Source of the DNA: a virus
DNA: 60,409 nt
Virus record (IMG/VR): IMGVR_UViG_3300025543_005566
Span: 1-60,409 of that record
Direction: 5' to 3' (one strand)
Notes under the pieces: generated by a model
Seen by the model: only the letters and a program-made list of their open reading frames with translations
Database searches by the model: none
What the model was told of the DNA's origin: nothing
Position numbers and translations under genes: made by a program
Part shown: positions 1 to 60,409 of the stretch, piece after piece
How positions within the stretch are numbered: position 1 is the first letter of the stretch
Layout: every line of letters starts with the position of its first letter

Positions 1-138
1 AAAAATCATATTGTTCATATCATTTTCAGATATGTTCTTAGCCATAACACCTTTAAGGTGCTCATTACCTATGTAATTATCCAGTGTGGTTGGCCTGTAT
101 TTCTCGACCCAAAGGGAATTATTCGTAGCCATCTCCAT
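1..138 (-). CDS. Sliding-clamp loader small subunit (gp44/RFC-like), 5' part only
   Basis: The first 46 codons of a gene that runs off the left edge. Translation gives MEMATNNSLWVEKYRP followed by TTLDNYIGNEHLK; the block LWVEKYRP..LD..IG is the signature N-terminus of RFC small subunits and T4 gp44, the AAA+ ATPase that loads the sliding clamp onto primed DNA. The Walker A motif would lie just outside the window. Two starts are possible, this one or the second Met two codons later. The gene begins inside the end of the small gene upstream, so the two are probably co-translated. The clamp and polymerase genes lie 3-8 kb upstream on the same strand, which fits a replication role. The family call is strong despite the short fragment. 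Confidence 0.82.
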   Translation of the reverse strand, partial: MEMATNNSLWVEKYRPTTLDNYIGNEHLKGVMAKNISENDMNNMIF

Positions 139-388
139 AAAAGTCAAATGTTTTAATTGGTTCGGGTTTAATTTCAATCTCAACTCTAGCTACTGAATAT
201 AAAGCACTCCCAATGGGGTCTAAATAAAAAGCAGCATTAAATCGAGTTTTTTGGAAATATGCTTCTAATGTTTCAGTAAGGGAAGAATGGACGACCCCCT
301 GGGGGTCGTCCACTAATCTCCAAGAATCTCCAGGTGCAACTCTCTTTGCGATGAGTTGCTTCTGTTCTACTGTTTCAAATCCAGACAT
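119..388 (-). CDS. Hypothetical protein, 89 aa
   Basis: A small soluble protein that I do not recognise. It lacks a signal peptide, membrane segment or cysteine cluster; the C-terminus is acidic (DFYGDGYE). It sits 9 bases downstream of groEL and overlaps the start of the clamp-loader gene by about 20 bases, so it is packed into the same operon. The tight spacing and consistent reading frame support a real gene. Its position gives no clear functional hint beyond the chaperonin/replication context. Confidence 0.55.
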   Translation of the reverse strand: MSGFETVEQKQLIAKRVAPGDSWRLVDDPQGVVHSSLTETLEAYFQKTRFNAAFYLDPIGSALYSVARVEIEIKPEPIKTFDFYGDGYE

Positions 389-397
389 TATCTAAAT

Positions 398-2303
<1,906 letters not shown>

Positions 2304-2304
<1 letters not shown>

Positions 2305-2558
2305 TATAAAAATTTTTCGTTAAATTTGTTTAAAATTGATTTATATTCACTAATATACTGTTTAATACTATCGTAAGACTTACCTTTCATAGTATTGTCT
2401 GCGATTTGTTTGAGGGCCGAACTTAAGTTCTTATAATGGCCTACACATGAGTCGTAAGGGATTCCGCTATCAGGAGTGATAACTTTGTAAGCTGAGAAAT
2501 TATATTCGTCTAAAACGATATAATAATCTCCTAAAATAGCATCTTTAATATACTGCAT
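2304..2558 (-). CDS. Hypothetical protein, 84 aa, first gene of the chaperonin operon
   Basis: I do not recognise this protein with confidence. It starts MQYIKDAILGDYYIVLDEYN, followed by a region (GHYKNLSSALKQIAD) like small phage proteins with a sheet followed by a helix. No membrane segment or signal is seen. Its stop codon shares a base with the groES start, so it leads the groES-groEL operon. A clear host-type promoter lies about 55 bases upstream. The tight linkage suggests expression together with the chaperonins, but no function can be assigned. Confidence 0.6.
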
Positions 2559-2612
2559 AACCTTTTAAAAATTAATTAAATTACGTTTGATTGCGGTCGC
2601 AACCTTACCCCG

Positions 2613-2644
2613 TAAATATACGAACGAATCTTCAGGACTCCAAA
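2613..2644 (-). promoter_or_regulatory. Host-type promoter for the groES-groEL operon
   Basis: On the coding strand: TTTG, 20 bases, TATATTTA. This matches the Bacteroidota primary sigma-factor consensus (-33 TTTG, -7 TAnnTTTG, with A for the last G). The same arrangement recurs upstream of gp32, hsp20 and other replication or early genes here. The predicted leader to the first gene is about 50 bases. Confidence 0.8.
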
Positions 2645-2651
2645 TTTTTTA

Positions 2652-3083
2652 TTATTTAATTTTAAGGTATTTTGGCTTTGCTTCGTTAGCAAGTGGGATT
2701 TGGATTTGAAGTAAACCATTTACCATTTCGGCAGATGATTTTACAAGATCAAATCGACGTGCTACTTTCCAGCCTAAATCAAAGCTGCTCTTTTTTACCC
2801 CTGAGTGGTAGTAGCGTTTTTCTTTTGTGGATTGTTGTTCGGATCCTTTATCATAGGATACTTTAAGGATATCACCTTCAATTGAGATGTCTACATCGTC
2901 TTTACTTAGTCCAGTACATGCGATCTCAAAATTTAAACCATTTTCATCTTCATACACATCAATAGGATGTGTAACGCTTGTTCGTGATGGTTTGTCAAAA
3001 ATTGCTTCTTTGTCGAAAAAGTTCTTTACTAGAACGTCTAGAGGTGAAGTAAACCTCGGATTGAATAAATCTACGTGTGTCAT
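2652..3083 (-). CDS. Small heat-shock protein, Hsp20/alpha-crystallin family (143 aa)
   Basis: ATP-independent holdase. After a short N-terminal arm (LFNPRFTSPLDVLVKNFFD), the alpha-crystallin domain starts at PIDVYEDENGLNFEIACTG and continues through LSKDDVDISIEGDILKVSYD to the conserved end motif NGLLQIQIP. The C-terminal LKIK resembles the I-x-I tail that links dimers in oligomers. It has its own host-type promoter just upstream and is followed by the GroES/GroEL operon, so the phage carries a small chaperone module. Hsp20 genes are known in T4-like cyanophages, but joining one to a complete chaperonin pair is less usual. Confidence 0.93.
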   Translation of the reverse strand: MTHVDLFNPRFTSPLDVLVKNFFDKEAIFDKPSRTSVTHPIDVYEDENGLNFEIACTGLSKDDVDISIEGDILKVSYDKGSEQQSTKEKRYYHSGVKKSSFDLGWKVARRFDLVKSSAEMVNGLLQIQIPLANEAKPKYLKIK

Positions 3084-3169
3084 TTTTTACGTTTTTGTGC
3101 CCCCTAAGGTAGCGGTTAATAATTAATTCTCATAACTTAGGCGTCCTGAAGGTTCACCCGAATTTTCTA

Positions 3170-3200
3170 TAAATATACGAAACTTATTTTTTAATGCAAA
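3170..3200 (-). promoter_or_regulatory. Host-type promoter for hsp20
   Basis: Coding strand reads TTTG, 19 bases, TATATTTA, in the gap between the stop of the upstream gene and hsp20, with a leader of about 80 bases. It shares the extended sequence TTCGTATATTTA with the promoters at 2613-2644 and 30838-30869. Confidence 0.78.
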
Positions 3201-3201
3201 A

Positions 3202-3675
3202 TCATTTTATAATTCCTGCTCTGTGCTGCCATTGACGTTTAGTCCAATTTTCAATTTCTAATCTTTCATTCATTTCTTTATCATATTTGATTGAAATTTC
3301 TCTTCGTTTAGCGGATTGGAAATTCTCAGGATTATCTATAAATTCCTGTTTTAGAGAAGTAAATTCTTCATCAGTAAGCTGTTCAAATTCACCTTGTGAT
3401 CGAGCATGATTCATTAATCCCATAGCTAACCTAACATAAAGTTCAGGTTGGAGCTCTAATACTCCCGCAGGGTTAATTTGATTAAACTCAGTTTGGAATT
3501 CATATTTTTCTTTAAAAGCATCTATATCTTGAACCCATTTACTTAATCCCCCTTCAATGTGCTTTTCTAAAAAATCAACTCCTGATAGACTGTTTCTAAA
3601 GGTGTCGTTAATGATTTCCATAGTACGATCTGTAGCGTATCCTATATCATTGTATGTTGAACTAATTTGTGCCAT
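3202..3675 (-). CDS. Hypothetical protein, 157 aa, downstream of the sliding clamp
   Basis: An unrecognised soluble, largely helical and charged protein (for example TDEEFTSLKQEFIDNPENF and KRREISIKYDKEMNERLEIENW). No signal peptide, membrane helix or metal-binding cluster is visible. It follows the clamp gene by 11 bases and stops just before the hsp20 promoter, so it ends the polymerase-clamp operon. A copy of the short phage promoter motif ends only 4 bases before its ATG, so it may also be made late from a leaderless transcript. Function unknown. Confidence 0.65.
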   Translation of the reverse strand: MAQISSTYNDIGYATDRTMEIINDTFRNSLSGVDFLEKHIEGGLSKWVQDIDAFKEKYEFQTEFNQINPAGVLELQPELYVRLAMGLMNHARSQGEFEQLTDEEFTSLKQEFIDNPENFQSAKRREISIKYDKEMNERLEIENWTKRQWQHRAGIIK

Positions 3676-3679
3676 ATTG

Positions 3680-3687
3680 ATAAATAT
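3680..3687 (-). promoter_or_regulatory. Phage promoter motif (AATATTTAT type)
   Basis: Coding strand TTAATATTTATCAATATG: the motif found before the virion genes, here ending 4 bases before the ATG of the 157-residue gene. Confidence 0.5.
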
Positions 3688-4439
3688 TAATAATCTGCTT
3701 TCCGTACAACGAAATAAGTAGTATTTGTGTTTTCATCTTCTGATGTGAAAATTAAACGAAGTAATCCATCATCCGCAAAACTTAATTTACATTCATCAGA
3801 ATTTTTATTAGCACTAAATATTTCCCTTAACATTTCACTGTTAAATGGAATTTTATTATCTTCTCGAGTACCCTCAATAAAGTTAGCATTAACATGAAAT
3901 TCTACTTTATTAGAAAATTCCATACGTTCACCAAATGTAAACTTTAAAATAGGAGTATCGATTGTATCCCTAGTAGCACTTAATGTAACAATTTCATTCC
4001 CTTGAATTGAAGCGGCTGCTCGTACAAACGTAGTGAAGTCATCATTTTCAAGTGTTGTTTCTACTTTCCATTCGATATTTTCATCTACCTCACCTACTTT
4101 ATGTATCATAAGAGGATCAGCTAATGAGTAATTGATAGAAGCTTTAGCGTCTTGAATAGTAAGTTTAGTTAATACTTTATTTGTTTTAGAAGCATCAAGC
4201 ATTAAATCACCCGCTAATACATTTAGTAGTCTATTAAGTTGTGTTGTGTTAAAGATAGCCATTTCACCCTCATTAACCATAGAAAAGTCACTACATGATA
4301 GTTTACCAATCATATCCTTAGTAGGTGCCATAAAATCAATATCAAGTTTACTATCCTTGACTTTCCATTTAACAGATTCTACTTTACCCCCAAGGTAATA
4401 CTTAGAAATAATCGATTGTAATTTGTTTTTTGTTATCAT
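3687..4439 (-). CDS. DNA polymerase sliding clamp, gp45-like (250 aa)
   Basis: Ring-shaped processivity factor that tethers the polymerase to DNA. The protein shows the clamp pattern seen in T4-like cyanophages: an N-terminal helix-strand unit, EGEMAIFNTTQLNRLLNVLAGD in the middle of the first domain, a central DPLMIHKVGEVDENIEW strand region, and a C-terminal VEFHVNANFIEGTREDNKIPFNSEMLREIFSANK. T4 gp45 is 228 residues; this one is slightly longer. Its start overlaps the stop of the polymerase C-terminal gene (ATGA), so clamp and polymerase are translationally coupled. The polymerase ends in a peptide (INKFFQFQ) of the type that docks in such clamps. The sequence is diverged, but context makes the call firm. 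Confidence 0.85.
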   Translation of the reverse strand: MITKNKLQSIISKYYLGGKVESVKWKVKDSKLDIDFMAPTKDMIGKLSCSDFSMVNEGEMAIFNTTQLNRLLNVLAGDLMLDASKTNKVLTKLTIQDAKASINYSLADPLMIHKVGEVDENIEWKVETTLENDDFTTFVRAAASIQGNEIVTLSATRDTIDTPILKFTFGERMEFSNKVEFHVNANFIEGTREDNKIPFNSEMLREIFSANKNSDECKLSFADDGLLRLIFTSEDENTNTTYFVVRKADY

Positions 4440-5368
4440 TGGAATTGGAAGAATTTATTAATGTTAGGGTTTAAGCTAAGAGTCCAACCTAGATCGGTGT
4501 AAAAATTTTCTAGTTTAGATTGAAGAATTGTTTCGAATGATTTTTTTCTATCAGCATAATCATTTAAGAATTTACGCATTCTATCAGGAACATCAAATGA
4601 TAGGAAACCAATTGCTTCAATTTTATAGGGATTGTCAATTAAATAAATCCATTTAATCTTATCACCTTGAACTATAGTACTATGTTGTTTATCTAGTTGC
4701 CAAAAGTGAAGTAAGTCATTATATCTAACTGCTGCTTTTACTCCTACAGGAGCTCCTTTTGCTATTTCAGTTAATACTTCACCTGCTCTTGGTTTTCGAG
4801 TTACATATTCATTTAAAGTTTTTACTGATGTGGGGTTGCCTAAAAGGGCAATATCTGTACTGTTAGATAAAATTGTAGTTCTAAAATCTAAAATTAGCTT
4901 ATCAATATGTTTCTGCTCTGCGCCCTTTAGAATTTGTTGGAGAATATCATTAAAAAACTTCCCAAAAATAGGGGGGAAATTTGCTTTTTTAAATTCAAGT
5001 CCTTTAATATCAAGTGATTCCTTAGCAATACCCTCCTGTTTTGTAATCCATTGGGCGTATCTTCTAGTAGCTCTAAAATAGGCAGAACGAATAACGGCTT
5101 CAGTTTTCATTTCAAGCCTGTGTTCTGTAACATTAAAACAATCTCGAGCTAGTCTATCATAGTCATTTGTAATAATATCTTGATATTTAAGGGCAATTTC
5201 TTCTAGTAGATCATCCTTCTCTATATCACCCATTTCTTCGAAATTAGGGTACAAATGTTTAAGTAGGGGTTCAGCATTAAAGTAATTAGAATCTGTGTCT
5301 ACATAAGCACAAAAGTTGTAATCGCCTTCATCACAAATCCACCAAGGTGTTTCTTCTAAATGTTTCAT
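4436..5368 (-). CDS. Family-B DNA polymerase, C-terminal fragment (motif C and thumb), gp43B
   Basis: This 310-residue gene carries the part of the replicative polymerase missing from the gene at 6305-8008. Polymerase motif C, YVDTDSNYF, with two catalytic Asp residues (24 and 26), lies right at the N-terminus; the rest corresponds to palm end and thumb. The last residues, NPNINKFFQFQ, resemble the C-terminal clamp-binding peptide of RB69/T4 gp43. Active enzyme should need both polypeptides to assemble, because motifs A and B sit on the other subunit. It begins in a TAATG overlap with the 88-residue gene and ends in an ATGA overlap with the clamp gene. Similar two-gene polymerases are known in some Aeromonas T4-like phages. 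Confidence 0.92.
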   Translation of the reverse strand: MKHLEETPWWICDEGDYNFCAYVDTDSNYFNAEPLLKHLYPNFEEMGDIEKDDLLEEIALKYQDIITNDYDRLARDCFNVTEHRLEMKTEAVIRSAYFRATRRYAQWITKQEGIAKESLDIKGLEFKKANFPPIFGKFFNDILQQILKGAEQKHIDKLILDFRTTILSNSTDIALLGNPTSVKTLNEYVTRKPRAGEVLTEIAKGAPVGVKAAVRYNDLLHFWQLDKQHSTIVQGDKIKWIYLIDNPYKIEAIGFLSFDVPDRMRKFLNDYADRKKSFETILQSKLENFYTDLGWTLSLNPNINKFFQFQ

Positions 5369-5634
5369 TAAAACCTAGCTTCGGGATCAACTTGTTGAAT
5401 TCCTCCATCTTTAAGACCTCTAGAAGTTAAAATAGGTTCTGTAATAACAATTTTGAATTTGTTATTATCTATTTTAACAGTACCTCCTTGTTTAAGCATT
5501 TTTTTAAAGAATAGGATCTGCTTATCACTCCAAAGAACACTCATATCTATAATTTCTTGTTTAGAAATAGGTTCTCCATTCCAAGTAATTTTTACGTTAT
5601 TCCTTATTGATTGGGGTTTTAATACTTCGCTCAT
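5368..5634 (-). CDS. Hypothetical protein, 88 aa, between the two polymerase genes
   Basis: Unrecognised small protein containing WNGEPISKQEIIDMSVLW and a DKQILFFKKMLKQGGTVKID segment. No membrane helix. It overlaps the homing-endonuclease stop (ATGA) and shares a base with the start of the polymerase C-terminal gene, so it may simply provide coupled translation into that gene or may stabilise the split enzyme. It could have travelled with the endonuclease, or be an older operon member displaced by the insertion. No family assignment. Confidence 0.6.
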   Translation of the reverse strand: MSEVLKPQSIRNNVKITWNGEPISKQEIIDMSVLWSDKQILFFKKMLKQGGTVKIDNNKFKIVITEPILTSRGLKDGGIQQVDPEARF

Positions 5635-6275
5635 AATGTTTTATATTTAAATTTATAGCCGTTTGTTTGCCCGAATATCCCCCTACATACTTTAGATATA
5701 GTGCTGGGATTTGAGTTGGTAGCTTCAGCGGCAAGGTTAATACTAGCATATTCACCAATATACGTCCCATCTTTTGTATAGCAAAGCACAGCTTTTCTGT
5801 TTTTATCTTTAGGAATACCTTTATGGGATTCACTTACTTTTTTACCAAATCCCTCGGGTTTAGGAACTCCTAATCTTACTTCCCTCATCATATCCCCAAA
5901 TCCTTCAGGTTTAGGTTTACCTTTCAAAGCCATTTGAATTCGTTTTTTATAGGTTGGAGGTTGGGGTGTACCTTTTCTACTCCAAGTTTTACGTTTTTGT
6001 TTAAAAACATCATTAGATTCTTTAGTTCTAGTATTTTGTGCCGGCCCTCCTCCACCTTTATTTTTATTTTCTAATATATATCCTTGCTGGGTAATTTTAT
6101 TAATCCAATATTGTTCTATTTCTTTTTTCTTATCATTGGTAGTTTCAGCTAATACTTCCATTTTAATATTAGTACCAAAGTTATATTTATGTAAGTTAAA
6201 ACGTTGTTTTGGATTTTTAGAATAGCCTATATAAAAAGGTTTACCTGCTCTTAATAATTGGTATATTGTTATCAT
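5631..6275 (-). CDS. GIY-YIG homing endonuclease inserted in the split polymerase locus
   Basis: Mobile DNA endonuclease. The N-terminal nuclease domain starts TIYQLLRAGKPFYIGYS (the GIY...YIG core is TIY...FYIG), has the conserved downstream Glu-containing helix (KKEIEQYW), and ends at NKNKGGGG. It is followed by repeated NUMOD3-like DNA-binding modules (GKPKPEGFG, GVPKPEGFG) and a C-terminal NUMOD1-like module (VLCYTKDGTYIGEYASINLAAEATN). I start at MITIYQ, because the motif AATATGTATAACT lies 2 bases before it. A start 11 codons upstream, overlapping the polymerase stop as ATGA, is also possible. Its position between polymerase halves marks it as the likely cause of the split. Confidence 0.88.
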   Translation of the reverse strand: MITIYQLLRAGKPFYIGYSKNPKQRFNLHKYNFGTNIKMEVLAETTNDKKKEIEQYWINKITQQGYILENKNKGGGGPAQNTRTKESNDVFKQKRKTWSRKGTPQPPTYKKRIQMALKGKPKPEGFGDMMREVRLGVPKPEGFGKKVSESHKGIPKDKNRKAVLCYTKDGTYIGEYASINLAAEATNSNPSTISKVCRGIFGQTNGYKFKYKTL

Positions 6276-6277
6276 AG

Positions 6278-6288
6278 TTATACATATT
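6278..6288 (-). promoter_or_regulatory. Phage promoter motif before the endonuclease gene
   Basis: Coding strand AATATGTATAACT directly before the ATG. It differs from the virion-gene motif AATATTTATAAC by one base. It would let the mobile gene be transcribed independently of the polymerase operon. Confidence 0.45.
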
Positions 6289-6304
6289 ACATGAGCAGGG
6301 CAAA

Positions 6305-8008
6305 TCATAGATTTTCTAAAAAATCTTTTGTAGCTTCAGGGCTCTTAACTAAACTGTTCATATGGCGATTAGCACATAGGGCACTCTCACAGATAATTCG
6401 TTGTCCACTTAAAGTGATAGCTTCAGATAGGATTACATTACCATATCTAAATGAACCCAAAGCGGTAGCACCATAAAGTGAATTAAGCAAAATTTTCATA
6501 GTATGTTGACGTTGGTGCCAAAATACCCCTTTTTCCTTATCACCTGATTGGTATGCTTTTTTCATATAACCTTTATATTTCACTCGTTCATCGAACCATT
6601 TATCAAGAATAGTAGCTAGTACAGAACGTTTATCAGTACGGAAGATAACACCATTTGCTGATATAGCAAAGTTATTGTCTTCGATAAGTTTTATAAGTTT
6701 ATTTACCTTAATATAAGTTTGTTTTCTATCAGGATTTTCAATTAAAAGTTCTTCGTCTGCATCTCTAGTTTTTAAATCATTTAATCCTAAACGATTATTC
6801 CTATCATCAGCATCTACGATACGAGCCATAAGTGTTTCTTTACCTATGTTAAGGGACATAATAATAGAAGGATATAGTGAAGTTAAATCCTCATCAAACA
6901 TATACTTGTAAAGTCCTGCTTTGGGACAAAATAAATATCCCCCAGCATATCCCTTTTTAAAAATAGGATTTCTATCTCTAGAAGGAGGAACAATATTTTG
7001 TCCTAATAAATAAGCTGAAATGGCTCCATCTTGGGTTTTGGTGTTAGCATAAACTTCTCCATAGTTATGTTTACCTTTATGAGATAGGTTTTTTACTAAA
7101 GCTATATATTCAAACTTTTCATCTAACTCCTTAAGTATTTCTACATCTCGGAAGTTATATTTAATAAATTTCTGGATGTCGTCTTCAAATAATCTGTCTA
7201 GATTACCTTCATATTCGATTTTACCTAAACCCACATACTTTTCCCCAATAGCATCTAAACGCATTGATGGTTCATCTCTAAAACTAAACTTTTTATGTAG
7301 TTTCATATAGTCTAGGGATTCAACTCCAGCAATATTAAGCCACCCATTGCGGTTCCATTGGCTTTCGTCTTTTACTACACCTATAGGAGACAAAGCATTA
7401 GCAAAATCTTCTCCTAATACATTACAAATCCTGTAGTATAAGTAGGGAATATCGAAATAATCACTATTCCATCCTACAAGGATATCAGGTTGAATTTCAC
7501 TAAATTTTTCAATAAATGTAGCTAATAATTCTTCTTCAGTAGCTACAGGAATAATTTCCTTATGTCCCTTAGTATGGTTAATTTGTCCTTTTTTATCTAA
7601 AATAAGAATAACCCATTCATCAGGTGTTTTATCATACCAAGCAATTGAAGTTACAGGTTTTGGAGCTGATTGGATATATTCCTCAGTAAGGGCTCCCCCC
7701 ATTTCAATCTCAATATCAAAAAATACCTCTCTGTGTCCCTTAGACACACTATCATCAGTTCCATATTTTTCAATAAGGAATTTTTGATAAGCGGGCATAT
7801 CATGAAAGTGGAGACGTGGGTTATCTTTATCCCAGTTGTAGGTTTTCTTTAACCATTCACCCTTTAGTCCCTGGTATTCTGCTTCACGTTCAGAACATTC
7901 TATGTAAGCAGGAACTCGGTAAGGTTCTACTGAATATCCTTCTTCGGTCCATAAGTGCATTTTATACTGGTTTTTACCAGCATATTCAGCATGACATTTA
8001 GTAAACAT
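6305..8008 (-). CDS. Family-B DNA polymerase, N-terminal fragment (exonuclease, motifs A and B), gp43A
   Basis: The 567-residue first half of the replicative polymerase. The 3'-5' proofreading domain is complete: Exo I VFFDIEIE (Asp98, Glu100), Exo II GWNSDYFD (181-186) and Exo III YNFRD (284-288). Polymerase motif A is DEDLTSLYPSII (Asp374) and motif B is KILLNSLYGATALGSFRYGN (505-524). The gene stops about 40 residues after motif B, before motif C, which is encoded in a separate gene about 0.9 kb downstream. An intact T4-type polymerase has about 900 residues; the two pieces total 877. Its stop overlaps a possible ATG of the endonuclease gene (ATGA). All visible catalytic residues are intact, so I infer a functional split enzyme and not a pseudogene. 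Confidence 0.95.
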   Translation of the reverse strand: MFTKCHAEYAGKNQYKMHLWTEEGYSVEPYRVPAYIECSEREAEYQGLKGEWLKKTYNWDKDNPRLHFHDMPAYQKFLIEKYGTDDSVSKGHREVFFDIEIEMGGALTEEYIQSAPKPVTSIAWYDKTPDEWVILILDKKGQINHTKGHKEIIPVATEEELLATFIEKFSEIQPDILVGWNSDYFDIPYLYYRICNVLGEDFANALSPIGVVKDESQWNRNGWLNIAGVESLDYMKLHKKFSFRDEPSMRLDAIGEKYVGLGKIEYEGNLDRLFEDDIQKFIKYNFRDVEILKELDEKFEYIALVKNLSHKGKHNYGEVYANTKTQDGAISAYLLGQNIVPPSRDRNPIFKKGYAGGYLFCPKAGLYKYMFDEDLTSLYPSIIMSLNIGKETLMARIVDADDRNNRLGLNDLKTRDADEELLIENPDRKQTYIKVNKLIKLIEDNNFAISANGVIFRTDKRSVLATILDKWFDERVKYKGYMKKAYQSGDKEKGVFWHQRQHTMKILLNSLYGATALGSFRYGNVILSEAITLSGQRIICESALCANRHMNSLVKSPEATKDFLENL

Positions 8009-8028
8009 AACTTAATTGTATTCTATTG

Positions 8029-9060
8029 TTAGGGTTGACGACCTGTCAGACCCTGATGGTGATGGGGTGTTGGTGGGTTTTTTTTTTCACCATATACTTC
8101 TAAAGGCTTTTCTACCTCTACTATTTTTTCTACCTCTACTATTTTTTCTACCTCTACTATTTTTTCTACCTCTACTATTTTTTCTACCTCTACTATTTTT
8201 TCTACAGGTACTTCAACTACTTTTTCAACTACTTTAATTTTTTCTTTAATTTCAGGACGTAATTTAGCAAATGCAAAGTTTGCAGCTACTACTAAAGATA
8301 TGGCCAAAGGGTCGAAAACAAAAATTATTATTAAAAGTAAGTAATTTATTATTTTATCCATCGCTAGGCCTGTTAAACCCGAAAGATATTTAAGGGGGCC
8401 TAACTCACTTCCAATTTCACTACTAGTCTGTACTTCTACTATTTCGGTTTCGTACTCAAATAGTTTTTGATTTAAATCATCTACCCTAGAGTTAATTGAT
8501 GTTTGTCTTTCAATTGCTTGATCTAACTGACGTTCAAGGGCCCTACGAGTAGCGCCTGAGGTTGTTGTAACCACGTTGCCTAACGTGTCCGTATATTGTA
8601 CTACATTGTTAGATAAACCATTACGCAGTGAGGACACGGCGTTATTAATAGAAGATTTTTCTTCGTTATAAACCGCTAATTGACCCTTCACATTATCTCT
8701 TTTTGTTTCTATAAGAGCAATTTGAGAATCAACACTACCCGCTAATGCTGCTGTTTCTTGGTAGGCAGCAGATAAAAATCCATAAATACCAGCTGAGGTA
8801 ATTAGTATAAGGACAAAACAAGCTACAGTTAAGTAAGTTCTAAGCCCTTTATTAATTGTATCCCAGTATTGATAGAGTAAAGAAGCTATTACAAGCTTTG
8901 AAATTTCTAGAGAACCGGCCATTATAAACACCTCAGTTGAAGCACCCGCAAACAATTTACTTAGTCCTGTGACTGAATAAAATGCTGCAGATGCCGAAAC
9001 TGATAAGGCGCTTAATGCTATAATAAAAGGAAATATTCTTTCTTGTAGCTTCTTAAACAT
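8029..9060 (-). CDS. Four-helix membrane protein with coiled coil and EKIVEV tandem repeats (343 aa)
   Basis: Inner-membrane protein of unknown function. Three hydrophobic helices occupy roughly residues 10-100 (IFPFIIALSALSVSASAA; STEVFIMAGSLEISKLVIAS; YLTVACFVLILITSAGIYGF), followed by a coiled coil of about 110 residues, a fourth helix (NYLLLIIIFVFDPLAISLVV), then a charged tail of repeated EKIVEV units and a basic/His-rich end. The layout (helices, coiled coil, helix) recalls DUF4407-type proteins, but I cannot confirm that. It overlaps the thioredoxin stop by one base (TAATG). Membrane anchoring of replication, or superinfection exclusion, would be speculation. Confidence 0.7.
   Translation of the reverse strand: MFKKLQERIFPFIIALSALSVSASAAFYSVTGLSKLFAGASTEVFIMAGSLEISKLVIASLLYQYWDTINKGLRTYLTVACFVLILITSAGIYGFLSAAYQETAALAGSVDSQIALIETKRDNVKGQLAVYNEEKSSINNAVSSLRNGLSNNVVQYTDTLGNVVTTTSGATRRALERQLDQAIERQTSINSRVDDLNQKLFEYETEIVEVQTSSEIGSELGPLKYLSGLTGLAMDKIINYLLLIIIFVFDPLAISLVVAANFAFAKLRPEIKEKIKVVEKVVEVPVEKIVEVEKIVEVEKIVEVEKIVEVEKIVEVEKPLEVYGEKKNPPTPHHHQGLTGRQP
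8098..8215 (-). repeat. Tandem 18-base repeats encoding EKIVEV
   Basis: About five near-identical 18-base units (read on the plus strand as CTACCTCTACTATTTTTT) encode (EKIVEV)n in the tail of the membrane protein. The near-perfect DNA identity points to recent slippage or unequal exchange, so copy number probably varies between related phages. Confidence 0.85.
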
Positions 9061-9314
9061 TAGTTTTGATTATACATATTGAGATAGGCTAGTTTAGGAT
9101 TAGCTCCTACTTTTCTTCCTTGTTCTTCACCCATTTCGTTAAGTAAAATAACGGTTGGTACATTACGAACCCCGTAATGTTGTGATATTTCTGGGCTCTT
9201 ATCTACATCAATTTTTTGGACTGAAATGCCTTCTTGAGCAACTTCATCCATTACGGGCCCTAACATTCGACAGGGTTGACACCACATCGCGCTAAAGTAT
9301 AAAAATTTTTTCAT
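9060..9314 (-). CDS. Thioredoxin-like protein (84 aa)
   Basis: Small dithiol redox protein. The active site is FSAMWCQPCRMLGP (a WCxxC motif with QP instead of the common GP), followed by the conserved cis-Pro strand VRNVPTVILL. At 84 residues it is a minimal thioredoxin/glutaredoxin-like fold. I start at MKKFLYF; the frame continues 28 codons upstream, but that part lies inside the preceding endonuclease gene and looks non-thioredoxin. The likely role is to reduce the phage class I ribonucleotide reductase, whose C-terminal Cys pair is conserved in this window, as T4 NrdC does. Confidence 0.88.
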   Translation of the reverse strand: MKKFLYFSAMWCQPCRMLGPVMDEVAQEGISVQKIDVDKSPEISQHYGVRNVPTVILLNEMGEEQGRKVGANPKLAYLNMYNQN

Positions 9315-9318
9315 TTGT

Positions 9319-9909
9319 TTAGTTTTTAGTTTTAAATTCCCAAATATAACCATAAGCAGTTTTTTGATTCCCTCTACAACAGGCACCAATACCATCACTA
9401 TTAGGTTTGTTCATATATATTTGAGCTTCTTTTTGTGATTTAAATTCTTTAATTAAGTTTTTATCTAGATCATATTGGAGAACTGGTTGGTCAAGCCATG
9501 TTATAGGTCTTTCTTTAAGGAAATTTCTAGTTTCTTTAATTTTTTGTTTATGTTCCTTACTAAAAGGTTTTCCTTTATGTGCCATGGATTTTCCAGTTAG
9601 TGATTGTGATATTTTTTTACCTCGAGTTGGATGGGAAGAAATTTTTTGTTTAGTTAATTTACTCATTTTATCTAAACCTCCTCCCCCTTCATTTTTATTT
9701 AATAAATTATATCCTAAATCTTTGTATTTTTTAATATAATATTTTTCCCAACGTCTCCAATTTTTAACTTCACTTATGATAACCATTTCAATGTTATGGC
9801 CATAAGTTTGTTTATGGTTATGAAATCTAAAATATGGTTTTCTTGATTTACCAATATAAAAGGGTTTATTGTCTCCGTTATGTAAGTAATATATTTTGGT
9901 GTGTTCCAT
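9319..9909 (-). CDS. GIY-YIG homing endonuclease (196 aa)
   Basis: Freestanding mobile endonuclease. It begins MEHTKIYYLHNGDNKPFYIGKS (GIY-YIG core as KIYY...FYIG), continues to the NKNEGGGG linker, then has a NUMOD3-like helix (GKPFSKEHKQKIKET) and a NUMOD1-like module (VLQYDLDKNLIKEFKSQKEAQIYM) ending GYIWEFKTKN. The chosen ATG is preceded by the motif CATATGTATAATC, 2 bases away; the open frame extends 12 codons further. It lies between a small membrane-protein gene and thioredoxin without disrupting either. The domain order is the same as in the polymerase-locus copy, but the sequences are well diverged, so this is not a recent duplication. Confidence 0.87.
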   Translation of the reverse strand: MEHTKIYYLHNGDNKPFYIGKSRKPYFRFHNHKQTYGHNIEMVIISEVKNWRRWEKYYIKKYKDLGYNLLNKNEGGGGLDKMSKLTKQKISSHPTRGKKISQSLTGKSMAHKGKPFSKEHKQKIKETRNFLKERPITWLDQPVLQYDLDKNLIKEFKSQKEAQIYMNKPNSDGIGACCRGNQKTAYGYIWEFKTKN

Positions 9910-9911
9910 GA

Positions 9912-9922
9912 TTATACATATG
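9912..9922 (-). promoter_or_regulatory. Phage promoter motif before the endonuclease gene
   Basis: Coding strand CATATGTATAATC followed by ATG, almost the same as the site before the polymerase-locus endonuclease (ATATGTATAACT ATG). Confidence 0.42.
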
Positions 9923-9948
9923 TGCAAACTCAAGGAACACACCAAAAA

Positions 9949-10164
9949 TCATACTAATTCTTCTATAATACCTACAATTTCACTTACTACAAGTAAAATA
10001 GTGGCGGTTATTAAATTAAAAGGAATAAATCCGTAACCAATTATTCTAATACCTGATTTGATAAAAGAAATTCTGCGGTGCCATTTTTGATCTGGCATTT
10101 GTTCTAAGTTTTTCATTTTGCTTGAATATGTTCCCCTAAGGGCTTCTGTTAATCCATCACTCAT
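9949..10164 (-). CDS. Small predicted membrane protein, 71 aa
   Basis: Unrecognised. The N-terminal half is polar with basic residues (KWHRRISFIKSGIRI); the C-terminal half is one hydrophobic stretch (GFIPFNLITATILLVVSEIVGIIEEL) able to span the membrane. Its start overlaps the stop of the MazG-like gene by 4 bases (ATGA), so both are co-translated. It could be a small membrane adaptor or holin-like protein, but nothing specific supports that. Confidence 0.55.
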   Translation of the reverse strand: MSDGLTEALRGTYSSKMKNLEQMPDQKWHRRISFIKSGIRIIGYGFIPFNLITATILLVVSEIVGIIEELV

Positions 10165-10670
10165 TGTTCTAATTCTTCTTTAGTAAAAAATTGTTTGAGG
10201 TCTGGGCGGTAGTAGTTAATGTTTTTCATAACCTTAAAGTCCCTCGAGCGGTAAACAATATACCTATCACCAACGCTTTCATAGTGACAGGCTTCACCTT
10301 GCTCTTCGGATCTTTTTTCAACTGTTGCTTGTGCTTCTTCTTCAGTCGAACAAGCCTTCGATAAGTTAGAGCCTTGTACTTCTTGATAGGCTGGCCAAAT
10401 TTTATCCTTAAGACCATGTAGCATAGTGCCGTTCCCCAACGAAACGTAAGCAATGTCACACAAAGCGTCCAAAACCTCAACGATGTCACCTCGCTCACAT
10501 GCTTCTCTATACTCCTCAAGTTCTTCCAGTACGAAGTTGTATACGAATTCCCATTCTTTTTGTTCCGGTATTGTTGGCTCATAATTATTAATTTTTCCCA
10601 TTAATGAATTAAATTCCTCAACTTCATCCACAAATGGAATGTCTTTAAATAATACTAATTGTTTTCCCAT
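10161..10670 (-). CDS. MazG/HisE-like nucleotide pyrophosphohydrolase (169 aa)
   Basis: All-alpha NTP pyrophosphatase-like protein. The metal-binding pattern is visible as EELEEYREACERGD followed by EVLDALCDIAY (ExxE...ExxD type). The C-terminal half (GSNLSKACSTEEEAQATVE and the YIVYRSRDFKVMK strand region) is typical of phage versions annotated as phosphoribosyl-ATP pyrophosphohydrolase-like. It probably hydrolyses non-canonical or excess (d)NTPs, or affects (p)ppGpp-type signalling, during infection. It lies 5 bases downstream of folE, within the nucleotide-metabolism cluster. Family call good; substrate unknown. Confidence 0.75.
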   Translation of the reverse strand: MGKQLVLFKDIPFVDEVEEFNSLMGKINNYEPTIPEQKEWEFVYNFVLEELEEYREACERGDIVEVLDALCDIAYVSLGNGTMLHGLKDKIWPAYQEVQGSNLSKACSTEEEAQATVEKRSEEQGEACHYESVGDRYIVYRSRDFKVMKNINYYRPDLKQFFTKEELEQ

Positions 10671-10675
10671 AATTA

Positions 10676-11371
10676 TTAAATGTTATGTCCTCCGTTATTA
10701 ATTTTTAAACTGTCAAAAAACTCTTTACGAGCTAGGTTATTATTTTCTCTAAACACACCTGATGCTTTAGTAGTAATCATTGCTGCTCCTTGATGTTTAA
10801 CACCACGGCATGAAACACAGTTGTGAGTCCCTACAATAGTAACAATAACACCTTTATTACCTTCAGTAATTTTATCTACAGCATTGTGGATAGCAGATGT
10901 TAGTTGTTCTTGAATTGCTCCTCTACGACCAAATAATTCTACAATTCGGTTTAGTTTAGATAATCCAATTACCTGACCATCATCCCCGGCAATATAACCA
11001 ATATGAACTACACCCCCAATTGTTTGGTGGTGATGAGAACACATAGATGTAAGTGGGATATTCCTTTCAATAATAATACCATCATAACCATCACTTGGAA
11101 ATGAAGTAATAGGAGACATTGCTGTATAACGTCCTGCCCATAGATCATTTACATATGCCTTGGCTACACGACGGGGTGTTTCCATTGAATTAGGATCGTT
11201 TCTCCAATCACATTTTAAAGCATCTAGGAATTTACCATATGCCTTTTCGGCTTCCATTATCATTTTTTCTTTTTGCTTGTCTGAAAAGGGGAAGCCTTCA
11301 GCAACGCCATTAGCAAATCCTACTTGTACCACTTCTAATTCTTCGTGGATTTTACGTCGTTTATTCTCCAT
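10676..11371 (-). CDS. folE: GTP cyclohydrolase I (231 aa)
   Basis: Converts GTP to 7,8-dihydroneopterin triphosphate, the first step toward pterins and 7-deazaguanines. Zinc ligands are visible in SMCSHHHQ (Cys111, His114) and GTHNCVSCRGVKHQGA (Cys185). Other family blocks: ETPRRVAKAYVNDLWAG, IGYIAGDDGQVIGLSKLNRIVELFGRR, and QEQLTSAIHNAV. Length is normal. It starts directly after the stop of the phosphoribosyltransferase gene (TAA ATG). Since QueD, QueE, QueC and a DpdA-like transglycosylase are encoded 7-10 kb upstream on the same strand, its likely purpose is to feed preQ0 synthesis for DNA modification and not folate. Confidence 0.95.
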   Translation of the reverse strand: MENKRRKIHEELEVVQVGFANGVAEGFPFSDKQKEKMIMEAEKAYGKFLDALKCDWRNDPNSMETPRRVAKAYVNDLWAGRYTAMSPITSFPSDGYDGIIIERNIPLTSMCSHHHQTIGGVVHIGYIAGDDGQVIGLSKLNRIVELFGRRGAIQEQLTSAIHNAVDKITEGNKGVIVTIVGTHNCVSCRGVKHQGAAMITTKASGVFRENNNLARKEFFDSLKINNGGHNI

Positions 11372-11884
11372 TTATACTGTGTATATTGTACTTAAATTTC
11401 TATTGTGTCCATGTTCATCATCCATACCATATCCAATATACCAAGGGTCAAATACAGAATCAGTTTCTTGCTTCAAGATATGAAGTACTTTATCAAAGTC
11501 CAAGCTTTCTTTATAAATTGCTGCGACAGGGGTAATTGATCTTGGTTCTTTTACTTGGAGAAATTTAGAAACAGCTTTCATAGTATTACCTGAATCTAAA
11601 ATATCGTCTACAAGATAGACGTGTTTATTTTTAATTTTAGTTTCTAAGTCTTTAGTAACTACTAAATCACCTTGTTTTTTTCCATAGTATGATTTACAAC
11701 GGATAAAATCAATTTCAATAGGTACGTTGATTTGTTTTACTAAATCGCTAAAGAACATGAATCCACCATTTAAGATGCAAACTAATACTATAGGTGTAGA
11801 ATCATCTCGATGTTCATCGTTGATTTTTTTAGCTAGAATTTTAATTTGAATATCTAGCTCTTTTTCACTTATTGCTTTTTCCAT
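11372..11884 (-). CDS. Hypoxanthine(-guanine) phosphoribosyltransferase (170 aa)
   Basis: Purine salvage enzyme that joins a purine base to PRPP. The PRPP-binding loop is VYLVDDILDSGNTMKAV. Other family features are the CILNGGFMFFSDLV loop, SYYGKKQGD in the flexible lid region, and VFDPWYIGYGMDD near the C-terminus (base-binding Asp/Trp region). Length is typical. It is the first gene of an operon with folE and the MazG-like gene and has a host-type promoter ending only 4 bases before its ATG. By making IMP/GMP it could raise the GTP supply for FolE next door; that link is inferred from adjacency. Confidence 0.92.
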   Translation of the reverse strand: MEKAISEKELDIQIKILAKKINDEHRDDSTPIVLVCILNGGFMFFSDLVKQINVPIEIDFIRCKSYYGKKQGDLVVTKDLETKIKNKHVYLVDDILDSGNTMKAVSKFLQVKEPRSITPVAAIYKESLDFDKVLHILKQETDSVFDPWYIGYGMDDEHGHNRNLSTIYTV

Positions 11885-11888
11885 AATG

Positions 11889-11920
11889 TAAATATAAAAA
11901 AATTAGAGGGCTGCTCCCAA
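11889..11920 (-). promoter_or_regulatory. Host-type promoter overlapping a terminator, before the phosphoribosyltransferase
   Basis: Coding strand TTGG, 20 bases, TATATTTA, then CATT and ATG. The -33 has one mismatch to TTTG. The short gap to the ATG predicts a leaderless or nearly leaderless mRNA. The -33 element and spacer lie inside the terminator hairpin of the receptor gene upstream. Confidence 0.6.
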
Positions 11921-11936
11921 TTAAGGGAACAGCCTT
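11893..11936 (-). terminator. Rho-independent terminator after the TonB-receptor gene
   Basis: Coding strand GGCTGTTCCC, 6-base loop TTAATT, GGGAGCAGCC (nine of ten pairs), then TCTAATTTTTTT. It closes the receptor transcription unit. Confidence 0.85.
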
Positions 11937-11959
11937 CCAAAATTTATTTTTTAATTTCT

Positions 11960-14503
11960 TTAGAAATTAAGTTTTAAACTAGCATTAAATGTACGACCCC
12001 ATCCTGGGAATCCGTCTCTTAAGCCTGTTCCATCACTGTTATTACGGCCTTCAGCCCAATAGAAAGTATCAAGAACATTATAACACTGAACTTGTGCGTA
12101 TGAGTCTAAGCCTAATACTTTAAATTTAGCACCTACTCTTAAGTCGAGTAATCCATAAGCATCCATTTCATAAGGTTGGATTTTATCTTCAACAGTTTCA
12201 TTACTTGTTGGGTCATAGTTAGCATACAATTTATCATTGTAAACAAACTGACCACCAAAGTCAAATGTTCTGTTAATTTGGTATCGAGCTTTAAATCCTA
12301 ATTGTGTTTGAGGTGCGTTACCCACATACAAACCATCTGTAAATACCTGCACAGTATCAATTGATTGATCAATGTCAGATTGTAATGTAGCAAATACATC
12401 ACCTTCCCATTTCCAATCGCCTAATGACACTATACCACCCAAATCTAACTTATCAGTGGGTTTTGTATTAAATTCAACTTCAATACCTTTATGTAAAGCA
12501 CCCTGACCATTAATCAAAGCACGTGTAGTACCACCGTCAGCGGTAGGGATACGGCCTGAAAGTAATGTTTTGTCTTTCCATTGAGTGTAATAAGCATTTA
12601 CTTTAGTAGATACTTTTCTACCACTATAACCATAACCACCTTCGAATGCAAGAGCTTTCTCATTTACTACGTTATCAGAAATAACATTTTGGTAGTTTTG
12701 GAATAAAAATCCAAAGAATGGAGCACGTGAGTAGAAACCTGTATTAAAAAATACATTGTTTTTCTCATTGATGTTATAGTTAGCACCTGCTTTAACATTG
12801 TATCCTAAAATAGCAACGGTTTCAGATGTTTGGTCTGCTTCGTCAGCATAATTATATCTATCAATACGAGTATTCCAAGTATTAGAAACACTACCTGCAA
12901 GGAACGCACTTAAGTTATCCTTAGAATATTCGGCTTGACCGAATACTCCTGTATATCCTACTTTACCATCGTTGTCATAAGCAATTCTGTTAGCAAAGTC
13001 TGAACGTCCCGCCCAAAGTGAAGTTGAATTTTCATCAATTCCAATTTGTTGGTTACGTCCTGCTACTCCATCAACTGCATATTTGTACTCTTCAAACCAG
13101 TAATCACCACCCATTAAGTCTCTAACTTCACGGAAGTGTTCACCTTTATATTTACGTCCATCAATACCAAATGTAAAATCTAAGTTTTCATTAGGTTGAT
13201 GTCTTACAGTAGATAGTACACCTACCCAGTTATGGTTATTAACTGAGTTTCTGAGGATTGTATATGATCCTACAGTTGAGGTATCATTAGCTGCTGCAGC
13301 AGCATCCCAATCAATTTGACCATTTTCATCAGTTGGAGCATATTCTCCTAAAGGACCACTACCTCCACCTTTACCTACAGAAACGTAAGCTGAGGTTGCT
13401 ACTTGGGTTTTCTCATTAACATCCCAATAATGGTTTAAAGCAAATTGTGGTTTATGATAATAGTTATTACGCTGATTAAGCATCTCACCATTATAATATC
13501 CCCAGTCTTTGTTGTATGTGCTACCATATTCTTCTACTTCTCCAGGAGTTAACATTCGATCACGTTGCCCGTGTTCTTGAGGTGCTCCAATAGCAGTAAA
13601 AGTAAGCATATGATCTTCATTTAAATCCTTAGCATATGAAAGGAAGTATGAATTGGCTCTTACATAAGTACCATCTACATACCCATCACCATTAGTGTTA
13701 GAAACAACAGCAGTAACTGCTGCTCCGTCTTTCATTTTACCTGTTGAATAAGATAAGGTATTTTTTAATTGTCCGTAGCTAGAATATTGTGACTGGAAAC
13801 TTCCGCCTTTCTGAGCATCAGTTGTTTTAGTAACAATGTTCATAGTACCTCCAATAGAGTTAATAGCAAGTTTAGAAGCACCTAGACCTCTTTGAACTTG
13901 TACTTGTGAAACAGCATCGCCCAAACCATTCCAGTTAGACCAATATACCCAACCTGATTCCATATCGTTAACAGGGATACCGTTAATCAATACTGCAATG
14001 TTGCGTTGGTCAAATCCTCGAATGTTAATACGAGCATCACCTACTCCACCACCTTGTTTAGTAGCGTAAACGCCAGGGGTGACTTTTAATAATTCTGGAA
14101 ATTCCTGTGTACCAATGTATTCGGCAACTTCTGTTGCACTAATAGTTGATACCGCAACAGGAGTTTTCCTATCTACAGCAACGTTAGCAATAACAGATAC
14201 TTCTTCTAAACCTAAAGCAGTAGAGACAAGAGCAATTACGCCCATATCTGCAGCAGCTGGTAAGGTTAAGGATTCGTATCCTATAAAACTAACCACCAAG
14301 TTTCCACTTGGTGTATTGGATAATTCAAAGGTTCCATCAAGGTTAGTTGAGGTTCCTCTAGAATTACCTTCTAAATAAATACTTGCTCCTACAAGTTCAT
14401 TGCCTGTAGAAGCGTCTGTTACTTTACCTGTAATTTGGGCAAAGGATAGCGAGGACATTGTACACAATACCGTCACTAATACAAATTTTAACATTTGTTT
14501 CAT
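11960..14503 (-). CDS. TonB-dependent outer-membrane receptor (847 aa), phage-encoded
   Basis: Full-length outer-membrane receptor of Bacteroidota type. A signal peptide (MKQMLKFVLVTVLCTMSSLSFA) precedes a carboxypeptidase-regulatory-like domain (ITGKVTDASTGNELVGASIY...GTFELSN). Next come a TonB-box-like EEVSVIA near residue 100, a plug domain (TPGVYATKQGGGVGDARINI, LINGIPVNDMESGWVYWSNW, GASKLAINSIGGTMNIVT) and a large beta-barrel ending in WGRTFNASLKLNF with the terminal Phe expected for barrel assembly. It normally imports siderophores, vitamins or oligomers using TonB energy. The gene is intact and bracketed by terminators, i.e. a self-contained 'moron'. A whole receptor of this class in a phage is very unusual; substrate unknown. 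Confidence 0.95.
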   Translation of the reverse strand: MKQMLKFVLVTVLCTMSSLSFAQITGKVTDASTGNELVGASIYLEGNSRGTSTNLDGTFELSNTPSGNLVVSFIGYESLTLPAAADMGVIALVSTALGLEEVSVIANVAVDRKTPVAVSTISATEVAEYIGTQEFPELLKVTPGVYATKQGGGVGDARINIRGFDQRNIAVLINGIPVNDMESGWVYWSNWNGLGDAVSQVQVQRGLGASKLAINSIGGTMNIVTKTTDAQKGGSFQSQYSSYGQLKNTLSYSTGKMKDGAAVTAVVSNTNGDGYVDGTYVRANSYFLSYAKDLNEDHMLTFTAIGAPQEHGQRDRMLTPGEVEEYGSTYNKDWGYYNGEMLNQRNNYYHKPQFALNHYWDVNEKTQVATSAYVSVGKGGGSGPLGEYAPTDENGQIDWDAAAAANDTSTVGSYTILRNSVNNHNWVGVLSTVRHQPNENLDFTFGIDGRKYKGEHFREVRDLMGGDYWFEEYKYAVDGVAGRNQQIGIDENSTSLWAGRSDFANRIAYDNDGKVGYTGVFGQAEYSKDNLSAFLAGSVSNTWNTRIDRYNYADEADQTSETVAILGYNVKAGANYNINEKNNVFFNTGFYSRAPFFGFLFQNYQNVISDNVVNEKALAFEGGYGYSGRKVSTKVNAYYTQWKDKTLLSGRIPTADGGTTRALINGQGALHKGIEVEFNTKPTDKLDLGGIVSLGDWKWEGDVFATLQSDIDQSIDTVQVFTDGLYVGNAPQTQLGFKARYQINRTFDFGGQFVYNDKLYANYDPTSNETVEDKIQPYEMDAYGLLDLRVGAKFKVLGLDSYAQVQCYNVLDTFYWAEGRNNSDGTGLRDGFPGWGRTFNASLKLNF

Positions 14504-14544
14504 TGTTTAAAAAAATTTAAGGGGTTTGGTTAATATATAGAGAA

Positions 14545-14565
14545 GGGGAGACTTTTTGTCTCCCC
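14545..14565 (-). terminator. Rho-independent terminator between the DUF5675 gene and the receptor gene
   Basis: Perfect hairpin GGGGAGAC, loop AAAAA, GTCTCCCC, followed by TTCTCTATATATT (a weak U-rich tail). It lies right after the stop of the 164-residue gene and insulates the receptor gene from read-through. Confidence 0.75.
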
Positions 14566-14576
14566 TGTTATATTCT

Positions 14577-15071
14577 TTAATCTACCGAGTCGTAATCGGT
14601 GTACGTAATACTGACAATCCCATTATTACTTAATACTTCGGCAATAGGGGGATAGATTCTTTTATAATTATTTGTTGAAGAACCAATAAATCCGTCTTTT
14701 GTAATTTGGTTATTGTTTTGGGTGTCTCCTACTAATAAACATCCTGATGTATTTTCATCAGTGTTCCCAATATGGATAAGAATATATTCAAATCCAGGAA
14801 CGTCTCTTACCCAGAGCATTCCTTTGTTAAAATCAGAACCAAACCTTTCAGTATAGTCTTGATAAAATCCTCCCTCAGTACGAAGTGTAACATTGTATGT
14901 TCCAGCTGGTACTCGGGTTTCTGACATTACTTTTTCCTTTCTATACTCATCTTCAAGAGTATAAGATAGGAATTTACGTTGTCCATTTGTTATATCAAAC
15001 AACAATCCATTTGTTGAGTCGGCTTCACTTGAAAACCTTAAAACTTCTAACTGCATACTGGGTCTATTCAT
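14577..15071 (-). CDS. DUF5675-family protein (164 aa)
   Basis: Recognised by the family pattern: a strand region ending in the conserved LSYTLEDEYR, then ETRVPAGTYNVTLR, a VPGFEYILIHIGNTDENTSGCLLVG core with conserved His, Asn and Cys, and a C-terminal strand. DUF5675 proteins are common in phages of Bacteroidota and other hosts and often sit near lysis genes; the fold resembles L,D-transpeptidase-like catalytic domains, so a cell-wall role is possible but unproven. It overlaps the ThyX stop by 8 bases, so it is translated from the thyX mRNA, and is followed directly by a terminator. Confidence 0.82.
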   Translation of the reverse strand: MNRPSMQLEVLRFSSEADSTNGLLFDITNGQRKFLSYTLEDEYRKEKVMSETRVPAGTYNVTLRTEGGFYQDYTERFGSDFNKGMLWVRDVPGFEYILIHIGNTDENTSGCLLVGDTQNNNQITKDGFIGSSTNNYKRIYPPIAEVLSNNGIVSITYTDYDSVD

Positions 15072-15705
15072 ATCCTAATGCTTTTGAGATGACTGGAAAT
15101 TCTTGGATAAATATATGCTTTATCTCTTTTGCAACAAGTTGAATTTCCTTTTGAGCATGTCCATCATCTCTTAGTTCAAGAAAGTGAATCCAAGAACGAA
15201 TACTTCCTGTCATATGGATTTTGGTAGTAGTAGCTAATGGGAGAACCATACGAGCTTGTTCTCGAGCTACACCCGCCTCTAAAAGATCATTATAAAGTTT
15301 ATGACATCTTTCAAAGTGTATTTCAATATTCTTGTTTGCAAATACTCCATTTGGGAGAAGAGGATTAATTACTTCTGTTGAACTTTGTCTATTGTCTTCA
15401 CACTGTTCCCGTAATTCAATGGGTTCGAAGATATCCCCCAAACGATTAACATCTTGATATCGTTGACTAAATTCTTGGAAAGCGAAAGAACGGTGTCTGA
15501 TGAGTTGGATACCGATTGCTTTGGAAGTTTCAATTTCGAAGGTCGCATGCCCATGCTCCAACGGGCTCCAGTGTTTGTGTTGTACCAAGTAGCGAAGAAG
15601 GCCTTCCGGTTTATCTTTCTTATTCTTACGTGAACTAGATACACGTGCCACCTCAACAATGTGGTCTTCAGCATTTGGTGTAACATTTAATAAGGTAACT
15701 TTCAT
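15064..15705 (-). CDS. thyX: Flavin-dependent thymidylate synthase ThyX (213 aa)
   Basis: Makes dTMP from dUMP using FAD and methylene-tetrahydrofolate. The signature is at residues 70-83, RHRSFAFQEFSQRY, a variant of RHRxxSxNExSxRY with Phe, Ala and Gln replacing some common residues. Other family features are PLEHGHATFEIETSKAIGIQ upstream and the C-terminal MTGSIRSWIHFLELRDDGHAQKEIQ with conserved Arg and His. Length matches the family. It supplies dTTP precursors alongside the phage ribonucleotide reductase. It has its own host-type promoter, with DUF5675 co-transcribed downstream. Confidence 0.95.
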   Translation of the reverse strand: MKVTLLNVTPNAEDHIVEVARVSSSRKNKKDKPEGLLRYLVQHKHWSPLEHGHATFEIETSKAIGIQLIRHRSFAFQEFSQRYQDVNRLGDIFEPIELREQCEDNRQSSTEVINPLLPNGVFANKNIEIHFERCHKLYNDLLEAGVAREQARMVLPLATTTKIHMTGSIRSWIHFLELRDDGHAQKEIQLVAKEIKHIFIQEFPVISKALGYE

Positions 15706-15725
15706 TTGATTTTATAAAATTTAGA

Positions 15726-15756
15726 TAAATATATGACCCATCTATTAAGATGCCAA
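15726..15756 (-). promoter_or_regulatory. Host-type promoter for thyX
   Basis: Coding strand TTGG, 19 bases, TATATTTA, placed in the gap after the secreted-protein gene; about 20 bases separate the -7 element from the thyX ATG. One mismatch in the -33. Confidence 0.6.
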
Positions 15757-15758
15757 GT

Positions 15759-17255
15759 TTATCTAAAAATTGTTATATATCCTGAAGTTTGGAATGTATG
15801 GGAAGGGTTGTATCCTTTACCTTTAACGGTATAAACGTAAATTCCATCAGCTACATAATGACTTCCATTAGAATTAGAACCCTCCCAGACTTCCCCTATA
15901 ATATTAGATTCCCAAACTAGTCTCCCCCATCTATCAAAAATTAAAACTTGAAATTCAATCCAACATTCAGAATCTGTTACTATAGACCAACCATCATTTA
16001 ACCCATCATTATTAGGGGTAAACACATTAGGTGCAAAATATAAACCATCACAAGAATCATAAACGCAACTGCCATCTTCTAGGGTTGCTGAGGGGTTATA
16101 ATTAATAGCTTGAAGATCTGTACATCCTGCTAAGTAAATAACACACGAACCATCGTCCACAGTAGCGAGTGGGTTATAATTTGAGGCAATTGGATTAGTA
16201 CACCCAAATATAGTAAATTCACAAGAACCGTCATCAATATTGGCGAACGGGTTATAATTGATCGCACTATTGTCAGTGCAACCCAGCACATCATAAAGGC
16301 AACTTTCATCATCGATATTAGCTTCGGGGTTATAATTGTTAGCATCAACATCAGTACAACCATAAATATCAGGGCATAAGTTAATTAGTTCTATTACTTG
16401 ATGGGGTAATACATCATTTATATTTTGACCCGTATTATTTAAGTTATAAAGGGTTAAGGTAAGTTCACAATAATCCCCATTATTAATCTCTTCTAAAAGG
16501 GGTTCTAAAATTATACTTAAAATACCATTGCTTAAGTCTAATATAATAGGATTATCAGATTCATAAATTTGTTGCCCTCCTATATTAACGTTTATATTTC
16601 CTACATCTGTAGCAAAAGTTAAGGTAAACCCAAAAACATAGGGGTTATCATAAGGGTATTGGTTATACCAAGCGGAATTTATTATATTAGGACAGTAGGT
16701 TGAATGTGGGATTATAGTTAATTCTTCGGTTTCTAAATTAAAATCTATTAATTCTATTTCACAAACATCATTACAAAAATTATCTCCGTCTGGGTTGTCA
16801 CATCCATCACTTAAAACTTCAGTCCAAAGTGTACCATCCTCATTAAAAATCCATTGATAACAATCCGTGCTATAGATAGGTACTAAGGCAAGTTTAAAGG
16901 ATATATACTCACTCCCAGTCCACCCTGCGTAAGGTGTCCAATTCCCCGGAACATTTTCAGGTAGAGGAATATCAAATACTGGGGTTGATATAAATCTACT
17001 TTGTCCTGGGAGGATAGGTATAGGATTTAAATTAAAGTCCCATATAGGACCTGATATGAATCCTGATAGAGCCCAATCCATGTATAAGGGTCCCCCAGAA
17101 TATGGAATTATATCATCATTTTGAATTTCAAATGCAAAGGAAATACCAGGGTTATGATCAATTACTTGGATTGATCCGGGAGTTATGTATACATCACATT
17201 GCCCCCATCCAGTATAGCTAGTTACTAATAATAGTAGTAATAAGAGTTTTTTCAT
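15759..17255 (-). CDS. Secreted protein with type IX secretion sorting domain and four Cys-rich repeats (498 aa)
   Basis: An exported protein in a phage genome. A signal peptide (MKKLLLLLLLVTSYTGWGQ) leads to about 280 residues of beta-rich sequence without clear family. Four tandem repeats of the form GCTDxxAxNYNPxAxxDDGSC then occupy residues 299-400. The C-terminal 95 residues (FAPNVFTPNNDGLNDGW, FQVLIFDRWGRLVWES, GIYVYTVKGKG) form a CHU_C/type-B sorting domain that directs substrates to the Bacteroidota type IX system and the cell surface. The gene follows a terminator and a possible promoter, as for an accessory 'moron'. It could change the infected cell's surface, block superinfection, or be a captured host adhesin. 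Confidence 0.9.
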   Translation of the reverse strand: MKKLLLLLLLVTSYTGWGQCDVYITPGSIQVIDHNPGISFAFEIQNDDIIPYSGGPLYMDWALSGFISGPIWDFNLNPIPILPGQSRFISTPVFDIPLPENVPGNWTPYAGWTGSEYISFKLALVPIYSTDCYQWIFNEDGTLWTEVLSDGCDNPDGDNFCNDVCEIELIDFNLETEELTIIPHSTYCPNIINSAWYNQYPYDNPYVFGFTLTFATDVGNINVNIGGQQIYESDNPIILDLSNGILSIILEPLLEEINNGDYCELTLTLYNLNNTGQNINDVLPHQVIELINLCPDIYGCTDVDANNYNPEANIDDESCLYDVLGCTDNSAINYNPFANIDDGSCEFTIFGCTNPIASNYNPLATVDDGSCVIYLAGCTDLQAINYNPSATLEDGSCVYDSCDGLYFAPNVFTPNNDGLNDGWSIVTDSECWIEFQVLIFDRWGRLVWESNIIGEVWEGSNSNGSHYVADGIYVYTVKGKGYNPSHTFQTSGYITIFR

Positions 17256-17280
17256 GGGTTTTATTTTAAAAGTGAACCTT

Positions 17281-17312
17281 TAAATATAACCATTACATCT
17301 ATAAATATTAAA
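17281..17312 (-). promoter_or_regulatory. Possible promoter for the type IX-secreted protein gene
   Basis: Coding strand TTTA, 20 bases, TATATTTA, with the -33 one base off TTTG; a copy of the phage motif AATATTTATAG lies inside the spacer. Either or both could drive the downstream gene, 25 bases away. Confidence 0.4.
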
Positions 17313-17334
17313 AAGGGGCACATTCCTGTGCCCC
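17310..17334 (-). terminator. Rho-independent terminator after the HNH endonuclease gene
   Basis: Perfect hairpin GGGGCACA, loop GGAA, TGTGCCCC, followed directly by TTTTTAAT on the coding strand. It starts at the stop codon of the HNH gene. Confidence 0.88.
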
Positions 17335-17955
17335 TCAATTATTATGTTTTCTGCTATTGTTTATTCTTTTAGTCCACTTTAAATTAGAAGGGGAAGTAGA
17401 TTCGTCCGGAGATAACCCATTTTGAAAGCATTTAGAACGAGGTACAACGTGATCTAACGTAGGATAATTTCTATGGCTGTAATGTAAATTTAAATTTTCC
17501 TTAATGTATTCCCCATCTATGTAATCATACCCATCCCATTCTTGGAGCATTTGTTTGCGAATTTTACGAGTTAAGTAATCACAACGTTTCCAATATTGTT
17601 TCCAATCATGCTGGGTTATTATGTTTCCGTTTTTGGTTCTTGTTTGGATACTTTTTTTCCAGGATTCCTCAGTCCAACTTTTTCTCATATGAGCTGCCCT
17701 TTGAGCTCTTTCTTCGCTTTGGTTTTCTTTAATCCATTCACCTTGACATTTGTTAGAACAAAAAATATTTTCACAATCCTTATTATAACCATTAGGGTAT
17801 ACTCTAACATCACTGCTACACTGTCCACATTGTCTAAAAGTATATTTACTTTTAAGTTTTTCTAATTTGCAGTCCCTACTGCAATATTTTTTGTAGGGAC
17901 TGCTTGAAATAAAATCTACACTACAATTCTCACAAGTTCTTTTATACTTATTCAT
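17335..17955 (-). CDS. HNH homing endonuclease with Cys-rich N-terminus (206 aa)
   Basis: Mobile nuclease. Two N-terminal zinc-ribbon-like modules are visible (CENCSVDFISSSPYKKYCSRDC and CGQCSSDVR...CENIFCSNKC). Next comes a basic helical linker, then an HNH domain with YPTLDHVVPRSKCFQNGLSP and NLKWTKRINNSRK supplying the Asp-His, the central Asn and the final Asn/Arg residues. The arrangement is that of freestanding phage HNH endonucleases. It sits alone between the QueE gene and the secreted-protein gene, with the phage promoter motif 15 bases before its ATG and a terminator right after it, so it is an independent transcription unit. Confidence 0.88.
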   Translation of the reverse strand: MNKYKRTCENCSVDFISSSPYKKYCSRDCKLEKLKSKYTFRQCGQCSSDVRVYPNGYNKDCENIFCSNKCQGEWIKENQSEERAQRAAHMRKSWTEESWKKSIQTRTKNGNIITQHDWKQYWKRCDYLTRKIRKQMLQEWDGYDYIDGEYIKENLNLHYSHRNYPTLDHVVPRSKCFQNGLSPDESTSPSNLKWTKRINNSRKHNN

Positions 17956-17970
17956 AATATTAATTTTATT

Positions 17971-17978
17971 ATAAATAT
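17971..17978 (-). promoter_or_regulatory. Phage promoter motif before the HNH gene
   Basis: Coding strand ACATATTTATAATAAAAT, matching the virion-gene motif, 15 bases before the ATG. Confidence 0.5.
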
Positions 17979-18009
17979 GTAAAAAATACCTTCTATTGAG
18001 TGTTATAGG

Positions 18010-18786
18010 CTAAACCATGCGCTTTTGATCGTATGCAATTATATGATCTCTCCCCGTCATGTTATAACCATGTTCAGCACATAGTTCAAATACAAGAGGA
18101 TACATTTTAATAAGCTGTTCCCTTGTATCGCCTCCGGGCATTACAAATGTTTTATCTTTTGGGATATTCATTTTAACTCTAAATGATTCAATCTCAGCTA
18201 GGCCTTCATCAGTACCATCCCAAACAGGTTTGTAGTGATAGTCATCGTGGTACTCTAGTGTTTTTTCAATCGCATCATAATTAAGTCTAAACTTTTCATG
18301 CTGTGCGACAAACCTTTCATCCACCACTTTACCCCCTGGTGTAGTAGTACCAACAACAGGGCGGGAATTAGAAAACTTAGGACTAAGAGATATGAGACCA
18401 ATTGGATAATCGGTTGTAACAAAATGCGATCCCTCAGTTTCGATTGTGATAAGTATTCCTCGTTCATTTGCAAAATGTGTTAATTCATTTACCAATGCAG
18501 CGTGCATTGTTGGTGAGCCTCCAGTTAACATCATCTCTTTAACATGAGGGTTCTCATCATAAATATTGATTATGTCATTGAAGGTGAATGTTCCTTTTTC
18601 GGGGTGGATTGACGTGTAGAATGAGTCACACCACCCTCCTTCACCAAACCAACATCGGTGGGTGCATCCTGTGGTACGGACTGCAATAGTAGGACGTCCA
18701 AAACGACTACCCTCTGATTGGACACATCTGTATACTTCTACAATTGGAAGTACTTTATTATAATCTTCTATTCTTTTATTTGGCAT
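18010..18786 (-). CDS. queE: 7-carboxy-7-deazaguanine synthase QueE, radical SAM (258 aa)
   Basis: Radical SAM enzyme converting 6-carboxy-tetrahydropterin to 7-carboxy-7-deazaguanine. QueE features include VYRCVQSEGSRFGRPTIAVRTTGC at the N-terminus, MLTGGSPTMH (the GGE-type SAM motif, here GGS), and the ETEGSHF substrate strand. The cluster motif is CTHRCWFGEGGWC, i.e. CX3CX7C, expanded from the usual CX3CX2C, like the spacing variants known in QueE subfamilies. It overlaps queD by one base and is the last gene of the DpdA-QueC-QueD-QueE operon. Function is supported by the complete pathway next to it. Confidence is high for the family, slightly lower for activity given the unusual motif. 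Confidence 0.92.
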   Translation of the reverse strand: MPNKRIEDYNKVLPIVEVYRCVQSEGSRFGRPTIAVRTTGCTHRCWFGEGGWCDSFYTSIHPEKGTFTFNDIINIYDENPHVKEMMLTGGSPTMHAALVNELTHFANERGILITIETEGSHFVTTDYPIGLISLSPKFSNSRPVVGTTTPGGKVVDERFVAQHEKFRLNYDAIEKTLEYHDDYHYKPVWDGTDEGLAEIESFRVKMNIPKDKTFVMPGGDTREQLIKMYPLVFELCAEHGYNMTGRDHIIAYDQKRMV

Positions 18787-19259
18787 TAGATATTGGCTTG
18801 TTCTCTAGTAAATATAGCACTATTCTTCCCATGTTCAGAAAATTCAACTTGTCTTACTTTCACTCGACCATCTGTTTCTTCTTTAACAAATTCATCAATT
18901 TTTTCAAAGACGTATTGAGCAAATTTTTCTGCTCCAGTAGCCGGAAGAACTCGCACTTGAGCTACCCCTGCTTCATCCATTCTTTTAAATGATTCTAGGA
19001 AGGGATCGTCTTCAGCTACAATAAAGGTATGGTCGAATGTGTAATCCATCCATGCTTTAGGATTCATACCATCAATTTGGGTTTTGGCACGTTTCATGCC
19101 TCCGAAATCCCAAACCCAGTTTTTTTCATCAAGTTCACCTTGGAACCAAACTTTAAAACTTACTCCATAACCATGAAGGAATCTACAGTGAGTATCATCT
19201 GCTTTCCATTGACGAAATACACAAGTAAATCCGTCGAATATTTTTGTTGATTGAAACAT
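18786..19259 (-). CDS. queD: 6-carboxy-5,6,7,8-tetrahydropterin synthase QueD (157 aa)
   Basis: PTPS-fold enzyme converting dihydroneopterin triphosphate to 6-carboxy-tetrahydropterin. The zinc/substrate block is DTHCRFLHGYGVSFKVWF, with HGY replacing the common HGH; this belongs to the subfamily with a QW-[KR]A...HC...HGY pattern (FRQWKADDTHC). Downstream are VWDFGGMKRAK, DYTFDHTFIV with the catalytic Asp-His, and the ATGAEKFAQYVFEKI helix. Start and stop overlap queC and queE by one base each, so the three are translated as a block. The product feeds QueE directly. Confidence 0.9.
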   Translation of the reverse strand: MFQSTKIFDGFTCVFRQWKADDTHCRFLHGYGVSFKVWFQGELDEKNWVWDFGGMKRAKTQIDGMNPKAWMDYTFDHTFIVAEDDPFLESFKRMDEAGVAQVRVLPATGAEKFAQYVFEKIDEFVKEETDGRVKVRQVEFSEHGKNSAIFTREQANI

Positions 19260-20056
19260 TATGCTTGGTTTAAAATTTGTTCAACATGCGTTCGTACAGT
19301 TTCCCAATTAACAACTCCTTGCTCATCTGCATAGAGTACTGGGTCGGGTCGGCCCAATTTAATAAATGCTTCAACCCTTTCGACCGAAGACGCTGATTTA
19401 TAATCACTATACCACTTGCCAGCAATATTAATGGGCTTGTAGCTAGTATTTGTATTTGCATATACTGTATCAAAGTCAAGTCCAAGTTGATTACAACATT
19501 CGACTCCATCTTTAAGTATATCAAACTTATCCCCATTAAGGTAAGGGGTAACATAGCTAATGCGCTCAGCGTCCCAATTACCCTCGGTGAAGGCCCTATA
19601 ATCAGCATCTCTGAATTCTTGTCTACAATCAGGATAGATTGCATGATCACCTGCATGAATGCCCATTGCAATATGGACTTCAGTATTTTTTTCATTTGCT
19701 TTGCTTAATGCTACTGCTTGAATAATTGATGAGAAGATTTTGTTTCGGTTAGGAACAACTGTTTCTTTCATATTTTCCTGTTGATAGTGACCCTCAGGTA
19801 CCTCATCACCACCTTCTACAAGGGCACTATTAAGCATAGGGGCTAAACCATCAAGTTTAATTACCCCATACTCTACATCATAATCATCCATAATAAGGAT
19901 GTTTACTAATGCTTGAGCTCGTTCAAGTTCTACTCTATGTTTTTGTCCGTAATCAAAGCTAAGGGCTGTAACTTCATACCCATCTGCTAGTAATCTAAGG
20001 AGGACCGTGCTTGAGTCCATACCCCCTGAGAGGCTAAGTACTGCTTGTTTTTTCAT
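19259..20056 (-). CDS. queC: 7-cyano-7-deazaguanine (preQ0) synthase QueC (265 aa)
   Basis: ATP-dependent ligase that turns 7-carboxy-7-deazaguanine into preQ0. The PP-loop ATP motif is LSLSGGMDSSTVLL, followed by ALSFDYGQKHRVELERA and the VPNRNKIFSSIIQAVAL helix (canonical VPxRN). The C-terminal zinc site expected in this family is absent: where four Cys are usual, the sequence is TSYKPINIAGKWYSDYKSAS, with no Cys at all. The rest (SVERVEAFIKLGRPDPVLY) aligns with the family ending. It is either a zinc-independent QueC subfamily or one with altered chemistry. It starts in a 4-base overlap with the DpdA-like gene. Confidence 0.9.
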   Translation of the reverse strand: MKKQAVLSLSGGMDSSTVLLRLLADGYEVTALSFDYGQKHRVELERAQALVNILIMDDYDVEYGVIKLDGLAPMLNSALVEGGDEVPEGHYQQENMKETVVPNRNKIFSSIIQAVALSKANEKNTEVHIAMGIHAGDHAIYPDCRQEFRDADYRAFTEGNWDAERISYVTPYLNGDKFDILKDGVECCNQLGLDFDTVYANTNTSYKPINIAGKWYSDYKSASSVERVEAFIKLGRPDPVLYADEQGVVNWETVRTHVEQILNQA

Positions 20057-20835
20057 GCTAAATTATTTATCAATTTAAAAAATGTTGTGTTGTGTGTTAT
20101 TTTATTATATACTTTTTCGTCCCAAGATGAAGTCATTATTTCATCTATTTTAGTTTTTGGTTTTTTGTCTAGCCCCCAGTTATTATAAAGGGTACCATCA
20201 AACGCTGCCATAATAGGATTTGAAGTATCAATACTTTCAATTTGTTTTATATCTTTATAATATATGAATTCTTGTGGGAGAGAACAACCTAAAAGGTGAA
20301 TTCTATCTGAGCTTCCAATGAGTCCCATTTTAATCATTTTAGTAATTACTAATTGTCGTCCTAAAGCCTTACCAATGTGAAGATTAGGATGGGGGAATAT
20401 ATCGTTATAATAGCTAGCCCCATAGCTAAATGCTATCTTGGTGTACCCTAGCAGTTTATATGTGTGATAACACTTTACTACGTCATTAAACGATTTACCT
20501 TGTACAACAGCAACCTTTTCTACGCCTTCAGGTAGTTCAATAAAACTCCACTCCTTAGCATTACGCATAGACTTGATAGCATCCTCCCAAGCGTCTGGAA
20601 CGATAAATTCGTTAGGTTTAATTTCTTCAATAATCGAAATCATTCTACCCTTTGAATAAGGTACTCCAAGTTCATGGAGAGAATTATCCATAATAGTATG
20701 TCTACTTCTATTATTTACAAAAAATGCTTTGTACTCCTCATACTCATCATATAAATGAGGGAGGAGATAGTCGTAATTATTGTATTCTAAACTAGATTCT
20801 AGATACGCTATAGGTACTTCGTGTGATACTTTCAT
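20053..20835 (-). CDS. DpdA-like TGT-family transglycosylase, candidate DNA 7-deazaguanine insertion enzyme (260 aa)
   Basis: The protein has the pattern of short tRNA-guanine-transglycosylase relatives found in phages: HTIMDNSLHELG (an early Asp-containing loop), EFIVPDAWEDAIKS, VAVVQGKSFNDVVKCY, IAFSYGASYY, RIHLLGCSLPQEFIYY and SIDTSNPIMAAFDGT, in the same order as TGT barrel strands. In phages, DpdA enzymes exchange guanine in DNA for preQ0 or derivatives. It is the first of four overlapping genes with QueC, QueD and QueE, which strongly suggests that its substrate is preQ0 and its target the phage DNA. It is shorter than typical TGT (about 370-380 residues) and lacks an obvious zinc-binding tail. 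Family placement is from motif reading only. Confidence 0.72.
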   Translation of the reverse strand: MKVSHEVPIAYLESSLEYNNYDYLLPHLYDEYEEYKAFFVNNRSRHTIMDNSLHELGVPYSKGRMISIIEEIKPNEFIVPDAWEDAIKSMRNAKEWSFIELPEGVEKVAVVQGKSFNDVVKCYHTYKLLGYTKIAFSYGASYYNDIFPHPNLHIGKALGRQLVITKMIKMGLIGSSDRIHLLGCSLPQEFIYYKDIKQIESIDTSNPIMAAFDGTLYNNWGLDKKPKTKIDEIMTSSWDEKVYNKITHNTTFFKLINNLA

Positions 20836-21506
20836 TTTGAATTTTTATATCGCCAAATATACGAACAAGAGGTAGCATTCCCACCTTTTTTTAAAGCATT
20901 ATTAATAGCTGTTGGGTTACCTCCTAATACTTTAGATGCAGTTTCTTGGCTGGAATATTCGGCTATAAAATTTCCTGCTTTATCATATGCCAAAATGGGT
21001 TTTTCATTAGCAGGTTTTGGTTTACCCTTAGTTGATTGACTAATTTTTAATTTATTTTCTTCACTCCTTGTTTTCCCTTTCCAATGAGAAGGTTTACCTT
21101 TTTTAGAAAGACTTAATTTTTGTTTATGTTCTTCACTATAAGTTTTTCCTTTCCAATGGGAATTAACCCTTTTACCTTTATTTTTTTTACTTGATTCACT
21201 AATTTTCTTCTTACTTTTATCAGTGTGTAAAGTTACACCTCCTCCCCCTCTATTACCATTTAATCCCTCTGTGTAGGAATTAAATTGGGATATATAGTAT
21301 TTTTCTTTATTAATTAAATCATCAGTATACTCCAATATTTCAAATTCATGATTTTCCCATCCATATTTTATTAGAGATTCTAATAAATTAGGTTGAGTTT
21401 TACAAACAAAATTTTGATATTGTTGTTGTCTTTCTTCTACATTATGGGAGCACCCCACATAAATCAAATCTTCAGGATTTGTAATTTTATAAATACCGCT
21501 TTTCAT
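20832..21506 (-). CDS. GIY-YIG homing endonuclease with NUMOD3 repeats (224 aa)
   Basis: Mobile endonuclease. The nuclease domain begins MKSGIYKITNPEDLIYVGCS (GIY...YVG), with LLESLIKYGWENHEFEILEY and NKEKYYISQFNS carrying the conserved helix and catalytic Glu, and ends at GNRGGGG. Two NUMOD3-like helices (GKTYSEEHKQKLSLSKKG and GKTRSEENKLKISQSTKG) and a NUMOD1-like module (ILAYDKAGNFIAEYSSQETASKVL) follow. The start at MKSGIY is supported by the motif ATATTTAT 5 bases upstream; an earlier in-frame Met adds 8 residues. Its stop overlaps the ATG of the DpdA-like gene (ATGA), so insertion kept translation of the modification operon coupled. Confidence 0.88.
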   Translation of the reverse strand: MKSGIYKITNPEDLIYVGCSHNVEERQQQYQNFVCKTQPNLLESLIKYGWENHEFEILEYTDDLINKEKYYISQFNSYTEGLNGNRGGGGVTLHTDKSKKKISESSKKNKGKRVNSHWKGKTYSEEHKQKLSLSKKGKPSHWKGKTRSEENKLKISQSTKGKPKPANEKPILAYDKAGNFIAEYSSQETASKVLGGNPTAINNALKKGGNATSCSYIWRYKNSK

Positions 21507-21511
21507 TGGTG

Positions 21512-21519
21512 ATAAATAT
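21512..21519 (-). promoter_or_regulatory. Phage promoter motif before the endonuclease/deazaguanine genes
   Basis: Coding strand ACATATTTATCACCAATG, 5 bases before the ATG. It could drive the endonuclease and the DpdA-queC-queD-queE genes behind it. Confidence 0.48.
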
Positions 21520-21552
21520 GTGGGAGACAATAAAAAATGAGGAAGGCAATAA

Positions 21553-22071
21553 TTAGAAAGGAGAATCGGAACTATCCGCTTTTATTTTAGGTGGTCGTCC
21601 TCTACGGGGCATGGAAGAGGGACGATTAAATTTATGGTATTTGGATTCACATTGAATATAAAAATTCCTTAACGTACCATCAAATTCAAGTAGCTCGTTT
21701 TCGTAATTTTCTTTAGTCATTTTGAATGTGTTAAGAAAATCACGTTGAAGTTGTTGTAAATTTTCCTTTTCATACTTTTCATGATCCTCACGTAAACGAC
21801 GTCTGCGATTTCGATCTACAGTAGTCTCACTAGCCCATTCATTTATGTCTGGGAATTCAGTACGTTTGTGTTCTATTTCCCAATCGCAGTAATAAATCTG
21901 CCATCGATAGGGACTATCATCGTAGTCACCGTTTTCGATTTTGTCGATTAGGGGAGAGTAATTGTGAAGGGCTTTATTTTTACGAGCCCATCGACGCCAC
22001 CAGAAAAATTGATTGTAATTAAGCTTTTGTAGCTTGGACAAATTCTTTTCGATAACTGCTATTGAATGCAT
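21553..22071 (-). CDS. Hypothetical protein with AT-hook-like tail (172 aa)
   Basis: I do not recognise the family. The protein is charged and helical, with clusters of aromatic and basic residues (NQFFWWRRWARKNKA; DRNRRRRLREDHEKYEKE), and ends in SMPRRGRPPKIKADSSDSPF, where RRGRPPK resembles an AT-hook DNA-minor-groove motif. A host-type promoter ends only 4 bases before the ATG, so the mRNA is probably leaderless. Early expression and a DNA-binding tail would suit a host-takeover or regulatory protein, but this is inference. Confidence 0.6.
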   Translation of the reverse strand: MHSIAVIEKNLSKLQKLNYNQFFWWRRWARKNKALHNYSPLIDKIENGDYDDSPYRWQIYYCDWEIEHKRTEFPDINEWASETTVDRNRRRRLREDHEKYEKENLQQLQRDFLNTFKMTKENYENELLEFDGTLRNFYIQCESKYHKFNRPSSMPRRGRPPKIKADSSDSPF

Positions 22072-22075
22072 ATTG

Positions 22076-22107
22076 TAAATATACGCATGAATTTTTACTA
22101 TTCCAAA
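22076..22107 (-). promoter_or_regulatory. Host-type promoter with ATG 4 bases after the -7 element
   Basis: Coding strand TTTG, 20 bases, TATATTTA, CAAT, ATG: a perfect copy of the early-promoter arrangement. The expected start of transcription falls at or inside the ATG. Confidence 0.75.
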
Positions 22108-22108
22108 T

Positions 22109-22474
22109 TTATCTTTTACCTCCGTGATATTCTTTGGCGTGTCCTTCTTCTATAAGAAGTTGATTAACATTAATGTGGTTGTTAACGCTCTTAGTAAGTT
22201 TTATTTCTCCTAAACACCTTCCGTATTTGTCTACACCTTTAGATTTCAATTCAAACTCACCATTTGTTGATTCTAAAAGTTCAATCAGGCGGGATTTTGC
22301 TTTTAGTCCTTTTTCTTTTTCAACTAAATCCCTAGTTCGAGATTCAAATGCATCTATCCCATCTAGTCTAATGTTTACCCTTTTCCAGGTATCAAATCCT
22401 AAGTCTACTAAGGCATATATTGTATCACCATCTACAACTCTTTCTAATTGGGCTTGGTAATAATAGAAAAACAT
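22109..22474 (-). CDS. SNase-like (thermonuclease family) nuclease (121 aa)
   Basis: OB-fold nuclease of the staphylococcal nuclease family. Core motifs: VVDGDTIYALVDLGF (metal-binding Asp region), VNIRLDGIDAFESR (catalytic Arg and Glu), then DKYGRCLGEI (second Arg) and NVNQLLIEEGHAKEYHGGKR at the C-terminus. No signal peptide is present, so it acts inside the cell, for example in host DNA degradation or DNA processing. Similar small SNases occur in marine T4-like phages. It abuts the holin-like gene with no gap and comes just before the promoter for the 172-residue gene. Confidence 0.88.
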   Translation of the reverse strand: MFFYYYQAQLERVVDGDTIYALVDLGFDTWKRVNIRLDGIDAFESRTRDLVEKEKGLKAKSRLIELLESTNGEFELKSKGVDKYGRCLGEIKLTKSVNNHINVNQLLIEEGHAKEYHGGKR

Positions 22475-22885
22475 TTAATGTTTATGTTGGTCGATTTTAT
22501 CTAAAATTTGTTTTAGTACCTTAAGGGGGACTAAACCTAACATAGAGGCATTTTTTAAAATGCTTAGTATTTGAAATATTAAGAATGGAATTAAAATGGT
22601 TTCACTTAACCATTCAGTTCCTAAAAATGCTTTTTCTATAGTAAGGATTGCTGTGAGTAATAATATCCAAAAGAAGAGGGATTTAAGAACCTTCAATGCT
22701 TTGAAAGTCTTAAATCCTTCTCTTTTAGATCCTGCCCATACTCCGAAGAACCCATCAACAAGTAGTACTGAAACTAGTGCTACATACTGCTCAACATTGT
22801 CGAGCGTTAGATTCATAAAGTAAGAGCAAATAAACGCGCAGGTTGTAGATGCCGAGAGTATAATTCCCGTTGAAGTTGTTTTCAT
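22475..22885 (-). CDS. Putative phage holin, membrane protein (136 aa)
   Basis: Small membrane protein with three to four hydrophobic segments (STGIILSASTTCAFICSYF; QYVALVSVLLVDGFFGVWAG; LFFWILLLTAILTIEKAFLG; ILIPFLIFQILSILKNASMLG). It carries the DGFFGVWAGSKREGFKTFKA loop, similar to the holin_4 type of Bacteroidota and Firmicutes phages, and a charged C-terminus (DKIDQHKH). Holins form membrane lesions to time lysis. It is directly followed by the SNase gene, and a second tiny holin-like gene lies just upstream. Family resemblance is reasonable but not certain. Confidence 0.68.
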   Translation of the reverse strand: MKTTSTGIILSASTTCAFICSYFMNLTLDNVEQYVALVSVLLVDGFFGVWAGSKREGFKTFKALKVLKSLFFWILLLTAILTIEKAFLGTEWLSETILIPFLIFQILSILKNASMLGLVPLKVLKQILDKIDQHKH

Positions 22886-22955
22886 GTAAATTCTTGAGTC
22901 GTAAAAATTACCATTAAATTAAATACAACCCTTCCTCTACCACCCTTACTTTAAA

Positions 22956-23132
22956 TTATGCTGCTTTTTCAGCTTTAGCTTTATCAATTACAGACCAGAC
23001 ACCACCAATAATGGTCATTGCTGCTCCAAATAATTCTGCGAATAACGCATCATCAATTACACCTTGTGTTACTAGCACACCTCCTAAAAAGGTTAATGCG
23101 TGTCTAACAATTCCTAATGTTTTTTCTTTCAT
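22956..23132 (-). CDS. Small holin-like membrane protein (58 aa)
   Basis: A short gene filling the gap between the nrdA and holin-like genes. Translation starts MKEKTLGIVRHALTFLGG and continues VLVTQGVIDDALFAELFGAA, MTIIGGVWSVIDKAKAEKAA, giving two hydrophobic helices separated by an acidic turn and a basic tail. This matches small phage holins of the kind named after Pam3 gp28 (RHxLTxxGG...GxxWSxxxK). A copy of the phage promoter motif lies 24 bases before the ATG, consistent with late expression. It may act together with the larger holin-like protein as a holin pair or holin/antiholin. Confidence 0.72.
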   Translation of the reverse strand: MKEKTLGIVRHALTFLGGVLVTQGVIDDALFAELFGAAMTIIGGVWSVIDKAKAEKAA

Positions 23133-23156
23133 AATATTATGTTTTAAAATTCGTGT

Positions 23157-23164
23157 ATAAATAT
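23157..23164 (-). promoter_or_regulatory. Phage promoter motif before the small holin-like gene
   Basis: Coding strand GACATATTTATACACG, 24 bases before the ATG, in the gap after nrdA; suits late transcription of lysis genes. Confidence 0.48.
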
Positions 23165-23194
23165 GTCAACAGAGTGAAAAATTAAAAGACATCG

Positions 23195-24904
23195 CTAGCC
23201 GTCACAACTCTGACACTCTGAGGTTCTAGAGCCCAAATCGCCCTTTATTACGCTGTCCGTGCGGAGATAATAGAGTGTTTTGATCCCTAATTTCCAAGCT
23301 TCAGTATGACATTGATTAATCCATTTAGGAGAATCGGTAGGGTCAAATGAAAGATTTAAAGATTGAGTTTGATCAATGTACTTTTGTCGGGTAGCTGCTT
23401 GTCTAACTAATTCAAGTTGATTTACTTCGCTAAATGTTAAAAATACTTCCTTCTCTTCAGGAGTTAATATACTGTCTGGGAGGTTTTGGATAGAACCATT
23501 ATCTGCTAAGATAGCATCCCAAGTTTTTTCAGTATTATTTCCTTTCTCTTCGAGTAAAGCTTCTAATTCTTTATTTTTTACAATAAAGGTACCTTTAGCT
23601 CCATTAAAAGTATAGATATTAGCGGGGATAGGTTCAATACCTGCTGAACATCCATTTAATCTTGAATTTGATACAGTAGGAGCAATAGCTAATAAGTGAG
23701 TATTTCTCATACCAGTACCCTTACACCAGGTAGGTTCACCATATTCTTGAGCTAATTCTCTTGAAGTAGCTTCTGCTTTTTGTCTAATATCACTAAATAA
23801 AGTATGGGTCCAAGCTGTTGAAGATATAGAGTTAAATGGTAAGTTTTTCTTTTGGAGAAAAGTATGCCATCCCATAACTCCTAACCCAAGTGCTCTACCT
23901 TTTAAAGCATGTCTGTGAGTACGAGCCATTGAGTCCTTACCATTTGACTTGTCTATAAATTCTTGCATAACCCCATCAAGGAACCTGATCGAGGTTTCAA
24001 CAACATCTGTGTCCTTCCACTCATCATACTTTGCAAGGTTGAGAGAACTAAGACAACAGATGAAAGAATGTTCTTCATCGGTGTGTAATGTTATCTCTGT
24101 ACAGATATTAGTCATACTAACGTCTAGATTGTTCATTCGATATGCTAGAGGATTATCTCTATTAACATTATCTTTAAACATGATATAGGGTTCACCCGTT
24201 TCTACACGCGTCTTAAGAATTTCCAGCCATAGCGTCATAGCTTCGGAGTCTCTGTCATGTAGACGCTTCATAAACGTATCATCCACAACTACACATTGGT
24301 GTAAGTTAAGACATTGACGGTTAGGATCACCTTTAGGTCTACGAATCTGCATAAATTCCTTTATATCAAGATGATTGATATCTAAATTTACGGAGGCAGC
24401 ACCCCTTCGAACTGATCCTTGATTAGTAGCAATAATTGCTGAGTCATAGATTTTACACCAAGGTACTACTCCTTCACTCTTACCATTTCCAGTAATAGTA
24501 GTTCCTCTAGGACGTATTCTACTAACTGAAATTCCTACACCACCCCCTAGGGCAGTTAGTTTCATGAGTTCCGCATTAGTAAGACCAATTCCACGGACTG
24601 AATCAGGAGTATCAATACCAAAACAAGATATGGGCAAACCACGATCGGTTCCGGTGTTAGATAGTACCGGACTAGCCAAACCAATCCAACCATTCCAAAT
24701 ATACTTAAAAAACTTATTTTCAAGTTCTGGGCGATGTATTCTGTCTGCGACCGCTTTGGCAACCCTTCTATATGCTTTTTTAGGTGTTTCATCCGGTAAT
24801 AAGTATCCTTTAGATATTGTTGCTAGTCCTACTTCGTCTAACCATTCAGGGTAGTCTTTTCCTTTTACCCAGTTTGTTGTATCTGCTGTTAAGTTTCCGT
24901 CCAT
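23195..24904 (-). CDS. nrdA: Class Ia ribonucleotide reductase large subunit NrdA, without ATP-cone (569 aa)
   Basis: Reduces ribonucleoside diphosphates to deoxyribonucleotides. Active-site residues are present: LPISCFG (first redox Cys), TNICTEI (Asn, radical Cys and Glu), ICCLSSLNL (second redox Cys), KTLYYLRTDS (the radical-transfer Tyr pair) and the C-terminal SECQSCDG pair that is re-reduced by thioredoxin. The protein begins at the catalytic core (TTNWVKGKDYPEWLDEVGLATISKGYLL), so the N-terminal ATP-cone that senses dATP is missing, as is common in phage enzymes, and activity should resist dATP shut-off. It follows a methyltransferase gene by 2 bases and nrdB further upstream. Confidence 0.96.
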   Translation of the reverse strand: MDGNLTADTTNWVKGKDYPEWLDEVGLATISKGYLLPDETPKKAYRRVAKAVADRIHRPELENKFFKYIWNGWIGLASPVLSNTGTDRGLPISCFGIDTPDSVRGIGLTNAELMKLTALGGGVGISVSRIRPRGTTITGNGKSEGVVPWCKIYDSAIIATNQGSVRRGAASVNLDINHLDIKEFMQIRRPKGDPNRQCLNLHQCVVVDDTFMKRLHDRDSEAMTLWLEILKTRVETGEPYIMFKDNVNRDNPLAYRMNNLDVSMTNICTEITLHTDEEHSFICCLSSLNLAKYDEWKDTDVVETSIRFLDGVMQEFIDKSNGKDSMARTHRHALKGRALGLGVMGWHTFLQKKNLPFNSISSTAWTHTLFSDIRQKAEATSRELAQEYGEPTWCKGTGMRNTHLLAIAPTVSNSRLNGCSAGIEPIPANIYTFNGAKGTFIVKNKELEALLEEKGNNTEKTWDAILADNGSIQNLPDSILTPEEKEVFLTFSEVNQLELVRQAATRQKYIDQTQSLNLSFDPTDSPKWINQCHTEAWKLGIKTLYYLRTDSVIKGDLGSRTSECQSCDG

Positions 24905-24906
24905 AA

Positions 24907-25533
24907 TTATTGTTTTTTTATTGCTCCTACTTGATATCCTTGCATTACCATGTCATAAAGTTCATTATAAAAATTAAAAAAAACTTGTATTCCTAACATA
25001 GGGGAAGATACTATATGGGATTGTTTAGGGTCTTTCCACCCATAATCATCAAATATTATCATACCTCCGGGGTTTAGTAGTTGGTGGGAGTAATAAGCAT
25101 CTACTAAAGTATCATCGGATCTATGAGAAGCATCTACATAAATAAAATCATATTTTTTACCTTGTTCTACTAATTTAGGAAGTTGGAGTTGAGATATGTT
25201 TTGATAAATGCTAAAATTAATCTTAGAATGGAAAGAGATATTATGTTTAAAATTATTAAAAATAAAATTATCTTGAGCTAATCTATCTTTAGTACCTAGC
25301 ATTCCACTTTCTTCTAAAGAACCTCCAAAGGTATCTATTACATCATAGATTATATCTTTTTTTAAAAAATTATCTAATAAATACGTTGTAGCTCTTCCTT
25401 CATAACAACCTATTTCTAGTACATTATTTATACTATGATCTTTTAGGTATTGGGGAAATAATTGTTCCCAATTTGGTATGGAGGCATCAAACCAAGTTTC
25501 TGTAAAAGTATATTTTTCTGGGTATGTATACAT
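24907..25533 (-). CDS. Class I SAM-dependent methyltransferase, Methyltransf_24-like (208 aa)
   Basis: Rossmann-fold methyltransferase. Motif I is NVLEIGCYEGRATTYLL; the acidic strand after it is YDVIDTFGGS; motif IV is YDFIYVDASHRSDDTLVDAYY followed by LLNPGGMIIFDDYGW. This VDASH..DDDYGW pattern is that of Methyltransf_24 enzymes, many of which methylate sugars or small molecules. I start at MYTYPEKYT; an upstream Met 11 codons earlier lies inside nrdB. It separates nrdB from nrdA. A role in modifying a glycan, such as that of a glycosylated fibre, is possible but unsupported by position. Confidence 0.8.
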   Translation of the reverse strand: MYTYPEKYTFTETWFDASIPNWEQLFPQYLKDHSINNVLEIGCYEGRATTYLLDNFLKKDIIYDVIDTFGGSLEESGMLGTKDRLAQDNFIFNNFKHNISFHSKINFSIYQNISQLQLPKLVEQGKKYDFIYVDASHRSDDTLVDAYYSHQLLNPGGMIIFDDYGWKDPKQSHIVSSPMLGIQVFFNFYNELYDMVMQGYQVGAIKKQ

Positions 25534-25544
25534 TGTTTTATTTC

Positions 25545-26528
25545 TTAAAATATTGATTCGTCCCAATTATGTGTACCTTTAGAGTAATTAGTTACTCTAC
25601 TTGCAAAGAAGTCAGTGTGTTGTTTACCTGCTGATAAAGAATCAAACCATTTCATTCTTTGTAGTGCAGTTGGATCAATTCCATTAACTACACCTTCGTA
25701 ACCTAAGTCTCCCATTTTTGTATTAACCCTATGTTTAATAAATGAGATTAAATCTTCTCTATTGCATCCCTCTAAATCACCCATTTCATAAACTTTATTA
25801 ATAAAGTCAATTTCAAGTTGAAGTGAGAGTAAAGCAGCCTCAGTTATAGCTGTCTTAAGTTCGGGTGTTTTTAATTCAGGGTTTTCTTCGATTAAGGTTC
25901 TAAATAACCAACATCCTGCTTCGGAGTGCATTGATTCATCTCTAATGGACCATTCAACAATTTGTCCAACTCCTTTAAGTTTGTTTCGCATTTTAAACGA
26001 TAATAATATAGCGAAACTTGAAAATAGATTAACTCCTTCGGTAAAGGCCGAGAATATGGCCAAGCTCTTAGCAATTTCGTGCCAATCTTTTTCATCACCA
26101 AAACTATCCCTAACAGACATAAGGTTTTCAATTTTAGCCATCGTAGTTTCATCTTCAAGAAACTCTGAGAAGTCGTCCAGTCCAAGTTCTTCATTTAATA
26201 GTGAGTATGCTTCGGCGTGGATAGTTTCCATAGCACCAAAGGTGGTCGCCATTGCTATGATTTCTGGTTTTCTAAACCATTTAGTTACCAATCCAGTCCA
26301 ATAGTCGTTTACTACTGTTTCTGTTTGAGCAAATCCTTTAAGGATTGATCCAATTATATTTTTTTCTGTTTCGTTTAGATTTTGTTTCCAATCGTTTATA
26401 TCACTCATCATTGGGACTTCGGTATGAATCCAATGTGCTTGGTGTTGTTTAAGCCAATAATCGGCTGCTTCAGGATATTCGAAAGGTTTGTAGACGATTC
26501 TCTCCTCTTTTATGTTCTTTTGAGACAT
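25545..26528 (-). CDS. nrdB: Class Ia ribonucleotide reductase small subunit NrdB (327 aa)
   Basis: Di-iron subunit that houses the tyrosyl radical. Ligands are visible as FAQTETVVNDYW (first acidic ligand), METIHAEAYS (Glu, His and the radical Tyr spaced as in E. coli NrdB E115/H118/Y122), TEGVNLFSSFA (Glu) and WSIRDESMHSEAG (Glu and His). The C-terminus (GTHNWDESIF) gives the acidic/aromatic tail that docks on NrdA. Length is normal. It lies 9 bases downstream of the helicase gene, in the replication/nucleotide operon that starts at gp32. Confidence 0.96.
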   Translation of the reverse strand: MSQKNIKEERIVYKPFEYPEAADYWLKQHQAHWIHTEVPMMSDINDWKQNLNETEKNIIGSILKGFAQTETVVNDYWTGLVTKWFRKPEIIAMATTFGAMETIHAEAYSLLNEELGLDDFSEFLEDETTMAKIENLMSVRDSFGDEKDWHEIAKSLAIFSAFTEGVNLFSSFAILLSFKMRNKLKGVGQIVEWSIRDESMHSEAGCWLFRTLIEENPELKTPELKTAITEAALLSLQLEIDFINKVYEMGDLEGCNREDLISFIKHRVNTKMGDLGYEGVVNGIDPTALQRMKWFDSLSAGKQHTDFFASRVTNYSKGTHNWDESIF

Positions 26529-26537
26529 TATTAAATT

Positions 26538-27899
26538 TTAGGTGTTTAGTGAAAAAAACTGTTGCGCTAATGCGTCTCGATCTAGAGTATTAAGATTTGT
26601 ATTTGGGAGTTGTTGAACAGGGGCGGGTGCATCGCTATCATCAAAGTGGTGGTCTGAGACTTCAAAATGTCCTGTAGAAGTATCTGCTACCACTGAAAAT
26701 GTCATTCCATCCATTCCGTATCTGTTTTTCATAATGTGAAATCTTCCTGTTCCATTTACTTTATCCTCCTTTTTACGTGAAAGAGATATAGCAATGTCGG
26801 TAACCATCATTTTGTCATAGCTACCGGCAGCTTTATCACCCTCAATTACATCATCTTTTGCTCCAGCTCGATTTACTTGAGAAACAGACCAAACTGGTAA
26901 CTGTAATTCTTTAGCGAGCCCTTTAGTGCTTAGATAAATATCGTCTATTTCTCCTTTTCTATCACTAACTCGTTTTTTAGATGAAAGTAAGTCAACATAG
27001 TCAATAAGAATTAAATCAGGTGCAAATTCTAAATCTTGACACTTTTGAATATGCGATCGAAGAGTATTAACTGTGGCCATTCCAGGTGAGAACTCTTTAA
27101 TAATAAGTTGGCCTGGGAGTTGTTCTACTACTTCATCAATTCTAGCCCTATGTTTAGATAGCGTATCTACCGGCTTACCTGTGAAGAATGCATCGTAGCG
27201 TCGCCCTACATAATCTTCGCCAAGTTCTAAAGTATAATGCAGTACATTATAACCCATTTTCACGGCGTACCCACCAAGAGCAACCAAAGTCCATGACTTA
27301 CCTCCTCCAGGATTACCAAATATAAGACCAAAATCTCCGTTACCAAGACCCCCCTGCATAAATTCATTAAATTTTTCCCAAGGAGTAGGGACAACTTTTC
27401 TAGCATCTTCTCTATAACGAGCTTCAGTGTCTTTAAGATATTCATGTCCTATGTTTTTATCATTACCTGCTTTTAAAGCATTATCAATAAGTCCTCTAAT
27501 AGATTCAAAATCACCCGAGTTAAGTAAATCTACACTATTAAGGAGGGCTTTTTTAAGTTGTTGATTTTTACAAAATGAAGAAAATTCCTTTTCAATATAC
27601 TCTAAATCCGCTGTTGAGGATTGGTAAGCCTCACGAAGTTGTTCTTTAATTGAGAGTTGTAATACTTCATTTTCAACTTTTTTCATTTCTACTTTCAATA
27701 CTTCCATTGTAGGAGTAGTATTGTATTGTTCGTAGTAATCTAAAATATGTTTAACAACCCATTTATGTGCTTGATTGTCAAAATATTCTTCACTCAATAC
27801 ATCATGCATTTGTTGGAGAAACTCCTTATGCGTAAGGAGTGAAGATAAAACCTTTATTTGAAAGGCTGTGCCGTATGTGGAAAGAGAGTTGAGAGTCAA
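26538..27899 (-). CDS. Replicative DNA helicase, DnaB/gp41 family (453 aa)
   Basis: Hexameric 5'-3' helicase. The N-terminal part (YGTAFQIKVLSSLLTHKEFL...) is the primase-interaction domain. The RecA-like domain has Walker A FGNPGGGKSW, Walker B LILIDYVDLL, a SVSQVNRAGAK sensor/H3 region and an arginine-finger region near KKEDKVNGTGRFHIMKNRYG. A Pro- and Asp-rich tail ends ALAQQFFSLNT, which resembles the polymerase C-terminal clamp-binding peptide (FF near the end). It is in an operon with gp32, UvsX and the exonuclease. No primase (gp61-like) gene is seen in this window. Confidence 0.94.
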   Translation of the reverse strand: MTLNSLSTYGTAFQIKVLSSLLTHKEFLQQMHDVLSEEYFDNQAHKWVVKHILDYYEQYNTTPTMEVLKVEMKKVENEVLQLSIKEQLREAYQSSTADLEYIEKEFSSFCKNQQLKKALLNSVDLLNSGDFESIRGLIDNALKAGNDKNIGHEYLKDTEARYREDARKVVPTPWEKFNEFMQGGLGNGDFGLIFGNPGGGKSWTLVALGGYAVKMGYNVLHYTLELGEDYVGRRYDAFFTGKPVDTLSKHRARIDEVVEQLPGQLIIKEFSPGMATVNTLRSHIQKCQDLEFAPDLILIDYVDLLSSKKRVSDRKGEIDDIYLSTKGLAKELQLPVWSVSQVNRAGAKDDVIEGDKAAGSYDKMMVTDIAISLSRKKEDKVNGTGRFHIMKNRYGMDGMTFSVVADTSTGHFEVSDHHFDDSDAPAPVQQLPNTNLNTLDRDALAQQFFSLNT

Positions 27900-27903
27900 A
27901 ACT

Positions 27904-28935
27904 TTAATGTGTTAATCGTGTAAATGTATCCTTTAACCAAAACTCTGTATTTTTAATATGGTGGTTTAACCCATCTTCACTGTATAAACTCATGAATTCC
28001 AAGATACGAAGTTCATTAAGCGGTTCCAATGGTAATTGAGAAAGATATTCCTTTTCTTCATCTGAGACCATGGGGGCTTCTAAATCCATAATTTTTTTAG
28101 TATTAATTAATCTTTCCCAATCATGAACTACTCTGGCAAATACTACACTATCTTTTAAGCGTTCTACACTTAAATCATATAACCTATCAAACGGCATTAC
28201 GCCTTCTGCTAATTCAGGGAATCTTTTAAGCACTCCTTTTTTACCCAATCCTTTAATACCTGGTACTTTATCTGAGGCATCTCCTAGTAGAACTTTATAA
28301 TGAATAAAATTTTCAGGAACAATCCCAAATTTTTCTTTCACAGTAGCCACATCATAAAATTCTCTTTCTATAGGGCGATAGACTGTAATGTTTTTATCTA
28401 CTAATTGGAGGAAATCCCTATCACTAGAAACAATATATGATTTTGAATCAAATCTTTTAGACATATCCTTAGCCATATATGCTATAATATCGTCTGCTTC
28501 TAATTTGTCAATAGAAACAGTTTTAATAGGTAAGCATTTTAAGTATTGGATAAGCCTTGTGATTTGGTCTACTTTAGAATCATTTTCCTCGTCAATATTA
28601 TCAAAGGCATCCCAATTAGTAATACGATTAGTATGTCTTCCAGATTTATATTCGGGAAGTAGGTACCTCCTATTAGTGGAGGCACCTACCCCATCGAATA
28701 CAACGTACATGGCAGTTGGTTGGATTTGATTTATAAGAGCACCTAAAGAACGGAGAAAGCCTGCTAAGCCTCCTATGTGGTTACCGCTCCCGTTTATAAA
28801 ATTTAGTACGGCAAAGTTTCTCAAAAATAAATTGAGACCATCTATGAAAATAACTCTATCGTGTTGCCCGGGTTTGGCAGAACTTTCCCCTTGCTCAATG
28901 TTATTGAGCATCTTTAAGTAATCTTTTTTAATCAT
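27904..28935 (-). CDS. 5'-3' exonuclease / RNase H of the FEN family, T4 Rnh-like (343 aa)
   Basis: Removes RNA primers and flaps during lagging-strand synthesis. PIN-type active-site motifs are VIFIDGLNLFLR, MYVVFDGVG, DKLEADDIIAYMA and IVSSDRDFLQLVD, which supply the acidic residues; the helix-3-turn-helix DNA-binding motif is GDASDKVPGIKGLGKKG. The start shares a base with the uvsX stop (TAATG), showing coupling. T4 Rnh is of similar size (305 residues). Confidence 0.93.
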   Translation of the reverse strand: MIKKDYLKMLNNIEQGESSAKPGQHDRVIFIDGLNLFLRNFAVLNFINGSGNHIGGLAGFLRSLGALINQIQPTAMYVVFDGVGASTNRRYLLPEYKSGRHTNRITNWDAFDNIDEENDSKVDQITRLIQYLKCLPIKTVSIDKLEADDIIAYMAKDMSKRFDSKSYIVSSDRDFLQLVDKNITVYRPIEREFYDVATVKEKFGIVPENFIHYKVLLGDASDKVPGIKGLGKKGVLKRFPELAEGVMPFDRLYDLSVERLKDSVVFARVVHDWERLINTKKIMDLEAPMVSDEEKEYLSQLPLEPLNELRILEFMSLYSEDGLNHHIKNTEFWLKDTFTRLTH

Positions 28936-30014
28936 TATTCAGGTTCTTTTTCGAAGTGTGAAATATCTTGTATTTCTTGGTCTTCAGATATAATATCAAA
29001 ATCAGTACCTCCTAAAATCTTAGCCCACGCTTGAGAATGGTCAGTTTTATATTGTTTGATTTCTTTATCATCATCGTTAATAAACCCGTGTGGTGTCATA
29101 ACAATTTTACCTCGTGTAGTAACTCCATTAATGTGGTTTTTATCAATCTGTAGGTTAGTGCGTTTAGCAAATTCTACCTGCTTACCATCTTTAATTGCTT
29201 TAATTTTAGAGGTACCTGCATTCATAATATTACCAAATGTTACTACAAATGTTGAATCAAACCACATAGCATATCCACCCTTGTTCATCAATTTGGGTTG
29301 ACCCATAGGCGATTCTGCCTTTGCAGTCCAAACCTTATTGATACAAACTAAAGTATTAGTATAAGGGCTACTTTCTTTACGTGAAAGAGTAATACGTTGA
29401 TTTACGTTGTTACCAAACTGTGTAGACATCGCACCCGCATTCCACTCATTATTGTTTTTATTAGACTTAATGGACATTTCGCAAGGTACTGAACCAATTG
29501 AATCCCATAAAAATAACAAATCATAAGGTAAATCACCTTTTTTCTGTTCGTCTAATAAATCTAAAATAAATGCGGCTACGTCTTCAATAGAATTAATAGT
29601 TTCTCTATCCACATAAATGAACTGACCACTATAATTTAGAATTTCACCAGTCTCTTCATCGACTTCAGTATCTAATTCTAATCCCATTTGTTGAGCATGT
29701 TCCCAACTCCATTTCATCTCAGTAATAATAAATACTGGAAGAATTTTACGTTTTTGAGCAGCTACGGCTGTTTCAATTAAAGCCGTTGTCTTACCTGTGT
29801 CCGAGTGTCCTCTTAATAGGACAATATGTCCTTGAGGAATCCCAGGAATTGAAGTTACGTCTTGGAATGCTTGTGAGAGAGGAATCCATTGTTGGTCTTT
29901 AAACTTAACATTTGAGTTAAGCATTTTCTTCTCTTTAAACTTTCCAAGATCGAAGTTTGACTTCAATTCCTGGGAGACTGCAGCTGTTAGTGATGCTTTC
30001 TTTCCTCTAGGCAT
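28935..30014 (-). CDS. UvsX/RecA-like recombinase (359 aa)
   Basis: Strand-exchange ATPase for recombination-dependent replication and repair. It has a Walker A box LLRGHSDTGKTTAL, a Walker B-like LLFLWDSIGSVPCEMS, L1/L2 loop regions around NAGAMSTQFGNNVNQR, and a strongly acidic C-terminus (ISEDQEIQDISHFEKEPE) as in UvsX. It overlaps gp32 by one base (TAATG), so the ssDNA-binding protein and its recombinase partner are made together. Size is close to T4 UvsX (391). Confidence 0.92.
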   Translation of the reverse strand: MPRGKKASLTAAVSQELKSNFDLGKFKEKKMLNSNVKFKDQQWIPLSQAFQDVTSIPGIPQGHIVLLRGHSDTGKTTALIETAVAAQKRKILPVFIITEMKWSWEHAQQMGLELDTEVDEETGEILNYSGQFIYVDRETINSIEDVAAFILDLLDEQKKGDLPYDLLFLWDSIGSVPCEMSIKSNKNNNEWNAGAMSTQFGNNVNQRITLSRKESSPYTNTLVCINKVWTAKAESPMGQPKLMNKGGYAMWFDSTFVVTFGNIMNAGTSKIKAIKDGKQVEFAKRTNLQIDKNHINGVTTRGKIVMTPHGFINDDDKEIKQYKTDHSQAWAKILGGTDFDIISEDQEIQDISHFEKEPE

Positions 30015-30802
30015 TAGCTGAATAATTCGTCAAATTTATCAACTTTTGTCTCTTTAAGGGGGGCCTTTGCAGTGTAATTGTTTTGAGACCCCCCTTTATC
30101 AAAAGGGAGATCGCTAGAGCTTCCTTCGTTAGTAGTTTCTTCTTCAGGAGCTAGGAATGTTTGAAGATTACTCTTCATATCTTCAAATGAGTGACGCTTG
30201 AAGACTTCAGTTGGATTTGCTTGATCCTCTAACCATTTCTGGATTTGGTCAGGCTCGCCAAGTGGTGTTTGCTTCGTTTTAACACGAACCGAAGACTTGT
30301 TATAAGCGGTACCTGTAACATCAGGGCCTACAGTATCTACTGTAATGTCTCGTCCTTGATGGATGTCAGTATAATCACCAATATCTTCATCATCAGCTAG
30401 TGAAAGGAATTCTAGGTAAGTATTCTTACCGAACTGCCAAAGCTTAACACCTTGGTCTTCTTCCCCCCGAACAACTACGGGAACGAAAACACGCATTTTG
30501 GGGTCAAGCTTCTTAGCCAAACGCCAGTTTTCCTTATCGCTTGTTGTACGAAGTTGTTTCGCAAACTCTACGATTGGGTCCTTTTCATCAAAATTAATTG
30601 GTGAAATCATTGTACGTTCTCCAATCCCATAATGGAAGTATACTTCCGTAAAAGGATTAGACTTATTAAATTTGTTGGGAACAATACGAACTGTTTGTTT
30701 ACCAATACTTGGTTTCCAAAACAAGCTCTTGCTGTTGTTTCCGTCTCCCTTGTTTGTTTGCTGCAAGGAGTTCAGCTTACTGCGAATTGCATTTAAATCC
30801 AT
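30014..30802 (-). CDS. Single-stranded DNA-binding protein, gp32-like (262 aa)
   Basis: Coats ssDNA and organises the replisome. Family blocks are SLFWKPSIGKQTVRIVPNKF, the core strand VYFHYGIGERTMISP, WRLAKKLDPKMRVFVPVVVRG, and a flexible Ser/Gly linker before the acidic protein-docking tail KVDKFDELFS. The zinc motif of T4 gp32 is absent, as in cyanophage versions. It leads the operon gp32-uvsX-exonuclease-helicase-nrdB and is served by a strong host-type promoter 36 bases upstream. Confidence 0.92.
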   Translation of the reverse strand: MDLNAIRSKLNSLQQTNKGDGNNSKSLFWKPSIGKQTVRIVPNKFNKSNPFTEVYFHYGIGERTMISPINFDEKDPIVEFAKQLRTTSDKENWRLAKKLDPKMRVFVPVVVRGEEDQGVKLWQFGKNTYLEFLSLADDEDIGDYTDIHQGRDITVDTVGPDVTGTAYNKSSVRVKTKQTPLGEPDQIQKWLEDQANPTEVFKRHSFEDMKSNLQTFLAPEEETTNEGSSSDLPFDKGGSQNNYTAKAPLKETKVDKFDELFS

Positions 30803-30837
30803 GTGTAACTAAAATTTTAAAAATGTAACTTATTGCG

Positions 30838-30869
30838 TAAATATACGAACGCTAACTCAAAATACCAAA
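30838..30869 (-). promoter_or_regulatory. Host-type promoter for the gp32-uvsX-helicase operon
   Basis: Coding strand TTTG, 20 bases, TATATTTA. It shares the extended GTTCGTATATTTACG block with the promoter of the groES operon, pointing to a common early-promoter class. Confidence 0.82.
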
Positions 30870-31256
30870 TTATAGTTCAATAATTTGATGAATTTTTGTC
30901 TTTAATTGATTCAACTCGTTGTGCTGGGTGAGTAAAATTGTATTGCGATAATGTTGCCAATTGACTTTATATCGTACATCTACTACTCCTCCATTTAACA
31001 GTTTTATTAGCTCATTTAGAGCATTTATTGTGTAAAGAGTATTGGACTCTTTTTTTCTATGTACTAAAATAGTGTTGGGTAAAATTGCTTCTATACTAGA
31101 AGGTTCTACATTATAAGTACAGACATACTCGTCATTACTTTTTATATGGAGCACAAAAATTTTCTTATAAAGAATGTCGTAGCTAGATTTCACCTCCACT
31201 AGCGTTTTCTCCAACTCCTCTAATGTAGTAAAGGTGCAAAATAGCTTGTTATTCAT
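30870..31256 (-). CDS. Hypothetical protein, 128 aa, upstream of gp32
   Basis: Unrecognised soluble protein. It begins MNNKLFCTFTTLEELEKTL and has alternating strands and helices (YKKIFVLHIKSNDEYVCTYNV; NTLYTINALNELIKLLNGG; LKTKIHQIIEL). The VCTYNV...ILVHRKKESNTLYTINAL pattern is reminiscent of small conserved proteins of T4-like marine phages, but I cannot name a family. A phage promoter motif ends 4 bases before its ATG and it stops just before the gp32 promoter. Confidence 0.62.
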   Translation of the reverse strand: MNNKLFCTFTTLEELEKTLVEVKSSYDILYKKIFVLHIKSNDEYVCTYNVEPSSIEAILPNTILVHRKKESNTLYTINALNELIKLLNGGVVDVRYKVNWQHYRNTILLTQHNELNQLKTKIHQIIEL

Positions 31257-31260
31257 GTAT

Positions 31261-31268
31261 ATAAATAT
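31261..31268 (-). promoter_or_regulatory. Phage promoter motif before the 128-residue gene
   Basis: Coding strand TAATATTTATATACATG, 4 bases before the ATG; overlaps the stop codon of the polymerase-like gene. Confidence 0.48.
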
Positions 31269-32542
31269 TATACCCTCCCTAAAGAACCATAGGTGCTACC
31301 TGCGTCAACTTTTGTATTAAATTTAAATTCTTTGAACGTGTCCAAAATACACTCTATTGCCTCTTTCTCGGATTTATCCACATCTAAAAGAAATGAATCG
31401 TATGTGTAGTGAACTATACGGGTATTTTTATTCTTTAATATAGATATAATTTTCTCTAAAATAAGAACATTATAATACGTTTCCGTATTTTGAAGTATGT
31501 AATTAAACAGTTTCTCCTTCTTCATATCCGTTTTAAAGACGTATCCAGACTTACAGACAACTTCTTCTTTCCTACTTATATCATCTATATATTTTCCTAC
31601 TCGCTTAAAGAATTCTAAGTCTTTGTAGTTATCAAATACTCCTCCGTACAGCTGTTTGAACGTTAGTTCTTTAGCTTTCTTATAATCTACTCCGTACATA
31701 TCAGCAAACGCTTGGTGTATGTCCTCGTGTTCGAATTCATAATCTACTAATTGTGCCGCTAGTGTAGGGTGGTAAGCACTAATGTCGATCTCCATTAAGA
31801 AATCATTATCGGGAATAAACGCATCCCTACATCCTGTTTTTTTATCTAAAGCAGCATAATTGATTCCCCCAAATGAGTTTGAAGGTCTCGTAGTTGTCGT
31901 TTTTAGGTTAAACTGGGAGTAAGTCCAATCTCGTTCTACACCAAAATGTTCTTCAAAGAGTTTAGGATCAACTCTAATTCCTTCTGCTTCAATCCAATAG
32001 AATACATTTGTCGCCTTGTGGTTGTAAAACTCAAAGTGCGGTGGTTTATCCATAGCGAACACATGTTTAACAGCGTTGTATAGCGTTTCACAGCGTTCAT
32101 AATGCTTTACTATCGGTATGATGCTACCTATGTTGGCTATGTGGGGGTATTTGTTATAGAAGAAATCGTGGCACGGGAACGAGTCGGGTATATCTGTAGG
32201 AGATATGAAATGTATGTCGCTAAGCTGCTTTAAAGGTACTATATGGAGAAATTCCTTTCTATCTCTTACAAATATTTCTTTAAATCCTCCTAATAATTCG
32301 TATACTTTAGATGAGTCACATGAAGTAGCTTCACTATGATTTATATTAAGAATAAAACCTTTTCTATGATTAATTTCTCTAATATAGAATCCTACTATAC
32401 CCCTTAAAAAGGGGTGTTGATTGTCATTAGAGAAAAGGGGTTCAACGAATACTCGTTTAAATCCCTTTTCTTTAAATTCGTTTAGTTGTTTGTTATTTTC
32501 TATGAGCCAAAACACATCACAAGATACGATCGATTCCTTCAA
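31268..32542 (-). CDS. Diverged family-A DNA polymerase-like protein (424 aa)
   Basis: The C-terminal 220 residues follow family-A polymerase layout: TTTTRPSNSFGGINYAAL (cf. TxTGRLSSxxPNLQNIP), motif A FLMEIDISAYHPTLAAQL (catalytic Asp253), O-helix motif B KKAKELTFKQLYG (Lys291, Phe295, Tyr299) and motif C HYTYDSFLLDV (Asp382). Both catalytic Asp are present, but the steric-gate Glu of motif A (DYSxxE) is His258 and the Pol I Arg754 position is Tyr. The first 150 residues may be a decayed exonuclease domain; its acidic residues are not evident. A second polymerase beside a split family-B enzyme is odd; it could act in repair or priming, or carry out an unusual polymerisation. It overlaps the glycosyltransferase stop by 26 bases. 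Confidence 0.75.
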   Translation of the reverse strand: MKESIVSCDVFWLIENNKQLNEFKEKGFKRVFVEPLFSNDNQHPFLRGIVGFYIREINHRKGFILNINHSEATSCDSSKVYELLGGFKEIFVRDRKEFLHIVPLKQLSDIHFISPTDIPDSFPCHDFFYNKYPHIANIGSIIPIVKHYERCETLYNAVKHVFAMDKPPHFEFYNHKATNVFYWIEAEGIRVDPKLFEEHFGVERDWTYSQFNLKTTTTRPSNSFGGINYAALDKKTGCRDAFIPDNDFLMEIDISAYHPTLAAQLVDYEFEHEDIHQAFADMYGVDYKKAKELTFKQLYGGVFDNYKDLEFFKRVGKYIDDISRKEEVVCKSGYVFKTDMKKEKLFNYILQNTETYYNVLILEKIISILKNKNTRIVHYTYDSFLLDVDKSEKEAIECILDTFKEFKFNTKVDAGSTYGSLGRV

Positions 32543-34820
32543 TTACCAAGTCAGGAGTAATAGTCTCTATTTTATACCAATCTTCCATTAAATTTATTTT
32601 TTGGAAGGGATACCAATTCCAATTTGAAACATCCATTCTATGGGTGCTAAAATATCCTGAAGGGGAGGTGTCATTGTATATTCGGGTGGTGTTTGATTTG
32701 AACTCACAATGATTTGGGTGGGTAAATGAAGAGATTAAAACTGTAGGGATGTTTAGAGCCCATGCTATCCAGGAAAGACCAGAACTAATACTAACATGGA
32801 ATTCTGCCCCACTAATTATAGACATTACTTCATCTAGGGGTTTGTTGTGGAAGTGGTAATCACATTGAGGGGAACTATTCATAAAATTTTTAATTCCAAA
32901 ATTTTTATGTTGGTCTACTGCTATTACTTTATATCCTTTGTTTTGTAGATGCTTTACAATTTGTTCCCAACCCCCAGGATAATTCCAATATTTGCATTGT
33001 GATGTAGATTGGATAGCAATAGTTACGTATTTTTCTTTTATGGGGGAAATATTGGGAGATTTAAATCTAGGTATAATTTCTTTATATTCTAGTCCTAAAA
33101 TATCAGATGATGTTTTTTGAAGAGGTTGGGTTTTAATATTATGGGGGTGATAAGAAGTATTAATTTTATCATTTTCATAATACCACCCTATTCCATAAGA
33201 AGTATGTAAATCTCCTACAGGGGTGCCAGGGGATACAAATTCTATTTGGGGATATTTTGACTGGAACCAATCGTTATGGAATGTAGAGCAAGTGACTTTG
33301 CAGTTATGTTTTTTTCTAAATTCTTCTACATAAGGGAACCATGCAATGGTGTCACCTATAGATTTACTATCTAAGTGTATGTAAACTTTTTTATCAGCTA
33401 GATCGAAAATATGCTCATGAATTTTAGTATCGTTTTCCCAAATTTCTACTCTCCATTTTATAAAAGATTTATAATTGGGGGAAGTCCACATATTATTGGT
33501 AATAATACCCTCATGGATTAACTTATTATTAATATCATTATAAAATTTAATTTGGTAATCTTGATTTAGGGGGCCTAGAATTTCACACTTTGCTCCATCT
33601 GTAAAGTCAAGGAGAATTTCGTTTTTAAGCTTTTTAGTTTTAAAATCTTTTAAGGTATCTATGCCTATTTCTGCTACCTTATCCCAATTAAAATCTCGAT
33701 GGATTAGTTTTGCTTCTTCTAAAGCCCGTTTTTTATGGTCTGTGTAGTTTTCAAAAGCGTCTCTCATTACACGTGCTAAGTCTTGGAAATCGGGTTCATA
33801 GTAATTACCTACTGAAGAATTAAAATGGTTATAATCAGCATCCATTACGGGTTTTTCTCCTAATATCTTTACAGGAAGACCCTTTCCTTCAGCAAATTCC
33901 ATTTGACCACTACATGCTGAATAGATTGAAGGAGTACCACAAGCCATAGCCTCAATTAAGGGTAAATTCCATCCCTCACTTCTAGCACAGGATACAAATA
34001 CATGACCATTTTTTAAATAAGTAATATAATCTTCTCTTGAGGGAAAATGTTTAATTTTTATTCTTTTATCAACAAGCCCATTGTGTTCTAAACGTTTTTC
34101 TGTAGTGCCGTGATTATCGCCTGAGAAGGGGTTATCAACTGATATAATTAAGTCTATAGGTTCGGATGGGTCAAATTCTTTAAGAAAAGTCTCTATAATT
34201 TCTTTAGTAGATTTTCTGTAGTCCCATCTCCCAAATAAAACAAATTTAAATCTTTTATCTTTGTAATCTAGTTTTTTAGAAAAAGGAGAAGGTTTAAAAG
34301 TATTAATATCTACCCCTTCAGGTACTACTTTAACCATATCAGGATCTGCTCCTTGTTTTATAGTACATTCAGCTTGCCATTTTGAGGGAACCCATATTTG
34401 ATCATACTCCAATAACTTTTTAAAAAAATGAGGAGGTTGGAGGGTAGATTCCCAAACATTATAGGCAATTTTGGGTTTGTTATAAGAATTATAAAAGTAG
34501 TGATGGTCTGTTTCTACTAAAACTAAATCAATATCTTGCTCAAACTTATTTTTATAATTGGGGTATATGGGAAATTCATCTCGTGTGTTCTTTCCCGTAG
34601 TTAGGGTTTGTTCTACTAATAATTTTTTATCTAAATTATCAAGGTATAATTCACCGTTGTGGGGTTCATCATTATTTCCTTTCCAACTTTTTCCTACAGT
34701 AAAATTACGAATTTTTAAATCTACTTTTTCAGATAATTTTCTAAAAAAATCTCTAGAATGGTGATTATATCCGGTGGTTCCTATGTAAGAACAATGAACC
34801 TTTAATTTAGGTAATGACAT
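32517..34820 (-). CDS. Two-domain glycosyltransferase: GT4 fused to an O-heptosyltransferase-like GT9 domain (767 aa)
   Basis: Residues 1-390 form a GT4 enzyme: VVPEGVDINTFKP, FVLFGRWDYRKSTKEIIETF and the EX7E motif EGWNLPLIE (Glu282, Glu290) followed by AMACGTPSIY. Residues from about 410 to the end resemble autotransporter O-heptosyltransferases (TibC/Aah, GT9): VYIHLDSKSIGDTIAWFPYV, IAIQSTSQCKYWNYPGGWEQ, SISSGLSWIAWALNIPTVLI, HPNHCEF and STHRMDVSNWNWYPF, with scattered Cys like the iron-binding Cys of that family. Those enzymes glycosylate Ser in repetitive adhesins. The gene lies downstream of two fibre genes, one with about 800 Ser/Thr-rich GXY triplets, making the fibre a plausible acceptor. 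Domain calls are from motif reading. Confidence 0.82.
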   Translation of the reverse strand: MSLPKLKVHCSYIGTTGYNHHSRDFFRKLSEKVDLKIRNFTVGKSWKGNNDEPHNGELYLDNLDKKLLVEQTLTTGKNTRDEFPIYPNYKNKFEQDIDLVLVETDHHYFYNSYNKPKIAYNVWESTLQPPHFFKKLLEYDQIWVPSKWQAECTIKQGADPDMVKVVPEGVDINTFKPSPFSKKLDYKDKRFKFVLFGRWDYRKSTKEIIETFLKEFDPSEPIDLIISVDNPFSGDNHGTTEKRLEHNGLVDKRIKIKHFPSREDYITYLKNGHVFVSCARSEGWNLPLIEAMACGTPSIYSACSGQMEFAEGKGLPVKILGEKPVMDADYNHFNSSVGNYYEPDFQDLARVMRDAFENYTDHKKRALEEAKLIHRDFNWDKVAEIGIDTLKDFKTKKLKNEILLDFTDGAKCEILGPLNQDYQIKFYNDINNKLIHEGIITNNMWTSPNYKSFIKWRVEIWENDTKIHEHIFDLADKKVYIHLDSKSIGDTIAWFPYVEEFRKKHNCKVTCSTFHNDWFQSKYPQIEFVSPGTPVGDLHTSYGIGWYYENDKINTSYHPHNIKTQPLQKTSSDILGLEYKEIIPRFKSPNISPIKEKYVTIAIQSTSQCKYWNYPGGWEQIVKHLQNKGYKVIAVDQHKNFGIKNFMNSSPQCDYHFHNKPLDEVMSIISGAEFHVSISSGLSWIAWALNIPTVLISSFTHPNHCEFKSNTTRIYNDTSPSGYFSTHRMDVSNWNWYPFQKINLMEDWYKIETITPDLVIEGIDRIL

Positions 34821-34879
34821 AACAATTAATATAATTAATCTAATTTAGGAAAACAAATTATTATAGGAGAGTCTTAAAT

Positions 34880-37057
34880 TTATAGTTCTACCCAATCGTT
34901 GGATGGGTTAAAGAATACTAGGTTTGTGCCTACTTTATATCCCATTATTCTAACTACATCACCCGCTGCCGTAGGGGCTGTTGTAGTTAATCTTCCTGTA
35001 GCTGTTGATAGATATACTACATCTCCTACTGACCCTCCAGGATCAGCAAATACATAGACAATGCCACGTATTACCATACCAGTATTAGAGTTGGTTGAGG
35101 TTGATACTCCCATAAATCCTTTAGAAGTTGATACGGCATCGGCATCTGAGAAAGTCCAAGCAGAACTACCAAGATAATAAACTCCTCCTGCTACAACTGT
35201 GTTACTATAAAAAGTAACTGTTTCAGCATTAAATCCCTTATCGCCTGCAGATGATGCAGGACCCGCTGAGGATGCTATTTCACCTACTTCTAAAACAGAT
35301 CCATTACCTGAAATGGTACTTGTAACAGTAATATCTCCGACAACAGACATAGTTGAGCCATTAAATGTAAAATTAGATTCAGCATTTAGAGTACCATTAC
35401 CTACTGCTGTTACTACTCTATTATTAGCATCATTTGCTATTGTAGGAGAAGTACCTGATGTACCTGAAGTACCTGAGGAACCGTCAGCACCGCTAGTTCT
35501 AGTTTTTACGTTACCACTACTATCTACTGTAAGGAATGTAGTTTCACTACCCACAGGAATAGAAGTAAATTGAGCATTTGATGCTGTTATAAATCCTCCA
35601 GCTTTAATATTATCGGATACTTCTAATTTTTCACTAGGTGAAGTAGTACCTATACCAAAATTACCTGTAGTATTGATATAACTATCCTTTGAGGCATAAG
35701 TTCTAAATACTATTTTTTCTGTATCATTATCAAAGATACGAAGTTCCCCAGCATTTGTATCAGGAGGTGCTTGTGTATCATTTCCAATTTTAATAATATT
35801 TTCATCCGCTTCATTTTTTATAAAAATTCGAGGATTTTGAAAACCCCCCATTTCTATACTAGAACTAACAGCTATTCCAATATTTTGGCTATCGTTAGCA
35901 AAAAGTCCGTGCCCTATTTCAATAGCTTTTAAATCCCTTTCAGGGAGGTTAGGTCCATCTACTTCCAATACTAAAGACCCATATTGAAATGATGATTGTT
36001 CTCCTAATACTCTAGAATATATAGCTCCGGTACTTCCGGATACTAATAATTTACTTCCACTAAGTGCAGTATCTTCTATAACAAATGCTAATCTACTAGA
36101 TTCAGCTCCTTCAGTAACGGAGCCACTAGGTACTGATAATATAAAATCAGGGGCCTCTTTACTAGAACCTTGTCCTGTTTTAAGTTCAAAAGTAGAAGCA
36201 GGTTTATCAGTTCCTATGCCTATTCTCGCATCATCCCCTGATTTGGAAATAAAAAGGACTTCTTTAAGAACTTCATTAGTTTCTCCTACTAAAAATTTTA
36301 TAGCTCTACTAGCTGTATCATAATTTATTTGGGCTGAGGCGCTTACAGGTTGTAGGGATCCTGAGATTGAAGCACTAGCGTCTGTATTAAAAAAATATAT
36401 GTTGGGGACAGGGGTAAGTAATACTCCACTTCGAGGGTCGGGGGAGGATGAAGTAACACTACTTAAAGTAATTTGACCCCCTCCTATTACAAGATTAGGA
36501 CCATGGTCATTCCCTCCTCCTCCGGTAGGTTCATGAGTATCGTCACCATCAGATCCTGAGGGGTAAATTGTAATGTCTTTATTGTAAATTATATAATTAT
36601 TAGGGTATTCACTTTGAGGTAGAACTCCTAATAAGAATATAGGTTTTTCTGTTTCTTGGGGGGTTACAAACGTGTATGCTAAGGATCCTTGTTCTCTAAA
36701 TCCTGAGGTAGCATTAATTCCAGTTAAACCGTTGTAATCTAAGGGTTGGTTTGATAAAAAGAGAGAGGTGTTAGTAGTAATAAACCCATTATCCGTTACT
36801 CCTTGGAGAGTATATTCGACATCTGCTACTCCACTACCGGCATCACTGACGTCACCATTTACAAAATTAAGTGTAGTTGTAGGGTTAACAGTAGCTGTAA
36901 TAGGGGTAGTTTTGGTAATTAAAGTTCCTCCTCCTCCAATAGAACTTGTTAAGGCAAAACTACCACTTGAAGCGTCCCATATAACCGCTCTATCTACAGA
37001 GGGAAATTCGGTAGGATCTAGTTCTACTTTTACATTATAATTAGTTTTTGTAGCCAT
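34880..37057 (-). CDS. Tail-fibre-like virion protein with a short GXY stretch (725 aa)
   Basis: Beta-rich, Ser/Thr/Gly-rich structural protein. It contains elements found in phage fibres: SGDDARIGIGTDKPASTFEL and GNFGIGTTSPSEKLEVSDN, short collagen-like triplets (GADGSSGTSGTSGTS, about residue 520), and a C-terminal domain ending GDVVRIMGYKVGTNLVFFNPSNDWVEL, similar to capping domains of fibres. The short GSSGTSG run is the same unit that fills the giant neighbouring fibre, so the two share sequence by recombination. The phage promoter motif ends 5 bases before the ATG. It probably takes part in host recognition. Confidence 0.75.
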   Translation of the reverse strand: MATKTNYNVKVELDPTEFPSVDRAVIWDASSGSFALTSSIGGGGTLITKTTPITATVNPTTTLNFVNGDVSDAGSGVADVEYTLQGVTDNGFITTNTSLFLSNQPLDYNGLTGINATSGFREQGSLAYTFVTPQETEKPIFLLGVLPQSEYPNNYIIYNKDITIYPSGSDGDDTHEPTGGGGNDHGPNLVIGGGQITLSSVTSSSPDPRSGVLLTPVPNIYFFNTDASASISGSLQPVSASAQINYDTASRAIKFLVGETNEVLKEVLFISKSGDDARIGIGTDKPASTFELKTGQGSSKEAPDFILSVPSGSVTEGAESSRLAFVIEDTALSGSKLLVSGSTGAIYSRVLGEQSSFQYGSLVLEVDGPNLPERDLKAIEIGHGLFANDSQNIGIAVSSSIEMGGFQNPRIFIKNEADENIIKIGNDTQAPPDTNAGELRIFDNDTEKIVFRTYASKDSYINTTGNFGIGTTSPSEKLEVSDNIKAGGFITASNAQFTSIPVGSETTFLTVDSSGNVKTRTSGADGSSGTSGTSGTSPTIANDANNRVVTAVGNGTLNAESNFTFNGSTMSVVGDITVTSTISGNGSVLEVGEIASSAGPASSAGDKGFNAETVTFYSNTVVAGGVYYLGSSAWTFSDADAVSTSKGFMGVSTSTNSNTGMVIRGIVYVFADPGGSVGDVVYLSTATGRLTTTAPTAAGDVVRIMGYKVGTNLVFFNPSNDWVEL

Positions 37058-37062
37058 TGATT

Positions 37063-37070
37063 ATAAATAT
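37063..37070 (-). promoter_or_regulatory. Phage promoter motif before the 725-residue fibre gene
   Basis: Coding strand TTTATATTTATAATCAATG, 5 bases before the ATG. Confidence 0.5.
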
Positions 37071-37077
37071 AAATAGT

Positions 37078-37341
37078 TTAAGTAGCAGCAATTTTAATAC
37101 AATATTCAGCTGTTAGGTATTTAACAGGTTCATAACTAGCAAGCAAGCTAGCAGTTAAAGCGGCATTTAAAGTAGTAGTTAAAGAAGCATCTAGAGAAGC
37201 AGTTAAAGAAGCATTAAGTTCTTCAACATTCCACAATGTAGAATCTATTGTAAGGGTAGGAAAGTTAGATCCTAAAAGGGGACCTCCAACTATACCTGTT
37301 AAAATGGATCCTGTTAAACTTGCATCTAGATTACAACTCAT
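37078..37341 (-). CDS. Small virion-cluster protein with Leu/Ala/Ser/Thr helical repeat (87 aa)
   Basis: Unrecognised. The middle carries a low-complexity helical stretch LNASLTASLDASLTTTLNAA that should form an amphipathic or coiled-coil helix, framed by LDASLTGSILTGIVGGPL and a C-terminal YLTAEYCIKIAAT. Its start shares a base with the stop of the 136-residue gene. It is probably a small fibre-associated or chaperone-like part of the tail-fibre cluster. Confidence 0.55.
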   Translation of the reverse strand: MSCNLDASLTGSILTGIVGGPLLGSNFPTLTIDSTLWNVEELNASLTASLDASLTTTLNAALTASLLASYEPVKYLTAEYCIKIAAT

Positions 37342-37751
37342 TATATTGGTCTGTACCCATCAGAAGTAAATATTGATTTCTTAGGTATGAAGGTCCCTAC
37401 GGCTGCTACTAAACTTGTATCTTCATCACCCGTAGGACTAACTACTAATTCGGTATAATATGTTACGTTTTCTGTTAGGACTCCACCACTATTTACAAAA
37501 TCCGCTTGGGTAAAAAATACTTGGATTTGAGTTCCTCCGTTGGGGATAACAACTTGGAAGGGTGAAGAAGGCATACCTGGTACCCATACACTTGTGCATT
37601 TCTCTAATACTGATACTCCTCCTTCAGTTAAAGAACACCCCCACCATGCATCCCAGTTAGTATCAAAGTTGGAAGTTAAATCTGTGAAAGTATATAGTAA
37701 AAGAAAAGTATCGTCTTCAAATTTTATAAAGTCTTGATTAAAAGATGCCAT
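37341..37751 (-). CDS. Virion-cluster protein, paralogue A of the WWGCS pair (136 aa)
   Basis: Shares the pattern FNQxFIxFEDxxF near the N-terminus, WWGCSxxxGGVSxLEK in the middle, a TYYxEL strand and an IFxxxGYRP C-terminus with the 240-residue protein encoded just upstream. The family is unknown to me. The two genes surely arose by duplication. Proximity to the giant fibre and the other fibre gene suggests fibre attachment, trimerisation or capping. The phage promoter motif lies 23 bases before the ATG. Confidence 0.65.
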   Translation of the reverse strand: MASFNQDFIKFEDDTFLLLYTFTDLTSNFDTNWDAWWGCSLTEGGVSVLEKCTSVWVPGMPSSPFQVVIPNGGTQIQVFFTQADFVNSGGVLTENVTYYTELVVSPTGDEDTSLVAAVGTFIPKKSIFTSDGYRPI

Positions 37752-37774
37752 TTTTTATTTTTTATATTATATTA

Positions 37775-37782
37775 ATAAATAT
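37775..37782 (-). promoter_or_regulatory. Phage promoter motif before paralogue A
   Basis: Coding strand ACAATATTTATTAATATAA, 23 bases before the ATG of the 136-residue gene. Confidence 0.45.
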
Positions 37783-37790
37783 TGTAATGA

Positions 37791-38513
37791 TTAGGGTCTA
37801 TATCCTTCAGCACTAAAAATTGAGGGTCTTACTTGTAAAGTACCTTGAGCTATTACTTGGGTAGGTACATTGTAGATAGCACTATAATTTAAGGTTTCAC
37901 CTGCAATCAATTCCCAATAATAAGTTTCGCCTGTTTCTAAGGGGCCTCCACTAGCTTCGTAATCATCTTGGGTAAATTCTACAGTAACAAGAGCAGGACC
38001 CGTTCCATTATCTGTAGCAGTAAGGTATATGTTTCCTGTAGAGGGAGGTATTTCCGTTGGGAGATTATTGGATGTTAAAGTTATAATAGCATCTGTAGTA
38101 CTTCCAAGAGCAGATGATGGTAGGGTTAAAGTGTCTCCATCTTCATATCCTACTCCTCCATCATTTATAAAAGCATAAGTGATCACACCCGCAGTTTGTT
38201 GAGTAGTAATTTTAGCCCCACCACCATCTTCTCCGGGTAGAGTGGGTATGGTGTATTGAAAAAGATTGATGGTTGCATCTGTTGTATTAGTAGTAATAGA
38301 ACTTAATATGTTTCCTGTAAAGATCCCTCCATCCCAGTTACTATTTGCCTTTTCTAAAATAGAAACACCTCCAAAAGTGGTAGAACATCCCCACCAAACA
38401 TTATCATCTGCTGCTAAGTTATATTGAATATTATATTGAATAGGAATTACAGGAAATTCTACATTAAAAAATTCATCTTCAAATGTTATGATTTGTTGAT
38501 TAAATGTATTCAT
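37791..38513 (-). CDS. Virion-cluster protein, paralogue B of the WWGCS pair with an insert (240 aa)
   Basis: The ends match the 136-residue neighbour: FNQQIITFEDEFF, DNVWWGCSTTFGGVSILEKA, TYYWELI and IFSAEGYRP. A segment of about 100 residues (from FTGNILSSITTNTTDATINL to ITLTSNNLPTEIPP) is inserted in the middle. This insert contains GAKITTQQTAGVITYAFIND and GVGYEDGDTLTLPSSALGST, which recall the GGTGAQATVVIG...GGSGYSTTTAITIDG stretch in the C-terminal domain of the giant fibre, so material has been exchanged between neighbours. It lies 10 bases downstream of the giant fibre gene. Confidence 0.65.
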   Translation of the reverse strand: MNTFNQQIITFEDEFFNVEFPVIPIQYNIQYNLAADDNVWWGCSTTFGGVSILEKANSNWDGGIFTGNILSSITTNTTDATINLFQYTIPTLPGEDGGGAKITTQQTAGVITYAFINDGGVGYEDGDTLTLPSSALGSTTDAIITLTSNNLPTEIPPSTGNIYLTATDNGTGPALVTVEFTQDDYEASGGPLETGETYYWELIAGETLNYSAIYNVPTQVIAQGTLQVRPSIFSAEGYRP

Positions 38514-38523
38514 TTTTTAATTA

Positions 38524-41500
38524 TTACAAATCGTTAAAAATTCTAAATGTTAATGAATGCTTGTAGAATAAGCTATAATCAAGAGTATTGTATACTTTAA
38601 ATCTTAGAATGTTGTTTGTAACATCAACATCCTCTGCTTGAATGTATATTTGTTCCAAGTTTAGTCTGGATTTAGTGTATTCAGGAACTAAGTATGGGAT
38701 CGTAAGGTTTAACACTACATCATCGGTGGATGTTGTTCCTCCTATATCGGCCCCATCAATTGTGATTGCTGTAGTTGTTGAATATCCACTTCCCCCATCT
38801 GTTACTATTATTGAAGTAGCAAGTCCTGTATTTCCTATTACAACTGTGGCTTGTGCTCCTGTTCCTCCTCCTGTAATACCAACAGGACCATAGGACCCTT
38901 GGGTCTTATTTCCGGGGTCTGTGGCTACTATACTTATTAATTGGGTTTGAGCAATTTCAGTAGTTACACTTTGTGAAACGAATGTTCCATCTACTTCAGT
39001 AATAGTAAAATCATATAGATAGTTTTTACTTAAAAATGCCCAAAGGGTACCTGTAAATTTCAATGTAGCACCTGCTCTGATGAAGGGGTCAGCAACGGTT
39101 CCTGTTCCGCTATTATTTCCTTTTAATATAACCATTCCATCAAATTCAACTACATCGAATGTGCCAAAGCTAAGCCCCGTATTAAAAATATCAGTTCCTG
39201 GGTTACCCACGGATCCTGCAGGTACACTATCTAATATAGACCAATTTTCTGTGATTGATGTACCTGAAGTACCTGATGAGCCTGATGTGCCTGATGAACC
39301 ACTAGTACCTGAAGAACCTGATGTGCCTGAAGAACCAGATGTACCCGAAGCTCCCGTCATACCTGAAGAGCCTGAAGTACCTGAAGAACCTGAAGTGCCT
39401 GAGGAACCACTAATACCTGAAGTACCTGAAGAGCCTGAGGTACCTGATGAGCCACTAGTACCTGAAGAACCTGAAGTACCTGATGAACCTGATGTGCCTG
39501 AAGCACCTGTCATACCTGAGGAGCCAGAAGTGCCTGAAGAGCCTGAGGTGCCTGAGGAACCACTTGTACCTGATGAACCACTTATACCCGAAGTACCTGA
39601 TGAACCACTTGTACCCGAAGAACCATCTATACCTGAAGTGCCTGATGAACCTGAAGTACCCGATGAACCATCTATACCTGAGGTACCCGATGAACCACTT
39701 GTACCTGAAGAACCGTCTATACCTGAAGTACCTGATGAACCACTTGTGCCTGAAGAACCATCTATACCTGATGTACCTGATGAACCTGAAGTACCTGAAG
39801 AACCGTCTATACCTGAAGTACCTGATGAACCACTTGTACCTGAAGAACCGTCTATGCCTGAAGTACCTGAAGAACCTGAAGTACCCGATGAACCGTCTGT
39901 GCCTGATGAACCTGATGAACCTGAAGTACCGTCTATACCTGAAGTACCTGATGAACCACTTGTACCTGAAGAACCATCTATACCTGAAGTGCCTGAAGAA
40001 CCTGAAGTACCTGAAGAACCATCTATACCTGATGTACCTGATGAACCACTTGTACCTGAAGAACCATCTATACCTGAAGTACCTGATGAACCACTTGTAC
40101 CTGATGAACCATCTATACCTGAGGTACCTGATGAGCCACTTGTACCTGATGAACCGTCTATACCTGATGTACCTGATGAACCTGAGGTACCCGATGAACC
40201 GTCTATACCTGATGTACCTGATGAACCTGAAGTACCTGAAGAACCACTTGTTCCTGAGGTGCCGCTAGAACCTGAAGAGCCACTAGTACCCGAAGAGCCT
40301 GAAGTACCTGAGGCGCCTGTCATACCTGATGAACCGGATGTGCCTGAAGAGCCGTCTATACCTGCAATCCCTGAAGTACCCGATGAACCACTGGTGCCTG
40401 ATAAACCACTTGTTCCTGAAGAACCTGAAGTGCCTGATGAGCCTGATGTACCTGAGGAACCACTAGTACCTGAAGAACCTGAAGTACCTGAAGCCCCTGT
40501 CATACCTGAAGAACCCGAAGTACCTGAAGAGCCTGAAGAGCCTGAAGTACCTGAAGAACCTGAGGTGCCCGATGAACCATCTATACCTGAAGTACCTGAA
40601 GTGCCTGAAGAACCTGATGTACCTGAAGAACCTGATGCTCCTGGGGCTCCTGCTAGGTTTATACACCATGTATAAGAGGTAATTGAAGACCAAGACCCTG
40701 TGGAAGAAGTAACATTAATTTCAATATTTCCAGTTCCTGAGTTATAATTGTTTACGGTACCCTCAATAAAATTAGAGGAATCAATTGCTAATATTATGTT
40801 CTGCCCCGCAGTATAAGCTAATCCGGATCCTATAGCAATAGTAAGAGGGGATGAAGGAGGGTTTGAAATTGTAAGGTTATTAACACATGCAGCATAGATA
40901 TCTCCATCGGTTCCTGAAGCACCTGATGAGCCTGAGGTACCTGATGAGCCTGATGTGCCTGAAGAACCACTAGTACCTGAAGAGCCATCTATACCTGAAG
41001 TGCCTGAGGAGCCTGAGGTACCCGATGAGCCGGATGTGCCTGAAGCACCTGTCATACCTGATGAACCTGAAGTGCCTGAAGAACCTGAAGTGCCTGATGA
41101 ACCCGAAGTGCCTGAAGTGCCTGAAGTACCTGATGAACCGTCTATACCTGAAGTGCCTGAAGAACCTGAAGTACCTGAGGCACCTGTCATACCTGAAGAA
41201 CCTGAAGTGCCTGAAGTGCCCGATGTGCCAGAGGAACCCGATGTGCCTGATGAACCTGAAGTACCTGATGAACCTGAAGTACCTGAAATACCCGATGAAC
41301 CTGAGGAACCACTAGTACCTGAAGAACCACTAGTGCCTGAAGAACCTGAAGTACCCGAAGCTCCGGTCATACCTGAAGAGCCTGAGGTGCCTGATGAACC
41401 TGAAGTGCCTGAAGAACCATCAATACCTGAGGTGCCAGAAGAACCACCGGTACCTGAAGAACCTGAAGTACCTGAAGAACCACTAGTACCCGAAGAACCG

Positions 41501-44500
41501 CTAGTACCTGATGAACCATTAATACCTGAAGTACCCGAAGAACCACTGGTGCCTGAAGAACCTGATGTACCTGATGAACCTGAAGTACCTGAAGCACCTG
41601 CCATACCCGAGGAACCTGAGGTACCTGAAGAGCCACTTCCACCTGTAGCTCCTGAGGTACCTGAAGAGCCACTAGTGCCTGAAGAACCACTAGTACCTGA
41701 AGAACCTGATGAACCTGCAGTACCTGATGTACCTGAAGAACCTGATGTTCCTGAGGCTCCTGTCATACCTGATGAACCCGAAGTGCCTGAAGAACCACTA
41801 GTACCTGAAGAGCCTGAGGTGCCTGATGAGCCACTTTCACCTGTTGCTCCTGATGAACCTGATGTACCCGATGAACCTGAAGTACCTGAAGAGCCGTCTA
41901 TACCTGAAGTACCTGATGAACCACTTGTACCTGAAGAACCATCTATACCTGAAGTACCTGAAGAACCACTAGTACCTGAGGAACCTGAAGTACCTGAGGA
42001 ACCTGAAGTACCTGAAGCTCCTGTCATACCTGAAGAGCCTGAGGTACCTGAGGAACCTGATAAACCTGATGTACCTGATGTACCTGAAGAACCACTGGTG
42101 CCTGAAGAACCACTAGTACCTGATGAACCCGAAGTGCCTGAAGAACCTGATGTACCTGAAGAACCTGATGTTCCTGAGGCTCCTGTCATACCTGAAGAAC
42201 CTGATGTGCCTGAAGAACCACTTATGCCTGAAGTACCTGATGAACCTGCAGCACCTGAAGTACCCGAAGAACCATCTATACCTGATGTTCCTGAAGAGCC
42301 TGAGGTACCTGAGGAACCTGATACACCTGATGTACCTGATGTACCTGAAGAACCACTAGTACCTGAGGAGCCACTGGTGCCTGAAGAACCTGATGTACCT
42401 GAAGAACCTGATGTGCCTGAAGCTCCAGTCATACCTGAAGAACCTGATGTACCTGATGAACCCGATATACCTGATGTACCTGATGTACCTGAAGAACCAG
42501 ATATACCTGAAGAGCCTGATGTACCTGAAGAACCTGAGGTACCTGATGAACCATTTATACCTGAAGTACCGGATGAACCACTAGTACCTGAAGAGCCTGA
42601 TGTACCTGAAGAACCTGAGGTGCCCGATGAACCATCTATACCTGAAGTGCCTGATGAGCCTGATGTACCAGAGGTTCCTGATGAACCCGATGCCCCTGGG
42701 GCTCCTGCTAAGTTTAAACACCATTCTATAGTACCTGAGAATGTTCCCGTGTAAGTTAAATTAATTAATACTATTACCCCTGAATTGGGAGTATAACTAT
42801 CTACTGTTCCTTCAATAAATTGGGTAGCACTATGTGCTAATATTACATTCTGTCCTGCGGTATAAGCTAAATCAGTAGCAAAAGTTAAAGTAAGTGATGG
42901 TGGAGGGGTACCACTAGTAATAGTTTGATTTGCACAATCCGCGTATACATCACCATCCGCTCCAGCAGCTCCTGAAGAACCTGAAGTGCCTGAAGTGCCT
43001 GAAGAACCATCTATACCTGAAGTGCCTGATGAGCCTGATGTGCCTGATGAACCACTAGTACCTGAAGAACCTGATGTACCTGAAGCTCCAGTCATACCTG
43101 AAGAACCTGATGTACCTGATGAACCCGATATACCTGAAGTACCTGATGAACCTGCAGTACCTGATGTACCTGAAGAACCTGAAGTGCCTGAGGCTCCTGT
43201 CATACCTGATGAACCCGAAGTGCCTGAAGAACCACTAATACCTGAAGAACCCGAAGTACCTGATGTACCTGATGAACCTGATGTACCCGATGAACCTGAG
43301 GTGCCTGAAGAGCCGTCTATACCTGAAGTACCTGATGAACCACTTGTACCTGAAGAACCATCTATACCTGAAGTACCTGAAGAACCACTAGTACCTGAGG
43401 AACCTGAAGTGCCTGAAGAACCTGATGTGCCTGAGGCACCTGTCATACCTGAGGAACCTGAGGTACCTGAAGAGCCACTTTCACCTGTAGCTCCTGATGT
43501 GCCTGAAGAACCACTAATGCCTGAAGAGCCACTGGTGCCTGAAGAACCTGAAGTACCTGAAGAACCTGAAGTACCTGAAGCACCTGTTATACCCGAGGAA
43601 CCTGAAGTTCCTGAAGAGCCACTTTCACCTGTAGCTCCTGAGGTGCCTGATGAACCTGACGTACCTGATGAACCTGATGTGCCTGATGAGCCATCCTCAC
43701 CTGTAGCCCCTGAAGTACCTGACGAACCTGATGTACCTGAAGAACCACTAGTGCCTGAAGAACCATCTATACCTGAAGTGCCTGAGGAGCCTGAAGTACC
43801 CGATGAGCCTGATGTGCCTGAAGAACCACTATCCCCTGTAGCTCCTGATGTACCCGAGGAACCACTAGTACCCGAAGAACCAGAAGTACCTGAGGCTCCA
43901 GTCATACCTGATGAACCACTAGTACCTGATGAACCGCTAACACCTGAAGAGCCTGAAGTGCCTGAAGTGCCTGAAGAACCTGAAGTACCTGATGAACCGC
44001 TAAAACCTGAGGAGCCACTAGTACCTGAAGTACCTGATGAACCACTAGTACCTGATGAACCACTAGTACCTGATGAGCCTGAAGTACCCGATGAACCTGA
44101 TGTACCAGAGGTACCTGATGAACCACTAATACCTGATGAGCCTGAAGTACCCGATGAACCTGATGTACCTGAAGAACCACTAGTACCTGAAGAACCTGAT
44201 GTACCCGAAGTACCTGAGGAGCCTGAAATACCCGATGAGCCTGATGTACCTGAAGTTCCCGATGAGCCCGAAATACCTGAGGAGCCTGATGTACCCGAAG
44301 CACCTGTCATACCTGATGAACCGGAGGTGCCTGAAGAGCCACTAATACCTGATGAACCACTGGTGCCTGCAGAACCACTAGTACCTGATGAACCTGAAGT
44401 ACCCGATGTACCCGATGAACCTGATGTACCAGAGGTACCTGATGAACCACTAATGCCTGATGAGCCTGAAGTACCTGATGAACCTGAGGAACCACTAGTA

Positions 44501-47500
44501 CCTGAGGAACCTGATGAGCCTGAAATGCCTGAACTACCTGAAGTTCCTGAAGAACCTGAAACACCTGAGGTGCCTGAAGAACCTGAGCTGCCTGAAGTAC
44601 CTGATGAACCTGATGTGCCTGAGGCCCCTGTCATACCTGATGAACCACTAGTACCTGAAGAGCCTGATGTACCCGAAGTACCTGAGGAGCCACTAATACC
44701 TATGGCGCCTGAGGTGCCTGAGGTGCCTGATGAACCTGATGAACCTGAGGTGCCTGAGGAACCACTAATACCTGATGTGCCTGAAGAACCTGAAGTACCT
44801 GAGGCACCTGTCATACCTGAAGAACCTGATGTGCCTGAAGAACCACTTATGCCTGAAGTACCTGATGAACCTGCAGCACCTGAAGTGCCTGATGAACCTG
44901 AGATACCTGATGTTCCTGAAGAACCTGAGATACCCGATGTACCCGAAGAACCTGATGCTCCGGGGGCTCCCGCTAGGTTTATACACCATTGTTGAGAACC
45001 ACTAAAAGTCCCTGTAGAAGAGGTAACTATAATACTAATGCCCCCTGTTCCCGAATTATAGGACCCAACCGTTCCTTCAATTAGGTTATTAACATTACCT
45101 GGGGTAGCCAATATTATACTTTGTCCCGTTGTATAAGCTAATCCAATTCCTATAACAAGATTAAGGGTACCCGAAGCGGGGGAAGTGAGGGATTGGGTAC
45201 TACAATTGGCGTATATGTCACCATCCTCACCTGATGAACCCGAAGTACCCGAAGAACCACTAGTACCTGAAGAACCTGATGTACCTGAAGAACCTGATGT
45301 TCCTGAGGCACCTGTCATACCTGAAGAACCTGATGTGCCTGAGGAACCTGAAGTACCTGATGAGCCAGCTGTACCTGAGGTACCAGATGAGCCTGATGTG
45401 CCTGAAGAGCCACTAGTACCTGAAGAACCACTAGTGCCGGAAGAACCACTAGTACCTGAAGAGCCACTAGTACCTGAAGAGCCACTAGTACCTGAGGAAC
45501 CCGAGATACCACTAGTGCCTGAGGAACCACTAGTACCTGATGTACCTGAGGAACCACTAATACCCGATGTACCTGAAGAACCTGAAGTGCCAGATGAACC
45601 CGAAGTGCCTGAAGTTCCTGAAGAGCCATTTATCCCAGAGGTGCCGGAAGAACCTGAGGTACCCGAAGATCCTGAAGTGCCAGATGAACCATCGATACCC
45701 GAAGTACCTGATGAACCTGATGTGCCCGAAGCCCCCGTCATTCCTGAGGAACCTGAGGTGCCTGATGATCCTGAAGAGCCGGCGGTGCCTGAGGTACCTG
45801 AAGAACCACTAGTACCTGAAGAACCTGAGGTACCTGAAGAACCATCTATACCTGAGGTACCTGATGATCCTGAAGAGCCGGAGGTGCCTGAGGTTCCTGA
45901 AGAACCACTAGTACCTGAAGAACCTGAGGCACCTGAAGAGCCTGATGTACCAGAGGTACCTGATGAACCACTAATGCCTGATGAGCCTGAAGTACCTGAT
46001 GAACCTGATGTACCTGAAGAACCACTAGTGCCTGAAGAACCACTAGTACCTGCAGAACCGCTAGTACCTGAAGAGCCTGAAGTACCTGAAGTACCCGAAG
46101 AACCGTCTATACCTGAGGTACCCGACGATCCTGATGAACCTGAGGTGCCTGAAGAACCTGATGTGCCTGAAGAACCACTAGTACCTGCCGAACCGCTAGT
46201 ACCTGAAGAGCCTGAAGTACCTGATGCACCCGTCATACCCGAAGAACCTGAAGTACCTGATGAACCTGCAGTACCTGAAGAGCCATCTATGCCTGAAGTG
46301 CCCGATGAACCTGAAGTGCCTGATGAACCACTAATACCTGATGAACCACTAGTACCTGAAGTGCCTGATGAACCACTAGTACCTGATGTGCCTGATGAGC
46401 CACTAGTACCTGAAGAGCCACTGATGCCTGATGATCCCGATGTGCCTGAGCTACCTGAGGTGCCTGAGGAGCCTGAAAAACCTGAAGTGCCTGATGAGCC
46501 GGATGTACCTGATGTACCTGATGAGCCTGAAGAACCACTAGTACCTGAAGAACCTGAGGTACCTGAAGAGCCATCTATACCTGAAGTACCCGAAGAACCA
46601 CTAGTACCTGAGGAACCATCTATACCTGAGGTGCCTGAGGAACCTGAGGAACCTGAGGTACCTGACGAACCTGATGAGCCTGATGAACCCGAGGTACCTG
46701 AGGCACCTGTCATACCTGAAGAACCTGAAGTACCTGATGAGCCTGATTCTCCAGATGTACCTGAAGTACCTGATGAACCTGATATTCCAGATGAACCTGA
46801 AGTACCTGATGAACCTGATGTGCCTGAAGAACCTGAAGAACCTGAAGTGCCTGAGGAACCGTCTATGCCTGAGGTACCTGAAGAACCTGAAGAACCTGAA
46901 GTACCAGATGAACCTGAAGTACCCGATGAACCCGATATACCTGAAGTGCCCGATGAGCCTGAGGTGCCAGATGAGCCTGAGGAGCCAGATGTGCCCGAAC
47001 TACCTGAAGTACCTGAAGAACCGGATGTACCTGAAGCACCTGTCATACCTGATGAACCGCTAGTACCCGATGAACCCGATGATCCTGAAGTGCCTGAAGT
47101 GCCTGATGATCCTGCTGCTCCTGGAGCTCCCTCTAGGTTTATACACCATTGTAGAGAAGTAGGGGTAGGCCAATTCCCTGTTTGGGAAGTAATATCGATT
47201 TCTATATCCCCATTTGATGAGTTATATGAATTAACTATTCCTACTATATACTGTGTGGCACTATATGCTAGTATTACAGTTTGACCTACTGTATATGCTA
47301 GTCCTGCGGCTATGTTTATATTAAGGGGGTCTCCAGGGGGATCGGTAATGGTTTGAGTGCTACAATCGGCATATATGTCACCATCTTCACCAGATGAACC
47401 CGAAGTGCCTGAAGTACCTGAAGTACCTGAGGAGCCTTCGGCACCCGATGATCCTGATGTACCTGATGAGCCGCTTCCTCCTCCTCCTGTTCCGTCATTA

Positions 47501-47874
47501 TAATCTAATACAATACAAACTTCTTCCTCAGCATTTAATGGAAAATTACCAGATTGAGCACTAGCTCCTGCAGTTATTGTAAAAGATATATAATTAGTAT
47601 TATCCGTTACAGCTGTGTAAGGAAAAACTGCGTAGTTAGCAGGATATTTTTTACTGTGTATTGTTAAATTACCTTTAGTACTATCTTTTAGGTAATCCGA
47701 TATGTTAATATTATTAAGGTCCGATATGTTAATATCAACACGAGTTGTATTTCTAACATCTAAACTACTATAAAGACTTAATCTACCAGGGGAGGGGATT
47801 GTAGAGGGAGTTGAAACCTTGTAAGGTATACAAAATGCTCCTAAATCTCTATCTATAATAAATTTTTGTGCCAT
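38524..47874 (-). CDS. Giant collagen-like (Gly-X-Y) fibre protein (3,116 aa)
   Basis: Layout: a non-repetitive N-terminal domain (about 1-130) that probably attaches to the virion; then four globular modules of about 88 residues, each followed by 450-660 residues of uninterrupted GXY triplets, mainly GSS and GTS with GMT, GAS, GID, GIS, GAT and GES; and a 247-residue C-terminal domain (TSITENWSILDSV to FRIFNDL). Gly at every third place predicts a collagen-like triple helix, but with almost no proline and with Ser/Thr in nearly all X and Y sites. The modules share DIYAxC and WCINLAGAPG. About 800 triplets would extend well over 600 nm. Ser/Thr O-glycosylation could replace proline in stabilising it; a glycosyltransferase gene lies downstream. 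Confidence 0.9.
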   Translation of the reverse strand: MAQKFIIDRDLGAFCIPYKVSTPSTIPSPGRLSLYSSLDVRNTTRVDINISDLNNINISDYLKDSTKGNLTIHSKKYPANYAVFPYTAVTDNTNYISFTITAGASAQSGNFPLNAEEEVCIVLDYNDGTGGGGSGSSGTSGSSGAEGSSGTSGTSGTSGSSGEDGDIYADCSTQTITDPPGDPLNINIAAGLAYTVGQTVILAYSATQYIVGIVNSYNSSNGDIEIDITSQTGNWPTPTSLQWCINLEGAPGAAGSSGTSGTSGSSGSSGTSGSSGMTGASGTSGSSGTSGSSGTSGSSGSSGTSGSSGTSGISGSSGTSGSSGTSGSSGSSGTSGIDGSSGTSGSSGSSGTSGSSGTSGSSGISGSSGTSGTSGESGSSGTSGSSGMTGASGTSGSSGSSGSSGTSGSSGSSGTSGIDGSSGTSGSSGTSGIDGSSGTSGSSGTSGSSGSSGTSGTSGSSGTSGFSGSSGTSGSSGTSGSSGISGSSGTSGSSGTSGTSGSSGTSGTSGSSGISGSSGTSGSSGTSGIDGSSGTAGSSGTSGSSGMTGASGTSGSSGTSGSAGTSGSSGTSGSSGTSGSSGSSGTSGIDGSSGTSGTSGSSGTSGSAGTSGSSGTSGSSGTSGSSGTSGSSGISGSSGTSGTSGSSGASGSSGTSGSSGTSGTSGSSGSSGTSGIDGSSGTSGSSGTSGSSGTSGTAGSSGSSGTSGSSGMTGASGTSGSSGTSGIDGSSGTSGSSGTSGSSGTSGINGSSGTSGTSGSSGTSGSSGTSGISGSSGTSGTSGSSGTSGISGSSGTSGSSGTSGSSGTSGSSGTSGSSGTSGSSGTSGSSGTSGTAGSSGTSGSSGTSGSSGMTGASGTSGSSGTSGSSGTSGSSGTSGSSGEDGDIYANCSTQSLTSPASGTLNLVIGIGLAYTTGQSIILATPGNVNNLIEGTVGSYNSGTGGISIIVTSSTGTFSGSQQWCINLAGAPGASGSSGTSGISGSSGTSGISGSSGTSGAAGSSGTSGISGSSGTSGSSGMTGASGTSGSSGTSGISGSSGTSGSSGSSGTSGTSGAIGISGSSGTSGTSGSSGTSGSSGMTGASGTSGSSGTSGSSGSSGTSGVSGSSGTSGSSGISGSSGSSGTSGSSGSSGTSGSSGISGSSGTSGTSGSSGTSGTSGSSGTSGSAGTSGSSGISGSSGTSGSSGMTGASGTSGSSGISGSSGTSGTSGSSGISGSSGTSGTSGSSGTSGSSGTSGSSGTSGSSGISGSSGTSGTSGSSGTSGSSGTSGSSGTSGSSGTSGTSGSSGFSGSSGTSGSSGTSGTSGSSGVSGSSGTSGSSGMTGASGTSGSSGTSGSSGTSGATGDSGSSGTSGSSGTSGSSGTSGIDGSSGTSGSSGTSGSSGTSGATGEDGSSGTSGSSGTSGSSGTSGATGESGSSGTSGSSGITGASGTSGSSGTSGSSGTSGSSGISGSSGTSGATGESGSSGTSGSSGMTGASGTSGSSGTSGSSGTSGSSGTSGIDGSSGTSGSSGTSGIDGSSGTSGSSGTSGSSGTSGTSGSSGISGSSGTSGSSGMTGASGTSGSSGTSGTAGSSGTSGISGSSGTSGSSGMTGASGTSGSSGTSGSSGTSGSSGTSGIDGSSGTSGTSGSSGAAGADGDVYADCANQTITSGTPPPSLTLTFATDLAYTAGQNVILAHSATQFIEGTVDSYTPNSGVIVLINLTYTGTFSGTIEWCLNLAGAPGASGSSGTSGTSGSSGTSGIDGSSGTSGSSGTSGSSGTSGSSGTSGINGSSGTSGSSGTSGSSGISGSSGTSGTSGISGSSGTSGSSGMTGASGTSGSSGTSGSSGTSGSSGTSGSSGTSGTSGVSGSSGTSGSSGTSGIDGSSGTSGAAGSSGTSGISGSSGTSGSSGMTGASGTSGSSGTSGSSGTSGSSGTSGSSGTSGSSGTSGTSGLSGSSGTSGSSGMTGASGTSGSSGTSGSSGTSGSSGTSGIDGSSGTSGSSGTSGIDGSSGTSGSSGTSGSSGATGESGSSGTSGSSGTSGSSGTSGSSGMTGASGTSGSSGTSGTAGSSGSSGTSGSSGTSGSSGTSGATGGSGSSGTSGSSGMAGASGTSGSSGTSGSSGTSGSSGTSGINGSSGTSGSSGTSGSSGTSGSSGTGGSSGTSGIDGSSGTSGSSGTSGSSGMTGASGTSGSSGTSGSSGTSGSSGSSGISGTSGSSGTSGSSGTSGSSGTSGTSGTSGSSGMTGASGTSGSSGTSGIDGSSGTSGTSGTSGSSGTSGSSGTSGSSGMTGASGTSGSSGTSGSSGTSGIDGSSGTSGSSGTSGSSGTSGSSGASGTDGDIYAACVNNLTISNPPSSPLTIAIGSGLAYTAGQNIILAIDSSNFIEGTVNNYNSGTGNIEINVTSSTGSWSSITSYTWCINLAGAPGASGSSGTSGSSGTSGTSGIDGSSGTSGSSGTSGSSGSSGTSGSSGMTGASGTSGSSGTSGSSGTSGSSGTSGSSGTSGLSGTSGSSGTSGIAGIDGSSGTSGSSGMTGASGTSGSSGTSGSSGSSGTSGTSGSSGTSGSSGTSGIDGSSGTSGSSGTSGIDGSSGTSGSSGTSGIDGSSGTSGSSGTSGIDGSSGTSGSSGTSGIDGSSGTSGSSGTSGIDGSSGTSGSSGTSGIDGTSGSSGSSGTDGSSGTSGSSGTSGIDGSSGTSGSSGTSGIDGSSGTSGSSGTSGIDGSSGTSGSSGTSGIDGSSGTSGSSGTSGIDGSSGTSGSSGTSGIDGSSGTSGSSGTSGISGSSGTSGSSGTSGSSGTSGSSGMTGASGTSGSSGTSGSSGTSGSSGTSGSSGTSGISGSSGTSGSSGTSGSSGMTGASGTSGSSGTSGSSGTSGSSGTSGSSGTSGTSITENWSILDSVPAGSVGNPGTDIFNTGLSFGTFDVVEFDGMVILKGNNSGTGTVADPFIRAGATLKFTGTLWAFLSKNYLYDFTITEVDGTFVSQSVTTEIAQTQLISIVATDPGNKTQGSYGPVGITGGGTGAQATVVIGNTGLATSIIVTDGGSGYSTTTAITIDGADIGGTTSTDDVVLNLTIPYLVPEYTKSRLNLEQIYIQAEDVDVTNNILRFKVYNTLDYSLFYKHSLTFRIFNDL
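39263..40639 (-). repeat. Collagen-like arm 4
   Basis: GXY-coding repeat, about 455 residues, rich in GIDGSSGTSGSSGTS units; precedes the C-terminal domain. Confidence 0.85.
40640..40912 (-). repeat. Globular fibre module 4 of 4
   Basis: Encodes GDIYAACVNNLTISNPPSSP and, at its end, YTWCINLAGAPG; two conserved Cys could form a disulfide. Confidence 0.8.
40913..42689 (-). repeat. Collagen-like arm 3
   Basis: About 590 residues of GXY triplets (GSS/GTS with GMTGAS and GATGES units). Confidence 0.85.
42690..42965 (-). repeat. Globular fibre module 3 of 4
   Basis: Encodes GDVYADCANQTITSGTPPPS ending IEWCLNLAGAPG; homologous to modules 1, 2 and 4. Confidence 0.8.
42966..44959 (-). repeat. Collagen-like arm 2
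   Basis: About 665 residues of GXY triplets; the longest arm. Confidence 0.85.
44960..45231 (-). repeat. Globular fibre module 2 of 4
   Basis: Encodes GDIYANCSTQSLTSPASGTL ending QQWCINLAGAPG. Confidence 0.8.
45232..47124 (-). repeat. Collagen-like arm 1
   Basis: About 630 residues of GXY triplets. Synonymous codons vary freely between units, so the repeat is maintained at protein level. Confidence 0.85.
47125..47388 (-). repeat. Globular fibre module 1 of 4
   Basis: Encodes GDIYADCSTQTITDPPGDPL ending LQWCINLEGAPG; preceded by a short GXY linker after the N-terminal domain. Confidence 0.8.
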
Positions 47875-47893
47875 AGATTAGTGGTTCTTCGTT

Positions 47894-47901
47894 ATAAATA
47901 T
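47894..47901 (-). promoter_or_regulatory. Phage promoter motif before the giant fibre gene
   Basis: Coding strand TTGAATATTTATAACGAAG, 19 bases before the ATG. Confidence 0.55.
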
Positions 47902-48498
47902 TCAAGGTTTATAGTACCTTAAATATTTCTCTTGAAGATATTTTCCTAATCCATAAAAACCTTCATTTTTTTCTTTTAATTTTACTATACTATGATTTGT
48001 ACGATATACTTGATTTTCATCTCCTGTTAATGTCCAAGGTATATTAAAAGGTACCCAGTTTTGGAAATCTATAGTTGGACTATTTTGAACTAATGCGTTA
48101 TAGTCAGATTCGGAAGTTTCTAAATAAATAAATTCATTTCTACTTTTACAAAAAAATCTTCTAAATTCACCAAGTTGGTAATCCTGTTCAGTGGGTTGTG
48201 TAAAGAATAGTTGGGGGGAATTTCGTAAATTATTTCCTGAGATTCCTCTTAAGAGTTTATAATTTTCATTTTCAACATTGTCTTTAATATAGACTTGAGT
48301 TTGGTTAGCTTGTACTGGTTCAGGAATTGGGATTAGGAGTCTATTGGGTTTATTATCAGGATTTTTTCCTGTAAATAATTGGCCCTTATATGTTTTGTAG
48401 TAGTACCCAATGTAAGGTTGGGTTGTTCCTTTGATTACATAGTTCTTTCCCGCAGTATACAGATTAGTTTGAATTCTACTTTTGGGAACATAGGGCAT
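47902..48498 (-). CDS. Virion protein, probably baseplate or fibre connector (198 aa)
   Basis: No named family recognised. It starts MPYVPKSRIQTNLYTAGKNY and continues with an aromatic-rich segment PYIGYYYKTYKGQLFTGKNP, a layout I associate with tail proteins of large environmental phages that bridge baseplate and fibres. It has no signal peptide or membrane helix. It lies between the large baseplate-type gene and the giant fibre gene, with the phage promoter motif 4 bases before its ATG, so a structural role is likely. Confidence 0.6.
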   Translation of the reverse strand: MPYVPKSRIQTNLYTAGKNYVIKGTTQPYIGYYYKTYKGQLFTGKNPDNKPNRLLIPIPEPVQANQTQVYIKDNVENENYKLLRGISGNNLRNSPQLFFTQPTEQDYQLGEFRRFFCKSRNEFIYLETSESDYNALVQNSPTIDFQNWVPFNIPWTLTGDENQVYRTNHSIVKLKEKNEGFYGLGKYLQEKYLRYYKP

Positions 48499-48502
48499 AT
48501 TG

Positions 48503-48510
48503 ATAAATAT
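48503..48510 (-). promoter_or_regulatory. Phage promoter motif before the 198-residue gene
   Basis: Coding strand TTAATATTTATCAATATG, identical to the site at 3680-3687, 4 bases before the ATG. Confidence 0.52.
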
Positions 48511-48513
48511 TAA

Positions 48514-50961
48514 TTAAAACTGATTTTGGGGGCCCGTAAAGAGGGGATTATCCTCTGTAATAGGTTCACTTAGTCTAGCTTTGGGCATAAACTGCCCTTC
48601 AACATTAGTAATCCATCCTGAACCATCTATGGTATGGTTTATGCCTTTAATAATAAATTCTATATTATCCCTATAACTTTGGGGGAGAAATTCATCTGTG
48701 ATAGTGTATTTTTGAAAAATTTTCATTCCAGAAAGACCATCCATAGTAAGAGATAATGAAATAGGAATTAAAACGGGAGATGTTAAAGAATTATCCTTTT
48801 TTATATTTTCAGAAGATCGTATTTCAAAGTATTTATTTATGGCTGTAGAAAGTTTGTAAAGATTCGCACTATAACTAAAGGTACTATTAAGCATAACTGC
48901 TATTTCTGTACTTTTTACAGTTTCAGCATATTTTAATCTTCTATCCTGCCTAATTTGTTCTTCTTTTGCTGTTGTTGATTCAGCAGAAGTTTTTTTATCT
49001 AAAACTATTCTGTCTGTGTATCCCCTATTCCAATTTGAAAAAGAAAAGGAATTTTGGTCTACGCTAGTGTTGTTAGCTTGAGCCCCTATTGCTATTTGGG
49101 TTGCAAAATTAGGAGGGATTGTTGAGTTTATAGAAATATTTTTTACAAAACTACCCTTTTGAATACCTGTTATGTTTCCTTGCCCACTATTATAAAATCC
49201 TATTTGGAATTTTGAAGCTTCCTTTTCAGAATCAGGTAAAATGTTATTCGAGTTTCTTTTATTAACTATATATAAAATATTATCATCGGTATCATGGAAT
49301 GGGGTTAATTCGGTTGCATTAGATAAAGATGAATTTATTTGGGTGCACAAAGCTAGTAGAAAGTCAATTAAAGCTAAGTTTCCTGCGCTGTTTATGTTTT
49401 TATCAAGTATATTAAAAATTAAATCTATATTTAAATGAATATGCATAAAATTATAAGTAAATTTATCATTTTTTTTATCTTTACTAGTTAAAAAATCTGA
49501 TCCTAAAATCTGGTTAATTTTTTTGAAATCAAAAGTATTTTCAAATCCTAATTCATCGGAACCTTCAAGAGAAAATTCTACTACTCCGGTTTTAAATCTA
49601 GAGGGTATTAAGCAAGTACGAGGATCTGATGAAAATAAATCTTCAAGGGGGATAAAGCATTGATTTTCATCATATTCCCAATTTATACCTATTATAGGAG
49701 TAGAATTTTCGGTAGTATTATATAATAGAAGAAAATTTTGAATTATCCTTAATAACGCCCCAAATTTAATATAATAAAAAGCTTCGTCTGAGTTTTCTCC
49801 TTCAAGTTTTATTAATTCTTTAAGGGGTTGAGATGAAGGGGGAGAAATAATTTCATCTTTGTAGGGATTTAAATCTTCTAGGTTGGCACTTAATTTTATA
49901 GAGTCATTGGTAAGGTTAGAATTAAAATAAGATGCCTTACGTGGGGTTGGAACAACAATACCACTATATACGCCCAAATTTTCAGTTTTAAGTTCTCCAA
50001 GAGGGGAATCATCGCTTGAAAAAATAGAGACACCATCAAGACGTTTTTTAAAGTCTCCCAATATTCTTCCTATAGTTGTTGATTCAATTTTATTTTCTAT
50101 TCCCGAAGAAGGGGAATCGGGTTCTGAACGTTTGTCACCGGGTAGATTTGTAGATATAGAAAGAGATTCTATAATATCTCCTGGGGAAAGAACTTTTACA
50201 GTTATATTATATTCCCCTTCAGGAGTAACTTCCCAATTATAATTGAGCACTCTACCTAACATACCATCATAGTTACCTGAGGAATCTGATCTAGTTTGTT
50301 TTATTTTATTTTGTATGTAAGTTTGAGGGTCTTCATCATTTCCACTTTTAGCTTGAAGAAACTCTTTATATACCTGGTTACCCGAGGTGACATCACTTTC
50401 GAGGGATTTATCATTTTTAAAATATATAGTGTGTCCCCATTCTAAAAGTAAAGTATATCCTAATCTCAAGTAAAGAGCTTCAATATGATTAAATTGTTGT
50501 ACGTTATAGCATTTAATTTTAATTTCTCCTTCTATTAAAGAACCATTATTTTTAGGTTTAATATTAAAAGAAGTAACACCTGGGAGTGGAGTTAAGCCAT
50601 AATTTGCAGTTGAATCAAATCCATAGGAAGCATTTTTTAATATAGAATCAGTATAATTGTCTACAATTCCTCCTTTAGGTTTTGAAGAAGTTGTAGTATT
50701 ATTGGCCCCCCCAAATAAAACATATCTCTCAGCTAACCCAGATCCCTCAGGAATTCCACCTTTTCCGATGGGGGTGCCGGGGAGGTTGTTAAGTCTAGTT
50801 TGGTCTATGTTAACTCCTGATGTTAGGCGTAACCAACTATCTTTACTTGTAGTATATGAAATAAGTTCGTTATCGTAAGTAGTAGATCCTAATTTTTCTT
50901 GTCTAACTTTTATTTGTTTATCTACAAAAGGAGCGAAATTTTCACCTATAATTTTCCCCAT
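48514..50961 (-). CDS. Large baseplate-associated virion protein (815 aa)
   Basis: Large structural protein without a family I can name securely. The segment GVTSFNIKPKNNGSLIEGEI followed by IKCYNVQQFNHIEALYLRLG and YTLLLEWGHTIYF, and the later LNYNWEVTPEGEYNITVKVL, suggest beta-sandwich/hub-like domains of contractile tails. A C-terminal strand region (SLSLTMDGLSGMKIFQKYTI, FIIKGINHTIDGSGWITNVE) looks like a hub fold end. It is next to the LysM/gp53-like gene and two genes away from the tape measure region, as baseplate hub genes often are. A gp27-like or wedge role is possible. Confidence 0.62.
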   Translation of the reverse strand: MGKIIGENFAPFVDKQIKVRQEKLGSTTYDNELISYTTSKDSWLRLTSGVNIDQTRLNNLPGTPIGKGGIPEGSGLAERYVLFGGANNTTTSSKPKGGIVDNYTDSILKNASYGFDSTANYGLTPLPGVTSFNIKPKNNGSLIEGEIKIKCYNVQQFNHIEALYLRLGYTLLLEWGHTIYFKNDKSLESDVTSGNQVYKEFLQAKSGNDEDPQTYIQNKIKQTRSDSSGNYDGMLGRVLNYNWEVTPEGEYNITVKVLSPGDIIESLSISTNLPGDKRSEPDSPSSGIENKIESTTIGRILGDFKKRLDGVSIFSSDDSPLGELKTENLGVYSGIVVPTPRKASYFNSNLTNDSIKLSANLEDLNPYKDEIISPPSSQPLKELIKLEGENSDEAFYYIKFGALLRIIQNFLLLYNTTENSTPIIGINWEYDENQCFIPLEDLFSSDPRTCLIPSRFKTGVVEFSLEGSDELGFENTFDFKKINQILGSDFLTSKDKKNDKFTYNFMHIHLNIDLIFNILDKNINSAGNLALIDFLLALCTQINSSLSNATELTPFHDTDDNILYIVNKRNSNNILPDSEKEASKFQIGFYNSGQGNITGIQKGSFVKNISINSTIPPNFATQIAIGAQANNTSVDQNSFSFSNWNRGYTDRIVLDKKTSAESTTAKEEQIRQDRRLKYAETVKSTEIAVMLNSTFSYSANLYKLSTAINKYFEIRSSENIKKDNSLTSPVLIPISLSLTMDGLSGMKIFQKYTITDEFLPQSYRDNIEFIIKGINHTIDGSGWITNVEGQFMPKARLSEPITEDNPLFTGPQNQF

Positions 50962-50964
50962 AAT

Positions 50965-51264
50965 TTATTTATTTAAAACTTTATATGCCTCTATAATATC
51001 AGAAATATTAGAGGGTATTCTTATTTGGTGGCCCAATGTAGGGTACAAACTATTAGGTTTGAATCTAGGGTTTGCGGATGATATAACCCACCATAAAGTA
51101 ACATCCCCATAGTATTGATAAGCTAATAGATCGTATCTATCCCCTTCTTCGGCTATAACGTAGAAATCATTATCGCTAAAGGGAATTTCAGGATATTTTA
51201 CATTAGCTCTATATCTTTTCCCTACAGGAGTACGAAATATGGGAATATTATTATATCTATTCAT
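50965..51264 (-). CDS. Baseplate wedge protein with LysM-like domain, gp53-like (99 aa)
   Basis: Small protein with the LysM/tail-protein-X pattern YVIAEEGDRYDLLAYQYYGD, then VTLWWVISSANPRFKPNSLY and GHQIRIP. T4 gp53 and similar baseplate proteins have this 'run of Tyr/Gly, WWxIxxAN, G..IRIP' layout. It probably helps to build the wedge or to bind tail proteins. Its start shares a base with the stop of the 557-residue gene, and it precedes the large baseplate gene by 3 bases. Confidence 0.75.
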   Translation of the reverse strand: MNRYNNIPIFRTPVGKRYRANVKYPEIPFSDNDFYVIAEEGDRYDLLAYQYYGDVTLWWVISSANPRFKPNSLYPTLGHQIRIPSNISDIIEAYKVLNK

Positions 51265-52937
51265 TATTGATATGAAATAAATTTGCTATCACTGCTTACT
51301 AATCCTTTACTATTATCAGTTATTGGAGTAAAATTAAACCCACTTACTTTAATGGATTTTGGGAGTTGTTTCCCCTTATCTATATCAAACCCAGCTTCAA
51401 ATATTGGAGATAATGTAAAACCAGTTACAATTCCGGGTACGTCATTCAAATAATCTCCAAATGTCAATTTAACAAAATTTCCACGTATATAACCGCTATT
51501 ACTGTAGTTAGGGGCTAAATTTTGTATTAATTTATTTAATTTAGCATAAATAGGAATTATTTGATTTGGATTTTCGGCTACTATTGTAAAGTCTAAATTT
51601 ATTGCCCTACTAAACCCCTTATACTTATATGAAGGATATCCTCTACCGGTATAAGTGTATTCATCATATTGGGCTCCTATAGAATCTGAGAAGTTGTCTA
51701 CATAAGCTTGCCAGTAAAGGTATTCGTTATCAGAGGGGTTATCAGGGTTAAGAAGATTTAAATAAAATTTAAATAATTGGGATTCTCCAAGTTCTTCTGC
51801 GCTTGACCCACTACTAACATTTAATAAGTTGGTATTTGTTGCACTAAATTTATCCCCTGTGTAAGTATATTGTTTACTCCCACTTACAGGAGATGCTAAG
51901 TTACCATACTTTCTAAGTATAAAATCTGGGTTGGATTGATATGAACGTTGGGTATAACTAGTGACAGAGTCATTAGTTAACTCATTAGGAGAGTTTGGAT
52001 GGTATTCAATAGAGCTTCCATCAGGTTTTTTGTATGCCGTAGTAAGTGTTACAATAGAGCCAGAATTAACTACCCCCTTAGGAAAGTTTTCAGCACTATT
52101 GTATGTGCCTGCTTCAATTCCCTTTAAAGTAATTGGACCTAAAGGTGTATTAATTTCTTGTTCTTTAGAAGAGTAATTAGTATTAAAATAAGTTTGAGCT
52201 GCTGATACTTTGTTGAAGGAATTGTCTAAAAAAGATCCAGTAGTCCACCCGTATTCATTTTTGCCTGTAGTATAGGTTGCTCTTTTAGTTATAGTCTTAC
52301 CTACACCTAATGTGGATCCCGGCCCCCCACTATAAGATAGTATATTAAGGTCACTAGAAGCAACTAGAGGGTTTTTAGGAAATAGTGAACCTAAAATTTT
52401 AGTATCATATAAAGATACTAATCTATTATTACTACTATCTCCTAATTGATTATTTTGGTCGTGGACCGCTTGTTCATATCTAATAAGACCCCCTCCAGGG
52501 AATAACCCTCCTTCAACTATCCCAGCCATGGGAGAAGTTGGATCCAAGCCTAATAAATTTAAATGAGTGCCTCCAAATCCAGCCACAACTTGAGCTAGGG
52601 TAGAAGAGGGAACATAAACTCCTTGATTAATGGTACCTGCAGCGTAAGCAGGGCCGGTAGTTGCTTCTGTTTTTACTGATGTTCTAGATAGAAGATTAGT
52701 AGTAGTTGTAAAGTTAAGACCTTTAGTAGTAGAAAAAAGTAATTTAGTTAATCTTGAAACATCTTCAACTCCTCTTCCGATAGCTCCTTGGCGTAGGAGA
52801 AAGTCGTTAGAAGCCCCAGGAGTTTCCCCTTCCGGAATAGGTTCTGTAATAAAAGGTTCTTTACTACTACCCCCACCAGGGCGATCCTTTCCATAGGTTA
52901 GAGACTTAAGGTCTGTTTTAAGATCAATTAAGGGCAT
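51264..52937 (-). CDS. Baseplate/tail-tube-connecting protein (557 aa)
   Basis: Structural protein. The N-terminal two thirds are Gly/Ser/Thr-rich and unclassified. The C-terminal 150 residues (SRAINLDFTIVAENPNQIIP, IYAKLNKLIQNLAPNYSNSG, YIRGNFVKLTFGDYLNDVPG, QLPKSIKVSGFNFTPI) follow a pattern found in contractile-tail proteins with a tail-tube-like fold. A counterpart of gp48/gp54, which joins baseplate hub and tube, fits the gene order (after the tape measure, before gp53-like). The assignment is tentative. Confidence 0.6.
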   Translation of the reverse strand: MPLIDLKTDLKSLTYGKDRPGGGSSKEPFITEPIPEGETPGASNDFLLRQGAIGRGVEDVSRLTKLLFSTTKGLNFTTTTNLLSRTSVKTEATTGPAYAAGTINQGVYVPSSTLAQVVAGFGGTHLNLLGLDPTSPMAGIVEGGLFPGGGLIRYEQAVHDQNNQLGDSSNNRLVSLYDTKILGSLFPKNPLVASSDLNILSYSGGPGSTLGVGKTITKRATYTTGKNEYGWTTGSFLDNSFNKVSAAQTYFNTNYSSKEQEINTPLGPITLKGIEAGTYNSAENFPKGVVNSGSIVTLTTAYKKPDGSSIEYHPNSPNELTNDSVTSYTQRSYQSNPDFILRKYGNLASPVSGSKQYTYTGDKFSATNTNLLNVSSGSSAEELGESQLFKFYLNLLNPDNPSDNEYLYWQAYVDNFSDSIGAQYDEYTYTGRGYPSYKYKGFSRAINLDFTIVAENPNQIIPIYAKLNKLIQNLAPNYSNSGYIRGNFVKLTFGDYLNDVPGIVTGFTLSPIFEAGFDIDKGKQLPKSIKVSGFNFTPITDNSKGLVSSDSKFISYQ

Positions 52938-52940
52938 CTA

Positions 52941-53171
52941 TTAGAATGATCTATTTTCAGGAGCGTTATCCCTATAATTATCTGCAGGAGTAATGCCTCG
53001 CAAACCTAGAGAGGTTGGAGAGGGTAAACTAGGTAATTTAGGATTAGCATTTAAAGAATACTCATCATGGAGTTTTGATAAATTAGTTCCAAAAAATGAG
53101 CCTGCAGGAACCGTTGGGGGTCTACTTGCAAGATCAGAAGGTGATGTGTTGTATAGGTTAATAATTGACAT
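52941..53171 (-). CDS. Small Pro/Ser-rich virion-cluster protein (76 aa)
   Basis: Unrecognised, short and probably disordered (MSIINLYNTSPSDLASRPPT; LPSLPSPTSLGLRGITPADN). It sits between the tape-measure gene and the 557-residue baseplate gene, 3 bases from the latter, and has the phage promoter motif 15 bases upstream, so it begins the baseplate transcription unit. Confidence 0.55.
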   Translation of the reverse strand: MSIINLYNTSPSDLASRPPTVPAGSFFGTNLSKLHDEYSLNANPKLPSLPSPTSLGLRGITPADNYRDNAPENRSF

Positions 53172-53186
53172 GATTGTGATTTTGTT

Positions 53187-53194
53187 ATAAATAT
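53187..53194 (-). promoter_or_regulatory. Phage promoter motif before the baseplate unit
   Basis: Coding strand TTAATATTTATAACAAAATC, 15 bases before the ATG. Confidence 0.55.
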
Positions 53195-53198
53195 TAAA

Positions 53199-55337
53199 TT
53201 ATTGTAATTTATAAGATCCTACTGTTAAGGCAGTTCCTACTTTTGTACCATCCAATGTAACCGTACCCTCTTTACCTAAAATAGCATTTAAGGTAGCATT
53301 CATTTTATTCATTTGTTCTACTAAAGGAGCTATGTTTATTGAGGTAGGAGAACTTTCAGTATTGTTATTATTATTAGTAACAGTTTCAGTATTGTTATTA
53401 TTTGTAATAGTTTCAGTTATACCCATTTGTGGGGGTGATACTATATCATCTCCCATTTTTAAATCAGTACCTGCTACTATAGTATCTTTATCATTTAGGG
53501 AAATTGCACCTTCAGGACCAAATAAGGTACGTTTACCGTATCCTGATCCTCCTTGTGATGGAGAGATAATATCGTCTCCCTGGAATGTGCCTAAAAGTGC
53601 TGCTGTTGCTAATCCCGCAGTGGCTGCCATAGCAATTGCAGCTATAGGACCAAAGAAAATTCCTGTTAAAGCTCCTGCAAAAACAGCGGCAGCTATAGCA
53701 GAAAATTCTAATATTCCTGCCAATTTTTCAGCAGCACCCGCTAATCTTTGTTGGACCGATAATGCTGTAGCTGCTTCTTCTGCTCCTTCGGCAGTTCGTT
53801 CCGTAAATTTATCTGCTTCTGATGATATGCTTTCTTGAGTTCTAAGAGAATTAGCTAATTCATCAGCAGTTAATCCAACAGCATCCGCTAACGCTTGTTG
53901 TTGAATTACATTCATAGCTTGGAATTCAGCAGCACTACCTACTTGTTTAGCTATTTCAGCGGCCGCTCCTGCTGTATCTCCATTTAATGCTAGTAATCTA
54001 GCTTGTTCAAGATTAAGTTGTTTACCAGTTAAAAGTTCAGCTTGCATTTCAGCTTCAATACTTGATTCAAAATCAAGTAACTTTCCAGCCATTTTAGCAG
54101 TTTGCTCTACTTCTAAACCTAAAGCAGTTGCTTGAGCTACCGCTTTAACTAAACCTCCAGGGGTTTTTTCTAGGTTTAGTCTTAGGGCTCCTGATATTTT
54201 GTTAGCTTTATCTAAAGCGGCATTTGTGTTTAAGTTAACTTTTAAGGTTTTTTCAGCTGCTACTAAAGATTCTAATTGGTAATTTTTTATACTTTCTAAA
54301 GAACGACCCGTAGCTAATGCTTCTTTAGTAACATTACCTAAAGCTTCTTCAGACATATTAAATCTTTCTCTTAAAAAGGTAGCAGATACTAGTAAATCTT
54401 CATCAAATATTATAGCAGTACCTCCTAATGATGAGTTTAAATCATTAACGGATTTAGTAAGGGTATCAACATTAACTCCTATTTTGTTGCTCGTGAAAGC
54501 GGTCATAGCAAGTTTATCATTTAGGTTAGTAGCTTCACCAGCACTTAATCCTAAATTTTTTCTTAAACCTACTACTCTAGTATCTATTTTTTTAAGAGCT
54601 TGGGAACTTTTAACTAAAAGAGCAGTAAATATATCAGTGGGTTTAATGTTTGATAATAAGTTTTTACCTATTTGTTTAATAAAAAATCCTAATTTTTTAG
54701 AATTTGAAATTTCCTTACTACTTATTTTTAATCTACGACTCATAACATCTGTCATACGAGATGTTTGATTAGTAGCCCCCTCTATATCTAAAATAGAAGA
54801 TAATTTTCCAGACTTATCAAAGTTTTTTAGAATTCCATTTAACCCCCCCGTAAGTTTTCCTACAAGGCCTAAAGATTTACCTCTTTCATCATTTTGTTCT
54901 TCTAAATCCTTTAAAATTTTACGTTCTAACTTAATTTGATTTTGAAGTTCTACTGTAAGTTCTTCGCTTATTCCTACTCCATTCATCTGAAGTAAATTAA
55001 TACGGGATTGGAGTGCTACTATGTTTTGTTCGCTTTTTTCTCTAATAGAAAGAATTTCTTTACTTATATCTTGACCTTTGTTTATCTTTCTTTGAAGATC
55101 AAGTTGAGTATCCAGGCTACTGACTATTCCCTTAACGGATTTAGTTAAATCCCTTTCATAAGTTTTAGCTATTTTTTGGCTAATTTTATCTAACCCTTGA
55201 GCAGAGTCAATAGCATCCGTAATAGCATCCGTAATAGTAACACCTAATGAAGAAAAGGCATCAATTAAAAAAGTGGTTTCTTGAGTTAATTTTTGAGTTT
55301 CTTCTCTAGCTCTATTGATGTCGTCTCCTGCTGCCAT
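53199..55337 (-). CDS. Tail tape-measure protein (712 aa)
   Basis: Long, mostly helical protein. The first 250 residues form coiled coils (REETQKLTQETTFLIDAFSS; DKISQKIAKTYERDLTKSVK), the central part is Ala/Leu-rich helix, and around residue 570 a hydrophobic block (AAAVFAGALTGIFFGPIAAI) could insert into the host membrane during ejection. The tail carries Asn-rich TITNNNNTETVTNNNNNTES before a C-terminal helix. Position (after the gp26/gp51-like pair, before baseplate genes) fits the tape measure. At about 0.15 nm per residue it predicts a tail near 105 nm. Confidence 0.82.
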   Translation of the reverse strand: MAAGDDINRAREETQKLTQETTFLIDAFSSLGVTITDAITDAIDSAQGLDKISQKIAKTYERDLTKSVKGIVSSLDTQLDLQRKINKGQDISKEILSIREKSEQNIVALQSRINLLQMNGVGISEELTVELQNQIKLERKILKDLEEQNDERGKSLGLVGKLTGGLNGILKNFDKSGKLSSILDIEGATNQTSRMTDVMSRRLKISSKEISNSKKLGFFIKQIGKNLLSNIKPTDIFTALLVKSSQALKKIDTRVVGLRKNLGLSAGEATNLNDKLAMTAFTSNKIGVNVDTLTKSVNDLNSSLGGTAIIFDEDLLVSATFLRERFNMSEEALGNVTKEALATGRSLESIKNYQLESLVAAEKTLKVNLNTNAALDKANKISGALRLNLEKTPGGLVKAVAQATALGLEVEQTAKMAGKLLDFESSIEAEMQAELLTGKQLNLEQARLLALNGDTAGAAAEIAKQVGSAAEFQAMNVIQQQALADAVGLTADELANSLRTQESISSEADKFTERTAEGAEEAATALSVQQRLAGAAEKLAGILEFSAIAAAVFAGALTGIFFGPIAAIAMAATAGLATAALLGTFQGDDIISPSQGGSGYGKRTLFGPEGAISLNDKDTIVAGTDLKMGDDIVSPPQMGITETITNNNNTETVTNNNNNTESSPTSINIAPLVEQMNKMNATLNAILGKEGTVTLDGTKVGTALTVGSYKLQ

Positions 55338-55351
55338 GTTAAGGATTTATT

Positions 55352-55359
55352 ATAAATAT
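55352..55359 (-). promoter_or_regulatory. Phage promoter motif before the tape-measure gene
   Basis: Coding strand TAAATATTTATAATAAATCC, 14 bases before the ATG. Confidence 0.52.
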
Positions 55360-55374
55360 TTAAAAATAAAACCT

Positions 55375-55701
55375 TTATCGATATGTGGTTCGTTTTAAAT
55401 GTTCTGGGGATTTGACCTTTCCAGATGAATCTATTACTGTGGTTTGGTTAGGGGTTTTAGATTGGGATTCTTTAGCATTGTTAGATTTTTGATTATAATA
55501 ATCTTTAATTTGCTCAAAAGTAAATTTTTTAAGCCATAAGGGCATATTATACACAGTTTCCCAATCATATCCCCCTTGCCCATGAAATACTATTTCATGT
55601 ATTTGAGTAAATGTAGACTTTCTTAAATAAGCTGCCTTACTCGAAGTCAGGATAAAAAAAGCGGATACCAATTGGGAGGGGGAAAGAATCCCCTCCATCA
55701 T
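55375..55701 (-). CDS. gp51-like baseplate hub assembly / tail chaperone protein, overlapping frame (108 aa)
   Basis: The core GGYDWETVYNMPLWLKKFTFEQI resembles the short helical gp51-type proteins that follow gp26 in T4-like phages. The frame is +1 (equal to -2) relative to the gp26-like gene and overlaps it by 65 bases or more. It may start at its own ATG (MMEGILSPS) or be made as a gp26-gp51 fusion by frameshifting at one of two runs of seven T in the overlap. The basic, Ser-rich C-terminus (KTPNQTTVIDSSGKVKSPEH) looks disordered. Gene order directly before the tape measure is that of tail assembly chaperones in many phages. Confidence 0.62.
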   Translation of the reverse strand: MMEGILSPSQLVSAFFILTSSKAAYLRKSTFTQIHEIVFHGQGGYDWETVYNMPLWLKKFTFEQIKDYYNQKSNNAKESQSKTPNQTTVIDSSGKVKSPEHLKRTTYR

Positions 55702-56371
55702 CGGGAAAAAAAGTTAAATCAACGTCGGGTTGAAATTCAAGAACATATTTTCTAAAAGCTCTGGCATCTTTAGCTAGTAAGTAATTATCTACAAATTCTC
55801 TTATATCCTTAGGTTCCCTACTTTCCCCTACTGAAGTAATGATATACTTTAATCTTGTAGAACCATCGGGATTAGATTGGTTTAGTTTTTTAATACCTGC
55901 AAGTTCTTTTTGGATTTTTTTCTCATCACCATGGGATAGTAATTTAAAAGTGATGTCGGTATCTGTATGAGGTAAGGTATAACTAAATTCATTTACTCCG
56001 GAGGTAAAAAGAGATTCATCGAAGGGTTTATTTTCAATTTGGGTAAGATCTACAATATGAGTAGTATCTCCTACAGTAAACTCATAGTCTTTACCATACC
56101 CCAATACACGTGCTGCTATTAAAATTGCGTTTTTATCCCCAATTAATAAGTCATCATACTTAATACTTGAAACTATTAAAGATTGAAGAAGTTTATCAAT
56201 TACTGTTCCGTTTTTAATGTAAGCAGAGTTGGTTAAAATATCTTCTTCCCTAGCAGTCATATACTTCATTTCTATGGTTCCGGAAGAAAGGGGGTTGTCT
56301 TTTGGGTATAAAAGACCTTTTGAAGGGAGTTCTACAGTTTCTGTAGGTAACTTTAGGTTGTCGAGTGCCAT
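55637..56371 (-). CDS. Baseplate hub subunit gp26-like (244 aa)
   Basis: Matches T4-type gp26 proteins of marine phages: VELPSKGLLYPKDNPLSSGT, then EMKYMTAREEDILTNSAYIK, NGTVIDKLLQSLIV, and YDDLLIGDKNAILIAARVLGYGKDYEF. The last 25 residues (FFPDDGGDSFPLPIGIRFFY) are encoded over the gp51-like start region. The phage promoter motif is 22 bases before the ATG and a terminator precedes it, so it opens a hub/tape-measure transcription unit. The protein helps hub assembly and may not remain in the virion. Confidence 0.85.
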   Translation of the reverse strand: MALDNLKLPTETVELPSKGLLYPKDNPLSSGTIEMKYMTAREEDILTNSAYIKNGTVIDKLLQSLIVSSIKYDDLLIGDKNAILIAARVLGYGKDYEFTVGDTTHIVDLTQIENKPFDESLFTSGVNEFSYTLPHTDTDITFKLLSHGDEKKIQKELAGIKKLNQSNPDGSTRLKYIITSVGESREPKDIREFVDNYLLAKDARAFRKYVLEFQPDVDLTFFPDDGGDSFPLPIGIRFFYPDFE

Positions 56372-56393
56372 TATGGATAACTATTTGTTTGAT

Positions 56394-56401
56394 ATAAATA
56401 T
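56394..56401 (-). promoter_or_regulatory. Phage promoter motif before the gp26-like gene
   Basis: Coding strand TATATATTTATATCAAAC, 22 bases before the ATG and just after the tail-tube terminator. Confidence 0.52.
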
Positions 56402-56410
56402 ATAATAAAA

Positions 56411-56439
56411 TAAAAAGAGCGCACTTTCGTACGCTCTTT
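56411..56439 (-). terminator. Rho-independent terminator after the tail-tube gene
   Basis: Hairpin AGAGCGTAC, GAAA tetraloop, GTGCGCTCT (one G-U pair) followed by TTTTATTTTA on the coding strand. The stable GAAA loop and U-rich tail are typical. It sits 22 bases after the tube stop codon. Confidence 0.88.
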
Positions 56440-56460
56440 CTTTATATTTTGTATTTTGTA

Positions 56461-56946
56461 TTAGAAATTCAATACACAGTAATCAGGTTGTACTGTCATT
56501 GAGATTTCAACAGCACCCTCACTATCGTAATTGTAATCACCAAATGTTGCTTCGGTAATTATAGCTCCTTTAATGATCCATTCTGAGACTACATCACCTA
56601 CAGGACCCAAGACATTTACTGTCATATCCTTTTTATAGAAATCAGAATAACCATCTCGGCCTGTTACTGATTCGTGGTGTAATCTTACCCATTCCATTAC
56701 TGATTGAGCTCCAGAAGGAGTAATTGCATCAAATAATGTCATTGATATGGTACCCCAAGTGGTTTTGCCTTTTACAAACCTTTGAACGTTAATGTGATTC
56801 AAAGGAATTGTTGCTTGGGATACTGAAACTGCTCCTAATCCTTTAATAAGGTAAGCGGGAAATCCATCTACATACAAAACAAATCTATTTTGTTGTTTTG
56901 GTTCAAACGGGGTGAAAAATATTTCGTTGGGATCTAATACTGCCAT
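56461..56946 (-). CDS. Tail tube protein gp19 (161 aa)
   Basis: Major tube subunit. Recognised by NRFVLYVDGFPAYLIKGLG, the typical ATIPLNHINVQRFVKGKTTWGTISMTL, VMEWVRLHHESVTGRDGYSD and a C-terminal strand AVEISMTVQPDYCVLNF. Length matches the T4 gp19 family (163). It is directly downstream of the sheath gene, as in T4, and has its own copy of the phage promoter motif 14 bases before the ATG plus a strong terminator behind it, fitting a very highly expressed gene. Confidence 0.95.
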   Translation of the reverse strand: MAVLDPNEIFFTPFEPKQQNRFVLYVDGFPAYLIKGLGAVSVSQATIPLNHINVQRFVKGKTTWGTISMTLFDAITPSGAQSVMEWVRLHHESVTGRDGYSDFYKKDMTVNVLGPVGDVVSEWIIKGAIITEATFGDYNYDSEGAVEISMTVQPDYCVLNF

Positions 56947-56960
56947 TGTCGTGTTTTGTT

Positions 56961-56968
56961 ATAAATAT
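56961..56968 (-). promoter_or_regulatory. Phage promoter motif before the tail tube gene
   Basis: Coding strand GTAATATTTATAACAAAAC, 14 bases before the ATG. This is the best example of the consensus. Confidence 0.6.
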
Positions 56969-56986
56969 TACAAATTCAATTTCTTA

Positions 56987-58702
56987 TTATGCGGGGAATT
57001 CAGCTCCTGTTGGCAATACGTTGAAATCGAGGATTATAAATTCTGCTGTTCTGGTTGGCTGTAAGAATATCTGGCCTACCATTTGATTTCTATCGATTAC
57101 ATCAGGAGTGTTATTAGACGCATCCATTACTACCTTAAAGGCATATACACCTTGTCTTTGTTGCACACTTTCCATGTATGGATTTACTTGGGCTAAGAAG
57201 TTATTTCTAGTAGCTGCAGTATTTTGTTCAAATACTAAGTTGTTAGCAACTTGACCAATATAGCTCTTAAGGGCAATTAATAACCTTCTAACATTTACAC
57301 GATCAAGTGCAGATGCTTTCTTTTGTAATGTCTTTTGTCCAAATACTACTGTTCCGGTTGCAGGGAAATTAGCAATTGGGTTTACATTGCTCTCGTACAA
57401 AGTATCTCTTTGTGATCTTTGTAATTTTCTTTCAGGACGGATTACTTGAGATAAACCTCCTCTATTAATACCTGCAGGTGCAAACCACGGTTCAGAAGCA
57501 TTGTCATTAAAGGCATATACACCTGGGATTAATGTTGATGCTGGAACCCAATTAGTTTTTCCTGTATTAGGATTAATAATCTGACACCAAGGCCAGTATG
57601 AAGCTGCATAGCTAGAGTTAATGCCTGAAGTTTGGTTTGTGGTAGAAGTAATAGTAGATCCATATTTTGTAAGATCAACTACAGCGATCGCATCTCCTCT
57701 ATTTTGAGTATTAGCTATTAATGTGTTTAATACGCCAGTATGTGCTGCTATACCGTGGAACAATCCAGGAGCGGTGATTACGTTGTATTGGTATTCGTCG
57801 TTGTTAGTTAACAAACTAAATGCGTCGCTATAATCCTCAGCTCTTAAGCCTTGAGTATTAGTATCAATTTTTTCATTAAATAAAGCTTGTTCACTGCCTG
57901 TTAATTCACCTAAGCCTTGTAAGAAAGATCCACTTGCAACTACAGGGATAGATTCTTCATAAGCAACACTTGCAGCGGACCCTGTGTTATTAAAGAAATT
58001 AGGGGTAGGTTGCAATACTTCACTTACATAAACATAATTACTTTTATTAGGATAAGATCCAGTTACTTGTAAATACTTATTTCCATCACTATCAGATAGG
58101 AGTTGTTGAGAACTGTCACCTATTACTTTAGCTACATAATTATCTTGGAAAGGATCTAATGATACTCCGGCATAAGTTTCTAATACAGATTTGTCGTTGG
58201 TTAAATCGTTACCCTGTCTAATTAAAAGATTAAAAGTTCCAGATCCTGTGTCTGAAAAAGATACTTCCCATCTTACATTGCTATCAGTTCCATTTGGTAA
58301 ATCCCCATCATTTCCTTCAACTCCCCCACCACTATTCATAATAGTACCTTCAGAAATAGTTTTAAGTATAAGAGATGTAGATGAGTCTCCGTCAATCCTG
58401 GATTCAGCAGACGTAAATGAACCTGTTACAACTCTAGTTACCAACAAAGTATTACCTCCGTTTTGGAAGTAATTATATGCTGATACCGCTGTTAAATGGG
58501 AATAAACTTGCCCACCACTTACAAAAGTTGAGCCAAATCTATTTTGGTATTCACTATAAGAAGTAACTATAGTTGGGATTTCAACAGGGCCTAAAACAGT
58601 AGGGCCTACAATTGCAGCTCCTACTTCTACAGGTTGTTGTGTGATAAATGACTGGTCGTTTTCTCTTGTGAATACTCCAGGTGATACTATTTGTTCTGCC
58701 AT
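56987..58702 (-). CDS. Tail sheath protein gp18 (571 aa)
   Basis: Contractile sheath subunit. N-terminal SPGVFTRENDQSFITQQPVE and GAAIVGPTVLGPVEIPTIVT are signature sheath sequences, followed by SYSEYQNRFGS and YNYFQNGGNTLLVTRVV. The C-terminal half has WFAPAGINRGGL, LYESNVNPIANFPATGTVVFG, RVNVRRLLIALKSYI and a final VVMDASNNTPDVIDRNQMVG region as in T4-type sheaths. It is somewhat shorter than T4 gp18 (659), lacking part of the surface domains. A motif variant (AAATATTTTAACAA) lies upstream of the ATG. Confidence 0.96.
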   Translation of the reverse strand: MAEQIVSPGVFTRENDQSFITQQPVEVGAAIVGPTVLGPVEIPTIVTSYSEYQNRFGSTFVSGGQVYSHLTAVSAYNYFQNGGNTLLVTRVVTGSFTSAESRIDGDSSTSLILKTISEGTIMNSGGGVEGNDGDLPNGTDSNVRWEVSFSDTGSGTFNLLIRQGNDLTNDKSVLETYAGVSLDPFQDNYVAKVIGDSSQQLLSDSDGNKYLQVTGSYPNKSNYVYVSEVLQPTPNFFNNTGSAASVAYEESIPVVASGSFLQGLGELTGSEQALFNEKIDTNTQGLRAEDYSDAFSLLTNNDEYQYNVITAPGLFHGIAAHTGVLNTLIANTQNRGDAIAVVDLTKYGSTITSTTNQTSGINSSYAASYWPWCQIINPNTGKTNWVPASTLIPGVYAFNDNASEPWFAPAGINRGGLSQVIRPERKLQRSQRDTLYESNVNPIANFPATGTVVFGQKTLQKKASALDRVNVRRLLIALKSYIGQVANNLVFEQNTAATRNNFLAQVNPYMESVQQRQGVYAFKVVMDASNNTPDVIDRNQMVGQIFLQPTRTAEFIILDFNVLPTGAEFPA

Positions 58703-58724
58703 TTTGATATATTGTTAAAATATT

Positions 58725-58979
58725 TTATTCCGTTTTTGAAAACATCCCCGATTCTAAATCGACGGTTCCGTTCCCATATTTTTCTGTTAAGTCTTGTCCT
58801 GTTTTTGTTTCTCTAGTTTGTAACTCACCCATAGCTTCTACTAATTGGTCTTTTTGCAACTCTAACAACTGCATTTGGTATTCTAATTGCCCAAATTGGG
58901 TAATAAGATTCTGTTGCTGGGATTGTAACTCTTTAATAGAATTTATTTCTTCTTGAGATAGTTTAATTTGTTCACTCAT
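58725..58979 (-). CDS. Small coiled-coil virion-cluster protein (84 aa)
   Basis: Unrecognised protein made almost entirely of Gln/Glu-rich coiled coil (LSQEEINSIKELQSQQQNLI; LEYQMQLLELQKDQLVEAMG), ending GNGTVDLESGMFSKTE. It sits directly before the sheath gene, preceded by two copies of the phage promoter motif, one only 5 bases before its ATG. It could be a scaffold, sheath chaperone or neck whisker element; nothing decides this. Confidence 0.62.
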   Translation of the reverse strand: MSEQIKLSQEEINSIKELQSQQQNLITQFGQLEYQMQLLELQKDQLVEAMGELQTRETKTGQDLTEKYGNGTVDLESGMFSKTE

Positions 58980-58984
58980 TTTTG

Positions 58985-58992
58985 ATAAATAT
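58985..58992 (-). promoter_or_regulatory. Phage promoter motif, proximal copy
   Basis: Coding strand TTTAATATTTATCAAAAATG, 5 bases before the coiled-coil gene ATG. Confidence 0.52.
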
Positions 58993-59017
58993 TAAATTTT
59001 TATTGAAACTGTTTGTC

Positions 59018-59025
59018 ATAAATAT
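59018..59025 (-). promoter_or_regulatory. Phage promoter motif, distal copy
   Basis: Coding strand GTTAATATTTATGACAAAC, 38 bases before the coiled-coil gene ATG; a tandem arrangement for the sheath unit. Confidence 0.5.
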
Positions 59026-59046
59026 TAACTTTTTTCTAAAAAAACA

Positions 59047-59970
59047 TTAAAGAAAAATATTTGTATCAGTATTTTGAGGATTTCTGGTGTCGATGGGTTG
59101 GTTGATTTGGGCTTGATTAAGATCATTTAAATTAGCTACAGTTTCTTGTTGTACGACAAACTGAGCTTGGCTGAATCTTTTCTTATCTACTGTAAGGTCT
59201 TTTTGAGGGATATCAGGAATGATATACCCCATTAGATTTACATCAAAATTAGCTCTAACAGTACGATCTTTCCCAGCACTTACTTCAGTTACTGTAGTGA
59301 AGGAATTAATAGTTGCTTTAAATTTAAATCTTTCGGGATTTCCCCAATATGAATCTGCAGCATAATTTACAGATTCAATTATTTTATTTAATTGTTCTAC
59401 ATAATATGTGTATACTATGCAGCTATAAGTCATTTGAACGTAGTTGGGGACTACAATAGTATGAAATTCTCTAACAGGAACCCTATTATTAAGAATATTA
59501 AACTTATCATACGCATTTTGTTTATTATAAGAAGTTTGCGAATAAGCTACGTTAACCGGGTGGTTAGCATCCAATTTATTATACTGCCCCTTAATAGGAG
59601 TAAGTGAATTACGTTTAAACATAATTACAGGAGACATAAGTTTACCTCTCTGGTCTCTCATGTATCCATCACGTTGGACTGTTTTCCATCTTTCAGGAGA
59701 ACCATATATTAAAGGAACTTCAATACGTTGTCCATTTTGCATTACAAAAGGTTTAATAACGTTTTGGAAGTAATACATTATAGACTCATCTATATCCTTA
59801 ATGCCTACTGAAAAAGGCTTAGCAGTGTCATCTCTAAGAGATGTTTTATTACCTCTATTTAAATCTTGAGGTTGGTTTGGATTACCCCTTGCAGTATCAA
59901 AGGGTTCAATAAAGCTATTAGCTATCTCTGCTTGAGTTTTTGGTATTGGTATTCTTCCTTGTGTAGCCAT
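59047..59970 (-). CDS. Tail terminator / sheath-stabilising protein, gp15-like (307 aa)
   Basis: Structural protein before the sheath operon. It has the pattern ESIMYYFQNVIKPFVMQNGQ, RIEVPLIYGSPERWKTVQRD and SPVIMFKRNSLTP, then EFHTIVVPNYVQMTYSCIVY, IIESVNYAADSYWG and a C-terminal VRANFDVNLMGYIIPD. This matches the layout of T4 gp15 (KVPLxYG..., central lPRm-like strand, tail oligomer domain). Its start shares a base with the stop of the gp14-like gene, the same order as 14-15 in T4. Family call is by layout and order; moderate confidence. Confidence 0.68.
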   Translation of the reverse strand: MATQGRIPIPKTQAEIANSFIEPFDTARGNPNQPQDLNRGNKTSLRDDTAKPFSVGIKDIDESIMYYFQNVIKPFVMQNGQRIEVPLIYGSPERWKTVQRDGYMRDQRGKLMSPVIMFKRNSLTPIKGQYNKLDANHPVNVAYSQTSYNKQNAYDKFNILNNRVPVREFHTIVVPNYVQMTYSCIVYTYYVEQLNKIIESVNYAADSYWGNPERFKFKATINSFTTVTEVSAGKDRTVRANFDVNLMGYIIPDIPQKDLTVDKKRFSQAQFVVQQETVANLNDLNQAQINQPIDTRNPQNTDTNIFL

Positions 59971-60409
59971 TATAATCTTTCTTTAGTTATGCCGGGTTTA
60001 TCACCAGGGACATAATGAGTTTCACAAATAATAGAAAAATTAGATCCAAAAATTTCTAAGCCTGGGTTGAGTGGATTTACATTATATGGGTAATCCGGGT
60101 CTTTACCTACAATAAATTGGTTAGCATTAGTGTTTTCTATCTCATAGTAACCTCCATAATATAAAATTATATCTCCTACTTCGGGAACTAATTTGGCATC
60201 TTGTAAATCTTCACGAAGAAATCTAAAGGTAATGGGCCATTCAAAATCAGGAAGACCCATATCATCTATGGGGTTTGCTTGGACTTGTCTTTCAATTAAA
60301 CAATTGAATAAAACCGGCCCATCGTAATACTTATCTTCAGCAGATTCACCATATATGTTTATAGTAGTCTGGTTTAGGTTATATTTGTAAAATGCACATT
60401 CTTGGGTTA
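59970..60409 (-). CDS. Neck / head-completion protein, gp14-like, 5' end outside the window
   Basis: The frame is open to the right edge, so the true start lies beyond it; the in-frame Met at 60260 is internal. The upstream part reads FYKYNLNQTTINIYGESAED and KYYDGPVLFNCLIERQ, then GLPDFEWPITFRFLREDLQD, VPEVGDIILYYGGYYEIENT and IFGSNFSIICETHYV. Order of elements (GE...Y, fLrEDL, PxxGDiIxYxxxxYEI) follows T4-type gp14 neck proteins that join head and tail. Position directly before a gp15-like gene agrees. It would be expected to be about 200-260 residues in full. Confidence 0.68.
   Translation of the reverse strand, partial: TQECAFYKYNLNQTTINIYGESAEDKYYDGPVLFNCLIERQVQANPIDDMGLPDFEWPITFRFLREDLQDAKLVPEVGDIILYYGGYYEIENTNANQFIVGKDPDYPYNVNPLNPGLEIFGSNFSIICETHYVPGDKPGITKERL

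Follow-up and report, generated by a model that had tools for sequence, protein, structure and literature searches.

A complete TonB-dependent receptor gene, recurrent in T4-like phages, and its putative role in nucleic-acid scavenging

The window, the whole 60.4-kb virus record that was analysed (G000; IMG/VR record IMGVR_UViG_3300025543_005566), was found to encode a complete TonB-dependent receptor (TBDR), which we interpret, at a probability of roughly 55%, as a working importer serving the scavenging of nucleic-acid or nucleotide compounds during infection, with a putative substrate and timing. The interpretation is based on the intact architecture and predicted TBDR fold of the protein, its recurrence in phages, purifying selection focused on the plug, and linkage to nuclease and nucleotide genes. 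The receptor would be exported, energised by host TonB and expressed in the infected cell, and its cargo would presumably benefit the phage. A sequence-only reading had offered three functions for it (nutrient or iron uptake, replacement of the host receptor and a shed decoy); uptake was the best supported of these, as uptake of nucleic-acid or nucleotide compounds rather than iron.

Results

Genomic setting and assembly

The window is probably a fragment of a phage genome and carries a contractile-tailed, T4-like gene set (sheath, tube, family-B polymerase, DnaB, RNR, FolE/QueCDE, GroEL and a collagen-like fibre). By sheath comparison, Flavobacterium phage immuto was its best cultured relative, at 55% identity. 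A type IX secretion protein with a CHU_C C-terminal domain, identified by a domain match, is encoded three genes upstream of the TBDR (15759-17255, minus strand) and points to a host of the Bacteroidota. CHU_C/T9SS type B sorting proteins, or relatives of the one in the window, were also encoded by L226, L178, L315 and L324, several of them adjoining TBDRs, and phages with such proteins appear from their gene content to use the type IX secretion of the host. No integrase was found among the subset of window genes scanned, in an incomplete genome, and the phage is putatively of lytic type.

Several other features of the window were recorded. The family-B DNA polymerase (4436-8008) is encoded by two ORFs, between which lie an 88-aa ORF and a gene for a GIY-YIG homing endonuclease (5631-6308); the same split occurs in relatives such as L097, without the endonuclease. 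The collagen-like tail fibre gene (38524-47874, 3116 aa) has about 45-51% GC against about 34% for the genome and contains long opposite-strand ORFs. GroEL is encoded at 398-2056, and its small neighbour (2017-2304) has relatives resembling GroES (e.g. L264:8590-8892). QueE, QueD and QueC (18010-20056) together with FolE (10676-11371) form a set that is widely conserved among related contigs and suggests 7-deazaguanine modification of the phage DNA.

The genes on either side of the TBDR were annotated as phage genes on the same strand, as the sequence-only reading had stated. Its further statement that the gene is flanked by terminators held downstream, where a terminator search identified an intrinsic terminator 3′ of the TBDR (11909-11934, minus strand), but not upstream, where the GC-rich hairpin in the gap between the DUF5675 gene and the TBDR (14544-14566) is terminator-like on the plus strand only and has no clean T-run on the coding strand. 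A sigma-70 promoter scan performed no better than one of shuffled sequence. A chimeric assembly at 11.9-14.5 kb, which that reading had raised as a concern together with absence from related phages, was rejected because a second contig, IMGVR_UViG_3300025570_002181 (28 kb), shows 13 mismatches to the window along a colinear 22.5-kb stretch that includes both TBDR junctions; TBDRs were also present in related phages. In codon use, the TBDR lies inside the spread shown by the other phage genes.

Architecture and predicted fold of the receptor

The TBDR ORF was located at exactly 11960-14503 on the minus strand, with an ATG start, 847 aa and no internal stops. The protein begins with a signal peptide, MKQMLKFVLVTVLCTMSSLSFAQ, read directly from the sequence (residues 1-23, 14435-14503, minus strand; n-region, hydrophobic core and SFAQ). 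This is followed by an N-terminal CarboxypepD_reg-like domain (NTD; residues 24-103, 14195-14434, minus strand), which matched Pfam CarbopepD_reg_2 at 7.6e-17. In an alignment of 135 TBDRs, the TonB-box-like stretch LEEVSVIAN (residues 99-107, 14183-14209, minus strand) lined up with the box-like stretch of bacterial relatives, ahead of the plug. The plug domain (residues 112-230, 13814-14170, minus strand; Pfam match to Plug over residues 112-220, 5.8e-15) precedes a predicted 22-strand barrel (residues 231-847, 11963-13813, minus strand) that ends in the aromatic residue Phe. With all of these parts present and the frame uninterrupted, the earlier description of a full-length, undecayed phage-encoded TBDR was borne out.

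An AlphaFold2 model of the receptor, built from phage and bacterial relatives, showed a plug inside a barrel of about 22 strands (pLDDT 84, pTM 0.80). A Foldseek search with the model returned known TBDRs as the top PDB matches, PqqU (E=5e-38) followed by Fiu, FhuA and FecA, with 13-16% identity to PqqU and the siderophore receptors; FhuA-T5 pb5 complexes were also among the PDB matches. Only one predicted viral protein matched the structure along the full length, A0A8D9FQQ5, annotated 'TonB-dependent receptor SusC' from an uncultured marine phage. PHROG 5687, an unnamed family of 760 aa, covered residues 96-847 (5.7e-15). The predicted structure and the domain matches thus confirmed that the ORF encodes a plug-in-barrel TonB-dependent receptor. 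Membership of SusC was rejected, as the protein scored 80.9 bits against the SusC/RagA model TIGR04056, under its curated cut-off of 368.25, and no SusD-type lipoprotein gene adjoins it (the neighbours are DUF5675, Thy1, PRTase and FolE). None of the NCBIfam importer models attained its cut-off with this protein.

Distribution and ancestry

A profile-guided scan of IMG/VR revealed 434 stretches encoding relatives of the TBDR, of which the best 80 were retained (79 apart from the window's own twin). At least 32 of these 79 best loci carried window-like polymerase, helicase, RNR, FolE, Thy1 or queuosine genes within about 10 kb, so the earlier view that such receptors are 'rarely, if ever, encoded by lytic-type phages' was too strong. 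Such receptors recur among T4-like phages whose hosts are of the Bacteroidota type; within the window's own phage group they are a minority trait (1/34 contigs of 40 kb or more).

In a phylogenetic tree, 65 phage TBDRs formed a radiation nested among bacterial orthologues, the closest of which was 70% identical to the TBDR of L226. The window TBDR fell elsewhere, in a small group whose other members were phage contigs L249-L251 and a single bacterial genome. A first tree had suggested a phage-only clade, which was dropped once more bacteria had been sampled and their orthologues fell both next to it and within it. The tree topology clearly indicates a bacterial origin of the gene family, and closer donors may exist, since the bacterial sample comprised 395 genomes of one phylum. 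Two gut 'phage' records, H1 and H2 (37% identity), were set aside as unverified scaffolds without annotation.

A variable slot between thy1 and folE

The TBDR occupies a slot bordered on the left by the gene for thymidylate synthase Thy1 (15064-15705, minus strand) and, in the closest relatives, by the DUF5675 gene (14577-15071, minus strand; Pfam), in place of which L097 has a peptidase M15 gene. Directly 3′ of the TBDR lies an HGPRT-like purine-salvage gene (11372-11884, minus strand), which matched Pribosyltran (3e-23) and TIGR01203 (7e-36, below the curated cut-off), and the right border is folE, encoding GTP cyclohydrolase I (10676-11371, minus strand). Polymerase and FolE searches yielded 158 further loci. 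Among relatives whose flanking genes are 77-97% identical, the slot had four kinds of content: a TBDR of the window type; a different TBDR only about 43% identical to it (L226, L097 and L106); a 148-160-aa protein with a signal peptide, eight predicted strands and a terminal Phe (L171, L103 and L104); and neither the TBDR types nor the small protein (L095, L107 and L191). The HGPRT-like gene remains where the TBDR is absent. On the downstream side of an abrupt break at 11926, within the TBDR terminator, L171, which has no TBDR, matches the window at 99% identity.

The two TBDR types of the slot did not form one clade, and a single origin was rejected (lnL difference 396, p-AU 0.008). The TBDRs of L097 and L226 are 92.5% identical, yet their thy1 and folE genes differ by about 17-22%, and the receptor therefore appears to move between phage lineages. 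Small signal-peptide proteins with eight predicted strands and a terminal Phe were found at L171:3395-3841, L103:6165-6647 and L240:1586-2011, those of L171 and L103 lying in the TBDR slot. The small slot protein matched no Pfam family and its best Foldseek match had E=4.5e-3, which is suggestive of an outer-membrane barrel and falls short of proof.

Linkage to nuclease and nucleotide genes

An S1/P1 nuclease gene was located just 3′ of the TBDR and on the same strand in 12 phage loci, the distance being about 280-410 nt at 11 of these; the 232 related phage loci that lack a TBDR contained no such gene. These controls came mostly from the window's own phage group, and the bearing loci, not being phylogenetically independent, represent roughly six to seven groups. 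Examples are L264:12993-13781, L288:6625-7440 and L301:11336-12109, with nine more loci. The nuclease gene matched PF02265 in each of three copies tested, and ten aligned full-length phage copies retained the motifs WGKxGHR, ADEM, WHYVN, YLVHxVGDxHQPxH and NLHxLWD. At several loci an 81-aa predicted membrane protein is encoded between the TBDR and the S1/P1 gene.

Nucleotide genes also adjoin phage TBDRs: an IMPDH/GMP-reductase (GMPR) gene is directly upstream at 17 loci, APT and nucleoside phosphorylase genes are beside the TBDR at three, nrdA is within about 550 nt at five, and the HGPRT-like gene is downstream in the window and three relatives. An endonuclease-NS-like gene lies upstream at two loci; as a specific partner, the non-specific endonuclease was dropped because it was present in 19 control loci too. 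Nucleotide or nuclease genes were near the TBDR in 34/80 loci against 22/80 for a random 2.7-kb box placed in the same short loci, a modest excess that leaves direct S1/P1 and IMPDH adjacency as the strong part of the linkage. T4-like phages carry many nucleotide genes anyway, which counts against a reading from linkage. No nuclease gene was found beside the window's own TBDR, whose salvage-type neighbours are the HGPRT-like and Thy1 genes only; its proposed substrate is therefore carried over from its relatives.

Among bacterial relatives of the window type, endonuclease I (G110 and G114), an S1/P1 nuclease (G161), two T9SS-secreted PLD-type nucleases (G001) and a polyphosphate kinase (G048) were found to adjoin the TBDR. 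A nucleotide pyrophosphatase adjoins it in four of the eight closest bacterial relatives of the other phage type. By tblastn, at least one gene of these kinds was present in 11/26 bacterial neighbourhoods of relatives against 1/20 for control TBDRs, a comparison that is biased and illustrative only, since the nuclease queries came from those same neighbourhoods.

Selection and expression timing

Purifying selection acts strongly on phage TBDRs, and most of all on the plug. In pairs of phage TBDRs, omega was 0.05-0.07 for the plug, the lowest of all regions, 0.13-0.16 for the box region, about 0.16-0.22 for the barrel and about 0.35 for the NTD, the highest of the four. The rise from plug through box to barrel is as expected if TonB-dependent transport is kept. 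The predicted extracellular loops of phage TBDRs had an omega of 0.16 against 0.18 for strands, whereas in bacterial relatives the loops (0.41) exceeded the strands (0.32); by this comparison, which takes loops from predicted topology and covers substitutions with indels unscored, no diversification of the exposed surface was detected in phage TBDR loops. Predicted periplasmic turns were the exception (omega 0.49, 42 residues). The NTD showed mosaic exchange, as between L262 and L267, in which the NTDs are 72% identical and plug and barrel 97-99%, perhaps matching differing host TonB proteins. Taken together, this pattern is easier to reconcile with TonB-driven transport having been retained than with a decoy or a surface shaped by an arms race.

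The motif ATATTTAT was found upstream of 76/77 tail-tube, 41/76 sheath and 7/7 CHU_C genes, and from this distribution it is a candidate late promoter of the window's phage group. In the window it precedes the genes at 56461, 53199, 58725, 37341, 17335 and 15759, and GTATATTTAC takes its place upstream of those at 30014 (ssb), 21553 and 2304. It was found upstream of 0/65 phage TBDRs and 2/65 bacterial TBDRs. The lack of this late-promoter-like motif at all 65 phage genes argues that the TBDR is not a late gene and is expressed before the late phase.

Discussion

We propose that the phage inserts a TonB-dependent importer in the outer membrane of its host during infection, where the TonB-ExbBD system of the host would power it. 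The cargo would most likely be breakdown products of extracellular nucleic acids (oligonucleotides, nucleotides, nucleosides or bases), whose phosphorus may be part of their value, and secreted nucleases and phosphatases of the host or the phage would process these compounds. Phage HGPRT-like, IMPDH/GMPR, APT, RNR and Thy1 enzymes could then convert the imports to dNTPs for phage DNA. The broader proposal is tentative and falls somewhat short of even odds: that Bacteroidota phages repeatedly carry an outer-membrane scavenging module, consisting of an importer and sometimes their own secreted S1/P1 nuclease, which feeds purine-salvage and dNTP genes and makes infected cells importers of extracellular DNA products.

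The main rival, which we consider unlikely at about one chance in five, is that a phage outer-membrane protein displaces, masks or downregulates a host receptor used by the phage itself or its competitors; the porin of the lambdoid phage PA-2 would be a comparable case. TBDRs are common phage receptors, as the FhuA-T5 pb5 complexes among the structural matches illustrate, and receptor replacement keeps some plausibility because the slot that alternates two unrelated TBDR types also holds another membrane-type protein, the small eight-strand protein of L171, L103 and L104. However, the barrel nature of that protein is weakly supported (Foldseek E=4.5e-3), direct pairing with nucleases and purine-salvage genes would be unexpected, and constraint is greatest in the plug and not at the surface, with phage loops at 0.16 against strands at 0.18 where bacterial relatives have loops above strands. 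The general receptor role of TBDRs is also all that favours a decoy on shed membrane vesicles or debris that absorbs rival phages or colicin-like toxins, a very improbable reading: a decoy has no need of a conserved plug and TonB box, and constraint there, together with undiversified surface loops and the absent late-promoter-like motif, speaks against it.

Import of some other nutrient (phosphate esters generally, a metal complex, a vitamin or a glycan) is slightly less probable than superinfection control. Siderophore, B12, PQQ and glycan importers all have this fold, the closest structures (PqqU and siderophore receptors) share only 13-16% identity, a polyphosphate kinase lies beside one bacterial relative, and the receptor of Mar_Mega_1 was interpreted as serving carbohydrate uptake (PMC9723777). 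Against this, no importer model of NCBIfam reached its cut-off, the window gene has no adjoining SusD partner, and the nuclease and nucleotide-salvage linkage points elsewhere. It is just as improbable as a decoy that the gene is a functionless passenger acquired from a host by transduction, or an assembly chimera. The family is clearly bacterial in origin and the TBDR is missing from most relatives in the window's phage group, but two colinear contigs with 13 mismatches cross the junctions, codon use is phage-typical and purifying selection in phages has been long-term.

Phage TBDRs have been noted before, and PHROG 5687 holds unnamed relatives. The megaphages Mar_Mega_1 and LR745206 encode a TBDR/SusC, for which a short passage proposes raised carbohydrate uptake (Michniewski et al. 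2021, PMC9723777), and a hot-spring study of 2018 briefly mentions TBDR genes in reconstructed phage genomes (PMC6302217). In the open papers searched, no characterised phage TBDR beyond PMC9723777 was found, PMC6302217 being a passing mention, and there was no report of a TBDR family in T4-like phages, an exchangeable slot, the selection pattern or the S1/P1 pairing. The Mar_Mega_1/LR745206 receptor is, like that of the window, phage-encoded, of TBDR length and from a marine phage; unlike it, it belongs to a giant phage rather than a T4-like one, has 13% identity to the window TBDR, and was called SusC and read as a carbohydrate receptor without linkage or selection analysis. A0A8D9FQQ5, being annotated as a marine-phage SusC, is probably this receptor. 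PHROG 5687 spans residues 96-847 of the window TBDR with a modest score and no named function. TBDRs of Bacteroidota that adjoin genes for secreted nucleases or for nucleotide pyrophosphatases (G110, G114, G161, G001, G379, G293, G257 and G234) have the same architecture and lie in bacterial genomes, with about 35-48% identity to the window TBDR and 63-70% for those closest to the other phage type.

Cyanophages carry auxiliary uptake genes such as pstS, for phosphate binding. Like pstS, the window TBDR is carried by a phage and would increase the nutrient intake of infected cells, although pstS concerns a periplasmic/inner-membrane step and the TBDR an energy-coupled outer-membrane step. The lambdoid phage PA-2 carries the porin Lc/NmpC, and lambda carries Lom. 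These are likewise phage-encoded outer-membrane proteins; unlike the window TBDR, they belong to temperate phages, are expressed in lysogens and are TonB-independent.

Auxiliary genes of phages are usually viewed as acting inside the cell. If the proposal is true, a selected and recurrent importer paired with a nuclease would shift phage metabolic control to the cell surface, and infected cells would become competitors for the DNA and phosphorus dissolved in seawater. The TBDR offers a direct test between two ideas on phage-borne surface proteins, that of feeding the infection and that of shutting out rivals.

Follow-up and report, generated by a model that had tools for sequence, protein, structure and literature searches.

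Identification of a divPolA1 gene

What use a phage makes of a compact family-A polymerase with an altered steric gate is the question raised by a minus-strand open reading frame (ORF) in a 60,409-base genome fragment, IMG/VR virus record IMGVR_UViG_3300025543_005566. This fragment, the whole stretch of DNA analysed, is called here the window, and statements about whole genomes are therefore based on relatives. The ORF is open from 31268 to 32542 and, read from a TTG start, encodes 424 aa. A first-pass annotation, made from the letters of the window, had described it as a second, diverged family-A polymerase, possibly primer-making, lesion-bypassing or tolerant of modified bases.

31268..32542, minus strand: ORF with its upstream end at TTG 32542 (ORF list)
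31268..32515, minus strand: divPolA1 gene, probable extent, with a GTG start at ORF codon 10 (alignment, model confidence)

The ORF is a genuine gene, and purifying selection was found in four pairs (dN/dS between roughly 0.08 and 0.29; in three of them dS was close to saturation). Alignment of 54 representatives, chosen at <75% identity from 249 full-length proteins, placed a Met at the position of codon 10, here GTG, in 50/54, and the confidence of the AlphaFold2 model was <50 upstream of this codon. On these two grounds the gene probably starts at GTG 32515 and not at TTG 32542, such that the extent first annotated holds for the ORF but probably not for the start.

The window protein belongs to divPolA1, a family named by Yutin et al. 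2024 (PMC11348598) in 14 phages including Flavobacterium phage immuto. The accessible sections of that paper predict a palm that keeps its catalytic residues, a thumb cut short and an exonuclease that has lost its activity; they place the gene in a replication neighbourhood, note that the genomes also have a regular polymerase (family A, B or C), and judge that DNA polymerase activity is most likely retained. The window protein is homologous to the immuto protein, keeps the catalytic residues of the palm, has a dead exonuclease and lies in the same cassette, in addition to a regular polymerase. The same sections describe divPolA2, also a divergent extra PolA without exonuclease, which differs from divPolA1 in its variable neighbourhood and unrelated N-terminal domain and is set apart here by that description. 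In the literature searched, the name divPolA1 was found only in Yutin et al. 2024 and its preprint, and no report of enzymatic activity for a divPolA1 protein turned up. For divPolA1, the accessible sections mention neither the gate residue nor the partner gene described below as such, nor a comparison with primases; what the present analysis adds to print is a pocket with an invariant His and a partner gene in tight linkage.

A tblastn search of 50,697 phage records gave six strong records, four of which are Flavobacterium phage immuto (32.9% identity over 92%, E 4e-65; homologue annotated 'DNA polymerase family A'), the others being an uncultured phage of 484 kb (26.6%) and Microcystis phage Mel-JY01 (27.2%); in ten further records E was 0.1 or worse. 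A profile scan of IMG/VR disclosed a relative encoded in at least 591 stretches, among 600 collected, and divPolA1 is thus far larger than the 14 published phages. Among 84,980 bacterial and archaeal species genomes 12 loci were found, nearly all titled MAGs and several of them Flavobacteriales, which are most simply explained as phage contigs binned with Bacteroidota hosts. When 255 sequences were scanned with profiles, 254 matched divPolA1, and the one that did not (L013) has only a 37-residue end. A search for related loci that took its query from the 484-kb phage gave no loci. The locus sets consist of the best 80 per search and so are biased to close relatives, and they contain duplicates (L014 is the window, and L095 is immuto again).

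Predicted fold

The ORF is predicted to encode an intact family-A polymerase fold. An AlphaFold2 model computed with 52 aligned rows (pLDDT 93.1, pTM 0.90) had the fold of the Pol I large fragment, and in VIA-align the Bacillus Pol I large fragments ranked first among the matches listed. The best was 4dse (Bst Pol I large fragment; Z 25.7, rmsd 3.8, 369 aligned), on which model residues 10-422 covered chain positions 300-876. The 369 residues were aligned with a Pol I chain of 546 residues, and the thumb lies inside that total; the divPolA1 protein is smaller, 424 residues vs about 580 in the Bst fragment. Foldseek ranked the apicoplast polymerase first (E 1e-16), and its top matches listed were all family-A DNA polymerases. 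The match in a viral structure library was a phage Pol I.

Profile searches gave the same assignment. All 12 of the solved structures listed for the divPolA1 profile were Pol I (best E 0.019). In this alignment D253, H258, K291, F295, Y299, Q351 and D382 fell on their Taq equivalents, and the register was identical in a profile-profile comparison with the PolA of E. coli and immuto (E 3.4e-6). The window protein matched phrog_17 (DNA polymerase) in a PHROG search (E 1.2e-7). Pfam DNA_pol_A, searched to a threshold of E 1, did not match it but did match 2/3 more distant relatives scanned, and a direct sequence search among solved structures gave no match for the window protein.

Active site and exonuclease part

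31784..31786, minus strand: Asp253 codon, motif A (D705 of E. coli Pol I; alignment, profiles)
31769..31771, minus strand: His258 codon, steric-gate position (E710 of E. coli Pol I, E615 of Taq; His in 54/54)
31646..31672, minus strand: O-helix Lys291, Phe295 and Tyr299 (K758, F762 and Y766; alignment, profiles)
31397..31399, minus strand: Asp382 codon, motif C (D882), with Tyr-Asp-Ser replacing His-Asp-Glu (alignment, profiles)

The catalytic core of bacterial Pol I (Bst, Taq, Klenow) is kept in divPolA1, which has equivalents of D705, D882, K758, F762, Y766 and Q849; that of R668 was assigned by eye from the motif. The annotation had read both motif aspartates and the O-helix as retained, and the alignment with Taq and E. 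coli Pol I bears this out. Residues R219, D253, H258, K291, Y299, G300, Q351, Y381 and D382 are, among others, invariant in 54/54 representatives, and F295 is kept in 53/54.

The replacement of the gate Glu by His258, likewise proposed from the window, proved genuine and family-wide, since His was found in 54/54 representatives and in all nine of the genome-collection loci that cover motif A (11/12 loci gave a match). Beside this change from the canonical E710, the equivalent of H881 is Y381 in 54/54, that of E883 (position 383) is Ser in 31 and Ala in 23 of 54, and that of R754 (position 287) is Tyr in 49/54. Four Pol I pocket contacts are therefore altered together with the catalytic aspartates retained. 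As a control, the main PolA of six divPolA1 genomes was found to keep E710, R754, H881 and the four exonuclease acids, with Leu at F762 and Gln at E883.

The residues altered in divPolA1 contact the incoming nucleotide in Pol I, and the motif-A Glu of family A helps exclude ribonucleotides. The Glu-to-His change may mean that ribonucleotide exclusion has been lost. His258 is itself bulky and may also serve as a gate; a His gate is reportedly present in archaeal PolD.

A phage family-A enzyme with the same Asp-Ser in motif C is the PolA of Thermus phage Tt72, in which this sequence is natural and the enzyme active; in the accessible part of that report, mutant S616A had 76% activity and E389A, altered at the gate Glu, 35% (PMC9324360). 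Tt72 PolA works with Ser, so the absence of the second motif-C acid need be no obstacle in divPolA1. It differs from divPolA1 in having the gate Glu (E389) and, in the same part of the report, strong proofreading. E710 of E. coli Pol I is described there as important for the ternary complex (PMC9324360), and losing it could therefore also impair catalysis. According to the accessible part of another paper, an E. coli E710 mutant grew poorly (PMC13136892).

The N-terminal part was examined for the carboxylates of the Pol I exonuclease, which are not conserved in divPolA1. Within residues 10-215, Asp or Glu occurs in at least 90% of the 54 sequences only at 71, 109, 149 and 185, and no conserved D-x-E pair was found there. 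These data support the view, taken from sequence in the first annotation too, that the 3'-5' exonuclease part is decayed and probably inactive, its proofreading acids having been replaced. The mean pairwise identity was 33% over residues 10-140, 38% over 141-215 and 46% over 216-424, and four residues of the N-terminal part are invariant (H43, H69, K96 and D109). As the proofreading acids are lost but the domain is retained and constrained, it probably now serves as a structural element or a binding surface.

The replication cassette and the 128-aa partner

30870..31256, minus strand: 128-aa uncharacterised partner protein, adjoining divPolA1 (linkage counts)
30014..30802, minus strand: single-strand DNA-binding protein (SSB), gp32-like (Pfam/PHROG-type matches, cassette)
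28935..30014, minus strand: UvsX/RecA-like recombinase (family matches, cassette)
27904..28935, minus strand: stand-alone 5'-3' exonuclease (family matches, cassette)
26538..27899, minus strand: DnaB-like replicative helicase (family matches, cassette)

The order divPolA1-partner-SSB-UvsX-5'-3' exonuclease-DnaB was found to be almost fixed. Where at least 7 kb of downstream sequence was available, the partner, SSB and UvsX genes were present in 97/97 loci and all five genes in order in 95/97. The partner was found at 239/254 loci, a median of 20 bases downstream of divPolA1; contig ends are one possible cause of its absence at the other 15. In the reverse search, which started from the partner, divPolA1 lay upstream in 63/63 loci with at least 1.5 kb upstream, among the best 80, and in the phage collection the partner matched exactly the six strong divPolA1 records. 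This tight linkage suggests that divPolA1 and the partner work together. The six strong divPolA1 records also supply the closest DnaB helicases (identity 43-57%), followed at 33% by those of two SPO1-group Lysinibacillus phages.

The partner was modelled with high confidence (pLDDT 93.0). It matched no family at useful strength in Pfam or PHROG and no fold confidently, the best VIA match having Z 6.7 over 60 residues and the best Foldseek match E 0.14. The protein carries a strongly conserved NTxYTINxLN stretch.

Elsewhere in the window, genes for GTP cyclohydrolase (10676-11371) and for QueE-like (18010-18786) and QueC-like (19259-20056) proteins were found; these FolE, QueE and QueC genes probably serve 7-deazapurine DNA modification. 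An 847-aa protein (11960-14503) has CarboxypepD_reg and TonB-dependent receptor plug domains, unusual for a phage. A phage GroEL-like chaperonin is encoded at 398-2056, and print likewise reports chaperonins near the regular polymerases of divPolA1 phages. A 3116-aa ORF (38524-47874) is overlapped on the opposite strand by several long ORFs (the longest of 699 aa), which suggests repeats or compositional bias.

The main polymerase of divPolA1 phages

6305..8008, minus strand: main DNA polymerase, family B, N-terminal part (exonuclease, motif A; domain matches)
4436..5368, minus strand: main DNA polymerase, family B, C-terminal part (motif C; domain matches)

The description as a second family-A polymerase was right as to family, but the other polymerase of the window is a split family-B enzyme, and the idea of a second family-A polymerase in the window was rejected. 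This family-B polymerase (4436-8008) is encoded by ORFs of 567 and 310 aa, between which lie a homing endonuclease gene (5631-6308) and an 88-aa ORF; PolB ORFs of similar size were seen in two related records (560 and 313 aa in G013, 610 and 306 aa in G009).

Among 17 divPolA1 records searched for PolA and PolB, a separate full PolA was found in 7, PolB in 8, both in 0 and neither in 2, the last two being fragments. As the main polymerase is PolA or PolB depending on the record, divPolA1 appears to stay while the replicative enzyme is swapped, and it therefore probably does something that the replicative enzyme cannot.

Proposed function and alternatives

The first annotation's idea of a specialised family-A enzyme is borne out by fold, conservation and context, which point to a remodelled nucleotide pocket and dead proofreading. 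As to its task, we think it rather likely that divPolA1 is an auxiliary DNA polymerase lacking proofreading which, with its partner, carries out short-patch or recombination-linked synthesis. The compact polymerase would work beside the main replicative polymerase of the phage, and the 128-aa protein would bind it. The pair might perform short-patch synthesis at the fork, filling gaps made by the 5'-3' exonuclease in the manner of a split Pol I, or extending recombination intermediates made by UvsX, or both; primer replacement is another candidate job. Against a split Pol I, divPolA1 and the 5'-3' exonuclease are linked through the operon rather than physically, and their genes are separated by others.

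Use as a translesion or modified-base polymerase, copying damaged or 7-deazapurine DNA by means of the remodelled pocket and without proofreading, is considered unlikely but deserves attention. The dead exonuclease, the changes at residues in contact with the incoming nucleotide and the presence of FolE, QueE and QueC genes in both the window and immuto would all fit. The gene, however, is kept in a replication cassette and not near modification or repair genes, and 7-deazapurines pair normally.

A bolder form of the partnership is an obligate two-subunit polymerase, composed of divPolA1 and the 128-aa protein, in which the His would act as a sugar gate tuned to RNA-DNA junctions, such that DnaG primers would be extended or replaced, or ribonucleotides inserted on purpose. 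We regard this as a long shot, and we know of no family-A enzyme that works in such a mode.

It seems quite improbable that divPolA1 is the actual replicative polymerase and the 'regular' enzyme the auxiliary one. Its fixed place in the operon while the other polymerase varies would agree with this, as would the remark, in the accessible sections of Yutin et al., that what the regular enzymes do is less obvious (PMC11348598). Yet divPolA1 is small and lacks conserved proofreading acids, and in the main PolA copies both the full exonuclease and the gate are retained.

Primer synthesis was suggested by the first annotation because no primase gene was seen in the window, and the primase profile agreed in finding none within this 60-kb fragment. 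A family-A fold that made RNA or mixed primers for DnaB, its Glu gate lost, would suit the invariant Glu-to-His change and the operon shared with SSB and DnaB. The large relatives speak against it: with the phrog_47 profile, which represents T4 gp61-type primases and matches T4 itself, a gp61/DnaG-like primase was found in 10/10 divPolA1 records of at least 150 kb (8 + 2), in 2/7 of 102-126 kb and in 0/2 shorter ones (93 kb and 7.5 kb). Some of these matches overrun stop codons at their edges but are built on open frames of 310 to 344 aa. Toprim_2 gave a concordant result in 10 records (one below cut-off) but did not pick up T4. The primase of immuto is annotated DnaG. Since a primase is encoded elsewhere in the large records, the primase reading is not supported; replacement of the primase by divPolA1 was dropped, and a primer-making role is held to be very improbable.

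Least credible of all is a PolA-derived single-subunit RNA polymerase, as print proposes for divPolA2: the gate Glu is lost and co-option of PolA in this way has a precedent in T7-like phages (PMC11348598, accessible sections), but the profile and fold matches listed (Foldseek, VIA-align), by themselves no disproof, comprise DNA polymerases and no RNA polymerases, and the cassette consists of replication genes.

An auxiliary DNA polymerase of the kind favoured here would be at work in many large, mostly aquatic phages, the carriers of divPolA1. As a natural family-A family with His uniformly at the position of the textbook ribonucleotide gate and with a dedicated neighbour gene, divPolA1 opens the rules of sugar selection to direct test, and it could give a useful enzyme.
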